Shown here piece after piece: positions 1-43,999 of a stretch of 43,999 nucleotides of DNA. Made by a program: the position numbers and the translations under genes. The notes under the pieces were generated by a model. The model saw only the letters and a program-made list of their open reading frames with translations, was not told the DNA's origin and did not search any database. Positions within the stretch are counted from its first letter, which is position 1, and every line of letters starts with the position of its first letter. The DNA is from Deltaproteobacteria bacterium (GTDB lineage Bacteria; Desulfobacterota; BSN033; UBA1163): NCBI GenBank assembly GCA_020059605.1, contig JAGVBT010000050.1, forward strand, positions 1 to 43,999. The letters are read 5' to 3'.

Positions 1-23
1 AAACTAAACGTGGAGGGTCGGAG

Positions 24-1526
24 ATGAGAAAGTTTTTGTTTTGCAGTGTGATCGGTCTTGCCTTTGTTCTTTTAACGACGGCCACCTATGCTCAGTCCAA
101 GCCTGTTTATGGAGGATTCCTGACCATCGCCCAGGGCGTTGAGCCTCCTGGATTGGACCCCACTACAGCCACATCCGCAGCCATCCCGAGGGTTGTCTAT
201 GGCAATGTGCTTGAAGGTCTGGTCAGGATCGAACGGGACGGAAAGATCGTCACGGCCCTGGCAAGCGAATATAGGATCTCCAAGGACGGAAAAGAGTATA
301 CCTTCCTCCTGAAGAAAGGCGTCAAGTTCCACGACGGAAAACCTTTTGATGCGGAAGACGTGAAGTTCACTTTTGAAAGATTGATGGATCCGAAGACGAA
401 CATTCCAAACATTAAGTATTACAGGGATATTGAGTCGGTTGAGGTCGTGGACAGCCAGACTGTAAAGTTCAAATTGAAGAATGTGAACTCGATGTTTCTC
501 TTTAACCTTGCCCGGCCCGACTCCATCGTCATTAACAAGCAGACGGCGGACCGGCTCAAGACCGCGCCGGTGGGCACCGGACCCTTTAAGTTTGTCGAAT
601 GGGTTCGCGGAGACCGGGTTGTCCTTGCAAAATTTGAGGAGTACCACCGGAAGGGTTTGCCCTACCTCGACAGAGTCACGTTCAAGTTCATCGGAGATCC
701 GAGCGCTCAGATCGCAAGCCTCCGGGCGGGGGACATCGATGTGATCGGTTACGATGTGAGCCCGGAGAATGCCCTCCTTCTCGAAAAAGATCCGAAATTC
801 AAGGTTCTCAACGGGTATACGACCACCGAAGTCATTCTCTCCACCAACCATACCAGGAAGCCTTTCAATGATGTCCGGGTGCGAAGGGCCATGGCCCATG
901 CCATTGACCGTTCGGCCCTGATCAAAGGGGCCATGTCCGGTTATGGAACGCCAATCGGAAGTCACATGGATCCGGGAAATCCCTACTACATCGATCTGAC
1001 GGCAACTTATCCGTATCATCCGGAAAAGGCCAGGCAACTTTTAAGAGAAGCCGGTTTCCCGAATGGTTTTGACGCCGTTATCAAGCTTCCTGATCGGTTT
1101 GCCTACGCCAAACGATCCGGAGAGATCATCGCGGACATGCTCTCTCAGGTGGGGATCAGATTGAAGATTGAACTCACCGAGTGGGGGCAATGGATCGACC
1201 GGGTCTTCAAGAATGCCGACTTCGATCTTACCGTCATCGGCCACTCGGAACCGTTCGACATCGACATCTATGCCAATCCGAAATACTACTTCCGTTACGA
1301 CAACCCGAAATTTCAGGAGACCCTGAAGAAGACCGAAATGGAACCTGATCCGAAGCTCAGGAGGGAGCTCTATGCCGAGCTTCAGAAGATGATCACGGAA
1401 GATGCCGTGAACGGTTTTCTATTCGTCCTGCCAAGCCTTCCCACCATGAAGAAAGAGGTAATGAACTGGTGGAAAGACTACCCCATGACCGCCCAGGACG
1501 TGACCGAGGTGTGGATACAGAAATAG
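24..1526 (+). CDS. ABC transporter substrate-binding protein, family 5 (peptide/nickel type)
   Basis: 500 residues. The first 23 form a signal peptide (basic start, hydrophobic core, cleavage after TYA), so the protein is periplasmic. The body matches SBP_bac_5 (DppA/OppA/NikA) proteins: an early segment reading YTFLLKKGVKFHDGKPF followed by DAEDVKFTFERL near residues 93-120, and a late LPDRFAYAKRSGEIIADMLSQ-type helix. ATG at 24 is preceded by a GGAGGG Shine-Dalgarno. Two permease genes follow after a 266-base spacer filled by a repeat. Family 5 proteins bind oligopeptides, opines, glutathione, nickel chelates and some sugars. The downstream M20 amidohydrolase suggests a peptide-like or N-acylated ligand, but that is inference. 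Confidence 0.93.
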   Translation: MRKFLFCSVIGLAFVLLTTATYAQSKPVYGGFLTIAQGVEPPGLDPTTATSAAIPRVVYGNVLEGLVRIERDGKIVTALASEYRISKDGKEYTFLLKKGVKFHDGKPFDAEDVKFTFERLMDPKTNIPNIKYYRDIESVEVVDSQTVKFKLKNVNSMFLFNLARPDSIVINKQTADRLKTAPVGTGPFKFVEWVRGDRVVLAKFEEYHRKGLPYLDRVTFKFIGDPSAQIASLRAGDIDVIGYDVSPENALLLEKDPKFKVLNGYTTTEVILSTNHTRKPFNDVRVRRAMAHAIDRSALIKGAMSGYGTPIGSHMDPGNPYYIDLTATYPYHPEKARQLLREAGFPNGFDAVIKLPDRFAYAKRSGEIIADMLSQVGIRLKIELTEWGQWIDRVFKNADFDLTVIGHSEPFDIDIYANPKYYFRYDNPKFQETLKKTEMEPDPKLRRELYAELQKMITEDAVNGFLFVLPSLPTMKKEVMNWWKDYPMTAQDVTEVWIQK

Positions 1527-1527
1527 A

Positions 1528-1736
1528 TAAAATTCGAAATTCGAAGTACTTGCCTGCGCAAAGCCGCTTCGGCATAGGCAGGCGAAATTCGAAACAACCA
1601 CGAATATCCAAACATAAAATGTTCAAAAACATAGAGTTTTGGTTTTTGAAATTTGAATTTTGAATTTATTTCGCCTGCCTGCGCGAAGCCGCTTCGGCGA
1701 AGGCAGGGATTTCGATATTCGGATTTCGAATTGATG
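1528..1736. repeat. TTCGAA-rich imperfect long palindrome, copy 1
   Basis: Fills the gap between the binding protein and the first permease. The left side carries AATTCGAAATTCGAAG, a hairpin unit CCTGCG...GGCATAGGCAGG, and GAAATTCGAAACAACC. The right side carries TTTTTGAAATTTGAATTTTG, a second hairpin unit CCTGCCT...AGGCAGG (1674-1708), and ATTTCGATATTCGGATTTCG. The two halves are largely complementary, giving a roughly 200-base cruciform. Related copies lie at 22272-22440 and 40196-40372. Confidence 0.8.
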
Positions 1737-1792
1737 ATATATCTATGGGCCTGAGGGATTCCTTTTAAAACTTCGGGCCTTTTCTTTCAGCA

Positions 1793-2737
1793 ATGGCAAC
1801 CTATCTTATAAAACGAACGCTCATCCTGATTGCCACTCTCCTTCTCGTATCGGTCGTCATCTTTGCCATTCTCATGGTGATTCCCGGCGATCCCGCCCAG
1901 ATCATCCTTGGCATTCAGGCCACGCCTGAAACGCTTCAAACGCTGAGGAATCAAATGGGACTGGATCGGCCCGTGATCATCCAATATCTTCACTATATGA
2001 AAAATCTCGCCCTGGGAGACCTGGGCCGATCCATGACGTATGATGTTCCCATCCGGTCGCTCATCTTCTCCCGTCTGCAGGTGACGGTTCCCCTGGCCGT
2101 CTTCTCCATGATCTTCGCCGTATTGATCTCCATTCCCATGGGCATCTACTCTTCGCTTCATCGAAATCGGGCGGGAGACTACGGGATCATGGTCTTTTCT
2201 CAGATCGGCCTGGCGGTGCCGGCCTTCTGGGCAGGCATCCTCCTGATCCTTCTCTTTGCCGTCACGCTTCGCTGGCTGCCCGCAGGCGGATTCCATGCCT
2301 GGCAGACGGACCCGGTCAGAGCCTTCCTCTCCCTTGTCCTCCCCGCCTTTTCACTGGGTTTTGTCAGGGCGGCGGTCCTCACCCGGATGACCCGGTCTTC
2401 CATGCTCGAGGTTCTTGGTGAAGATTACATCCGTACAGCCAGAAGCAAGGGCTTGCCGAAGAGGATGGTTGTTTACAAGCATGCCTTCCGGAATGCGATC
2501 ATCCCGGTCGTGACGATCATCGGGCTTCAGGCGGGCGACCTCCTGGCCGGAGCAATCATCATTGAAAATGTCTTTCATCTTCCGGGGGTGGGTAGACTGG
2601 TTTTTGAGGCGATCGGCCAGAGGGACCTTCCGGTCATCCAGGGGGTCGTCCTTTTGATTGCCATGATGATTGTGGTGATCAATTTTTTAATCGATGTGGC
2701 CTACCGTTACCTTGACCCAAGGATTCGATATGAATAG
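1793..2737 (+). CDS. ABC transporter permease, DppB/OppB family
   Basis: 314 residues, inner membrane, about six transmembrane helices: the first at residues 8-30, then several after residue 95. The EAA loop that contacts the ATPase is visible as EDYIRTARSKGLPKRMVV near residues 205-222, followed by RNAIIPVVTIIGLQAGDLL. The soluble loop after the first helix (GDPAQIILG, then MGLDRPVIIQYLHYMKNL) is typical of DppB. It pairs with the DppC-like permease 68 bases downstream. The ATG is preceded only by a weak Shine-Dalgarno-like stretch (TTTCAGCA), so expression may depend on the upstream gene. Confidence 0.93.
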   Translation: MATYLIKRTLILIATLLLVSVVIFAILMVIPGDPAQIILGIQATPETLQTLRNQMGLDRPVIIQYLHYMKNLALGDLGRSMTYDVPIRSLIFSRLQVTVPLAVFSMIFAVLISIPMGIYSSLHRNRAGDYGIMVFSQIGLAVPAFWAGILLILLFAVTLRWLPAGGFHAWQTDPVRAFLSLVLPAFSLGFVRAAVLTRMTRSSMLEVLGEDYIRTARSKGLPKRMVVYKHAFRNAIIPVVTIIGLQAGDLLAGAIIIENVFHLPGVGRLVFEAIGQRDLPVIQGVVLLIAMMIVVINFLIDVAYRYLDPRIRYE

Positions 2738-2790
2738 CCTCCCCCTCACCCCAACCCTTTCCCGACGGGGAGAGGGGGAGTTGAGGGGGG
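2738..2790. repeat. CCCTCACCC/GGGAGAGGG palindrome, copy 1
   Basis: CCCCCTCACCCCAACCCTTTCCC, a three-base loop, then GGGGAGAGGGGGAGTTGAGGGGGG. It begins directly after the stop of the first permease and ends about 15 bases before the second. It belongs to the same family as the elements at 3651, 16300, 33754, 35984 and 43858. Confidence 0.85.
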
Positions 2791-2805
2791 AATGGTAATA
2801 AATAG

Positions 2806-3645
2806 ATGAACCTTCGTCGTTCCTTTCGAAACATTAATTTTACGATCGGGTTTTTCATCACCCTGACGATCCTCCTGACCGCACTTTTGAGCATGGCCTA
2901 TACCCCCTATGATCCCAACCGGATGAATCTCTCCCAGCGGTTTCAGGCCCCGAACAAAACCCACTGGCTGGGAACAGATCAGTACGGAAGGGACATTCTC
3001 AGCCGGGTGATCAAGGGATCGGTCAATTCGATCGTGGTGGGTCTGGTTGCCGTTTCCATCGGCATGGGTTTTGGCATTCTACTCGGCTCCGTAGCCGCTT
3101 TTTACAGGCGGGGGATGGACGAACTCATCATGAGATTTTCGGATGTGCTCTATGGGTTTCCGGCTGTGCTGAGCGCCATCCTCATCACTTCCATCCTGGG
3201 GCCCGGAACGATCAACAGCATGATCGCCATCGGGATTTTCAACATCCCCATCTTCGCGCGATTGACGCGCGCCACCTCCCTCTCGGTCTGGGAGAGGGAT
3301 TATGTAACTTCAGCCAGGGCCATCGGCAGGAGCGATGCTGGGATCGTCCTGAAATACATTCTTCCCAATATCCTTTCCCCTCTCATCGTTCAGGCGACGG
3401 TCCAGTTTGCCATTGCCATCCTGGCCGAGGCAGGTTTGAGTTATCTTGGGCTGGGAACCCAGCCTCCCCATGCAAGCTGGGGAAGGATGCTCAACGAGGC
3501 TCAGACCTTTATGGGAACTTCTCCCTACTTAGCCATCTTTCCGGGATGCGCCATTGCCCTATCCGTATTGGGATTGAATCTCCTCGGAGACGGATTAAGG
3601 GATATGCTCGACCCGAAGTTATCAAGAATTCAGAGGGTGATATAA
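2806..3645 (+). CDS. ABC transporter permease, DppC/OppC family
   Basis: 279 residues, inner membrane. The N-terminal segment shows the DppC hallmark HWLGTDQYGRDILSR near residues 51-65, after one membrane helix (residues 14-33) and a short periplasmic stretch (PYDPNRMNLSQRF). The EAA loop is ERDYVTSARAIGRSDAGI, around residues 163-180, followed by HILPNILSPLIV-type residues. About six helices in all. It forms the heterodimeric channel with the preceding permease. In most operons of this family dppD and dppF ATPase genes follow; here a peptidase gene follows instead, so the ATPases must be encoded elsewhere, perhaps upstream of the window. Confidence 0.93.
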   Translation: MNLRRSFRNINFTIGFFITLTILLTALLSMAYTPYDPNRMNLSQRFQAPNKTHWLGTDQYGRDILSRVIKGSVNSIVVGLVAVSIGMGFGILLGSVAAFYRRGMDELIMRFSDVLYGFPAVLSAILITSILGPGTINSMIAIGIFNIPIFARLTRATSLSVWERDYVTSARAIGRSDAGIVLKYILPNILSPLIVQATVQFAIAILAEAGLSYLGLGTQPPHASWGRMLNEAQTFMGTSPYLAIFPGCAIALSVLGLNLLGDGLRDMLDPKLSRIQRVI

Positions 3646-3650
3646 AAAAG

Positions 3651-3735
3651 TTCACCCCCTCCCCAACGACCTCCCCCCTCGAGGGGGAGGTCGTTGCGAC
3701 TCGAAACCGAGGCGAGGGTGGGGGGACGGAGGAGC
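3651..3735. repeat. CCCTCACCC-family palindrome, copy 2, carrying the next gene's Shine-Dalgarno
   Basis: Between the second permease and the M20 gene. The core (3664-3696) is nearly perfect: CAACGACCTCCCCC, centre TCGA, GGGGGAGGTCGTTG, with one bulged C. The right edge reads GAGGGTGGGGGGACGGAGGAG and provides the GGAGG before the TTG start at 3738. Confidence 0.85.
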
Positions 3736-3737
3736 CT

Positions 3738-5021
3738 TTGAAGATCGACCAAGTATTTAAAGGAATCAAAAGAGATGAATTGATCAAACTCACGCAGGAG
3801 CTGATCAGAATTCCAAGCGTCAGGCGCCAGGACATCGGAGGAGAGGAGAAGGTTGCTTTCTTCGTTGCCCGTCTTCTCGAGGAGATGGGGCTCGACGTGG
3901 TGATCGAGCAGGTGGAACCCGGGTCTCCCAATGTCATTGGAATTCTTCAGGGGCAAGGCGAGGGGCCCTGCTTGATGTTCGAATGCCACACCGATGTCGT
4001 CACCGAGGGCGATCGCTCGGAGTGGAAGTATGATCCCTTCGAGGGGAGGCTCGCGGGCAATCGAATTTACGGAAGAGGAGCCTGCGATACGAAGGGAAAT
4101 CTGGCGGCGGCGTTGAAGGCCGTCGAGGCAATCAGCCGCTCGGGCGTTCCATTTAAGGGGAGAATTCTTCTTGGGATTCTGGTCGACGAGGAAGGGTTGA
4201 TGAGAGGGGTGAAACATTTTATCCGAAACGGATGGGGCAATGGTGTGAATGCGGCCATCATCTGCGAGCCGGTGGACAATCATCTCTGCATCACGCAGAA
4301 GGGAGCCATGCGGGCTGAACTGATCACGACGGGAAAGATGAGCCACGGGGCCATGCCCCTCTCCGGATTTAACCCCATCCCCCCGATGACATCGATCCTT
4401 GAGAAGATGAAACAACTCGAAATGGAAGAGATTGAAAGGCTGGGGAAGGATGCCTTTTTAGGATACCCAAGCATCACCCCCACCGTGCTCCAGGCTCCGA
4501 TGAAAGGGGAGCCCCAGCTCAATGTCGTTCCCTACCAGTGCAGGGCGCTGCTCGACATCCGGACGATTCCGGGGCAGTCCCATGAGGCCCTGAAGAAGCA
4601 GTTGGAGGATATGGTCAGGGAGGAGGAGAGATCCGTTTGTGAAAGCCTACAGTCCGGTCCTGCAAAAGAGATCCGGGAAAGTCTCGAAAAAGGGCTCTCA
4701 AAGGGGTTCTCTTTTCAGGCCACGTTCAATATCTTTGAAGACCGTCCCTGGACAAAGACCTCCCGCGACGAGCCGATTGTTCAGGCTGTTTCAAGGGCCT
4801 ATCAATTCATCACGGGAGAAGAACCGGTTTACGACGGTGTCCCCGGCGCAACGGACGGCACTTTTCTTACGGCATGGGCAGGGATTCCAATCGTCACCCT
4901 GGGCGCGGGGAAGCGAATGATTCCCCACCAGAAGGACGAGTGGGTCTCGGTGGACGACCTCTGCCTGGCGGCCAAAATTTATGCCGCCAGCGCCCTGGAA
5001 TTTCTGGCCAGACGAGCTTGA
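3738..5021 (+). CDS. M20 family metallopeptidase (ArgE/DapE/CPG2-type deacylase)
   Basis: 427 residues from a TTG start at 3738, chosen because GGAGG lies six bases upstream and the in-frame extension before it is only repeat sequence. Di-zinc M20 amidohydrolase motifs are complete: ECHTDVV (H84, D86), GRGACDTKGNLAA (D117, bridging), VDEEG (E151 catalytic base, E152), CEPVDN, and a C-terminal histidine in MIPHQKDEW. The dimerisation domain contains MSHGAMPLSG. Family members hydrolyse N-acyl amino acids, dipeptides or succinyl-diaminopimelate in the cytoplasm. No signal peptide is seen. Its position after a peptide-class importer suggests that it cleaves the imported ligand, which is inference. 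The precise substrate cannot be read from the sequence. Confidence 0.92.
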   Translation: MKIDQVFKGIKRDELIKLTQELIRIPSVRRQDIGGEEKVAFFVARLLEEMGLDVVIEQVEPGSPNVIGILQGQGEGPCLMFECHTDVVTEGDRSEWKYDPFEGRLAGNRIYGRGACDTKGNLAAALKAVEAISRSGVPFKGRILLGILVDEEGLMRGVKHFIRNGWGNGVNAAIICEPVDNHLCITQKGAMRAELITTGKMSHGAMPLSGFNPIPPMTSILEKMKQLEMEEIERLGKDAFLGYPSITPTVLQAPMKGEPQLNVVPYQCRALLDIRTIPGQSHEALKKQLEDMVREEERSVCESLQSGPAKEIRESLEKGLSKGFSFQATFNIFEDRPWTKTSRDEPIVQAVSRAYQFITGEEPVYDGVPGATDGTFLTAWAGIPIVTLGAGKRMIPHQKDEWVSVDDLCLAAKIYAASALEFLARRA

Positions 5022-5046
5022 CAGACCACTCTCATTTTTGTATATT
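5018..5046 (+). promoter_or_regulatory. Sigma70-type promoter for the HD-like gene
   Basis: TTGACA (5018-5023), 17-base spacer, TATATT (5041-5046). The -35 overlaps the stop codon of the M20 gene. A roughly 130-base leader follows to the ATG at 5184. The near-consensus match indicates that the HD gene starts a separate transcript. Confidence 0.75.
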
Positions 5047-5183
5047 CAATCCATCTTAAAGCGAGTTCTTATTACTTTACCATTGACCATTCCAGCCAGG
5101 TTTCCAGGAATTGTTAACCAAGGGAAAGGACAACGAATTCATCAAACCATATTAAGTCAAAAATTCAATAAAAGGAGGGGACC

Positions 5184-6170
5184 ATGAAGAGATTTTTTTC
5201 CATTTTTTTAATCCTATTATTAGGCTTTGGGTTACTTGGGACCGCAAGAGCAGCCTCTCAGGACAAATATGAACTTCCGGAGCCTTATCTGAGCTGGGAG
5301 AAGGCTTATCTAAAAGAGTTTCCGCAACTGCAGGGAGTCATGGATGTGATGATTCAAATATCCGTCAACCAGATGAAGAAACCGGAAGATGATATTCTCC
5401 ACAATAGGGTCTGTTCGGCCATCGCTTACTGGTTGGCAAAGGATCAAAAATTATCCAAAGAAGCACAGAAACTCACCGTTGCAGGGGATCTCCTTCACAA
5501 TATCAGCAAAGAGGAGAAAGAGGCGGTCTTGACAAACCCGGAATGGTTGAATCAGGCAAACCTGATGGTGAAAAAACTTAAAGGGAGTGGCTATTTTAAG
5601 AACTCCCCGAAATTTTGGACTGACGAGGGTGTCTTAAAAAATCCAAAGATCGGGAATAACCGGGCGTTGGTCCACCATATCACCGGGGCAATCAAGACCG
5701 GCCAGATCCTGAATCAACTGGGTGGTTTTTCCGAAAAGGATATTGAAGAGATCCAGGTCGCCATCATTGCACACTCAACCGGTTACTGGTATTTCAGGGC
5801 TTCTGTGGACGAAGCGGCAGGTTATAAAAGGGCCTGGGAGATTCTTTTCCCTGAACCTGAGAACGACGTTTCAAAATTTGTTCACGATGCCGATCTCATT
5901 TCCCAATTCGTTCCGGAATCCGTCCTGCCAGAAGGAAGTAAATGGCGGGGACTGGCCCAGAAGCGCTGGGGAGCCAAGAATACCGTCGAGGAAGCCCACA
6001 TCGTCTATTATGTCTTCTTCCGCCTGTTTGAAGAGGGTAAGACGGAAAGAGGGAAGGATTTAGCCCGGGAACAATGGGATAAGATAAGGCCCGAATTGGT
6101 CAAGTTGATGAACTTGAATCCAAACCAGGACCCAATTAAAATTCTGGGCGTGCCCAAAATATTCCAATAA
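5184..6170 (+). CDS. Exported HD-superfamily-like protein with an altered HD doublet
   Basis: 328 residues with a signal peptide (residues 1-23, cleavage near ARA-A). The ATG has an AGGAGGGG Shine-Dalgarno. Helical pattern and metal-ligand-like residues resemble HD phosphohydrolases: H73 in ILHNRV, H105 in GDLLHNIS, H164/H165 in ALVHHITGA, H197 in IIAHSTGYW, and HDAD at 234-237. The usual H-D doublet (LLHD) reads H105-N106 here, so canonical metal binding may be impaired or altered. An exported HD protein is uncommon, since most members act on nucleotides in the cytoplasm. The next operon encodes an importer with its own binding protein; whether they cooperate is unknown. I do not assign a substrate. 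Confidence 0.7.
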   Translation: MKRFFSIFLILLLGFGLLGTARAASQDKYELPEPYLSWEKAYLKEFPQLQGVMDVMIQISVNQMKKPEDDILHNRVCSAIAYWLAKDQKLSKEAQKLTVAGDLLHNISKEEKEAVLTNPEWLNQANLMVKKLKGSGYFKNSPKFWTDEGVLKNPKIGNNRALVHHITGAIKTGQILNQLGGFSEKDIEEIQVAIIAHSTGYWYFRASVDEAAGYKRAWEILFPEPENDVSKFVHDADLISQFVPESVLPEGSKWRGLAQKRWGAKNTVEEAHIVYYVFFRLFEEGKTERGKDLAREQWDKIRPELVKLMNLNPNQDPIKILGVPKIFQ

Positions 6171-6385
6171 TTTTTCCCGGTTGGCGCATTCCTAAAGAAT
6201 GCTTTAGCAGTAAGAACAAGCGACCGGTCTGCACCCCCTGCGGGTGTCGAGGGAACCGAGGGCATTCGGTAGAAGGCCCCTTCCCCTGATTTCAAGACTG
6301 GGCAGTGACTTAAGGCTGGCCCCACGAAAACGGAAAATTAGAATAACCGATCAAACCGATTTTCAAAACCCCAAAGGGTTATTCG
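6171..6385 (+). promoter_or_regulatory. Structured leader before the ABC operon
   Basis: Several local hairpins are visible: GCATTC-ctaaa-GAATGC, CACCC-cctgc-GGGTG, ACCGA-gggcat-TCGGT and the palindrome GACCGGTC. A perfect 8-base inverted repeat, GAATAACC (6341-6348) and GGTTATTC (6377-6384), ends exactly one base before the GGAGG (6385-6389) of the next gene. It could therefore sequester or present the ribosome site. It does not match the TPP, cobalamin or FMN riboswitch consensus as far as I can tell. Confidence 0.4.
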
Positions 6386-6397
6386 GAGGAAAAGGTT

Positions 6398-7417
6398 ATG
6401 AAAAAACTTCCTATTGCCGTCGTCATTTTGATTTTGCTCGTGCTTATCAGTTCCCAAACCATTGCGCAAGAGACCAAGGAATCCGCGGCATTGGCGGCAA
6501 AAGCGAAAACAGAGGGAAAAGCTGCCTTTTATGCCAATATGACCGCCGTGGAACCGATCATCGAGGATTTTACCAAGAGATACGGCGTGAAGGGAGAGTA
6601 TACCAGGCTCTCCACCGCAAAATTTATTTCGACAGTTTTGACCGAGCATACCGCCGGAAAGCTCTCTGCGGATGTTCTCCAGGCACCGATCCCGGTCCTG
6701 GAAATGTTGGATGATAAGGGTGTTCTGGCTGTGTACACTTCACCCTCGGCCGCCGGGTATCCAAAATGGACAAATAAGGAGGGTAAGATACAGATCTTTG
6801 GTATCGAATATGTGGGTCTGATCTTCAACAAGGAACTGGTAAAGCCGACCGATGTCCCCAAAAAATACGAAGATCTGACAGACCCGAAATGGCGCGGCAA
6901 AATTGTGATGCCGGATCCCTCTTCCCATGCAACCACCATTTCCTGGCTCATCGGCATGAAAGAAACCGTCTTCAAATCCGAAGAGGTCTGGATGAAATTC
7001 GTTAAGGGTCTGGCTGCCAACAAACCGATGTTGGTAAGTTCTTTTGGCCCTACGCCGGCGCCAGTCGAGAGCGGAGAGAAATTGATCGCCATTTCCATGC
7101 CCAAATACATCATTACCAAAGCCCCTGCCCCTTTGGATTGGGCCAGGATCGACCCTCTCCTGGGCACTCCTCGGGGCATAGCCATCACCGCCGGCGCTCC
7201 TCGTCCCAATGCCGCCAGGCTCTTTGTTGATTATTGGCTCTCTAGGGAGGCCATGAAAATTATGGCGGAGAAGGTCGGTGAATACGTTCTGGCCCCCGGA
7301 ATCTCCCCTCCCATCGCCGGAATGGACAAAGCCAAGGTACTTCCGGTCCGAGAACTGTCTGATGACGAAATCAAACATTGGGGCGGCACATTTAAAAAAA
7401 TATTCGATATGCCATAA
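6398..7417 (+). CDS. ABC transporter substrate-binding protein, iron(III)/thiamine/phosphonate class
   Basis: 339 residues with a signal peptide (1-23, cleavage after IAQ region). The fold is of the FbpA/AfuA/ThiB type: mature N-terminus KAKTEGKAAFYANM, SADVLQAPIPVLEML, a central KYEDLTDPKWRGKIVMPDP motif near residue 160, and C-terminal NAARLFVDYWLSREAMKIM. The adjacent tyrosine pair that holds iron in FbpA is not visible, so iron is not supported as the ligand. It is followed by its ATPase and fused permease. The ligand could be an organic anion, an aminophosphonate or a thiamine-like compound. GGAGG before the ATG supports the start. Confidence 0.88.
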   Translation: MKKLPIAVVILILLVLISSQTIAQETKESAALAAKAKTEGKAAFYANMTAVEPIIEDFTKRYGVKGEYTRLSTAKFISTVLTEHTAGKLSADVLQAPIPVLEMLDDKGVLAVYTSPSAAGYPKWTNKEGKIQIFGIEYVGLIFNKELVKPTDVPKKYEDLTDPKWRGKIVMPDPSSHATTISWLIGMKETVFKSEEVWMKFVKGLAANKPMLVSSFGPTPAPVESGEKLIAISMPKYIITKAPAPLDWARIDPLLGTPRGIAITAGAPRPNAARLFVDYWLSREAMKIMAEKVGEYVLAPGISPPIAGMDKAKVLPVRELSDDEIKHWGGTFKKIFDMP

Positions 7418-7505
7418 AGGCTTTTTTGCTTCTCTTATTTCACAAAGACCTCGTGAGGCCGGGTTGTCCCTGTATCTGGTCTTTGGTCTTTGGGTGCCTA
7501 TCCTT

Positions 7506-8594
7506 ATGGAAATAAGAATCAGGAAATTAAATAAAGATTTTTTTTCGGAAGGCAAGAGGATCACAGCCCTCGATCAGGTGAATCTCAATATCCCGGCTAA
7601 CAGAATATTTACTCTCCTGGGGCCGAGCGGGTGCGGCAAGACCACCCTGCTGAGATGCATCGTCGGTCTGGAGACTCCGGATAAAGGTGAAATTCTCATC
7701 GGAGATGAGATTGTTTTTTCACAGGAAAAGAACATCTATCTCCCGCCGGAAAAGAGAAGGTTGGGCATGGTGTTTCAAACCTATGCCATCTGGCCCCATA
7801 TGAACGTGTTTGACAATGTGGCCTATCCTCTGCAGACCCGCAAACTGCCCAAAAAAGAGATTGCGGATAAGGTGGCAGAGACCCTGCGTTTCGTCCAGCT
7901 TGCGGGGTTCGAAAAACGTCCGGCCACAAAATTGAGCGGCGGACAGCAGCAGCGTGTGGCCTTGGCCAGGGCCCTGGTGGCCGAACCGAAGGTGATCCTC
8001 TTCGATGAACCCCTGAGCAATCTGGATGCCAAGCTCAGAGAAGAAACAAGGAAAGAACTGAGAAGCTTCCTCTCCCGGCTTTCCATCACCGCCGTTTATG
8101 TCACTCATGATCAGATTGAGGCTCTCTCTCTATCGGACATGGTGGCGGTGATGAGAAACGGCCGCATCATCGAGATGGGAACCCCCTGGGATATCTACTT
8201 CAACTCGGACCAGCGGTTTGTGGCTGATTTTATCGGCCGGGCGAATATCATCGATGGGAAGATCAGATCTGTTGAAAAAGGGTGGGCCGTCATCGAATCC
8301 GCCATCGGCACAATCGTCTGTCAGAGCAGGGACGAAGCGGTGCCGGGGAAGTCCGTTTCAGTCTGTATCCGTCCGGAATTCATCAAATTGCTGACAGAAG
8401 CCGGAGGTGAAGGGCGAAATGTCTTCCGGGGGAAAGTGGAATCGTTAGTCTTCGTGGGAGATATCCAGGAGGGCGAAGTCCGAATCAAAGAGACAACCTT
8501 GAGTTTCCAGGTAGAACCAACCGCCAAGATCAAGGAGGGTGACCTGATCAACCTCCGTTTTGACCCTACTCATTGCAGCATTCTTTTTAATTGA
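7506..8594 (+). CDS. ABC transporter ATP-binding protein (AfuC/PotA type)
   Basis: 362 residues from ATG 7506, where the family's N-terminus (MEIRIRKLNKDF) begins; the longer in-frame extension crosses the preceding stop and is not protein-like. Walker A GPSGCGKTT at 39-47, Q-loop MVFQTYAIWPHM, signature LSGGQQQRVAL from 143, Walker B VILFDEP at 163-169, H-loop VTHDQIEAL. A TOBE-type C-terminal domain covers about 240-362. It energises the import of the upstream binding protein's ligand through the fused permease, whose gene starts 12 bases downstream. No strong Shine-Dalgarno is seen, so translation may depend on coupling. Confidence 0.93.
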   Translation: MEIRIRKLNKDFFSEGKRITALDQVNLNIPANRIFTLLGPSGCGKTTLLRCIVGLETPDKGEILIGDEIVFSQEKNIYLPPEKRRLGMVFQTYAIWPHMNVFDNVAYPLQTRKLPKKEIADKVAETLRFVQLAGFEKRPATKLSGGQQQRVALARALVAEPKVILFDEPLSNLDAKLREETRKELRSFLSRLSITAVYVTHDQIEALSLSDMVAVMRNGRIIEMGTPWDIYFNSDQRFVADFIGRANIIDGKIRSVEKGWAVIESAIGTIVCQSRDEAVPGKSVSVCIRPEFIKLLTEAGGEGRNVFRGKVESLVFVGDIQEGEVRIKETTLSFQVEPTAKIKEGDLINLRFDPTHCSILFN

Positions 8595-8606
8595 GCTGAT
8601 ATTCCT

Positions 8607-10286
8607 ATGCGGAAGACCAATAGGGCTCTCACGTACTCCCTGATCGTCATTGTCGGTTTTCTCACAATCTGCCCGGTCATGATGCTTTTTCTCGGCAGTT
8701 TTACCGAGGGGCTGGGCGCCTTTGGCGATTTTACCCTGAAAAAATATATCAAGTCATACAGCGATCCCGCTTTAGGTTCTATTGTGGCCAATACGGTCAT
8801 ATTTACTTCGGGATCCGCTTTGCTGGCTACCGCACTGGCCATGTTTCTGGCCTATCTGAATACCCGGACCAATATTCCCTTCAAAGGCCTGTTCGGGATA
8901 GTCTCGATTGTTCCGATGATGATCCCTCACGTATTGTTTGCCGTCAGTTGGGCGCTTCTTCTCAACCCGTCAAACGGAATGATCAACCTGTTGTTTAAGC
9001 AATTGCTGGGATTGACGGAATCGCCTTTAAATATATACACCCTTCAGGGGATGATCCTCGTGGAAGCCCTCATGGATTTTCCCATGGCTTACCTGATCAT
9101 CGCCCCCGCCATGTCTGCCTTTGATGTTTCCCTCGAAGAATCCTCGCGGGTATGCGGTGCTTCAAATTTTCGCACAGCCGTCAGGGTAACCTTTCCGATT
9201 CTCCGCCCGGCCATTTTAGCCGCCATCACGCTGGCGGTTGTCCGGAGTCTGGCCTCTTTTGCCGTTCCCTCGGTCATCGGCATGCCCGGACGAAACTACG
9301 TCCTCTCTACTCACATCTACCGAATCATTGCAACGGGATTTGCTCCAGACTACGGCATGGCGGCAGCAGTCGGCATGAGCGTTCTGGCGACTTCCATCAC
9401 GCTTATTTTTCTCTATCGCTACCTCACTTCGGAAGGTGAAAAGTATGTTACCGTGTCCAGCCGTGGCTACCGACCTACGGTGATTGATCTGAAGAAAGCC
9501 AAGTATCCCTTGTTCGGTATCGTCGCCTTTCTCTCTTTTGTGCTGATTGTGCTGCCCATCGTCGTACTGTTCTACACTTCCCTTGTCCCCTATTCCATGG
9601 TGCCAAGCACAAGGGCCTTCACGCTCATGAGCTGGAAGCACTGGATAGCCGTGATGAAGGACCCCATTTCCATGCTTTCTCTCAAGAACAGCCTTTTCCT
9701 TGGCATAGCGGGAGCCACACTGGGGATCCTCCTCTCCATCTTTGTCGCTTATGTGATTGTGAAAGTCCGAACCACGGCCTCAGGCTTTCTTGAGTCCCTC
9801 AGCTTTTTATCGTTTTCTTTCCCCGGCATCGTCATCGGCATAGGCTTTATGTGGTTTTTTGTCTATACGCCTCTTTATGCCACGATCTGGGCCTTGCTCA
9901 TTGGGTATATCGCCACTTATCTGCCCTATGGGGTTCGGCCTCTTTCCAGCGCTTTTATCCAGATCCATAGCCACCTGGAGGAATCTTCACGGGTTTGCGG
10001 CGGCGGTGCCCTATATACCATGAGGCGGATTATCATCCCTTTGCTGATTCCTGGTGTTGTCTCCGGATGGATCATGCTTACCACCATGTTCGTCCGTGAG
10101 CTCAGCCTGTCCGTGGTGCTTTCTCGGCCGGGCACGGAGGTTCTGGCCGTTCAGATCCTGCGGTTCGCTGAGGATGGCCTCTGGGGACGACTCTCCGCAC
10201 TGGGGATTATGATGATTATCCTATCCACCACCCTCGTGATCATAGCCTCCTTCATCGGGGCAAAGTTGAAGAAGGTGAACAAATAA
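8607..10286 (+). CDS. ABC transporter permease, fused two-module type (FbpB/AfuB/ThiP class)
   Basis: 559 residues, about 12 transmembrane helices in two homologous halves. Each half carries an EAA-type loop: LEESSRVCGASNFRTAVRV near residues 175-193 and LEESSRVCGGGALYTMRRI near 460-478. The closeness of the two loops shows internal duplication of a six-helix module. One polypeptide thus forms the whole pore, as in FbpB, AfuB and ThiP. It lies 12 bases after the ATPase gene without an obvious Shine-Dalgarno, consistent with translational coupling. It completes a three-gene importer operon (6398-10286). The spacer to the converging FmdB gene is only 32 bases, with no clear terminator. Confidence 0.92.
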   Translation: MRKTNRALTYSLIVIVGFLTICPVMMLFLGSFTEGLGAFGDFTLKKYIKSYSDPALGSIVANTVIFTSGSALLATALAMFLAYLNTRTNIPFKGLFGIVSIVPMMIPHVLFAVSWALLLNPSNGMINLLFKQLLGLTESPLNIYTLQGMILVEALMDFPMAYLIIAPAMSAFDVSLEESSRVCGASNFRTAVRVTFPILRPAILAAITLAVVRSLASFAVPSVIGMPGRNYVLSTHIYRIIATGFAPDYGMAAAVGMSVLATSITLIFLYRYLTSEGEKYVTVSSRGYRPTVIDLKKAKYPLFGIVAFLSFVLIVLPIVVLFYTSLVPYSMVPSTRAFTLMSWKHWIAVMKDPISMLSLKNSLFLGIAGATLGILLSIFVAYVIVKVRTTASGFLESLSFLSFSFPGIVIGIGFMWFFVYTPLYATIWALLIGYIATYLPYGVRPLSSAFIQIHSHLEESSRVCGGGALYTMRRIIIPLLIPGVVSGWIMLTTMFVRELSLSVVLSRPGTEVLAVQILRFAEDGLWGRLSALGIMMIILSTTLVIIASFIGAKLKKVNK

Positions 10287-10318
10287 CAAATTGTCATATT
10301 AAAAGATTGGGGGGGCGG

Positions 10319-10669
10319 CTAATCTTCCAGGTCGTTTTCTGATTTAGAGGCCATCTCCTCTTCCATGCCCTCCTCTACCATCTGATCGACATCCTCCCCC
10401 ATGTCTTCGCCGAGTTCCTTACCCATTTTTTTCATCCATTTGGCCATGCTCTTCGGGTCTTTTTCGTCGATGCCGCCCCATTTTGAGGGATCGGCCAGGC
10501 TCTCCATCCGGCTCTCCTCCGAGCGAATTACTCTCACCCTCGACAGGACACGGGACACTTTTTTACTGTTGCACCGTTTGCATTGAGGGACAAACTTCTC
10601 ATCGGTCCGGATCAGGAGAAACTCGGATATCTTTCTGCATTCTTCGCAACGATACTCATAGATCGGCAT
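10319..10669 (-). CDS. FmdB-family zinc ribbon protein with acidic tail
   Basis: 116 residues. MPIYEYRCEEC at the N-terminus and QCKRC later give the zinc ribbon C8-x2-C11...C30-x2-C33 typical of FmdB-like putative regulators. The rest is a highly charged tail rich in Glu, Asp and Met (GKELGEDMGEDVDQMVEEG), longer than the minimal 70-80-residue family form. A GGAGGGAG Shine-Dalgarno precedes the ATG, inside the last codons of the MFS gene. The two genes overlap by 14 bases and are probably co-translated. The role of FmdB proteins is not settled; regulation of formamidase/amide genes was the original association. Confidence 0.85.
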   Translation of the reverse strand: MPIYEYRCEECRKISEFLLIRTDEKFVPQCKRCNSKKVSRVLSRVRVIRSEESRMESLADPSKWGGIDEKDPKSMAKWMKKMGKELGEDMGEDVDQMVEEGMEEEMASKSENDLED

Positions 10670-11819
10670 ATTTCTCCCTCCTTTTTTTGCGAATGATGAA
10701 ATAGAAATATAGGAGATTTATGACGCCGGTGAGCGTCAGGCAAAGGAACATCGTCATATAATTGGTGAACTGAAGGATGATCCCCATAATGACCGAACCC
10801 ATGCCCGACCCGAGATCAGCGATCGCAGTAAAGGTGCCCATTGCCGGGCCAGGAGAAGATTTCGCATGATCCAGGGCATAAGCCACCAGGGTGGGGTAGA
10901 GAAAAGCGTTCCCCACTCCCCAGATCACCGCCACCAGTAAAAACATGGGAAGCGTTTTTGAAAAAGCAAGGATGACCATTGAAAGGATGTAAGCGATCAG
11001 GCAGGGGAAAATGATCCTTTCCCTGCTGTAAAGATCCAATACCCTCCCACCCAAGCCACGGCCGATAACATGGATGATTGCTAACGCGCCGAAGAAAAGT
11101 CCGGGATTTGAAACCCCATGACTCAGCGCATAAAGAGGAAAAAAAGCAATCACTGCTCCCCAAACGATGTTGACCATGAAAGCCATCATTGCCGGGGGGA
11201 GAGCTTCACGGCTTAAAAGAGACCGCTTCTCCGTCGCCTGGTTTTCTGATCGAAGGGTCTGCCCATGACTCAATCGAGTGGTGATGAACAGGGAGCATAG
11301 GGATAAGGCTACACAAATCAGAAAGAGGACGCTGAAATTGAACCGGTTGACGAGAAGCATCCCAACGTAGGGGGCGATCACAAAAGCAACATTGATAGCC
11401 AGATAATAATAACTCAGGCTCTGTCCCCGATGGGCCTCGGGGCTGATATTGGCAATTAATGTGAAAGCGGCAGTTGAAAAAAAGGCGAGGCCGATCCCGT
11501 GGAAAATCCGAACGATAAAAAGAGGCCAAAAGGGCGGCGCAAAGAGATAGGCCAGGGAGGAGAAAGTGTACAAGATGGTGCCGTAGATCATGAAATTTCT
11601 TTCCGGAACTCTTAAAAGGGCTCTTCCAACAAAAGGCCTTAGAATTAAAGAAGAGACGCTAAAAACTCCGATGAGAAGACCGATTTCTGCCTCGGGAGAC
11701 CCTCTCCTCGTAAGATAAATCGGAAAGGTGGGGATGAGGATGCAAAACACCGAAGAGAAAGTGAACTGGGCGAGAAAACTGAGGGTGAAATCCCTGGTTA
11801 ATATCTTCCGAGCGGTCAT
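10656..11819 (-). CDS. MFS transporter
   Basis: 387 residues from the ATG at 11819 (MTARKILTRDF). A longer reading to 11921 exists, but the extension resembles no MFS N-terminus. About 12 transmembrane helices. The loop between helices 2 and 3 reads RPFVGRALLRVPERN, an MFS motif-A variant, and helix 4-5 contains RIFHGIGLAFFSTAAFTLIA. The second half has GRGLGGRVLDLYSRERI, the motif-A copy of the C-terminal six-helix bundle. This resembles small drug or metabolite exporters of the YfcJ/YhhS-like group; the substrate is unknown. The gene is divergent from the large regulator at 11953, which may control it. Confidence 0.88.
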   Translation of the reverse strand: MTARKILTRDFTLSFLAQFTFSSVFCILIPTFPIYLTRRGSPEAEIGLLIGVFSVSSLILRPFVGRALLRVPERNFMIYGTILYTFSSLAYLFAPPFWPLFIVRIFHGIGLAFFSTAAFTLIANISPEAHRGQSLSYYYLAINVAFVIAPYVGMLLVNRFNFSVLFLICVALSLCSLFITTRLSHGQTLRSENQATEKRSLLSREALPPAMMAFMVNIVWGAVIAFFPLYALSHGVSNPGLFFGALAIIHVIGRGLGGRVLDLYSRERIIFPCLIAYILSMVILAFSKTLPMFLLVAVIWGVGNAFLYPTLVAYALDHAKSSPGPAMGTFTAIADLGSGMGSVIMGIILQFTNYMTMFLCLTLTGVINLLYFYFIIRKKRREKYADL

Positions 11820-11877
11820 ACCCCCTAATCTTATTTGATAAAAAGCCCAGTGTAAAGAGGGTCCAAACACAAACATA

Positions 11878-11906
11878 TTGACTCTTTTGTTCGTCTTTAA
11901 TAGACT
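11878..11906 (+). promoter_or_regulatory. Sigma70-type promoter for the MalT-like regulator
   Basis: TTGACT (11878-11883), 17-base spacer, TAGACT (11901-11906). It is followed by AAGGAGGT and the ATG at 11953. It sits in the 133-base divergent region shared with the MFS gene. Confidence 0.6.
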
Positions 11907-11952
11907 GATACCATACCACAAAAGAAGGGCGTAAGGAGGTTACTGCTTTCTG

Positions 11953-14900
11953 ATGAGCAAGGTATCCCCTCCTGTCCTCACGGGAGTCTTTCCCAGGAAA
12001 CGGTTGTTTCGCGCGCTTGATCACATGCGGAAACAGCCGATCATTTGGGTTTCAGGACCTGCTGGCTCCGGAAAGACCACTCTCGTTGCAAACTACCTCG
12101 ATGCTCGCAAGATTCCCTGCCTTTGGTATCAAATAGACGAAGGAGATGCAGATCCAGCGACTTTCTTCTATTACTTGGGACAGGCAGCAAAAAAGGCAAC
12201 ACCGCGAATCCAAAAACCATTACCCCTTCTCACTCCTGAATATCTACAAGGTATTCCCACATTTACCCAACGATATTTTGAAAATCTTTACAGCCGATTT
12301 AGAATTTCATCCGTCCTTGTCTTTGATAATTACCAAGAAACGCCAACCGAATCGCCATTCCATGAAGTGATTTTAAATGCTCTAATCAGCATCCCCCATG
12401 GCATCAATGTAATGTTCATAAGTCGAAGTGACCCTCCGCCGGTTCTCATACGATTACGCGCCAATAACCTGATGAATGCACTTGGATGGGATGAGCTTCG
12501 TCTGACCCTGGACGAGTCGGGGTCCATCCTCCATTTACGGTCAAAGCGGAAACTATCCAAAGATACGATCCGACATCTACACGAAACCACAGATGGATGG
12601 GCAGCCGGATTGATCTTGATGTTAGAGAGCGTGAAGAGTGGGACTCAGCCTCAGGTGGTCGGGAAGCTAACCCCAGAGGAGATCTTTGATTATTTTGGAA
12701 ATGAACTCTTCAATAAAACGGATGAAGAGACCAGAGAGTTTTTCCTCAAGACGGCCTTTCTATCTAAAATGACGGTGAAAATGGCTGAAGATCTCACTGG
12801 CCTACCCCATGCAAACCGCATCCTTTCCACATTGAGCCGAAATAATTACTTTACAGAAAAACGTTTCATTACCGAGCCTATCTATCAATATCATCCGCTC
12901 TTCAGAGAGTTTTTACTTTCCCGTGCAAAAAAAACTTTTTCTCAGGACACCCTATCGGTCTTCCTTCGCCGTGCAGCCATACTTCTTGAAATGAACGGCC
13001 AGACGGAAGCCGCAGTTTCGCTCCTCCGCAACAATGGCGACTGGGATGAAATAGTTCGTTTGATTATGAAACAGGCCCCATCGATGGTACAGCAGGGACG
13101 ATATCGTCCGCTTGAAGAGTGGCTGGGCAGCCTTCCAAAAGGCATGATGGAGAATGATCCCTGGCTTCTTTACTGGATGGGATCCTGCCGCCTTCCGTTT
13201 GACCCCGAACAGAGTCGGCACTATTTTGAAAACGCCTTTGAAAGATTCAAGACTCAAAGGGAGATAACCGGAATAATCCTTGTTTGTTGGGGCATAGTTT
13301 ACTCTATCATATATGGAATGGCGGACTATAAGCCCCTTGATCGCTGGATTCCCGTGCTTGAAGAATTCGGGCATAGTTTCAAAGAATTTCCTTCTGACGA
13401 GATCGAGCTTCAATTTACTTCCGCCATGTTCTCTGCATTGGTATATAGACAGCCTCAGCATCCTGAGATCGAGACCTGGGCGGAGCGCGCTCTTTCGCTT
13501 GCCGAAGGCTCTTCAAACCTAAGCCTTAAATTACAGACCATTGCTACTGTGGCAATTTACCGGGTGCAGACGGGCGATTTCGGGAAGGCGCTATTGGTTA
13601 TCAACTCTCTAAGGAAATTATCTCAATTTAGAGATGCTACCCCTTTAATCCGAATTAGACTTGGATTTATAGAGGCAACATATTATCGGTATGTGGGGTT
13701 ATATGAAAAATGCCTGAAGGTAGTCACTGATGGTCTGGAGTTATCCCGAGCGACCGGCATCCATACGTTTGAGATCATGTTATTATACCAGGGAATATCA
13801 AGCGCCGTAAGTGCAAGCGATCATACAACGGCTGCAAGATTGCTGGAGGAGATGTCTCCATCTTTAAAAAGTTTCAGACCCTGGGACCTCTGCACCTACC
13901 ACAGTGCAAAAAGCCAGGAGGCTTTGCTTCGGGGGGACCCTGGAGAAGCCTCGCTTCATATGGAGCAAGCTTTGAATTTGAGGATGGAAGCAGGATTTAC
14001 TCTTGTTACAGGCTGGTGTCATATACAGAATGCGCATGTGATGCATGAACTTGGAAGGCACCGAGAAGCGGTAGAACATCTAACCCATGCTTTTGATTTT
14101 GCCCGTGAGGTAAGGGGTAAAAACACCGAATATGCTGCACTTTTGGCCAAAACCCTCTTCGCCTTTGATCAAGGGAAGGAAGAAACAGGCTTATATTCAC
14201 TTAGGAAAGCCTTTGCCCTGGGGAGGGAGAGAGGATATTTTGGTACCTGGGGTCCTCCACCTTCTGGTATGGCCAAGCTGTGTACCAAAGCCCTCGAAGC
14301 CGGGGTTGAGATCGAATATGTTCAGGAGCTTATTCGCAGATTCCGTATAGTTCCCGACCGAGCGGCGCTCCATTTAGAAAACTGGCCCTGGCCTTTAAAG
14401 GTATTCACCCTGGGGCGGTTTGAGCTTATCAAAGATGGGAAACCGATCCGATTCCAACGAAAAGCACAACAAAGGCCTCTATCCATGCTCAAAGCAATGA
14501 TCGCCTTTGGAGGAAAGGAAGTAAGGGAAGACCATATCATGGATGCTCTTTGGCCTGAAGCTGATGGCGATAGGGCGCAACAATCCTTTGCAACCAACCT
14601 GCACCGCTTACGCCAATTACTCGGCTATGAAAAGGCTATCCTCCGCCAGGAGGGGAAACTGACCCTGGATGATAAATTTTGCTGGGTGGATCTTTGGGCA
14701 TTCGAGGCTATCCTGGAACAAGCAGATGGTCAGTGGAAAAAAGAACGGGTGGAGAAGCCTATTGAACTCACAGAAAAAGCCATAGAAATGTATAAAGGTC
14801 CTTTCCTGGCAAAAGAAATTGAACAGCCGCGGACCATCTCTATGAGAGAACGCCTGAGAAACAAATTTTTGAGAAATGTTGAAAAGTTAGGTCAACACTA

Positions 14901-15138
14901 CCAGGTATCCGGTCAATGGGAGAAGGCTTTGGACTGTTATCTTAAGGGATTGGAGGTCGATGATCTTGCTGATGAATTTTATTCTGGTCTTATGACCTGT
15001 TATCACCGCCTGGGTCGAAAGACTGATGCCCTGGCAGTTTACAACCGCCATAAGAAAACCCTTTCATCTCTACCTGGAATTGAACCCTCCCCCAAGACAG
15101 AAGCGATCTATAGAACAATCCTTTCTGGCAAACAATGA
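11953..15138 (+). CDS. MalT-like STAND ATPase transcriptional regulator with C-terminal winged helix and BTAD domain
   Basis: 1061 residues. Walker A GPAGSGKTT at 35-43 and a Walker-B-like SSVLVFDNY near 118 mark an N-terminal NTPase of the MalT/LuxR-type STAND class. A winged-helix segment (HLHETTDGWAAGLIL) follows, then a long helical TPR-like sensor region from about 330 to 800. Unlike MalT, there is no LuxR helix-turn-helix at the end. Instead an OmpR/PhoB-type winged helix starts near residue 815 (LKVFTLGRFELIKDGKPI), with a BTAD/SARP-like TPR domain to the end (FYSGLMTCYHRLGRKTDALA). Such proteins are ligand-gated activators. The inducer and targets are unknown; the divergent MFS/FmdB operon is the nearest candidate. 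The AAGGAGGT to ATG spacing is long (about 12 bases). Confidence 0.88.
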   Translation: MSKVSPPVLTGVFPRKRLFRALDHMRKQPIIWVSGPAGSGKTTLVANYLDARKIPCLWYQIDEGDADPATFFYYLGQAAKKATPRIQKPLPLLTPEYLQGIPTFTQRYFENLYSRFRISSVLVFDNYQETPTESPFHEVILNALISIPHGINVMFISRSDPPPVLIRLRANNLMNALGWDELRLTLDESGSILHLRSKRKLSKDTIRHLHETTDGWAAGLILMLESVKSGTQPQVVGKLTPEEIFDYFGNELFNKTDEETREFFLKTAFLSKMTVKMAEDLTGLPHANRILSTLSRNNYFTEKRFITEPIYQYHPLFREFLLSRAKKTFSQDTLSVFLRRAAILLEMNGQTEAAVSLLRNNGDWDEIVRLIMKQAPSMVQQGRYRPLEEWLGSLPKGMMENDPWLLYWMGSCRLPFDPEQSRHYFENAFERFKTQREITGIILVCWGIVYSIIYGMADYKPLDRWIPVLEEFGHSFKEFPSDEIELQFTSAMFSALVYRQPQHPEIETWAERALSLAEGSSNLSLKLQTIATVAIYRVQTGDFGKALLVINSLRKLSQFRDATPLIRIRLGFIEATYYRYVGLYEKCLKVVTDGLELSRATGIHTFEIMLLYQGISSAVSASDHTTAARLLEEMSPSLKSFRPWDLCTYHSAKSQEALLRGDPGEASLHMEQALNLRMEAGFTLVTGWCHIQNAHVMHELGRHREAVEHLTHAFDFAREVRGKNTEYAALLAKTLFAFDQGKEETGLYSLRKAFALGRERGYFGTWGPPPSGMAKLCTKALEAGVEIEYVQELIRRFRIVPDRAALHLENWPWPLKVFTLGRFELIKDGKPIRFQRKAQQRPLSMLKAMIAFGGKEVREDHIMDALWPEADGDRAQQSFATNLHRLRQLLGYEKAILRQEGKLTLDDKFCWVDLWAFEAILEQADGQWKKERVEKPIELTEKAIEMYKGPFLAKEIEQPRTISMRERLRNKFLRNVEKLGQHYQVSGQWEKALDCYLKGLEVDDLADEFYSGLMTCYHRLGRKTDALAVYNRHKKTLSSLPGIEPSPKTEAIYRTILSGKQ

Positions 15139-15215
15139 ACCGGTGAAACGGGGAATCGGGGAAAGGGCGACCACAAAGAACAAGTGAACCAGGAAAACAG
15201 GGAATGGGAGATTAA

Positions 15216-15506
15216 CTATCCCGAACGGACTGATTTAAGGCTTTCCATCACATCCTTTGCTTTAATATTTCCTTTTACTCCCATCTCCGAGAGGATATCG
15301 ATCGTTTCAGAGAGTGTCAGATTTAATAGGTCAGAGGCTTCACGAAGAGTTAGCTTCCCCCTCTCATAGGATTTTGCAGCATAAAATTCGAACCCCAATC
15401 TTGTAAGTTTTCGAAGAGATTGTGTTTTTTCAAGTTTCTCTGACTTAGCCACATAGTCTATCGCTTTATCAATATCTTCAGGAATTCTTAGGGATTTGAC
15501 CTTCAT
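15216..15506 (-). CDS. UPF0175-family antitoxin-like protein
   Basis: 96 residues. The sequence MKVKSLRIPEDIDKAI, then LGFEFYAAKSYERGKLTLRE and ASDLLNLTLSETIDILSEMG, is typical of UPF0175 (PF03683) proteins, which pair with PIN-domain toxins. A ribbon-helix-helix-like N-terminus probably binds DNA, and the central helix-turn-helix-like part (LTLREASDLLNLTLSET) is also conserved. GGAGG lies seven bases before the ATG, within the toxin gene; ATGA overlap gives tight coupling. Unusually, the toxin gene comes first. Confidence 0.85.
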   Translation of the reverse strand: MKVKSLRIPEDIDKAIDYVAKSEKLEKTQSLRKLTRLGFEFYAAKSYERGKLTLREASDLLNLTLSETIDILSEMGVKGNIKAKDVMESLKSVRSG

Positions 15507-15976
15507 GATTTTTCCTCCAAAAAAAATTTCGCCATACTATACTCATCTTCGCTGATAAAATCGGAAAGTTTTTCGAGCCAATGAAGCGCCGTTCCTTTAT
15601 TGATGATATCCGTTTGATAAAAAGAATAAATGAGAAGGCCAGGCAAAATATAAGGGATGGACATCGATTTAAGTAATCGAGTTAATTTGGCGTCGTCCGT
15701 TGCTATTAAATCATATTGTCCTTGCTTAAAAATTTCTATAAGAGCCTGGTCTCCTTTAACATGGGCCGAAAACCCTTTTCCAGTAACTTGAATGATATCA
15801 TTTTGAATATTTTTCTCTACTAATTCTGCATCCGACAAACCTTTGCTTTTACCAGCATCAACAACCTCCTTTTTAACAATAGAAGGAATATCTACTCCAA
15901 ATCGTCTGCAAATTTCTTCTTTAAGGCCAGCCTTAGTAAGTTTGATTAAACAATCCGCATCCATTAGCAGCTTCAT
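15503..15976 (-). CDS. PIN-domain toxin-like ribonuclease
   Basis: 157 residues. Acidic residues of a PIN fold appear in order: D6 (LLMDADCLI), E37 (IVKKEVVD), D76/E81 (KGDQALIEIF) and D94/D95 (LIATDDAKL), the pattern of VapC-like metal-dependent RNases, closest in look to DUF3368-type partners of UPF0175. It would cleave RNA (often tRNA) when unbound. The promoter places the start of the transcript only two or three bases before the ATG, and no Shine-Dalgarno is present, so it may be translated from a leaderless mRNA. The antitoxin gene follows with a four-base overlap. Confidence 0.85.
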   Translation of the reverse strand: MKLLMDADCLIKLTKAGLKEEICRRFGVDIPSIVKKEVVDAGKSKGLSDAELVEKNIQNDIIQVTGKGFSAHVKGDQALIEIFKQGQYDLIATDDAKLTRLLKSMSIPYILPGLLIYSFYQTDIINKGTALHWLEKLSDFISEDEYSMAKFFLEEKS

Positions 15977-15984
15977 TGTAGTCT

Positions 15985-16012
15985 ATTGTAACAAATAAAT
16001 TACAAATGTCAA
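15985..16012 (-). promoter_or_regulatory. Promoter and putative operator of the toxin-antitoxin pair
   Basis: On the minus strand: TTGACA (16012-16007), 16-base spacer, TACAAT (15990-15985). The spacer and -10 contain the inverted repeat TTGTAA (15986-15991) and TTACAA (16000-16005) with eight bases between, a plausible autoregulatory site for the antitoxin. Predicted +1 is near 15978, against an ATG at 15976. Confidence 0.7.
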
Positions 16013-16154
16013 TAACTTTTAATATTCTCCGACGCCTCCCTATCTGTGTTTTCTCCCATCACCCTATTTTTTATTTTAAGCGAATCTGTACATAATCTGT
16101 AATCTCCTCTGTGGTATGAACTCTATAAAAATTTGTGATTCTTCCACATTGTTT

Positions 16155-16385
16155 ATGGTTTTAACGACTTACATTGTCCGTGTTTACAAGTTTAAAAAGA
16201 ACCAACCTCGAAATCTTGTAGGGCTTGTGGAAGAGGTGGGGGCAAAAGGACGCAGAGGCTTTACCAATCTTGAGGAGCTCTGGGAGATTCTAAATTCTCC
16301 GATCCCTACCCTTTCCTCTCTCCAGGGGGAAGGGGAAAGTTCAGGGGGTCACATGCGGAAAAATAGACAAGAGAAAAGGAGGTGA
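16155..16385 (+). CDS. Small conserved-looking hypothetical protein with repeat-derived tail
   Basis: 76 residues from ATG 16155 (89 if from 16116). The first half, YIVRVYKFKKNQPRNLVGLV and then EEVGAKGRRGFTNLEELWEI, resembles short conserved proteins I know from deltaproteobacterial genomes (a basic strand followed by a G-rich turn and the F-T-N-x-x-E-L-W motif). No function is known to me. After about residue 42 the frame runs through a CCCTACCC/GGGGAAAG palindrome (16300-16346), so the C-terminus is repeat-derived and may replace a native stop. No Shine-Dalgarno is visible. It could be a remnant. Confidence 0.45.
   Translation: MVLTTYIVRVYKFKKNQPRNLVGLVEEVGAKGRRGFTNLEELWEILNSPIPTLSSLQGEGESSGGHMRKNRQEKRR
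16300..16346. repeat. CCCTCACCC-family palindrome, copy 3, inside a small ORF
   Basis: CCCTACCCTTTCCTCTCTCC, short loop, GGGGGAAGGGGAAAGTTCAGGGGG. The arms are imperfectly complementary and match the family at 2738, 3651, 33754, 35984 and 43858. Confidence 0.7.
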
Positions 16386-16477
16386 TGGATCAAGGTTGAT
16401 TCGAGATTTTGGAGGAGGAAGGAGGTTTCACTACATAACTTAATCAAAAACCAACTACCAAAAAGGAGGAAACGAAC

Positions 16478-16969
16478 ATGGATACAAAGAAGGTGAACAA
16501 CATCATTTTGGGTTTCATAACTATTTTTGTTTTTGTTGTGTTCATTCCGGTCGCCCAAGCGGAAAACATTGATATGATGAGCTGTGGCGTCGGTAATGTC
16601 AATGTCATCGTCGCCAGTGAAGATTTGACTATTATGGCCATGGAAGGGAAAGGAATTAACCTGGATAATTACGGGAATAAAACATTCGATAATACGACCT
16701 ACCATTATGGAGCCTTGTTCAAAATTGATAAAGGGAATTGGAGCGGGTCCATGGTGTGCAAATATATGGATCCAAGCGGCGATATTTGGGTCGTTGATAT
16801 CACTCAAGTCGGCATGGAACGGGACTGGAAATTTATTTATGGCACCGGCAAATACAAGGGCATTACGGGTGGGGGCAAAGCCGTGCCTAATACGAAAGGT
16901 AAGCCGATATCACCCGGCACGACACAGGGTTGCTTCAAGATAACGGGAACCTATGAATTGAAGAAATAG
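16478..16969 (+). CDS. Secreted protein of unknown function
   Basis: 163 residues with a clear signal peptide (1-28, cleavage VAQA/EN). The ATG has an excellent AAGGAGG Shine-Dalgarno at eight bases. The mature part is about 135 residues, beta-rich, with three cysteines (MSCGVG, MVCKY, QGCFK) and the phrase YGTGKYKGITGGGKA. That phrase recalls small secreted beta-barrel proteins of the allene-oxide-cyclase-like/DUF3224 kind, where a G-T-G-x-Y-x-x-I-x-G-x-G stretch is common. This resemblance is weak evidence. The neighbours (toxin-antitoxin, crotonase) do not suggest a role. Confidence 0.7.
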   Translation: MDTKKVNNIILGFITIFVFVVFIPVAQAENIDMMSCGVGNVNVIVASEDLTIMAMEGKGINLDNYGNKTFDNTTYHYGALFKIDKGNWSGSMVCKYMDPSGDIWVVDITQVGMERDWKFIYGTGKYKGITGGGKAVPNTKGKPISPGTTQGCFKITGTYELKK

Positions 16970-17091
16970 GTATCAAAAAAATCAATTACTTATATATAGA
17001 AGTTATCTGCTCAGTGCGGGCAAATACAAGAGAGGTTTTAAGAACGACTACAAGGAATGGTTGTTTTACGGAAAAGAAAGGAGGATGAATT

Positions 17092-17133
17092 ATGCTGTAT
17101 CGATATTTTGCGGTTTTGTGCAAACGGCTGTGA
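17092..17133 (+). CDS. Mini-ORF, possible leader peptide
   Basis: AGGAGG, seven-base spacer, ATG, 13 codons (MLYRYFAVLCKRL), TGA. The stop is followed within eight bases by a terminator hairpin. This arrangement, good ribosome site plus very short ORF plus terminator, is that of an attenuation leader or a tiny peptide gene. No structural gene lies directly behind it: the next starts 350 bases away and has its own promoter. I do not recognise the peptide. Confidence 0.4.
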   Translation: MLYRYFAVLCKRL

Positions 17134-17140
17134 GAAAATG

Positions 17141-17183
17141 AGGGACATTCCTATATTTCTGTTGGGAGTGTCCCTTTTATTTT
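17141..17183 (+). terminator. Rho-independent terminator
   Basis: AGGGACA (17141-17147) pairs with TGTCCCT (17169-17175); the stem extends inward as TTCC/GGGA with one bulged G. It is followed by TTTTATTTTTC. It probably ends the transcript of the secreted protein and the mini-ORF. Confidence 0.75.
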
Positions 17184-17419
17184 TCTATTTAGACTCTTTA
17201 TATTGAATCTTTCCTTTCAACTGTCCAATTCAATCCTTAAGACTATCGATGACGGTTTTCCCTTAAACGTTACAGCCATTTTTAAAAACTCCATTGGGAA
17301 TTAATTGGGGATGGGCTCAAGTTTATAATTTTTCAATGGTCTGGAATGAAAAACCGCCCCCAATTGATCAAGGACTTTGGGAATTGCCTCTCTGGGTGAT
17401 CAAGTTCACCCTAAAAAGA

Positions 17420-17448
17420 TTGACACATTGATCTGGCTCAATTAAACT
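17420..17448 (+). promoter_or_regulatory. Sigma70-type promoter for the crotonase gene
   Basis: TTGACA (17420-17425), 17-base spacer, TAAACT (17443-17448). AGGAGGT follows at 17469 and the ATG at 17485. Confidence 0.7.
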
Positions 17449-17484
17449 TCCCATCTATACCGTTCAAAAGGAGGTATTGGGAAG

Positions 17485-18273
17485 ATGGAATATACCACTC
17501 TTCTGTTCGATGTCAAAGATCATGTGGCTCACATCACCCTGAACCGCCCGGAGGCTCTCAATGCAATCAATCTGGAATGGTCGAGGGATTTCATGCATGC
17601 CATATTGCAATGCGATGAGGACCCTGCGGTCAGGGCGGTTGTAATTAGCGGTGCGGGAAACCATTTCTGCGCCGGCGGCGACCTGAAGTCTTTCACTTCG
17701 CACGGCAAGGACCTGCCGCTTCACATCAAGGAGGTGACCACCTATCTTCACGCCGCTGTCTCCCGGATGAGACGGATGGATGCGCCGGTGATTGCGGCGG
17801 TCCACGGGTATTCGGTAGGAGCGGGAATGAGCCTTGCCCTTGCCTGCGACATTGTCCTGGCCGCCCATTCCTCCCGTTTCAGCGTGGCTTATACCCGCGT
17901 CGGCCTCACACCCGATGGAAGCATGTCTTACTTCCTGCCTCGCACCGTCGGTCTGAAGAAGGCCCTTGAATTGACATTGACCAACCGGATGCTCACCGCC
18001 CAGGAAGCATTTGAATTAGGGATCGTGACCCGCGTCGTTCCGGGTGAAGAATTGCTGTCTCAGGCCAACCAGTTGGCCCTTCAACTTGCTTCAGGCCCTA
18101 TAAAATCATTCGGAGCGGCAAAACGGTTGATGCAAACCGGATGGAACCAGACCTTGGAAACCCAGATGGAAGAGGAAAGCCAAACGATTGCCGATATCAC
18201 TCGGACAACAGACACTCAAGAGGGTATCGCCGCCTTTGTCGAAAAGAGAACGCCGAATTTTAAAGGAGAATAA
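17485..18273 (+). CDS. Enoyl-CoA hydratase/isomerase (crotonase) family, possibly isomerase type
   Basis: 262 residues, the full crotonase length. Oxyanion-hole segments are GNHFCAGGDLKSF near residues 55-67 and GYSVGAGMSLALACDIVLAA near 112-131. In classical enoyl-CoA hydratases two glutamates (QPEIxIG and PGAGGT region) are catalytic. Here the matching stretch reads VAYTRVGLTPDGSMSYFLPR, so the first Glu is replaced and an Asp stands near the second position. That is the pattern of PaaG-like isomerases (AFxxIGLxPDxG). It may thus isomerise rather than hydrate an acyl-CoA. It is a single-gene unit with its own promoter. Confidence 0.9.
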   Translation: MEYTTLLFDVKDHVAHITLNRPEALNAINLEWSRDFMHAILQCDEDPAVRAVVISGAGNHFCAGGDLKSFTSHGKDLPLHIKEVTTYLHAAVSRMRRMDAPVIAAVHGYSVGAGMSLALACDIVLAAHSSRFSVAYTRVGLTPDGSMSYFLPRTVGLKKALELTLTNRMLTAQEAFELGIVTRVVPGEELLSQANQLALQLASGPIKSFGAAKRLMQTGWNQTLETQMEEESQTIADITRTTDTQEGIAAFVEKRTPNFKGE

Positions 18274-18285
18274 CTGTTTTTTTAA

Positions 18286-18345
18286 GTTACTTGGGTTTCT
18301 TGGGTTTATTGAGTTTCAATCCTTAACCCAATAGACTCAAGTAAC
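18286..18345. repeat. Inverted repeat downstream of the crotonase gene
   Basis: GTTACTTGGGTTTCTTGGGTT (18286-18306 in the first arm) pairs with the arm at 18325-18345 with 18 of 21 positions complementary and an 18-base loop. TTGGGTT and CCCAAGAAAC motifs repeat within it. It may act as a bidirectional transcription barrier; no T-tract follows. Confidence 0.65.
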
Positions 18346-18454
18346 CCAAGAAACACGGGAAACCTAAAACTCTTGAACTCATCCCGGTTAAGTTTTAGAA
18401 TGATGGCTTGGAGCACTACGGGGCCGATCATCTCCTAGTTAAAGAGGTCTGGAT

Positions 18455-20098
18455 ATGCAAAAAGAGGTTGTGAAAGCAAATCTTGTCGTCTTTATCGCAA
18501 GTTTCTGCACCCTGGTCATCGAGCTGGTGGCAGGAAGGATCATGGCTCCCTATGTGGGTGTCTCGCTCTACACCTGGACGAGCATCATCGGTGTGATTCT
18601 TGCCGGCATCAGCATCGGCGCCTATCTTGGCGGACTGGTCGCAGACCGTTTCCCCCGCTCCTCCACGCTCGGCTGGCTTCTCTTTCTCTCCGGTGTAGGG
18701 GCGTTTTCGATCTCTCCCCTGACCAACCTGGTAGGCGGGGCGCACTTTGAAACGAGCCTGATGGTCCGGATTCTTCTGATCACTACGATCGTCTTCTTCG
18801 TTCCTGCCTGTATTCTCGGAATGATCTCGCCCGTGGTGGTTAAATTGGCCCTCAACAACCTGGCCAAGACAGGGAATGTGGTCGGAAAGATCTACGCCTT
18901 CTCCACTCTCGGCGCCATCCTCGGGACCTTTGCCACAGGATTTTTCCTTATTTCTTGGATGGGAACGCGTAACATCCTCATCACCATGGGCATCATCCTC
19001 ATCCTTTCCGGTCTGATCTTCGGAGGTTTTCTCGGAAGAAAGAGAGGGATGGCCTTTTTCTCCATCCTCCTTGGAATCATCTTTCTCGTCGTCCCCCTTG
19101 CAGGGCTTTATGGATATGCGGCCCTTCGCCCGGACGAGATGTCAATCTCCACCTCTCCTGTTCATGCCCTCAAGACGGCCTATGGATATGCCTTCAAGCC
19201 GCCCCTCGATGAAGACACCTATTTTTTCAAGGAGAGCGATTTCTATACGATCAAATTGAAGCGAAGCATCAAAGGAAACAGCGGAAATCCCCTTGAGTCG
19301 CTGGTCCTCGATCATCTGGTCCACTCCTATACCGATCTGAAGGATCCCCATTATCTGGAATATGAATACATCCGGATTTACGAAGAATTTGTGAGGTGGC
19401 AGGCGAAGAAGCGAAAGCCCTTTAAAGCTCTCTTCATCGGAGGGGGAGGATACACGATCCCCCGTTATATCGAATCGAAGTATCCGGCGTCAGAGATCGA
19501 TGTGGTGGAGATCGACCCGGAGGTCACCCAGGTGGTTCAACAGTATTTAGGCGTCTCAGAGAAATCGAAGATTCGGTCTCACAATATGGATGGCCGCTGG
19601 TTTGTGATGAATTGCAAGGAGAAGGGAAGTTTCGATTTCATCTTCGGCGATGCCTTCAATGATCTTTCCATTCCTTACCACTTAACGACCAAAGAGTTCG
19701 CCATGCAATTGAAAGCCCTCTTGAAACCGGATGGATTACTTCTGGCAAATGTGATCGATAGTATGAGGAAGGGCCAATTTATGCCCTCCTATATCCGGAC
19801 GCTGGAGGAGGTCTTCGGAAAGGGAAATGTCCATCTCATTACCCTCAGCTCCGATTTTGACAGCATTGGGATCAGCACACATGTGGTGGTGGCAAGTCCT
19901 AAGAAACTCGATATGGACGATTTTGTTAAGGTCGTAAAAAAAGAAAAAGGGGAGGAGATGACCTCCTATGTCATGCCGCAGGACCGGTTGCAGAAGTATT
20001 TGATGGAACGTACCTCGGTCATCCTCACCGATGACTATGTGCCGGTGGACAACCTGATCGCCCCCATCTTCGAAGAACGCTTTGGCTATCAGCGATGA
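18455..20098 (+). CDS. Membrane-anchored spermidine-synthase-like methyltransferase-fold protein
   Basis: 547 residues. About residues 1-225 form seven or more transmembrane helices (FIASFCTLVIELVAGRIMAP, YTWTSIIGVILAGISIGAYL). The C-terminal half is a Rossmann aminopropyl/methyltransferase domain: ALFIGGGGYTIPRYIESKYP (glycine-rich loop), IDVVEIDPEV (acidic loop end), and the active-site region FDFIFGDAFNDLSIPYHLT. This fused architecture is widespread in bacteria as fused MFS/spermidine synthase. Polyamine formation is possible, but many members lack proof of that activity. AGAGGT lies seven bases before the ATG. The gene is monocistronic between two repeat-bearing spacers. Confidence 0.87.
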   Translation: MQKEVVKANLVVFIASFCTLVIELVAGRIMAPYVGVSLYTWTSIIGVILAGISIGAYLGGLVADRFPRSSTLGWLLFLSGVGAFSISPLTNLVGGAHFETSLMVRILLITTIVFFVPACILGMISPVVVKLALNNLAKTGNVVGKIYAFSTLGAILGTFATGFFLISWMGTRNILITMGIILILSGLIFGGFLGRKRGMAFFSILLGIIFLVVPLAGLYGYAALRPDEMSISTSPVHALKTAYGYAFKPPLDEDTYFFKESDFYTIKLKRSIKGNSGNPLESLVLDHLVHSYTDLKDPHYLEYEYIRIYEEFVRWQAKKRKPFKALFIGGGGYTIPRYIESKYPASEIDVVEIDPEVTQVVQQYLGVSEKSKIRSHNMDGRWFVMNCKEKGSFDFIFGDAFNDLSIPYHLTTKEFAMQLKALLKPDGLLLANVIDSMRKGQFMPSYIRTLEEVFGKGNVHLITLSSDFDSIGISTHVVVASPKKLDMDDFVKVVKKEKGEEMTSYVMPQDRLQKYLMERTSVILTDDYVPVDNLIAPIFEERFGYQR

Positions 20099-20380
20099 TC
20101 CCTCTCATTCAAAAACATGGCCCCTCTCCCCAAAGTGATCACTTAAATAGTGCTCATAATTACAAATCGTTAATATGGAACAAACCAATCCTTCTTGCAA
20201 AGAAGACAAAAATAGCTTGGTCTCCACATCTCTCAAAAAACCGCCTTTCAAGAATCCGCCACAGAGTATCAGGAGAAAAACAACGAATTTTAATCAAACA
20301 ACAAGAATTTGAAATTGTTGATATCACAACCCATTTTTAATGATGCACACTTTTGGGGGATAAACCAACAAACATTTTTC

Positions 20381-20408
20381 TTGACAACCATTTTGTTTTA
20401 TGTAATAT
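20381..20408 (+). promoter_or_regulatory. Sigma70-type promoter of the catabolic locus
   Basis: TTGACA (20381-20386), 16-base spacer, TAATAT (20403-20408). Predicted start of transcription near 20415 falls within the operator palindrome. Confidence 0.75.
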
Positions 20409-20418
20409 TGTCCGACAA
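20408..20418 (+). promoter_or_regulatory. Putative GntR/FadR-family operator
   Basis: TTGTC-C-GACAA, a perfect 5-1-5 palindrome. FadR-subfamily GntR regulators (UxuR, ExuR, LldR type) commonly bind TTGTCnGACAA-like or TnGTnnnACnA sites. It overlaps the -10 and +1, as expected for a repressor. The GntR regulator at 22444 in the same locus is the obvious candidate. Confidence 0.6.
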
Positions 20419-20453
20419 ACAGACTATCCGATTTTTGATAGGAGTATCCTTCA

Positions 20454-21365
20454 GTGTCCCAGGAAAAGATGTCGTACCGGGAAAAGCTTTCTGGCGTCTT
20501 CGCGCCTATCGCCACCCCCTTTGACGAGGAGGGTAATCTCCTGTTAGACCAATTGGCCTCCAACATCCGGAAGCTCAACGAGAGTGGGCTTCGGGGTTAC
20601 CTCGTTCTTGGAACAAACGGGGAATTTAAGAGCCTTTTGGAAGCAGAGCGCCGGAAGGTATTGGAGACGGTCCTCAGCGTCTCAGCGAAGGATAAAGTGG
20701 TGATGGCAGGTACGGGACGGGAATCGACGTATGAATCGATCATCGCCTCCAAAGAAGCCGCTTCAATGAGAGCCGATTTTGTGAGTTTGATTGCCCCTTC
20801 CTTTTTCGCAAAAAAGATGACGGATCAAGTTCTTTTAAGACATTTTCGTTTGATTGCAGATGTATCTCCTGTTCCGGTGCTCCTCTATAATAATCCAGAA
20901 GTTGCGGTCTTGACCTTCAGCACGAGCTTGATCGGTGAGATATCAAAGCACCCGAATATCGTCGGCATGAAAGATACTTCCAAAGGAAATTTCGCCTCCT
21001 ATCTCTTGGCAGCAGGTCCTGAGTTTAACTTGTTGGCTGGATCGGCAAGTTATTTCTTTGAAGCCTTGGTCATGGGCGGTGTGGGAGGAGTGCTCTCCAT
21101 CGCGAATTTTGCTCCGGATGCCTGTTGCAAGGTATTTGACTTATGGAGAGCTGGAAAATTTGAGGAGGCCAGAACAGAGCAGTACAGGTTGATGACGTTG
21201 AATCAGAAGGTCTCTGGAAAGTTTGGAGTCGCAGGGGTAAAAGCAGCCATGGACTTTGCAGAATTCTATGGTGGCCCACCGAGGGCACCCCTGTTTCCAT
21301 TAACGATGGACGAAAAAATAAAATTGCGTGAAGAATTGACGGTTGCTGGGTTTCTGAAAGAATAA
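20454..21365 (+). CDS. Dihydrodipicolinate synthase/N-acetylneuraminate lyase (DapA/NAL) family aldolase
   Basis: 303 residues from GTG 20454 (GGAG nine bases upstream); an ATG at 20469 with AGGA is an alternative. (beta/alpha)8 class I aldolase: the substrate carboxylate loop is LGTNGEFKSL, the proton-relay tyrosine is Y145 in VLLYNNPEVAV, and the Schiff-base lysine is K173 in GMKDTSKG. The family covers DapA, NanA, 2-keto-3-deoxygluconate aldolase, KDG/KDGal dehydratases and others. Its place as first gene of a catabolic locus, behind a probable GntR operator, argues against lysine biosynthesis and for cleavage or dehydration of a 2-keto-3-deoxy acid. Substrate choice is inference. Confidence 0.92.
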   Translation: MSQEKMSYREKLSGVFAPIATPFDEEGNLLLDQLASNIRKLNESGLRGYLVLGTNGEFKSLLEAERRKVLETVLSVSAKDKVVMAGTGRESTYESIIASKEAASMRADFVSLIAPSFFAKKMTDQVLLRHFRLIADVSPVPVLLYNNPEVAVLTFSTSLIGEISKHPNIVGMKDTSKGNFASYLLAAGPEFNLLAGSASYFFEALVMGGVGGVLSIANFAPDACCKVFDLWRAGKFEEARTEQYRLMTLNQKVSGKFGVAGVKAAMDFAEFYGGPPRAPLFPLTMDEKIKLREELTVAGFLKE

Positions 21366-21409
21366 CATGAAGATTCCCATTTTAGAAATCCATCAAAAAG
21401 GAGAAAAGA

Positions 21410-22267
21410 ATGGCAAAGAGAAAAACTTATTACCTTCATGACATGACCTATGTGGATGTTGCCGAATATCTGAAGTATTGCGATGTCGTTATGGTTTCCA
21501 TGGGCAGTCTGGAACGACACGGGGCTCACATTCCTTTAGGCTGCGATTCCCTGACAGCCTGGGAAGTGGTGATCCGAGCTTCGAAAAAAGCGTCTGTTAT
21601 TTATACCCCCATCATCCCCTATGGGTACTCTCCCCACCACATGCACAATATGGGAGAAGGGACAGGGACGATTACTCTTTCCGGTGATACCTACCGTCGG
21701 TTGGTCTATGATATTGGCAAGTCCCTGATCTACCATGGCTTCAACAAAATCGTCTACGTCACCCATCACGGCTCGAACTCAAAGGTTGTAGACGATGTCC
21801 TCCGCCGCATCCGCTACGAAACAGGGACTTTCACCTGCTGGTACAAGACCCCCACGGAACGAGAGTATAACGCCCTGAAAGGAATCATTGAAGGGCCGCC
21901 AGAAGAAACCCCGGGCTGGCATTCTGGAGAGATTGAGACATCGACCTGTTTGGCCTATGACGAGTCATGTTTGGATATGTCCCTGGCTGTTCAGGATCGA
22001 ACACACGCCCCCAAATGGATGGGACCCTCATTCTCCAAAAAGGATGGTTCCGGGATGGTGGAATTCATGGAAACGGAGCAGGCGTGGGTCCCAATGGAGC
22101 ATCAGGAGTATTCTGACACCTCTACAATTGGAAATCCATTCCGGGGGAGCAAGGAGAAGGGGCTTAAATACTTTGAGCACAGTGCCAATCATCTGGCAGC
22201 TTTTTTAGAAGAAGTGAAAAAGTTTCCAATTAAGGCTACCAATCGGGAGTTTAATAATAGAGCATAA
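21410..22267 (+). CDS. Creatininase-family hydrolase
   Basis: 285 residues; AAGGAG before the ATG. The family's metal ligands are visible: E35 and H37 in SLERHGAHIPLGCDS, D46 in the same stretch, H120 in VTHHGSNSK, and E174/E176 in GWHSGEIETS. Creatininase-family enzymes are metal-dependent amidohydrolases acting on cyclic or linear amides (creatinine, formamidopyrimidines, mycofactocin precursor) and some unusual lactam or lactone-like substrates. Location between an aldolase and a GntR regulator suggests opening of a ring or hydrolysis of an amide/lactone in the catabolic pathway. The substrate is not readable from sequence. Confidence 0.9.
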   Translation: MAKRKTYYLHDMTYVDVAEYLKYCDVVMVSMGSLERHGAHIPLGCDSLTAWEVVIRASKKASVIYTPIIPYGYSPHHMHNMGEGTGTITLSGDTYRRLVYDIGKSLIYHGFNKIVYVTHHGSNSKVVDDVLRRIRYETGTFTCWYKTPTEREYNALKGIIEGPPEETPGWHSGEIETSTCLAYDESCLDMSLAVQDRTHAPKWMGPSFSKKDGSGMVEFMETEQAWVPMEHQEYSDTSTIGNPFRGSKEKGLKYFEHSANHLAAFLEEVKKFPIKATNREFNNRA

Positions 22268-22271
22268 ATTG

Positions 22272-22440
22272 CAATGAAATCCGAAGCACGAAATCCCTGC
22301 CTGCGGCAGGCAGGCGAATTTCGAAACAAATTCAAATGACCGAACCAAAAAACACAGTAGGAAGAGATGAAAATGTTTTTGAAATTTGAATTTTGGATTT
22401 GTTTCGGATTTCGATATTCGGATTTCGGATTTTTGGGTTA
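22272..22440. repeat. TTCGAA-rich imperfect long palindrome, copy 2
   Basis: Left: GAAATCCGAAGCACGAAATC, the hairpin CCTGCCTGCGGCAGGCAGG (22296-22314), GCGAATTTCGAAACAAATTC. Right: TTTTTGAAATTTGAATTTTG, GATTTGTTTCGGATTTCG, ATATTCGGATTTCGGATTTT. It fills the space before the GntR gene and reads in frame for 17 codons into it. Confidence 0.8.
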
Positions 22441-22443
22441 AGT

Positions 22444-23172
22444 ATGCCTTTAAAACCGGTTCAAAAAATTCTGGTTTCCGATGGTGTGTTTGAGCAGATC
22501 CGGGAGATGGTCCACTCGGGGGAGTTCCCTTCCGGGGAGAGGCTTCCTTCGGAGATGAAGATGGCAGAAAACCTCTCAGTCAGCCGGAGTTCTTTAAGGG
22601 AGGCATTGAATGCCCTGGTCCATCTGGGCTATCTCTATCGCCAAAACAAAGGCCTCTATGTGACTTCAGAAACCCATTGGCGAACGAACCTATCCTTCTT
22701 TTTTTCAAGGTCTCAGGAGGAACAGAACATTGCAGAGATGATCGAAGTTCGCAAGATCATTGAAACGGAGCTTTCCGCTTTAGCGGCAAAACGGGCAGAA
22801 CCAGAGGATATCAAATCCCTGGACGAAAGCCTCCAACAAATGAAAGCCCATTGGGGTGATCCGATCGCCTTCAGCCATTCAGACCATCACTTCCATCTCT
22901 GTATTGCCAAAGCTGCCAAGAATAGCCTCCTGGGAGACTTTATTGATAAAATCCGTGATCTCCTGAGGGATAACATCACATTGATCATCCAAAAGTCGAA
23001 CATCAGCAAACGCTCATTGGACTATCATCACCGCATCTACGAAGCCATTCGGGATGGGGATGGAAATCGAGCTCGAAAAGTCATGGCTGCCCATCTCGCT
23101 GATATCGAGAAAGAATTTGTGAAGATCCTCTATCGGCCAGTGGATGCTTCTCAGAAGGAGGAACTTCGTTGA
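22444..23172 (+). CDS. FadR-subfamily GntR transcriptional regulator
   Basis: 242 residues from ATG 22444; a 17-codon upstream extension is repeat sequence and is rejected. N-terminal winged helix with FEQIREMVHSGEFPSGERLP, then SEMKMAENLSVSRSSLREAL and GLYVTSE. The C-terminal FCD domain carries likely metal/ligand-binding residues in FSHSDHHFHLCIAKAA and YHHRIYEAI. FadR-type repressors respond to small organic acids or sugar acids. The TTGTCCGACAA palindrome at 20408 fits its class. The next gene overlaps the stop codon by four bases, so regulator and dehydrogenase are cotranscribed. No strong Shine-Dalgarno is seen before the ATG. Confidence 0.9.
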   Translation: MPLKPVQKILVSDGVFEQIREMVHSGEFPSGERLPSEMKMAENLSVSRSSLREALNALVHLGYLYRQNKGLYVTSETHWRTNLSFFFSRSQEEQNIAEMIEVRKIIETELSALAAKRAEPEDIKSLDESLQQMKAHWGDPIAFSHSDHHFHLCIAKAAKNSLLGDFIDKIRDLLRDNITLIIQKSNISKRSLDYHHRIYEAIRDGDGNRARKVMAAHLADIEKEFVKILYRPVDASQKEELR

Positions 23173-24239
23173 AGATCCCTCCGAAGATGAAGGCAGCAGT
23201 GTTAATGGCTCCAAATCTCTTGGAGATAAATGAGGTGGACACTCCTCTGCCGGGTCCGGCAGATGTCCTCATCAGGGTTGAGGCCTGCGCGGTATGTAGT
23301 TCTGATCTCAGCTTGATCGCAAAGCCTTGGGTCGGACAGCCTCCTTATGGATCATTCATTCCAGGCCATGAATATTCTGGGACTGTTGTCGCCCTGGGCG
23401 AGACAGTCGATGAATTCAAAGTGGGAGACCGGGTGGCTGTGGAAGCTCATTTGGGTTGTATGCGCTGCAGAAATTGTAGGCTTGGATATTATACAGCCTG
23501 TCTGAATTACGGAAAAAAAGGACATCGCGCTAATGGGTTTACCACTGATGGAGGTTTCGCTCAGTATGTGGTCAACCACGTGAACACGGTTTATCCAATT
23601 CCGGACGCTGTCGATTTCGATGAAGCGTCTCTCATTACAAATCTGGGGTGCGTTCTTTATGGGTTTGAGACGACCGGCGGGTATGTCGTTGGCGATTATG
23701 TCGTTGTAATCGGCCCGGGTCCTCTGGGGCTCATAGCCGTAGAAGTGGCCAAAGCCCTTTGTGCCAAAAGAGCGGTCTTGGTTGGCACGAGGGCCTCCCG
23801 CCTTGAGGTGGGAAAAGATTTGGGTGCGGATCGAATCATCGATATTCATCAGGAAGATCCTCTTCGGGTTGTTCTCGAAGAGACCAGAGGAATGGGGGCT
23901 GACCTGGTAATCGAATCCTCTGGAGGAGTCGAGTCTCCCCAGATGGCCATTGCGATGGCCAAAAGAATGGGCAAGATACTTCTTCTTGGATTTCCTGAAG
24001 AACCGGTGAGCGCAGATTTTTCCATCCTGGGAAAGAATAATAAGTTCATCTACACTGTGCGAGGAGAAGGATGGGCGAATTGTGGGAGGGCAGTTTCGTT
24101 GTTGGCCTCCGGAAAGGTCAATCTGAGGCGTTTGATCACCCATTCTTTTCCCCTGGAACAGATCTCGGAAGGCTTTGAGACATTTAAGGGACGGATCGGT
24201 GGAGCCATTAAAGTGGTGGTTCACCCCCATGGAGGTTGA
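23169..24239 (+). CDS. Zinc-dependent alcohol/polyol dehydrogenase (MDR family)
   Basis: 356 residues. TTG at 23169 is chosen because AGGAGG lies seven bases before it; ATG 23187 (MKAAVL) is the alternative but has no ribosome site. Catalytic zinc ligands: Cys in EACAVCSSDL near 38 and His in GHEYSGTV. Structural zinc: CMRCRNCRLGYYTAC, the C-x2-C-x2-C-x7-C lobe. NAD-binding GPGPLGLIAVEVA. Such enzymes oxidise sorbitol, threonine, galactitol, L-gulonate and related polyols. With the GntR gene and the TRAP importer it belongs to the catabolic locus. A second member of the same family lies at 31376. Confidence 0.92.
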   Translation: MKIPPKMKAAVLMAPNLLEINEVDTPLPGPADVLIRVEACAVCSSDLSLIAKPWVGQPPYGSFIPGHEYSGTVVALGETVDEFKVGDRVAVEAHLGCMRCRNCRLGYYTACLNYGKKGHRANGFTTDGGFAQYVVNHVNTVYPIPDAVDFDEASLITNLGCVLYGFETTGGYVVGDYVVVIGPGPLGLIAVEVAKALCAKRAVLVGTRASRLEVGKDLGADRIIDIHQEDPLRVVLEETRGMGADLVIESSGGVESPQMAIAMAKRMGKILLLGFPEEPVSADFSILGKNNKFIYTVRGEGWANCGRAVSLLASGKVNLRRLITHSFPLEQISEGFETFKGRIGGAIKVVVHPHGG

Positions 24240-24355
24240 TGCCTTTTCCTGCCCGGACCATCGGTATTTTCCAAAAAGAAAGGGGGTGAGAGGGATTCGA
24301 TAAAATAAAACCTTTTAACGTTCCATTCTAAACATATTATAGGAGGTTAGACATC

Positions 24356-25375
24356 ATGAAAAAGAAGGGAATATGGGTATTAGTAAGTGTACTGGTGGTT
24401 TTAGGTTTGCTGATGGCGCCTAACCCGGCAACAGCTCAGCTCATCAAGCTCAAGTATCATGAAGCATTCGCACCAGCAAGTTACAATCTTCCGGTACGAT
24501 GGTGGATGGATGAGGTGGAGAAACGAACCAAAGGAGAAGTTAAGTTCGACAGGATGTTTGGTGGTGTTTTGGGGAAAATTAGTGAACAGCCAATGGCCAT
24601 AAAAGCTGGCTCGTTCGACTTAGGGCAGGTATCCGTTGTCTACAATCCAGGCCTGTATCCCATTAAATCGCTTACTATTCTGCCCTTTCTAACTGATAAT
24701 GTGTTGGCCCACGCTAAGGCCGCACACGATTTTTTTCAGTCGCCGGCGGTAGAAACACGGTTCACCGAGTTAAACCAGAAGTATTTGATGAACGGGGTGT
24801 GGATCACGATAGAGATGATGTCCCATGTCCCGGTCAGGACTATCGACGATATGAGGAAGATAAAAATCCGTGCTCACGGGGGTGCGGGTGATGCTCTAAA
24901 AGCGATAGGGATTACGACTTACGCCGTACCCTGGGGCGAGCTTCCGGCCGCTGCAGAACGGCGCGTTGTTGACGCATCCAGCATGGGCTGTCCCGTTGAC
25001 GCTTTTGACTTCGGGTTTGGAGATATATTCTCGAACTGGCAAAGGATCAAGTTCTTCTATATGCCTTATACCTTGGTCATAAACTTAGACACCTGGAAAA
25101 AGCTCCCTGTCCATGTCCAACAAGTTATGAAAGATGTAAACAATATAATGCCAACCAAGGCATACGAGATTTACCGTGAAAAGGAGTTAGAGGCAGAGAA
25201 GAAGATTATAGCAGGTGGACGGATGAAAATAGTCGAGTTTGGGGAGCTGGCAAGGCTTAAGGCAGAAGGAGGCAGGCCGGTGTGGGATAAGTGGGTTGCA
25301 GACAGGAAAGCTGAAGGTATCGACGGCCGGGCACTACTTGACGAGTTTTTAAGGCTGGTTAAAAAGTATGAATGA
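24356..25375 (+). CDS. dctP: TRAP transporter substrate-binding protein, DctP family
   Basis: 339 residues with a signal peptide (1-27, cleavage near ATAQ). DctP signatures: LKYHEAFAPASYNLPVRW, VEKRTKGEVKFDRMFGGVLG, VPVRTIDDMRKIKIRAHGG (the conserved arginine that binds carboxylates), and AVPWGELPAAAERRVVDA. It captures a carboxylated solute in the periplasm for the DctQM permease encoded next. An AGGAGG Shine-Dalgarno precedes the ATG. A strong hairpin follows two bases after the stop, which may favour more binding protein than permease. Confidence 0.93.
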   Translation: MKKKGIWVLVSVLVVLGLLMAPNPATAQLIKLKYHEAFAPASYNLPVRWWMDEVEKRTKGEVKFDRMFGGVLGKISEQPMAIKAGSFDLGQVSVVYNPGLYPIKSLTILPFLTDNVLAHAKAAHDFFQSPAVETRFTELNQKYLMNGVWITIEMMSHVPVRTIDDMRKIKIRAHGGAGDALKAIGITTYAVPWGELPAAAERRVVDASSMGCPVDAFDFGFGDIFSNWQRIKFFYMPYTLVINLDTWKKLPVHVQQVMKDVNNIMPTKAYEIYREKELEAEKKIIAGGRMKIVEFGELARLKAEGGRPVWDKWVADRKAEGIDGRALLDEFLRLVKKYE

Positions 25376-25376
25376 T

Positions 25377-25403
25377 GGAGAGGTTAACTCATATAACCTC
25401 TCC
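25377..25403 (+). promoter_or_regulatory. Intercistronic hairpin after dctP
   Basis: GGAGAGGTT (25377-25385) and AACCTCTCC (25395-25403), a perfect 9-base stem with a 9-base loop. It has no T-tract. It starts two bases after the dctP stop and is a likely 3' stabiliser. Confidence 0.65.
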
Positions 25404-25483
25404 ACGGTGGGCATGAGGTTCTTGACCAGGCGGATGAGGTTGTATGAGTTGCTTCTTGGCCAGGAACTGTGAGTCAGAATTTT

Positions 25484-25513
25484 GTTGCGGAGTGCCGTTA
25501 GGCACTTCGCAAC
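25484..25513 (+). promoter_or_regulatory. 13-base-pair hairpin before dctQ
   Basis: GTTGCGGAGTGCC (25484-25496), loop GTTA, GGCACTTCGCAAC (25501-25513); one G-U pair. It ends 30 bases before the dctQ start. No poly-T follows, so it is more likely a processing or partial-attenuation element than a full terminator. Confidence 0.65.
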
Positions 25514-25542
25514 ACCTTTAGATTGATTTCGAAGGTATGCCA

Positions 25543-26064
25543 ATGAAAAGATTGGGAAGATTCCTATTAAAGCTGCAGATAGAGGCAGAAGAGTGGCTTT
25601 CCTATATTTCGGCAGGGGCAATAGGCGTTATGATGGTCATAACTGTAGCGGATGTGGTGGCACGGCGTCTTTTCCATGGACATGTAAAGGGCTCCTACGA
25701 GTATGTTTCCCTCCTCTTTGTATATTTAATTTTTTTCGGGCTTGCCATTGCCCAACGCCGGGATGCCCACATAACCTTTGGCTTTCTGTATGACCGGCTA
25801 CCGCGAAAAGCTCGTCTCCCTATTGAGGGTGTAATCCTCACCATAAGCTTTATTCTCTTTTCTGTACTCACCTGGTACACAGCCAAATCAGCCTGGGTCA
25901 ATTTTCTGATGGGAGACACAATGTTAGGGTCCATCCAGGTTGTGACGTGGCCTTCACGGGTTGGTGTCCCGGTGGGCTGTGGTATGCTTGCTCTGCGGCT
26001 CCTGGTACAGATTGTGCGGTTAGTGAGAAGGGGAGAGTTGTATGAGGAGGCCGTTGTTAGATAA
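25543..26064 (+). CDS. dctQ: TRAP transporter small permease, DctQ family
   Basis: 173 residues from ATG 25543, chosen because GAAGG is seven bases upstream; ATG 25537 is only one base from it. Four transmembrane helices, the first near 21-45 (ISAGAIGVMMVITVADVVAR). The Q-subunit signature of a polar loop after helix 2 (IAQRRDAHITFGFLYDRLPR) is present. It forms the integral membrane complex with DctM, whose gene begins 17 bases downstream. Confidence 0.9.
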   Translation: MKRLGRFLLKLQIEAEEWLSYISAGAIGVMMVITVADVVARRLFHGHVKGSYEYVSLLFVYLIFFGLAIAQRRDAHITFGFLYDRLPRKARLPIEGVILTISFILFSVLTWYTAKSAWVNFLMGDTMLGSIQVVTWPSRVGVPVGCGMLALRLLVQIVRLVRRGELYEEAVVR

Positions 26065-26081
26065 GTGGGGGGGAAAGAGAT

Positions 26082-27386
26082 ATGAACGAGACGCTATGGG
26101 TAATTATTGGCCTGGTGATGATCGTGGTGCTGCTGGTGTTGAGGATGCCGATTGGTGTGAGCCTTCTCTTCGCTGGCACTGTCGGATTTTCCATGATACG
26201 GGGCCCCATCACAACATTAGAGACGCTCGGGAGTAGGCTCTTTGACATTGGTTCGGGTTACGAGGTGAGTGCGGTACCCCTGTTCCTGCTCATGGGGTAT
26301 TTTGCCTCGACTGCCGGGATTACCCAGGACATATACAATGCTGCCCGCGCTTGGTTTGGGCACTTAAAAGGGAGCCTTGTGCTCGCTACGACCTTTGCTG
26401 CTGCTGGATTTGGCGCCTGCTGCGGTTCCACCACGTCCTCGACCGCAGTTTTTGGTAAGGTGGCCATACCGGAGATGCTCCGCTTCAAAGTTGACCGCCG
26501 GCTTGCCGCTGGATGCATAGCAACCGTGGGAACGCTGGCGGGGATGATTCCCCCTAGCATTAACCTAATTGTATTCGGCATCCTTTCCCGACAGTCCATT
26601 CCGAAGCTCCTAATCGCCGGTTTCATCCCTGGAATGATGACTGCCTTAGCTTATGCGGTCATGATATATGTGAGGGTGAACAGAAACCCTGAATTAGCGC
26701 CGAGCCTACCCAGAGTTTCCAGGGCGGAAAAGGTCAGGTCAATTGGGGGGATATGGGGGGTGATAGTGCTGGGGGCGCTGGTCATGGGTGGCATTTTTAC
26801 TGGTATTTTCACCCCGACTGAGGCTGGTGCCATTGGGGCTGCGGGGGCTTTCGTCATAGCATTGGGACGTAAGACGCTTTCTTTACGCTCGATACGCGAT
26901 GTCCTTATAGGTACCGCCCAAACTACCTCGGTCCTCTTCATTACTCTCGTTGGGGCAATGATCTTCTCATCCTACCTGGCTATGTGCGGTAGCACTACAG
27001 CAATAGCCAATTTTCTGATTGGTCTGGATGTGCCGCCTCTCGCCACTGTCAGCGGCTATATGCTTTTGCTCATTCTCCTGGGTTGCGTCATAGACCCTAT
27101 TTCGATGATGTTCTTGACAGTGCCCATTATTGTGCCGCCTTTGCTTAAAATTGGGATTGATCCCATTTGGATTGGCATCCTGGTGGCGAAGACCCTTGAG
27201 ATCGGCGCGATTACTCCCCCCTTTGGGATAAACGCATTTATGCTTAAGAGCGTAGCACCGGAATTCTCTCTGCCTGAAATCTATAGAGGCATCTGGTGGT
27301 TCCTGCAAGTAGAATTGATTACTTTATTGCTTCTGATTTTATTCCCTGCGATATCCACATGGCTGCCCAGTATAGTGTTCAAGTAA
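26082..27386 (+). CDS. dctM: TRAP transporter large permease, DctM family
   Basis: 434 residues, about 12 transmembrane helices. DctM signatures: MPIGVSLLFAGTVGF at the start, the glycine/serine-rich loop AAAGFGACCGSTTSSTAVFG (sodium/substrate site region), GTLAGMIPPSINLIVFGI, and GAITPPFGINAFMLKSVAPE near the C-terminus. It couples sodium influx to import of the DctP-bound organic acid. It completes the TRAP operon 24356-27386. A 135-base spacer then leads to the epimerase gene. Confidence 0.94.
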   Translation: MNETLWVIIGLVMIVVLLVLRMPIGVSLLFAGTVGFSMIRGPITTLETLGSRLFDIGSGYEVSAVPLFLLMGYFASTAGITQDIYNAARAWFGHLKGSLVLATTFAAAGFGACCGSTTSSTAVFGKVAIPEMLRFKVDRRLAAGCIATVGTLAGMIPPSINLIVFGILSRQSIPKLLIAGFIPGMMTALAYAVMIYVRVNRNPELAPSLPRVSRAEKVRSIGGIWGVIVLGALVMGGIFTGIFTPTEAGAIGAAGAFVIALGRKTLSLRSIRDVLIGTAQTTSVLFITLVGAMIFSSYLAMCGSTTAIANFLIGLDVPPLATVSGYMLLLILLGCVIDPISMMFLTVPIIVPPLLKIGIDPIWIGILVAKTLEIGAITPPFGINAFMLKSVAPEFSLPEIYRGIWWFLQVELITLLLLILFPAISTWLPSIVFK

Positions 27387-27521
27387 CTGGCTGAGGAAGT
27401 CATAGCTGCAAGGAACCAGTTTATAGAATAACCAGCTTATTGATTAGGACAGGCGCTAAGGATGCCGCTGAGGCAGACGTCATCAATCTGTTCGCTAATA
27501 ACAGTGTGAAAGGAGGATATT

Positions 27522-28385
27522 ATGTTTAAATTTGGCATAAGCACATTTATCTGGTCAGAATATTTTACAGAGAAGGATCTACCCCTTATTGAGAAGGCAA
27601 AATCGTTAGGTTTTGATGCAATTGATATTGGCATTATGGATCCAGATAATTTTCCTACAGAACAGGTTAGAGATAAAGTAAAAGAGGTTGGCATTGAAGT
27701 AACAACAATTACACCGATGTCCCAAAACGCCAATTTTATTGACCCTAACCCTGAGATAAGAAAAAATGGAGTTGGATTGCTAAAAAAACTTGTAGACATT
27801 AATGTTGAAATTGGTTCCAAAATATTAGGTGGTGAAGTTTATGCGGCAAATAGTTATTTAACCGGGAAGCCTCGAACAAACAATGAATGGGAGTGGTCTG
27901 TAGCGTGCATGAGAGAAGTCGCTGTCTATGCTAAGAATAAAAGTGATTTGATTCTTGCACCGGAAGCCGTTACAAGGTTCGAAACTCATTTCCTCAACAT
28001 AGCAGAAGATGCAGTGAAATACTGCCAAGATGTAGGCACGGGCAATGTCAAAGTACACCTTGATTCCTATCACATGATTCGCGAAGAGACTAATTTTACA
28101 AGGGCAGTAGAAGTATGTGGAAGGGATTATTTAGGATATGTCCACGTATGTGAAAATAACCGGGGGATTCCGGGCACGGGGCTTGTTCCATGGAAAGAAT
28201 TCTTTACGGCACTTATAAAAATTGGTTACGAAGGCTTGCTCACCATTGAAGCATTTGACCCCAGCTTTGAGGAAATTAATAAAATGACTGCAACCTGGAG
28301 ATACTATGCTGATACGGGAGAAGAGCTGGCCATTCAAGGATTGAGAAATCTCAAAGAAATAGAAAAGAGTCTGAATTTGAAATGA
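27522..28385 (+). CDS. Sugar phosphate isomerase/epimerase family (tagatose/psicose 3-epimerase-like)
   Basis: 287 residues; AGGAGG precedes the ATG. Xylose-isomerase-like TIM barrel. Likely metal ligands and catalytic Glu: LILAPEAVTRFETHFLN (Glu), VKVHLDSYHM (Asp, His), GYVHVCENNRGIPGTGLVPW (His, Glu, Arg), and GLLTIEAFDP (second Glu). This order and spacing fit D-tagatose/D-psicose 3-epimerases and related ketose or inosose epimerases. It would interconvert a keto-sugar or keto-polyol in the cytoplasm. The gene is visibly AT-richer than those on either side of the locus. Confidence 0.88.
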   Translation: MFKFGISTFIWSEYFTEKDLPLIEKAKSLGFDAIDIGIMDPDNFPTEQVRDKVKEVGIEVTTITPMSQNANFIDPNPEIRKNGVGLLKKLVDINVEIGSKILGGEVYAANSYLTGKPRTNNEWEWSVACMREVAVYAKNKSDLILAPEAVTRFETHFLNIAEDAVKYCQDVGTGNVKVHLDSYHMIREETNFTRAVEVCGRDYLGYVHVCENNRGIPGTGLVPWKEFFTALIKIGYEGLLTIEAFDPSFEEINKMTATWRYYADTGEELAIQGLRNLKEIEKSLNLK

Positions 28386-28541
28386 AAAGTTGTCTATTGT
28401 CCACCCAGGAATGGGCAAATTCCTATCCATAAAAAATGAAAGCCGTTCATTCTCTGTGGTAATAGCGAAAACTGATCATGGGGTTCAGGGTTCAGGCCGC
28501 TGAAGGACATAATGCTAAATAGGATTGCAGGAGAAATAGAT

Positions 28542-29174
28542 ATGCTGAATAGTATTTACGATAATGTGATCAAAGGGGACTTAGAAAGCGTAAAAGAGGG
28601 TGTAACGCAAGCGCTTGCGGCGGGCCATGGCTCCAGTGATATTCTCAATACGGCGATGATTCCCGCCATGCAAGAAGTGGGTCGCCGGTTTGAAAACGAG
28701 GAATGTTATATCCCCGAGATGCTTATTTCCGCACGCGCTATGCATGGAGGCCTGGAGGTTTTAAGACCACACCTTGCTAAAGCCGATGTCGAGCCGGTGG
28801 GCAAGGTCGTTCTTGGGACAGTGAAAGGGGATCTTCACGATATAGGAAAAAACCTGGTGGGGATGTTACTGGAAGGAGCAGGTTTTGATGTGGTTGATTT
28901 GGGCGTGAATGTATCCCCGGAAAAATTTATAGAGGCGATAAGACAACATAAACCAGATTTCGTAGGGCTGAGCGCTTTGTTAACCACGACAATACCCGCT
29001 ATGCAAGCGACTATTGATGCGTTCAAGGATGTTGGTGTACGGGACCAGACGATTGTGATGGTTGGTGGCGCCCCGGTCAATCAGGCCTTTGCAGATAAGA
29101 TAGGGGCGGATATATATGCCCCAAACGCGGCATCTGCAGCAAAGAAAGCCAGAGCAATGCTAAAGAGGATCTAA
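28542..29174 (+). CDS. Corrinoid (B12-binding) protein of a methyltransferase system (MtbC/MttC/MtgC-like)
   Basis: 210 residues from ATG 28542, preferred because AGGAG lies eight bases before it; ATG 28512 adds ten residues. An N-terminal helical cap domain (residues 1-85) with HGSSDILNTAMIPAMQEVG and YIPEMLISARAM precedes the Rossmann B12-binding domain. The corrinoid motif is complete: GDLHDIGKNL, with H99 as lower cobalt ligand, SALLTTTIPAM, and MVGGAPV. It carries a methyl group between a substrate-specific methyltransferase and a methyl-tetrahydrofolate methyltransferase; both candidates are encoded directly downstream. Cytoplasmic. Confidence 0.92.
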   Translation: MLNSIYDNVIKGDLESVKEGVTQALAAGHGSSDILNTAMIPAMQEVGRRFENEECYIPEMLISARAMHGGLEVLRPHLAKADVEPVGKVVLGTVKGDLHDIGKNLVGMLLEGAGFDVVDLGVNVSPEKFIEAIRQHKPDFVGLSALLTTTIPAMQATIDAFKDVGVRDQTIVMVGGAPVNQAFADKIGADIYAPNAASAAKKARAMLKRI

Positions 29175-29286
29175 ACTAAGCCGGTATGAACGAGCATCGG
29201 ATTATCCGCCTATCCTCTATAGTATTATAAGGTGTGAGTCAGCCAAATATTTTGTATCCACAGGATGAAGGAGAAAAAAGAGAAAC

Positions 29287-30087
29287 ATGTTTTGTGTCAT
29301 TGGTGAACGGATCAATACGACTCGAAAAAGTGTGCGCGAAGCGGTTGTCAAAAGAGATGTGAATTTCATTCAGAAAGATGTAAAAAAACAGCAGGCCGCC
29401 GGTGCACATTTCATTGATGTGAATGCTGGTGCCAGAATCGGCCACGAGATGGAAGACATGAAATGGCTCATAGAGACCATTCAGCCAGTGATTGATGTTC
29501 CGCTGTGCCTGGACAGTCCGGACCCGTCTGTTCTGGAGATGGCCTATGGGATGGTGAACCAACCTCCAATGATCAATTCCATCAGTTTGGAAAAGGATCG
29601 TTTTGATACAATACTCCCCTTTTTAAAAGGAAAAAGATGTAAAATAATTTCCCTCTGCATGGATGACTCCGGCATGCCTACCGGTGCCCAGGATATCGTC
29701 GACCGAGCCAGACGGATTGTGTATGCGTTTGAAGATATGGGGATTAAGCGTGATGCTATTTATGTGGATCCTTTGGTGCAACCGGTGAGCACCGATAATG
29801 CAAAAGGGGTTATGGTCTTGGAGGCGGTAGAAGGGATTGCAAATGAACTTCCTGGTGTTCATATCACGGGCGGGCTGTCGAATATATCCTATGGATTGCC
29901 CAAACGTCCTATCATCAATCGCATCTTTCTGTGTTTAATGATGATGGCAGGGATGGATTCGGCCATTCTTGATCCTCTGGATGCAGCGACGATGGCAGCG
30001 ATCAAAACAACGGAGATGCTTCTTGGAAAGGATGATTACTGCACAAGATACCTTCAGGCGATTAGGGCTGGAGAGATTATAGCCTGA
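29287..30087 (+). CDS. Methyltetrahydrofolate:corrinoid methyltransferase (MtvA/MtgA/AcsE-like, pterin-binding fold)
   Basis: 266 residues, the size of AcsE/MtgA. Pterin-binding TIM-barrel features: MFCVIGERINTTRKSV at the N-terminus, AGAHFIDVNAG (conserved Asp-x-Asn for pterin), PLCLDSPDPSVLE, MINSISLE, and HITGGLSNISYGLPKRPIIN (conserved Asn near the pterin). In methylotrophic acetogens and related anaerobes it moves the methyl group from the corrinoid protein to tetrahydrofolate, or the reverse. GAAGGAG stands upstream, with a rather long spacing. It lies between the corrinoid gene and the UROD-type methyltransferase gene. Confidence 0.92.
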   Translation: MFCVIGERINTTRKSVREAVVKRDVNFIQKDVKKQQAAGAHFIDVNAGARIGHEMEDMKWLIETIQPVIDVPLCLDSPDPSVLEMAYGMVNQPPMINSISLEKDRFDTILPFLKGKRCKIISLCMDDSGMPTGAQDIVDRARRIVYAFEDMGIKRDAIYVDPLVQPVSTDNAKGVMVLEAVEGIANELPGVHITGGLSNISYGLPKRPIINRIFLCLMMMAGMDSAILDPLDAATMAAIKTTEMLLGKDDYCTRYLQAIRAGEIIA

Positions 30088-30150
30088 GATCACCATGGTT
30101 CGATAAGGTATTTTTTTCCTATAAATAATTCGGACGAAGGAGGTAGTCTT

Positions 30151-31293
30151 ATGACTTCACGTGAGAGAGTCCAAATGGCTTTAAATCATCAAGAAGCAGA
30201 TAGAGTGCCGATAGATTTGGGAGGATTGGCAATGTCCTCCATGTATATCGAGACTTATAAAAAAGTGCTGGATTATTTTGGCATTAGGGAAGAGATCCAA
30301 CTGGTGGATCAATTCCAACGATCAGTAAAAATATCAAAAAAAGTAAATGAGAGATTTCATGGAGATACTTGGCTTGTTTGTCCCAAATGGAAACCATGGA
30401 TAGAGGTTTCCAAAGACCACTATATAGATGAATGGGGCATTAAATATTTTGCTTCTCCGGACAGTCTTTACTGGCATATGATCGAACATCCTTTGAGCAA
30501 TGCTACCATTGAAACGCTCGATGAATATCATTGGCCCGATCCGCATGATCCCTTCAGAATGGAAGGGTTGGAAGAAGAAGTGAAAAGAATCTATGAAGAT
30601 ACGGATTATGCAATCATCTTTGGGGGATTTGGATTTAAAGGAGATTTATTTGACATGCCCTGCAGGTTACGAAGCCATACCAATTTTTATATGGATTTAT
30701 TATTAAATGAGGAATTTATAAACGCTCTTTTAGAAAAATTTGTTGATTATTGGACCTCCTTAGCTGAGGCGACATTGAAACCAATAGGAAAATATGTCAC
30801 GGCCGTATCCTTTAATGATGACATGGGTTCGCAATCCGGACCACTGATGTCCCCGGAAGTATATAGAAAACTTATTAAACCTCGACAGAGAGAGGTCTAT
30901 GCTAAGATAAGAGAATGTGCTCCACAGGCGAAGTTAGTGCTTCATTCCTGTGGGTCTGTATATAAGTTCATTCGAGATTTCATCGAAATAGGTATCGATG
31001 CTCTTAACCCCATTCAGCTTACAGCGAAAGACATGTCTGATACGGATAGGCTTAAAAAAGAATTCGGAGACAAATTGACATTTTGGGGTGGGGGCTGTGA
31101 CACCCATAAAATTCTGCCACATGGAACCGTGGCTGACATCAGAGAAGAAGTTAAAAGGAGAATAAAAGATCTTGCTCCTGGAGGCGGTTTCGTTTTTACC
31201 CCCGTACATAATATTCAACCTGATGTAAGCCCGGAAAATATTTGTGCTTTGTACGATGCAGCCTATGAGTTTGGAAACTATCCGATTGTGTAA
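30151..31293 (+). CDS. UROD-fold methyltransferase (MtaA/CmuA/MTI-like), probable substrate:corrinoid methyltransferase
   Basis: 380 residues; AGGAGG before the ATG. Its start, MTSRERVQMALNHQEADRVP, is that of the uroporphyrinogen-decarboxylase superfamily. It carries the zinc motif of the methyltransferase branch: H265-x-C267 (VLHSCGS) and C316 (GGGCDTH), the H-x-C-x(n)-C set that activates thiols or binds substrate in MtaA-type enzymes. True UROD lacks it. So it is not a haem-synthesis enzyme. Together with the corrinoid protein and the pterin methyltransferase it makes a complete methyl-transfer trio. No substrate can be named; in this locus a methoxy or N-methyl compound entering via TRAP is the best guess. 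Confidence 0.88.
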   Translation: MTSRERVQMALNHQEADRVPIDLGGLAMSSMYIETYKKVLDYFGIREEIQLVDQFQRSVKISKKVNERFHGDTWLVCPKWKPWIEVSKDHYIDEWGIKYFASPDSLYWHMIEHPLSNATIETLDEYHWPDPHDPFRMEGLEEEVKRIYEDTDYAIIFGGFGFKGDLFDMPCRLRSHTNFYMDLLLNEEFINALLEKFVDYWTSLAEATLKPIGKYVTAVSFNDDMGSQSGPLMSPEVYRKLIKPRQREVYAKIRECAPQAKLVLHSCGSVYKFIRDFIEIGIDALNPIQLTAKDMSDTDRLKKEFGDKLTFWGGGCDTHKILPHGTVADIREEVKRRIKDLAPGGGFVFTPVHNIQPDVSPENICALYDAAYEFGNYPIV

Positions 31294-31375
31294 AATATTT
31301 TATGTGAATTTGAATTTATAGAAAAAGTACATTTACCTTTGTCATATCACGGACACCTAGAATAAGGGGGGTTGG

Positions 31376-32401
31376 ATGAAGGCTTTTTTGCTTAGAGAGT
31401 ATAACCACAAAATGTCTTTGGAGGAGAGAGAAGACCCTGTGCCCGGCCCTACAGAGATCATCCTCCGTGTCAGGGCCTGCGGTGTCTGCGGAACTGATCT
31501 TAAGATTATTTCAGGGAAAATTCCTCCGTCCATTGTCACCCTTCCCCATACACCAGGTCACGAAATAGCGGGTGAGGTGGTGGCTATTGGTTCTGCGGTG
31601 ACCGATGTGAAGATCGGCCAGAGAGGGATCGTCTATTTTTATATCGCATGCAAAGACTGCGAGATGTGCAGGACAGGAAAGGAAAATGTATGCTTTTCCA
31701 TTAAACGCTTGGGGTTTGAACTTCCGGGAGGCTTTTCCGAATTGGTGAGACTGCCTGCCTATAATTTCTGTCCCTTTGACGAAGAGAAACCGCTCACTGA
31801 GATGGCGGTTCTTCCTGATGCCGTGGCCACTTCTTATCACGCCCTTAAAACAATGGCGGACGTCAAAGCGGGTCAGGATGTAATGATCATGGGTATAGGG
31901 GGGTTGGGGATTCATGCCATTCAAATTGCAAAACTGATGGGAGCGAGAGTCTTTGCCGTGGCGAGAAGAGAAGAGCCTCTCCAATTGGCCACCGAGCAGG
32001 GTGCAGATTTTGTGATCAACTCCTCCGAAGAAAGTTCATCGAAAAAGGTGATGGAGCTCACGAAGGGAAGAGGAGTGGATGTGGTGATTGAGAATGTAGG
32101 TTCAGCTCAATCCATGAGTTGGAGTCTTCCCTGTCTCAAGAGGAGAGGGCGTCTTGTCATCGTCGGCTACGATCCTTTGAATCCCTATCCCCTCAATCCG
32201 ATGGAAATGCACTATAACGAATGGATTCTCTGCGGGTCTCGGGTTTCCACCAAGCAGGAGCTTCTCGAGGTCATTGATCTCGTTGAGAGAGGAAGGATCA
32301 AGCCCATCGTTTACAAACTCCTACCCTGGGAAAAGGCAAATGAAGCCATTGATGAACTTAAGAGTAGGAGGGGAATTGGTAGAACAGTGCTGACGTTCTA
32401 A
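31376..32401 (+). CDS. Zinc-dependent alcohol dehydrogenase (MDR family), second copy
   Basis: 341 residues; GGGGGG-rich ribosome site before ATG 31376. Catalytic zinc: Cys in RACGVCGTDLKII near 38, His in TPGHEIAGEV near 60. Structural zinc lobe CKDCEMCRTGKENVC. NAD(P)-binding GIGGLGIHAIQIAKLMGAR. C-terminal VYKLLPWEKANEAIDELKS is typical. It differs clearly from the 23169 gene, so the two probably oxidise different intermediates. A terminator-like element follows. Confidence 0.91.
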   Translation: MKAFLLREYNHKMSLEEREDPVPGPTEIILRVRACGVCGTDLKIISGKIPPSIVTLPHTPGHEIAGEVVAIGSAVTDVKIGQRGIVYFYIACKDCEMCRTGKENVCFSIKRLGFELPGGFSELVRLPAYNFCPFDEEKPLTEMAVLPDAVATSYHALKTMADVKAGQDVMIMGIGGLGIHAIQIAKLMGARVFAVARREEPLQLATEQGADFVINSSEESSSKKVMELTKGRGVDVVIENVGSAQSMSWSLPCLKRRGRLVIVGYDPLNPYPLNPMEMHYNEWILCGSRVSTKQELLEVIDLVERGRIKPIVYKLLPWEKANEAIDELKSRRGIGRTVLTF

Positions 32402-32424
32402 TCTTCTTTTGGGAAGGTTAGAGT

Positions 32425-32500
32425 GTCATCCCGAACTTGTTTCGGGATCTCGAAGTTCATCAAACCAAGAAATGCTGAAATCAATTCAGCATGACTTTTT
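32425..32500 (+). terminator. Repeat with two hairpins and a T-tract
   Basis: ATCCCGAA (32428-32435) pairs with TTCGGGAT (32441-32448). ATGCTGAA (32472-32479) pairs with TTCAGCAT (32485-32492). The element is bounded by GTCAT and ATGAC and followed by TTTTTCTTTCT. GTCATCCCGAAC...ATTCAGCATGAC elements are widespread dispersed repeats. Here it could end the dehydrogenase transcript. Confidence 0.65.
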
Positions 32501-32517
32501 CTTTCTAATGGCCATTG

Positions 32518-33747
32518 ATGAAAAGAACAGTCTTATTAATTGTTACCTTTGATACCAAGGAAGAAGAAGCCCTCTTTCTTAAAAAATGTATCGAAGCGCG
32601 AGGGATTCGTGTCTTGACCATGGACACCGGAATACTCGCTCCACCTCACGTGAAGGTGGATATCGATCAAGAAGAAGTTGCCCGTCGCGGAGGGGTTTCG
32701 CTGAAAGAGATTGTGGCCACAGGTGACAAAGGAGAATGCATTTTGAATATGGTTCGAGGAGCCAAGGTCATCTGTAGGGAACTTTTTGATCAGGGTCGTT
32801 TCCAAGGGGTTGTCTGCATTGGAGGTGCTCAGGGGACAGACATCGGTTGTGCTGCCATGCGCTCCCTTCCCATCGGTGTCCCCAGACTCATGGTTTCTAC
32901 TGTTGCCTCGGGTCGGGCCACCTTTGGTCCTTATGTGGGAACGAAGGACGTCACGATGATGCACTCTGTTACGGATCTCCAGGGATTAAATTTCTTGACC
33001 AAACGAGTCCTTCAGAATGCAGCAGGTGCTGTTTGTGGAATGGTAGAGGCTATCGGGGAAAAATTGATGAAACCGGAAGGGATTCCTGTGGCCATGTCGA
33101 TGTTAGGGACCACAACACCAGGGGCTTTGCGTTGCAAAAGGATTCTGGAGCGTCAAGGTTTTGAGGTAGTCACTTTTCACCAGAATGGGACAGGTGGAAT
33201 TGCCATGGAGGACATGATTCGGGAAGGGGCTTTTAAAGGGGTATTGGATCTGAATCTCCACGAGATTGGAGATCGGTTTGTGGCAGGACTTCATGGGGCA
33301 ATCCGGGAAGATCGTCTCGAAGCGGCCGGGGATTTGGGAATCCCCCAAGTCGTGGCACCCGGAAGCATCAATTATGTGGTCTTGGGGCCGCTGGATCATC
33401 TTCCGCCGGATTGGAGATCGAGAAAACTGATTGTCCATAATCCCAATCTCACGCTGGTCAGGTTGAGCCCTGATGAACTTCATAGTGTAGGAAAACTTGT
33501 AGCAGAAAAATTGAATCGGGCAAAGGGGCCGACCCGGTTATTTATCCCCCTTAAAGGATTTTCCTACCCGGATAGAGAGAACTTGCCACACTGGGAACCA
33601 GAGGGGAACCAGGCGTTCATCGATTCCTTAAAGGCCAATTTAAAACCGTCGATACCCATAACGGAACTGGATGCCCACATCAACGATCCGGAATTTATCG
33701 ATCCGGTGACCGAAGCCTTTTTGTCGATGATGAAGGATAAAAAGTAA
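32518..33747 (+). CDS. UPF0261 family protein (Tm-1-like ATP-binding domain)
   Basis: 409 residues from ATG 32518 (a TTG three bases earlier is also possible). The sequence matches UPF0261/Tm-1-like proteins: TVLLIVTFDTKEEEALFLKK at the N-terminus, VVCIGGAQGTDIGCAAMRS, PRLMVSTVASGRATFGPYVG, and a C-terminal LNLHEIGDRFVAG and VVAPGSINYVVLG. The plant homologue Tm-1 binds ATP and blocks tobamovirus replication; the bacterial function is unknown. In bacteria the gene often sits with sugar or organic-acid catabolism genes. No Shine-Dalgarno is present, and the gene starts 18 bases after the T-tract of the preceding element. It sits within the catabolic locus. Confidence 0.9.
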   Translation: MKRTVLLIVTFDTKEEEALFLKKCIEARGIRVLTMDTGILAPPHVKVDIDQEEVARRGGVSLKEIVATGDKGECILNMVRGAKVICRELFDQGRFQGVVCIGGAQGTDIGCAAMRSLPIGVPRLMVSTVASGRATFGPYVGTKDVTMMHSVTDLQGLNFLTKRVLQNAAGAVCGMVEAIGEKLMKPEGIPVAMSMLGTTTPGALRCKRILERQGFEVVTFHQNGTGGIAMEDMIREGAFKGVLDLNLHEIGDRFVAGLHGAIREDRLEAAGDLGIPQVVAPGSINYVVLGPLDHLPPDWRSRKLIVHNPNLTLVRLSPDELHSVGKLVAEKLNRAKGPTRLFIPLKGFSYPDRENLPHWEPEGNQAFIDSLKANLKPSIPITELDAHINDPEFIDPVTEAFLSMMKDKK

Positions 33748-33753
33748 ACATTC

Positions 33754-33838
33754 ATCCCCTCACCCCCTCCCTCTCCCCCAAGAGACTGTGTCGTATTGGC
33801 AAGCAAAGGGGGAGAGGGGAAGGGTGAGGGGGAGGAGA
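33754..33838. repeat. CCCTCACCC-family palindrome, copy 4, carrying the SDR Shine-Dalgarno
   Basis: CCCCTCACCCCCTCCCTCTCCCC on the left; GGGGGAGAGGGGAAGGGTGAGGGGGAGGAG on the right in overlapping runs, with a 25-base middle (AGAGACTGTGTCGTATTGGC). The right arm's GGAGGAG stands six to eight bases before the ATG at 33844. Confidence 0.85.
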
Positions 33839-33843
33839 ATCTC

Positions 33844-34617
33844 ATGTGTAAACGTCTTCTTGATAAAAACGCCATTGTTACAGGGGCTGCCCGGGGCATG
33901 GGCTTTGTCATTGCCCAGGCATTATATGAAGAGGGAGCAAGGGTGGCCATTCTTGACATTGACGAAAAGGGCGTCGCTGAGGCCGCCCAGCAACTGGATA
34001 GCAAGCATCACAGGGTCATCGGCAGGAGAGTGGACGTGACGAATAAGACTGAGATCAACGATCTGGTCAAAGAGGTCAAGGGGTTTTGGGAAAGTGTCGA
34101 CATCCTGGTTAATAATGCCGGTGGTGCCCTGAATACGCCTTACATTCTCGAGAAAATTGGAGAGAAGGACTGGAATCTTGTTGTCGATGTCAACCTGAAG
34201 GGGACCTTTCTTTGCTGCCAAGCAGTCATTCCAGAGATGGTGAAGCAGGGCAGTGGTGTCATTGTCAACATCTCTGCCTTGGCAGGTCACTGGAGGGCTT
34301 CTCTTGCAGGTGTGCAATATACTGCAGCAAAGGCAGGTGTCGAAGGGTTGACCCGACAGTTTGCCTATGATTGGGGAAAGCACGGAATCAGGGTGAACGC
34401 AGTGGCCCCCACCGTGACCCTGACCGGGGAAAGGGTTCAAGGCCTCTGGGAGGGAAAGAGTGAGGAAGAGAAGAGAAAGGTTCTCTCCGCTATTCCCTTG
34501 GGTCGGCTTGGGACCCCAGAGGAAGTAGCATCTGTAGTTGTGTTCTTGGCCTCGAATGAGTCGAGTTATATTACAGGGATCACGATTGATGTCAACGGAG
34601 GGCGTTATCTCCGATAG
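33844..34617 (+). CDS. Short-chain dehydrogenase/reductase (SDR)
   Basis: 257 residues from ATG 33844; the earlier TTG in-frame start reads through repeat sequence and is rejected. Classical SDR: cofactor loop VTGAARGMGFVIA, D at the end of strand 2 (AILDID, favouring NAD), NNAGG, catalytic S144 (VNISALAGHW) and Y159-x3-K163 (YTAAKAG). C-terminal GITIDVNGGRYLR. It oxidises or reduces a hydroxyl group of a sugar or hydroxy acid. The gene belongs to the one-directional catabolic locus, between UPF0261 and the transaldolase-like gene. Confidence 0.92.
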   Translation: MCKRLLDKNAIVTGAARGMGFVIAQALYEEGARVAILDIDEKGVAEAAQQLDSKHHRVIGRRVDVTNKTEINDLVKEVKGFWESVDILVNNAGGALNTPYILEKIGEKDWNLVVDVNLKGTFLCCQAVIPEMVKQGSGVIVNISALAGHWRASLAGVQYTAAKAGVEGLTRQFAYDWGKHGIRVNAVAPTVTLTGERVQGLWEGKSEEEKRKVLSAIPLGRLGTPEEVASVVVFLASNESSYITGITIDVNGGRYLR

Positions 34618-34623
34618 AGGACA

Positions 34624-34693
34624 GGATTCAAGGGTCAAGTGGCCGAGGGCACAGGAGGAATTTAAGAATTTGAACCCACGAACCCTCGAATCC
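34624..34693. repeat. Inverted repeat after the SDR gene
   Basis: GGATTCAAGGGT (34624-34635) is complementary to ACCCTCGAATCC (34682-34693) with one mismatch. TTGAACCC and CTTGAACCCT repeats surround it. It resembles the dispersed GGGTTCA elements also hinted at 28480-28497. Confidence 0.55.
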
Positions 34694-34763
34694 TTGAACC
34701 CTATTCGGCAACTCTTTGCAAGAAGAATCAAATTTGATTGATTATGGATAATAAGGAGAACCT

Positions 34764-35960
34764 ATGGCATCAAAAAGTATAGTAGAAGGACTATGGGAAG
34801 TGAATCCGGAAGCGGAGATCTGGTGGGATTCTTCACCGATCATTTACGACAACTGGCGTGCCAAAATGATCGAAAGAGCAGCCAATAAGGGAGAGATGAA
34901 GAACTGGCTTGACCGCCTGTATCATAAAGACAATTCTCCTGAAAAGAATATTTTCCGCGGGGTCACGACAAACCCTCCCCTCTCTTATAATGCCATCAAG
35001 GATAACCCGGATTACTGGACCCAGTGGGTGGATCAACTTATTGCAAAGGATCGCTGCAAGGATTCGGAGGTCGTCTTCTGGGAAACCTACAAGGAGATTG
35101 TGAAGAGAGGAGCAGAGGTATACCGACCGATTTTTGAGGCCAGCCATTACAAACATGGATATATCTCAGGACAGGTGGATCCCCGGATCCGGGACGATGT
35201 GAAGAAGATGGTTTCTCAGGGAATAGAGTTGCACTCCCTTTCACCCAATGTCATGATTAAGGTTCCTGGCACAGCCGAGGGATACGAGGTGATCAGGCAG
35301 CTCACCGCGAGAGGGATTGCGACGAATAACACACTGGCATTCATCATCCCTCAGTTCATCGCCTGCATGAATGCGGTAGTTGCTGGAATAAAGGAAGCCA
35401 AGGCCAAGGGTGTCGATCTATCCCGGTGGCGGTCGGTCATCACGGCGATGAGTGCCCGTTACGGGACGTTGGGTGATTTGCAGAAAGAGGCGATGGAACG
35501 GAATATTGAACTCAGCGAGGCAGAGATCCGCTGGGCCGAAATTGCCATTTTCAAAAAGGCGTGCCTTTTGGTAAAGGAAAACCACGATTATCCAGGGAAG
35601 ATGCTTCTCTGTTCCATGCGGATGAGTCCCCAGATAAACGGGGAGATTCGTTCATGGCATATCGAGATGATCGCAGGGGCAAACATCGTCTATACCTGTG
35701 CGCCCCCCTACCTCGAAGGCCTTCTTGAAAAGGGTCAGCATCTTGAATTCCGGGATCAGGTTGAGGAGCCCGTGCCGCAGGAGGTTATGGAAAAATTGAT
35801 GAAGATTCCTTATTTCAGAAGGGGCTATGCCGAGGATGGGTACACTCATGATGAATTCAACATACATCCTGCATTGGTGGCAACGGCCAAGGAATTTTCA
35901 GGAGCCACACAATCCATGGTCGATTTTGTGTCGAAACGGGTGGCCAAATACTGTGGATGA
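34764..35960 (+). CDS. Transaldolase-family protein
   Basis: 398 residues; AAGGAG before the ATG. Transaldolase motifs: N-terminal FRGVTTNPPLSYNAI, with the T-N-P loop, then SGQVDPRIR, and the Schiff-base lysine K166 in NVMIKVPGT, followed by EGYEVIRQLTARGIATNNT (typical of the TAL fold). C-terminal RMSPQINGEIRSWHIEMIAG. It is longer than the usual 215-320-residue enzymes and resembles the 370-400-residue branch. Its reaction (dihydroxyacetone transfer or aldol cleavage) would feed sugar phosphates into central metabolism. A terminator follows 23 bases after the stop. Confidence 0.88.
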   Translation: MASKSIVEGLWEVNPEAEIWWDSSPIIYDNWRAKMIERAANKGEMKNWLDRLYHKDNSPEKNIFRGVTTNPPLSYNAIKDNPDYWTQWVDQLIAKDRCKDSEVVFWETYKEIVKRGAEVYRPIFEASHYKHGYISGQVDPRIRDDVKKMVSQGIELHSLSPNVMIKVPGTAEGYEVIRQLTARGIATNNTLAFIIPQFIACMNAVVAGIKEAKAKGVDLSRWRSVITAMSARYGTLGDLQKEAMERNIELSEAEIRWAEIAIFKKACLLVKENHDYPGKMLLCSMRMSPQINGEIRSWHIEMIAGANIVYTCAPPYLEGLLEKGQHLEFRDQVEEPVPQEVMEKLMKIPYFRRGYAEDGYTHDEFNIHPALVATAKEFSGATQSMVDFVSKRVAKYCG

Positions 35961-35983
35961 TTGCTGAGGCTAATCCCCATAGT

Positions 35984-36046
35984 GCCCCCTCACTTGGTCC
36001 TCTTCTCCTCTGGGAAGAGGATAAAGATGAGGGGGATTTTTCGTTT
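35984..36046 (+). terminator. CCCTCACCC-family palindrome, copy 5, acting as a Rho-independent terminator
   Basis: CCCCCTCA (35985-35992) pairs with TGAGGGGG; an inner stem CCTCTTC/GAAGAGG is separated by a short loop. ATTTTTCGTTTT follows. This is the best terminator in the locus and suggests that its transcript ends after the transaldolase-like gene. Confidence 0.75.
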
Positions 36047-36098
36047 TGCTCTCTGCAGGTTACTGAACGTGATTATGGTGAAATAAGGAGCGCCCATC

Positions 36099-37115
36099 TT
36101 GTTATCTTCTAAATGCATCTTACTTCCTCAGCCTATCGAAAAAGAGGCACTGGGTCTCTTGAAAGAGGCCGGATGCAAGGTTGTTCTTTCTCCGGACCCG
36201 AAGCCTGAAACTATTCTTCCTTTGATGAAAGGAGTCCAGGGCATCGTTCTCAGGACAGGAATTAGGATGACCCGGGAATTGATGAACCATGCCGATGACC
36301 TATGGGTCATTTCTAGGACCGGGGCAGGTATCGATAATGTGGATGTACCAGCCGCCACGGAACTGGGAATCCTGGTGACCTCTGTGACTGGAGCTAATAC
36401 CCGGACTGTTGCTGAACACGCCTTAGCTTTGATCTTAGCCTTGATCAAACAGATTCCGCTTATGGACCATGCGGTCCGTCAGGATCACTTTGGAATCCGC
36501 TTTAAAAACCTTCCCCGTGATCTGACCGGAAAAACACTCGGTTTGGCTGGTTTGGGAAGAATTGGTTCTGAGCTTGCAAGAATCTGTCACAGTGCTTTTG
36601 GAATACCTATCCTTGCACACGATCCTTATTTAACCCCTGAAGCCTGTCTTGTGTTTAAGAGCTGGGTTGATTTTTGTGATACGGATAGACTTTTCAAGGA
36701 GTCGGATATCATCTCCATTCACATCCCATTTTCTCCTGCGACCCAGAGATTGATAGGCGCCCGGGAACTCGGCTTGATGAAAAGAGATGCCTTCCTCATC
36801 AATACTTCGAGGGGTGGGGTTCTCGACGAGACCGCCTTAATCCAGTGCCTCAAGGAGAGAAGAATTGCAGGCGCTGGTCTGGATGTTTTCATCCAGGAAC
36901 CGCTGGAGAAAGAAAGTTCTCTTAAAGAGCTGGACAATGTGATTTTAACTCCCCACACCGCTGCCCTTACCAGAGAATGCGTTTTGCGGCTCGCCCTGGA
37001 AGCTGTTCAGGGCGCCATCGCTGTCCTCGAAGGCAGAAGGCCTCAAGGCATGGTGAACCCTGAAGTCTTGAAGCAACCTCGCTGGCAGGGGTTTTCCTCC
37101 TTATCATCCCCTTGA
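36099..37115 (+). CDS. D-isomer 2-hydroxyacid dehydrogenase (phosphoglycerate dehydrogenase-like)
   Basis: 338 residues from TTG 36099, supported by AAGGAG exactly eight bases upstream. Substrate and NAD domains are canonical: GLAGLGRIGSELARICHS (GxGxxG), catalytic Arg in LINTSRGGVLDE, Glu in VFIQEPLEKE, His in ILTPHTAA. It lacks the C-terminal ACT or regulatory domain of long SerA forms. The next gene is serB, so 3-phosphoglycerate oxidation for serine is likely. It may alternatively act on a hydroxyacid of the neighbouring catabolic locus. A terminator separates it from that locus. Confidence 0.9.
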   Translation: MLSSKCILLPQPIEKEALGLLKEAGCKVVLSPDPKPETILPLMKGVQGIVLRTGIRMTRELMNHADDLWVISRTGAGIDNVDVPAATELGILVTSVTGANTRTVAEHALALILALIKQIPLMDHAVRQDHFGIRFKNLPRDLTGKTLGLAGLGRIGSELARICHSAFGIPILAHDPYLTPEACLVFKSWVDFCDTDRLFKESDIISIHIPFSPATQRLIGARELGLMKRDAFLINTSRGGVLDETALIQCLKERRIAGAGLDVFIQEPLEKESSLKELDNVILTPHTAALTRECVLRLALEAVQGAIAVLEGRRPQGMVNPEVLKQPRWQGFSSLSSP

Positions 37116-37135
37116 TCACGATCTTTATCCCAGGT

Positions 37136-37164
37136 TTGACAAAAGTCTGATTCTTGGATAATAT
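37136..37164 (+). promoter_or_regulatory. Sigma70-type promoter for serB
   Basis: TTGACA (37136-37141), 17-base spacer, TAATAT (37159-37164). The predicted start of transcription near 37171 lies after the in-frame TTG at 37154, which argues for ATG 37190 as the serB start. Confidence 0.7.
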
Positions 37165-37189
37165 TTCTAACATTCAAAGGGATGTTCGA

Positions 37190-38398
37190 ATGGATGACAA
37201 AAAAGATTTCGTATTAGTGACGGTATCCGGACCGGATCAGCCGGGAATTACCGCTGCGTTCAGTAAAATTCTGGTGGACAACCGGGTGGAGGTCGTGGAT
37301 ATTGAACAGGCCTCGCTTCAGGATTTTCTCGGCCTCTCCTTCCTCCTGGACACGGGTGGTGCAAAACAGTCCAAGGATGGCGTCCTGAAAGACCTCCTCT
37401 TTGAAGCGAGCCGGCTTGGCCTGACACTTAATTTCAGGCTCTTCTCAGAGAAGGAAGTAAAAGCCAGAAACAGCAAGAACTTATTTATTCTCACTTACTT
37501 CGGCGATACCAGGGCGCTGGCTGAGATTTCAAATGTCCTTGCCGAAGAAAATGCCAATATCGAAATGATCAGCAATCTTACCCGTCACTGCGCCATGTGT
37601 GTCGAATTGACGATTGATGTCCATGAAGTCAAAAATCTCAGCCGGTTGAAGTCAAGGGTGATTGCCAAGAGCCATGAACTCAACATCGACCTGGCCCTTC
37701 AGAAAATGGAGGCCTATCGCAAAAATAAACGCCTCGTTTTTTTTGACATGGACAGCACCCTCATCGATATGGAGATGATTGACGAAATGGCCAAAAGGGC
37801 AGGGGTTTTTAAGGAAGTTTCGAGGATTACGGAAAAAGCGATGAGAGGGGATATCGATTTCGAGGAATCGCTCGTCCAGCGCGTCGCTCTCCTGAAAGGA
37901 TTAAAGGTGGAAGAATTGGAGAGGATCAGAAATGAGATGAAACTCTCCGAAGGGGCCGAGGATTTAGTGGACGCCCTCAAGAGACTGGGTTTTAAACTCG
38001 GCCTGGTGAGCGGGGGATTCGATTATTTTTCTGATTACCTGCGGGAGAAATTAGGCCTGGATTTTTCCTATGCGAATCGACTGGAGATCAAAAACGGAGC
38101 CTTAACGGGCAAAGTTTCAGGGAAGATTGTGGATAATGCCTACAAGGCCAGGATCGTCAACATGGTCTCCGGTGAGCAGGGAATCCTTTTGGATCAGACC
38201 GTTGCCATCGGCGACGGGGCCAATGATGTTCTGATGTTAGGTCAGGCGGGGTTGGGCATTGCTTATAATGCGAAGGAGCGGCTCGAACGGGCGGCCAATA
38301 TGAGCCTGGGCCGGGCACGCCTCAAAAATATCCTGTACATCCTGGGAATCTCCGAAGAGGAGATGGGCTCCTGGAGTATTTGTGAAACCCCTGTTTAG
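37190..38398 (+). CDS. serB: Phosphoserine phosphatase with two ACT domains
   Basis: 402 residues from ATG 37190 (AGGG eight bases before). Two ACT modules: the first begins FVLVTVSGPDQPGITAAF, the second LFILTYFGDTRALAEISN. Then the HAD phosphatase: D186-x-D188 in FFDMDSTLIDMEM (nucleophile and acid), motif II-like GLVSGGF, and AIGDGANDVLML (metal Asp). It dephosphorylates 3-phosphoserine, the last step of serine synthesis. ACT domains suggest control by serine or another amino acid. It follows the phosphoglycerate-dehydrogenase-like gene and has its own promoter. Confidence 0.95.
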   Translation: MDDKKDFVLVTVSGPDQPGITAAFSKILVDNRVEVVDIEQASLQDFLGLSFLLDTGGAKQSKDGVLKDLLFEASRLGLTLNFRLFSEKEVKARNSKNLFILTYFGDTRALAEISNVLAEENANIEMISNLTRHCAMCVELTIDVHEVKNLSRLKSRVIAKSHELNIDLALQKMEAYRKNKRLVFFDMDSTLIDMEMIDEMAKRAGVFKEVSRITEKAMRGDIDFEESLVQRVALLKGLKVEELERIRNEMKLSEGAEDLVDALKRLGFKLGLVSGGFDYFSDYLREKLGLDFSYANRLEIKNGALTGKVSGKIVDNAYKARIVNMVSGEQGILLDQTVAIGDGANDVLMLGQAGLGIAYNAKERLERAANMSLGRARLKNILYILGISEEEMGSWSICETPV

Positions 38399-38400
38399 CT

Positions 38401-38435
38401 CTGAAAGCGGCCCCTCTTCTTTTCAGCGATTTTTA
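38401..38435 (+). terminator. Weak terminator candidate after serB
   Basis: CTGAAA (38401-38406) pairs with TTTCAG (38421-38426), loop of 14 bases, then CGATTTTTA. The stem is short and the T-tract brief, so termination is probably partial. Confidence 0.4.
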
Positions 38436-38565
38436 ATAAAAAGGAGTGGCAGTTTGGCGCTTTGAAAAAACCGGGTTCATCCCTCTTATTCCCCCCTACC
38501 TGTCTGCTCCGGTTCCGGGCGAGGTTGGGACAAGCGGGTATTGGCAAAAGAGGGGACAGGGTTTG

Positions 38566-39345
38566 ATGATGGCCAGGGTGATCTGTATCGCGAACCAGAA
38601 AGGTGGTGTGGGGAAAACGACCACGGCCGTCAACCTTTCGGCTTCCATCGCAGTGGCGGAGAAGAGGGTCCTGCTGATCGACATCGATCCCCAGGGGAAT
38701 TCAACGAGCGGCATCGGTCTCAGCAAAGAGCAATCCAACGGGACGATTTACCAGGCCCTCATGAGAGGTTCGGGACTCCGGGAGATGATCCGGAAGACGT
38801 CCTTAACCCACCTGGATGTGGTCATCTCCATTACCGACCTGATCGGCGCCGAAGTGGAACTCGTCCAGGAAAAGGAGCGTGAGAGGAGGTTAGAGCATCT
38901 GATCAGGGAGGTCGAGGCAGACTATGATTATATCTTCATCGACTGTCCCCCCTCCCTGGGGCTCTTGACCATCAATTCTCTCACGGCGGCCCATTCCGTT
39001 CTCATTCCCCTCCAGTGCGAATACTACGCCCTTGAAGGCCTGGGACAATTGCTCAAGACGATCCGCCTGATCAAACAGTCCCTCAATCCAAAACTGGAGA
39101 TCGAAGGAATACTTCTCACCATGTTCGATATCCGGAACAATCTCGCCCACCAGGTGGCCGAGGAGGTGAGAAATCATTTTAAAGAGAAGGTATTCCGCAC
39201 CGTGATCCCGAGGAATGTTCGACTGAGCGAGGCTCCCAGCCATGGGAAACCCATCCTCTTATATGATATCCATTCGAAGGGAGCGGAAAGTTATCTCAAT
39301 TTGGCCGGCGAGATCATGACCGACGGGAAGAAAGATGGCAACTAA
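38566..39345 (+). CDS. parA: Chromosome-partitioning ATPase ParA/Soj
   Basis: 259 residues from ATG 38566; the longer in-frame reading from 38446 is not conserved-like. Deviant Walker A KGGVGKTT at residues 12-19, the ParA signature lysine K12 included, [12 protein letters not shown] (Walker B-like), and [16 protein letters not shown]. It binds ATP and non-specific DNA and moves origin regions with ParB, whose gene overlaps its end by 11 bases. The pair usually lies close to the chromosome origin in Proteobacteria. Confidence 0.95.
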
Positions 39346-40195
39346 AAGAATCGCATTGGGAAAAGGTTTGGGAGCCCTCATACCGGAAGCCAGGGAAGCT
39401 GAAGAAAGAAGACTTTTCTACTGCGGGATCGAAGAGATCCGTCCTCACCGGTCCCAGCCCAGGAAACACTTTGACGAATCGAAACTCCTGGAGCTGGCCG
39501 AAACCATCAAGGAGAAGGGAATTCTCGATCCCTTGATGGTCAGGAGAACCGATGACGGATATGAATTGATCGCAGGAGAACGGCGCTGGCGGGCCGCCCA
39601 AAAGGCGGGATTGAAGGAAGTTCCTGTCATTGTCAGGGAGGCGAACGACAGGGAAGTCCTCGAAATCTCACTCATCGAGAACCTCCAAAGGGAAGGTCTG
39701 AACCCCGTCGAAGAGGCTGAAGGGTTCAGGGACCTGGTGGAAAAGTTCGAGATGAGCCATGAAGAAGCGAGCCGTCGGGTCGGAAAGGATCGGACCACGA
39801 TCACCAACGCTCTCCGGCTTCTCAAACTTCCCTCTGAAATCAAAAACCACCTCATGCAGAACCGAATCACGTCCGGCCACGCAAGAGCGCTTCTCGGTCT
39901 GGAGAGCGAAGAGAAGCAGAAAGAATTGTGTCACCTGATTCTCCAGAAAGGCCTCTCGGTGAGAGAGGCGGAAGCATGGGTGAAACGTTGGTCGAAAAGA
40001 CCGAAAAGAAGGGCCGGACCGGACACGACCAGGGGCGAACTGCGGCATCAACTCCAGAGCCTTCAGGATTCACTGAGGCGACATCTTGGAACAAAAGTCC
40101 GGATTCAACAGAGGGGGAAAAAGGGGGAAATTGAAATCGAATATTATTCCCCGGAGGATCTGGAAAGAATTGTGGAAACGATCATTGGGAAATAA
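39335..40195 (+). CDS. parB: Chromosome-partitioning protein ParB/Spo0J
   Basis: 286 residues. N-terminal ParB/Srx CTPase domain with [20 protein letters not shown] and the [13 protein letters not shown] motif (CTP/hydrolysis site), then the helix-turn-helix for parS binding: [21 protein letters not shown] basic C-terminal dimerisation part ([19 protein letters not shown]) and a final [19 protein letters not shown] follow. It loads at parS and spreads along DNA. I did not find a parS palindrome in this window. Confidence 0.95.
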
Positions 40196-40372
40196 TAAAT
40201 TCGAAATCCGAATGTCGAAATCCCTGCCTGCGGCAGGCGAAACAAATTCGAATGTTCAAAATCTCTAAACTCTTTTGTTTGGACCATTTGAAATTTGGTC
40301 ATTTTAGATTGTTTCGAATTGGTCCTGCTGGACGCTTCGCCCGGATTTCGTGCTTCGGATTTCTCCTGGTGA
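40196..40372. repeat. TTCGAA-rich imperfect long palindrome, copy 3
   Basis: Left: AATTCGAAATCCGAATGTCG, the hairpin CCTGCCTGCGGCAGG, GAAACAAATTCGAATGTTC. Right: ACCATTTGAAATTTGGTC, GATTGTTTCGAATTGG, GGATTTCGTGCTTCGGATTT. Partner of the copies at 1528 and 22272. It lies between parB and the bactofilin gene. Confidence 0.8.
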
Positions 40373-40384
40373 AAGGAGTAACCC

Positions 40385-40822
40385 ATGTCAGGTGGAAAAA
40401 CGCTATTTGGTAAAACGCAATCGAAACCTCCCTCTGCTCCTGATGAGATTGGCGCCTTTTTAGGGAAGGAGACTCTCTTTGAGGGAAAGATGACCTTTCG
40501 GGGCATCTTCCGAGTGGATGGAAAATTTGAGGGGGAGATTTTCGAAAGCGGAACCCTCATCGTCGGTGAATCGGCGGTCGTTAAGGGGAAGATCGGTGTA
40601 GATACAATCATCATCAATGGCACCGTGGAAGGAGAGGTCCATGCCGAGGAACGTGTTGAGATTCATACCACCGGCATATTCTTTGGAACCCTCGTGACTC
40701 CTGTTCTTTCCGTCAACGAGGGCGGAATGCTTGACGGCCATTGCAGAATGGAGGAAAAGCAGAAACGGGAAGAGGATCTTCATCCTCATCCGCCCAAGGT
40801 AGACCACCCCGTCCTCGTCTAA
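40385..40822 (+). CDS. Bactofilin
   Basis: 145 residues; AAAGGAG before the ATG. The bactofilin beta-helix core is visible from about residue 22 to 115: LFEGKMTFRGIFRVDGKFEG, ESGTLIVGESAVVKGKIGVD, TIIINGTVEGEVHAEERVEI. The N-terminal tail (MSGGKTLFGKTQSKPPSA) and the charged C-terminus (HCRMEEKQKREEDLHPHPP) are disordered. Bactofilins form cytoskeletal filaments, membrane-linked, that shape cells or hold the ParABS apparatus in some Deltaproteobacteria. Adjacent parAB fits a role in chromosome positioning, which is inference. Confidence 0.93.
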   Translation: MSGGKTLFGKTQSKPPSAPDEIGAFLGKETLFEGKMTFRGIFRVDGKFEGEIFESGTLIVGESAVVKGKIGVDTIIINGTVEGEVHAEERVEIHTTGIFFGTLVTPVLSVNEGGMLDGHCRMEEKQKREEDLHPHPPKVDHPVLV

Positions 40823-41017
40823 ACCGCTTCATTAGAATCCCTGATTGGTGGAAAATCACGATTGTCGAAATGAGATCTTTGTATAATCATTCCAACTGGT
40901 TAAAACATCTTTCCATCGAAATAGATAGAAATATGGCAATGCCGCCAAGTGAATATGAAAAATTGATTGACAACCTTTTTAAGGTATGTTAAGAAATTCA
41001 CATTTTGTAATTCCCCG

Positions 41018-41254
41018 ATGCCCCAGAATCGAAAACCAGAAAAATTTATGAAAGATTGGTTCAGGTATGGCGGCATCGGTGTGGAAATGCTCGCTTCGGT
41101 TTTGATCGGCACTCTCGGAGGATACGGTTTAGATTATCTCCTTCACACCCGTCCCTGGTTGATGATCGTGGGGTTCATTCTTGGGTCGGCGGCCGGTTTC
41201 CGAAGCATCTTCCGCCTTATCAACCAAGACCAGGATAAAGAGAAAAAGCATTAA
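41018..41254 (+). CDS. AtpZ/AtpI-like F0F1 assembly protein
   Basis: 78 residues from ATG 41018. Earlier in-frame starts lack conserved sequence; no Shine-Dalgarno is seen. Two transmembrane helices: YGGIGVEMLASVLIGTLGGY and PWLMIVGFILGSAAGF, the shape of AtpZ. A short loop with the motif YLLHTRP joins them. AtpZ/AtpI proteins help assemble the c-ring and may carry magnesium or calcium. The gene heads the ATP synthase operon, one base before the atpI-like gene. Confidence 0.82.
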   Translation: MPQNRKPEKFMKDWFRYGGIGVEMLASVLIGTLGGYGLDYLLHTRPWLMIVGFILGSAAGFRSIFRLINQDQDKEKKH

Positions 41255-41255
41255 G

Positions 41256-41567
41256 ATGAATCCATTTCTTACTGGAACAATGGTGGGAATCGCATTGGCC
41301 CTGCTCAACTTCTTAGCCTCCACCTTCGTCTCTTCGAAAGTGATCCACCGTTCCAAATTGACTTCAGTTCTCATTGCCCTGGCCGGGTTTATCGCAAGAC
41401 TCGGAGCGCTCGGCCTCATCTTCTATGGGTTGACCAGGGTGAAGGAGATCCATTTTCAGACAGCCCTTCTCTCCTTCGTCCTCTGCTTCACCCTTCTTCT
41501 GATCATTAAGACGATGCGGTTTTATCGAAAGCTGGGATCGATCCCATGGAAGCAAATCGGGAGGTAA
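41256..41567 (+). CDS. ATP synthase protein I-like
   Basis: 103 residues from ATG 41256 (longer reading rejected because it overlaps the preceding gene). Four hydrophobic helices: TGTMVGIALALLNFLAST, LTSVLIALAGFIARLGALGL, ALLSFVLCFTLLLII. A short basic tail follows (MRFYRKLGSIPWKQIGR). It fits small AtpI-type membrane proteins encoded between atpZ and atpB. Its spacing to atpB is ten bases. Assignment rests on position, size and helix number. Confidence 0.7.
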   Translation: MNPFLTGTMVGIALALLNFLASTFVSSKVIHRSKLTSVLIALAGFIARLGALGLIFYGLTRVKEIHFQTALLSFVLCFTLLLIIKTMRFYRKLGSIPWKQIGR

Positions 41568-41577
41568 GGATTCGAAT

Positions 41578-42321
41578 ATGGAAAAGATAGATTTGATGGA
41601 ACATCTTCAGCCCCATGTCTATATTCCCCTTAAGGTTGGAAACATCGATCTCTCCATCACCAATGCGGTCATCATGATGTGGATTGCCTGTATCCTCGTT
41701 TTCCTCACTCTCTTCCTGGCGGGAAGGGCGGGGAAGTTGGTCCCAAAGGGATTGCAGAACCTGATGGAATCGATCGTGGACTATCTGAGGACAAACCTCA
41801 TTTATGAAACCATCGGTGAGAAAGGGATGGCCTGGTTTCCCTTTATTGCCACCCTCTTCTTCTTCATCCTCTTCTGTAACCTCCTCGGCCTGATTCCGAA
41901 GGGATTCACGGCCACTTCCAACATCAATGTGACCGCCTCTCTGGCCGTCGTCGTCTTTCTATGCACTCAGGGGGCGGGAATCCATAAACATGGACTCTTC
42001 GGTTACCTGAAAAAGTTCATCCCCAAGGGGGTTCCTCTCTGGATCATTCCCCTGATGCTCCCTATTGAAATCATCAGCCAGTTTGCCAAGCCATTCTCCC
42101 TCGCAGTCCGGCTCTTTGCCAATATGACCACCGGCCACCTGGTCATTCTGGTCTTTCTTTCTATGATCATCATGTTCAAGAGCGTCATCGTCACTCCCCT
42201 TCCTCTTGCAATGGCAGTGGTGATGATGGCCTTTGAGATTTTTGTCGCGCTGATTCAGGCGTTTATCTTTTCGATTCTGGCCTCCATGTATATTGCCGAG
42301 GCCGTTCACGCAGAACATTAG
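41578..42321 (+). CDS. atpB: F0F1 ATP synthase subunit a
   Basis: 247 residues; GGAGGTAAGGA before the ATG. Five or six transmembrane helices. The essential proton-path arginine is R178 in SLAVRLFANMTTGHLV, with the typical following N-M-x-x-G-H. MLPIEIISQFAKPFSLAV precedes it. It forms the half-channels beside the c-ring in the inner membrane. The following gene is atpE (c), separated by a 155-base spacer that holds inverted repeats. Confidence 0.95.
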   Translation: MEKIDLMEHLQPHVYIPLKVGNIDLSITNAVIMMWIACILVFLTLFLAGRAGKLVPKGLQNLMESIVDYLRTNLIYETIGEKGMAWFPFIATLFFFILFCNLLGLIPKGFTATSNINVTASLAVVVFLCTQGAGIHKHGLFGYLKKFIPKGVPLWIIPLMLPIEIISQFAKPFSLAVRLFANMTTGHLVILVFLSMIIMFKSVIVTPLPLAMAVVMMAFEIFVALIQAFIFSILASMYIAEAVHAEH

Positions 42322-42341
42322 TAGACGGATACTGGAATATT

Positions 42342-42447
42342 GGAATGATGGAACATTGGAATAATGGAATAAAACTGTAAGAGAATAAACATAATGTGTA
42401 ATTTGGAAAGCTCACTCTTCCATTATTCTAAGATTCCATTCTTCCAT
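42342..42447. repeat. TGGAATAATGGAA inverted repeat cluster between atpB and atpE
   Basis: TGGAATAATGGAA (42357-42369) is complementary to TTCCATTATTCTA (42418-42430) with one mismatch. GGAATGATGGAA (42342-42353) matches TTCCATTCTTCCAT (42434-42447) in part. Several GGAATATTGGAATGATGG-like units sit in tandem to the left. Confidence 0.7.
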
Positions 42448-42449
42448 AA

Positions 42450-42701
<252 letters not shown>

Positions 42702-42704
<3 letters not shown>

Positions 42705-42720
42705 TGAATTTTATTCATTA
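42702..42720 (+). promoter_or_regulatory. Hairpin overlapping the atpE stop codon
   Basis: TAATGAAT (42702-42709), TTT loop, ATTCATTA (42713-42720). The first T-A-A is the atpE stop codon. TTCATTAAGGA also recurs downstream near 42763. It may stabilise or process the c-subunit message, which is needed in highest copy. Confidence 0.6.
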
Positions 42721-42817
42721 AGGAAGCCAGGAATGCAGGAGAGTGGTTTAAATCACCTTTCTTCATTAAGGATCACAGACACGGTCACGAGAATAATTTA
42801 TAAAGAGGGAGCAAATT

Positions 42818-43312
42818 ATGTTTAAAGCAGAACCAGGTTTGATCATCTGGACTCTGGTCTCTTTCTTTCTCCTCCTCATCCTTCTGGCGAAGCTGGTCTA
42901 TCCCCTTATCCTGAAGGGACTGAAGAAGAGGGAAGAGACGATTCAACAACAACTCGAAGAGGCTCGGAAGACCAAACAGGCGGCCGTACAACTTCTCGAG
43001 GAATACAAGCGCCAGCTCGCCGAAGCCCGTTCCGAGGCGCAGAAGATTATTAACGAAGGAAAAGGATTGGGCGAAAACATGCGGAAGGAGATCGTCCAGA
43101 AGGCCCAGCAGGAATCGAATCAGATTGTGAAGAGGGCCCAGGAGGAGATCGAACTCCAGAAGCAGAAGGCCCTCCTCGAACTCCAGGAGAAGATTGCCGA
43201 CCTCTCCATCATGGCCGCATCGAAGGTCATCAACAAGTCGCTCAATACCGAAGACAACCGCCGACTCGTGGAGGAGTACGTCTCAAAGGTAGGTGAACTC
43301 TATGGCAAGTGA
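42818..43312 (+). CDS. atpF: F0F1 ATP synthase subunit b
   Basis: 164 residues. N-terminal membrane anchor TLVSFFLLLILLAKLVYPLI at about residues 10-29, then a long charged coiled coil (RKTKQAAVQLLEEYKRQLAE; EEIELQKQKALLELQEKIAD). It forms the peripheral stalk with delta. The next gene begins inside its last codons (overlap of 11 bases), so translation is coupled. Confidence 0.94.
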   Translation: MFKAEPGLIIWTLVSFFLLLILLAKLVYPLILKGLKKREETIQQQLEEARKTKQAAVQLLEEYKRQLAEARSEAQKIINEGKGLGENMRKEIVQKAQQESNQIVKRAQEEIELQKQKALLELQEKIADLSIMAASKVINKSLNTEDNRRLVEEYVSKVGELYGK

Positions 43313-43844
43313 TCCGGTGGTACGAGGCTATGCGGAGGCCCTCTTCCAGTTGGCCAGAGCCGAGGAATCGGTCGATCGGGTTGAAAAGGAACTGACCCGG
43401 CTCAAAAACGGTCTCGAATCGAGTGCGGAAGTCAAAGAGTTTATGAGCAATCTCCAGATCTCTCCCGAGGGGAAGAAGAGCGCTCTTTTTCAGATATTCG
43501 GTGAGAAGATCTCCACGATCACCCTCAACTGGATCAATCTGGTCATCGACCAGGGTCGGCAGAGGAGACTTCCCAACATCATCGAGGCTTTTTTTACTCT
43601 TGCTCAGGAATCCCGCGAAAAGGTGACGGCAGAAGTGGTCACGTCAGTTCCCCTTTCCGAAGATCTCATACAGCGCCTCGAAAAGGAACTTTCCCGCGCA
43701 TCGAAGAAGCAGGTCTTTCTCAAACCGATGGTCGATGAGTCAATTCTGGGTGGTGTGATCGTCAAGATCGAGAACAAAATCATTGATGGAAGCGTCAAAC
43801 ATCGTCTCGAAGAGATGAAGCAGGAGATGGTGAAAACCTATTAA
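43302..43844 (+). CDS. atpH: F0F1 ATP synthase subunit delta
   Basis: 180 residues from ATG 43302; a GTG nine bases earlier is possible. OSCP/delta signature: VVRGYAEALFQLARAEESVD at the start, and the C-terminal ILGGVIVKIENKIIDGSVKH. It joins the b-stalk to the alpha3beta3 head. It is followed by a double hairpin and then the atpA start. Confidence 0.94.
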   Translation: MASDPVVRGYAEALFQLARAEESVDRVEKELTRLKNGLESSAEVKEFMSNLQISPEGKKSALFQIFGEKISTITLNWINLVIDQGRQRRLPNIIEAFFTLAQESREKVTAEVVTSVPLSEDLIQRLEKELSRASKKQVFLKPMVDESILGGVIVKIENKIIDGSVKHRLEEMKQEMVKTY

Positions 43845-43857
43845 CCTTTATTATATT

Positions 43858-43951
43858 GCCCCCTCACCCTTACCCTCTCCCGCCAGGGGAGAGGGTAGGT
43901 TTTAGATTCCCTCCCCCTTGATGGGGGAGGGTGAGGGTGGGGGTGAATGAG
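43858..43951. repeat. CCCTCACCC-family double hairpin, copy 6, between atpH and atpA
   Basis: First stem TACCCTCTCCC (43871-43881) with GGGAGAGGGTA (43887-43897), 11 perfect pairs. Second stem CCCTCCCCC (43909-43917) with GGGGGAGGG (43923-43931), nine perfect pairs. The outer CCCCCTCACCCT and AGGGTGAGGGTGGGGG arms can also pair. It ends just before the atpA start, supplying its GAGGGG. Confidence 0.85.
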
Positions 43952-43961
43952 GGGTGAAAAA

Positions 43962-43999
43962 GTGGAACTGAAGATCAAGCCAGAAGAGATATCCGCTAT
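43962..43999 (+). CDS. atpA: F0F1 ATP synthase subunit alpha, N-terminal fragment (cut by the window end)
   Basis: Only 12 whole codons are visible, from GTG 43962: V/M-ELKIKPEEISA, which matches the AtpA N-terminus (ExxIxPEEIS). GAGGGG lies seven bases before the GTG. An in-frame ATG at 43947 adds five residues but is crowded by the repeat. Gene order atpF-atpH-atpA supports the call. Confidence 0.85.
   Translation, partial: MELKIKPEEISA

Follow-up and report, generated by a model that had tools for sequence, protein, structure and literature searches.

Three adjacent genes in a Deltaproteobacteria bacterium on balance appear to specify a corrinoid demethylase that removes the methyl group from an O-methylated sugar acid or polyol and delivers it to folate, a prediction whose substrate is drawn from the gene neighborhood. 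The window, i.e., the whole stretch of DNA that was analyzed, comprises 43,999 nucleotides of assembly GCA_020059605.1 (contig JAGVBT010000050.1, positions 1 to 43,999, forward strand). Judging from the carrier motif, the MT2 enzyme, and the RACo proteins encoded in the genome, the trio is probably a variant of the known three-part corrinoid systems, with the MT1 role predicted.

The three open reading frames all lie on the plus strand, at 28542-29174, 29287-30087, and 30151-31293. The first encodes the corrinoid carrier protein, with the Pfam domains B12-binding and B12-binding_2 (PF02310 and PF02607). Its frame opens at 28512, and a start at 28542, giving 210 aa, comes with the more convincing ribosome site, GCAGGAG. 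With that start, the motif histidine is H99 in GDLHDIG, exactly as the first-pass annotation had it; read from 28512, as a 220-aa frame, it is H109. The second gene encodes the methyl-corrinoid:tetrahydrofolate methyltransferase (MT2), a Pterin_bind protein that scores 332.2 bits against PRK07535 (cut-off 259) and whose best solved relative is 4o0q (E 6e-61). The third encodes a Pfam URO-D protein, a UROD-fold methyltransferase of an uncharacterized clade, predicted to be the MT1 from its tree position and its H265-x-C267...H353 residues. The ORF list and Pfam agree with the positions, strand, and families first noted for the trio. Intergenic gaps are 63-135 bp with no overlaps, which we count against a joint-pathway reading, and promoter and terminator scans gave results at chance level.

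The gene families on either side, all on the plus strand, support the earlier description of a methyl-transfer trio within a sugar/organic-acid catabolic locus. Farthest upstream are a DHDPS-family aldolase/lyase (20454..21365; PF00701), a creatininase-family hydrolase with weak likeness to IolN (21410..22267), a GntR/FCD regulator (22393..23172; Pfam), and the zinc alcohol dehydrogenase adh1 (23169..24239), which is Tdh/IolM-like and below both model cut-offs. As had been stated, and as ORFs and Pfam confirm, TRAP genes (24356-27386) and a ketose 3-epimerase-like gene immediately precede the trio. Specifically, profile matches identify the solute-binding protein DctP (24356..25375), while place and size suggest that the next two ORFs are the small membrane subunit DctQ (25537..26064) and the large one, DctM (26082..27386). 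The epimerase-like TIM barrel (27522..28385; PF01261) has D-tagatose 3-epimerases as its best solved relatives. Downstream of the trio follow the zinc alcohol dehydrogenase adh2 (31376..32401; Pfam), a UPF0261 (Tm-1-like) protein (32515..33747; Pfam), a short-chain dehydrogenase (SDR; 33796..34617; profile and Pfam), and a transaldolase-family protein (34764..35960; PF00923), whose closest relative is 80% identical (genome G304). The adh1, creatininase-like, and epimerase genes match the IolM, IolN, and IolO models of the Thermotoga-type inositol route, but none reaches its equivalog cut-off (213.6/450, 73.6/245, and 120.3/300 bits, respectively). Among the best matches listed, at most 20, literature on creatininase/IolN and UPF0261 contained nothing on the role of these neighbors. 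The sugar catabolic module occurs without the trio in stretches from five other genomes (G304, G400, G017, G401, G402), and therefore the module is not bound to methylated substrates.

The notion is that the neighboring TRAP transporter would import an O-methylated sugar acid or polyol. The 30151 enzyme, binding zinc via H265 and C267 and perhaps H353 as an uncertain third ligand, would activate the methyl ether and pass the methyl group to cob(I)alamin on the 28542 carrier. The 29287 enzyme would then move the methyl group from the carrier to tetrahydrofolate, and methyl-H4F would enter the Wood-Ljungdahl route. A RACo protein would re-reduce the carrier. The two zinc dehydrogenases and the SDR would oxidize the demethylated product, and the epimerase, creatininase-like hydrolase, DHDPS-like aldolase, and transaldolase would carry out epimerization, opening, and cleavage. 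Polymers of plants and algae commonly contain O-methyl sugars. Our guess at the substrate is 4-O-methyl-glucuronate or an oxidized form of it, which would fit a carboxylate importer.

Elsewhere, the genome supplies parts that this route would use. The first-pass annotation saw no corrinoid reductive activator in the window, and a genome-wide profile search extends that negative to RACo domains on the entire window contig; the same search nonetheless finds two RACo-type activators on other contigs, C56 and C89 (PF14574, 341 and 320 bits, respectively), and the reading that the activator is missing was dropped. Two genes of the CdhC/AcsB family (CODH/ACS) are located on other contigs of the genome.

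It is unlikely, though worth weighing, that the trio's methyl donor is not an ether but an N-methyl or other compound (creatinine-like, betaine-like, or methyl-sulfur). The creatininase-family gene at 21410 would suggest a cyclic amide, but its protein scores no better against the creatininase model (75 of 235 bits) than against IolN (74 of 245). It has at least 120 relatives, those listed being 62-91% identical, and relatives at 60-65% in Moorella, G017, and the spirochaete G400 have UPF0261 and adh1 homologs as neighbors, that of Moorella G401 also a TctA/TctC importer. Glycine-betaine MtgC is the carrier's best NCBIfam model, at 212.3 bits against an unreached cut-off of 370, and the carrier's second-best solved relative is a trimethylamine one. 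The MttB-type betaine and methylamine systems possess a related carrier and pterin enzyme, but no MTTB-family donor enzyme was found among the window genes scanned.

Returning to methyl-ether cleavage, its predicted catalyst belongs to a large family branch in which we found no characterized member. Across 90 aligned clade rows, H265 is invariant, H353 is present in 89, and C267 in 84; all three occur jointly in 84/90. The zinc motif originally put forward was H265-x-C267/C316. All three residues are present, yet homology does not make C316 the third zinc ligand, because the third cysteine of MtaA/CmuA aligns at column 353, which is Cys in 6/6 aligned MtaA/CmuA-type rows, CmuA included. Column 316 is Cys in 35/90 clade rows and in 0/15 others. 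Column 353 is likewise His in HemE, an enzyme that is not a methyltransferase, and therefore H353 may be an heirloom of the fold rather than a zinc ligand. Conserved polar residues in the clade (D224 and Q289 in 90/90, D317 in 83/90, D223 in 82/90, Q356 in 81/90) would suit a hydroxylated ligand.

Quite unlikely as well, the 30151 protein could be another sugar-acid breakdown enzyme, e.g., a decarboxylase or lyase, with the carrier and pterin genes serving a different donor enzyme. Aside from the His353 held in common with HemE, such a role would accommodate the absence of C267 from 6/90 clade rows and the genomic arrangement of relatives: only 5/80 related loci (56 with 2 kb on both sides, 24 cut short) have a carrier homolog within 2 kb of the best-matching UROD. 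Given the 75 loci lacking one, the idea that the trio is conserved in most relatives was dropped. The near-universal H265 and C267 argue against a non-methyltransferase, as do cis operons that join a clade UROD to a carrier. Specifically, locus L045 reads RACo, carrier (51%), UROD (40%), second UROD, and homocysteine S-methyltransferase; L098 reads ribose-type sugar ABC importer, MtaA-like protein (201 of 235 bits), UROD (38%), carrier (54%), and a pterin-enzyme piece at the contig end; and L086 is a further example. Moreover, a carrier is encoded in trans in 21/24 genomes whose clade UROD has none nearby, where the 24 were hand-picked from the 75 loci, mostly from phyla other than the acetogens, and a carrier was counted if its open frame was 201-299 aa and not MetH-length (exceptions: G431, 476 aa, and G415, with one internal stop). 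No close carrier was found in the remaining three (G410, G421, G430). Because of these three genomes and the 5/80 count, some clade members may have a corrinoid-free role.

UROD and small carrier also co-occur in a sample of the phylum Planctomycetota (21/23 vs 18/126, hand-read from the match list down to E 1.6e-28, with up to eight candidates scored per genome and carrier frames below 480 aa counted; including a 105-aa carrier piece in G549, which was left out, gives 22/23). In this sample, UROD matches are 26-60% identical and were identified by match rather than by tree placement, and because the genomes are related, the p-value of the co-occurrence should not be read at face value. Within the window's own phylum, carriers with identities near 50% occur too widely to discriminate, and the carrier was dropped as a clade marker there. 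At SH-aLRT 98, the carrier of the window falls into a group with 9/20 trans and 2/7 cis carriers, leaving 11/20 and 5/7 outside; five further carriers from the same genome and three MtvC-like proteins also lie apart from that group.

An aromatic methyl-ether O-demethylase of the MtvB/OdmB/MtoB type is very unlikely, although the three-part layout recalls the aromatic systems in PMC8630106 and PMC13222342. According to the former, the Mtv/Odm/Vdm/Mto systems likewise combine a UROD-fold MT1, a small carrier, a pterin MT2, and a RACo-type activator, and the methyl group ends on pterin. The phylogeny suggested as a check splits a 30-row clade with the 30151 protein (100/99) from MtaA/CmuA-type, HemE, and MtvB-like rows, the last being four references whose names come from synteny and length in Moorella rather than from assays. 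Another tree of these proteins was computed after duplicates of the same loci had been dropped. A firm grouping with an aromatic system, which the first-pass annotation had named as refuting its idea, is not seen among these rows. Tree, residues, and scores concur in setting the protein apart from the aromatic-type and MtaA/CmuA-type rows, and membership in the MtvB-like group was rejected on the split. H-x-C occurs in 0/4 MtvB-like rows, three of which are 434-475 aa and the fourth 390. The genome has a separate MtvB-like gene with carrier, pterin-enzyme, and AMP-ligase genes on contig C41. Finally, the Mto operon in PMC8630106 has MFS and efflux genes, whereas the window has TRAP genes and a sugar module.

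That the 30151 protein is an MtaA/CmuA-like MT2 or a chloromethane enzyme can practically be dismissed: MtaA, MtbA, and CmuA with Mlp share its fold, the MtaA/CmuA-type rows compared share H-x-C, and TIGR01463 is its best NCBIfam match, but it reaches 55.1 bits of the 235.4 cut-off, has His353 in place of the third Cys, and falls outside their group in the tree, and an MT2 is already present at 29287. Two proteins of the same genome, encoded on C89, do pass that cut-off (237.5 and 256.2 bits). The chloromethane system CdmBCA is also an MT1-carrier-MT2 trio of the UroD superfamily, and CdmB is reported to be zinc-free and nearest MtoB (PMC13222342); CdmB scores only 16 bits against the clade profile.

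We tentatively speculate that the H-x-C...H clade could be a large undescribed branch of corrinoid methyltransferases whose members, in saccharolytic bacteria from many phyla, demethylate sugars, sugar acids, or polyols that are O-methylated. They would often share a single free-standing carrier encoded in trans and supply methyl groups to folate or methionine, which would make them the oxygen-free equivalent of oxidative O-demethylation of sugars. The assigned corrinoid demethylases, in the portion of the literature available, act on aromatic ethers, haloalkanes, amines, methanol, or thiols. Among the best matches listed (at most 20, as titles and abstract starts), no literature appeared on corrinoid demethylation of carbohydrates or on the clade. 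If the speculation is right, carbohydrate methyl groups would have an anaerobic route, and acetogenesis and methionine synthesis would gain a methyl source in phyla not usually seen as methyl users. Handling of methylated carbohydrates would also explain the common annotation "uroporphyrinogen decarboxylase family". This unstudied clade matters more than the window itself.

First neighbors of clade genes are varied: no sugar family appears more than three times among 115 neighbors, for the 25 of 152 families shown (115 of 259 operon-like neighbors by a simple rule, spurious ORFs included). Among named genomes, the closest UROD relative (75% identical) comes from a spirochaete (L021) and likewise follows an adh2 homolog and the tail of an adh1-like gene; its 9-kb contig contains no carrier or pterin gene. 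Methanosuratincola was rejected as a sugar-using methanogen, with its clade-UROD contigs, C12 and C22, likely mis-binned: their tetranucleotide likeness is 0.81 to each other and 0.30-0.65 to six other sampled contigs of the record, which score 0.62-0.93 among themselves.

The corrinoid methyl-transfer trio reported by the first-pass annotation is indeed present, and consists of genes for a small carrier (28542-29174), a pterin enzyme (29287-30087), and a UROD-family methyltransferase (30151-31293). The carrier displays the motif GDLHDIG, and 28542 is a better-looking start than 28512. The pterin enzyme scores above the curated PRK07535 cut-off, and its closest solved structure is 4o0q. All genes assigned to the locus (20454-35960) lie on the + strand. 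From the TRAP large-subunit gene dctM (26082-27386) to the zinc dehydrogenase gene adh2 (31376-32401), intergenic gaps are 135, 126 (to 28512), 112, 63, and 82 bp. Trio G+C content (28512-31293) is 43.9% versus 48.6% for the window, which would fit later acquisition. We predict, with good confidence, that the trio is a methyl-transfer system; that its substrate is a carbohydrate we favor only modestly, and any specific named substrate is a guess.

The window UROD protein has at least 7,565 homologs at E 1e-3, from at least 7,998 candidates scored; among the 120 matches listed, mostly full-length, identity is 43-88%. Its score against the MtaA/CmuA model is 55.1 bits versus a cut-off of 235.4. 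An alignment of 105 proteins includes 90 from the window clade: H265 is invariant across these, C267 is present in 84 and H353 in 89 members, and 84 possess all three. Column 316 holds Cys in 35, Ile in 35, and Val in 16 of these 90 proteins. Column 353 is Cys in all six MtaA/CmuA-type rows, and H-x-C is absent from all four MtvB-like rows. Because the HemE row, like the clade, has His at 353 as well as 265, the case for H353 as a zinc ligand is weakened. A quick tree places the window protein inside the 90-row clade (SH-aLRT 95). A phylogeny of the kind proposed in the first-pass annotation shows a distinct branch: in a careful 41-row tree, the 30-row window clade stands apart from MtaA/CmuA-type, MtvB-like, and HemE rows (100/99), with MtvB-like references named by Moorella synteny and size, CmuA by its record, and the rows from contig C89 of the same draft genome by NCBIfam.

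UROD-superfamily methyltransferases acting on aromatic ethers, on chloromethane, and on methyl-sulfur/methyl-selenide compounds have been described, as has a Bathyarchaeia aromatic enzyme outside UROD (PMC10418091, PMC8630106, PMC13222342, PMC10989822); one also notes uncharacterized clades in the superfamily (PMC13222342). Literature searches, with most subscription journals outside their scope, listed no publication on corrinoid demethylation of carbohydrates.

The closest UROD in a named genome (L021, Spirochaetes; 75%) is preceded by adh2 (53%) and the tail of a gene resembling adh1 (window 23169-24239). In the stretches examined of five genomes, the remaining module genes are found again, each time with no trio. 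Spirochaete G400 (contig C118) carries hydroxyacid dehydrogenase (50%), SDR (33796-34617 in the window; 68%), UPF0261 (32515-33747; 61%), adh1 (60%), and creatininase (21410-22267; 65%). Moorella G401 and G402 carry creatininase (60%), UPF0261 (40%), and adh1 (51%), G401 additionally possessing a class II aldolase, a TIM-barrel isomerase, and TctA/TctC. G017, of the window genome's class, has creatininase (65%), UPF0261 (43%), and adh1 (53%); its UROD protein is identical to that of L053. G304 has two creatininases, adh1 (67%), UPF0261 (65%), adh2 (52%), DHDPS (20454-21365; 48%), and transaldolase (34764-35960; 80%). Given this recurrence without the trio, the module likely degrades some oxidized sugar or polyol. 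The trio would be an added first step, handling a methylated form of the module's substrate. The creatininase-like/UPF0261/zinc dehydrogenase unit (21410-24239, 32515-34617) occurs at loci L280/L281 and L282-L285, some copies also including SDR and hydroxyacid dehydrogenase genes. Importers differ between the spirochaete, Moorella, and same-phylum copies.

At five of 80 named genome loci (L027, L045, L049, L086, L098), a carrier homolog sits no more than 2 kb from the best-matching UROD, and 56 of the 80 extend 2 kb on both sides; at L035, a carrier homolog adjoins a second UROD. Among 24 genomes whose locus has no nearby carrier, 21 encode a small carrier elsewhere (best match 41-56% identity), and genome searches found none in G410, G421, and G430. 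Since ~50%-identical carriers abound in the phylum to which the window genome belongs, Planctomycetota, the phylum of G414 (L062, Thermoguttaceae), served as control (149 genomes). Among matches listed, 21/23 UROD-bearing genomes have a small carrier versus 18/126 others (Fisher p 6e-13, not literal, as these genomes are related); minus the three genomes leading there, the counts are 19/20 versus 18/126.

In a tree of 52 carriers, including 20 distant (trans) and seven neighboring (cis) ones, a 14-row set (SH-aLRT 98) unites the window carrier with nine trans, two cis, and two same-phylum carriers. Five other carriers from the window genome and three MtvC-like proteins fall away from this set, and the other 11 trans and five cis carriers also lie outside it. 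Genes near trans carriers include MTHFR and a pterin enzyme (G413, G416), RACo (G418, G415, G423, G432), MtaB (G422), MTTB (G432), and UROD relatives of 25-32% identity (G422, G424, G415); in G424 (L251), a stand-alone carrier sits between GH127 arabinofuranosidase and homocysteine S-methyltransferase genes. Given this mixture, some trans carriers may work with other donors.

Two of the cis operons are particularly informative. L045 (1145-6978, Methylomirabilota MAG) reads RACo, carrier, UROD, UROD, homocysteine S-methyltransferase, apparently delivering methyl groups to methionine. L098 reads ribose-type importer, MtaA-like protein, UROD, carrier, pterin enzyme piece. Contigs C22 (L098) and C12 (L297) of a Ca. 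Methanosuratincola record differ in tetranucleotide composition from six other contigs of that draft; they are probably of bacterial origin and were mis-binned into an archaeal MAG.

A genome-wide activator search, also suggested earlier, located two RACo genes in the 4.38-Mb draft containing the window contig, C44. Contig C18 holds two CdhC/AcsB-family genes, and the draft yields 28 B12-binding matches and six URO-D matches: one on C5 (HemE-like by score and tree position), two on C89 (both exceeding the MtaA/CmuA cut-off), two on C41, and one in the window. C41 (L166, 9475-15122) combines an MtvB-like gene, a carrier, a 301-aa second UROD, a pterin enzyme, and an AMP-binding ligase, and may constitute a separate aromatic-type O-demethylase system.

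Elsewhere in the window, a 14-pair inverted repeat (25483-25514) lies between TRAP dctP and dctQ with a short T-rich stretch after it, and might act as an attenuator favoring the TRAP binding protein. A 1061-aa protein (11953-15138) combines a BTAD activator domain with TPRs and also shows weak AAA/NACHT-like matches.
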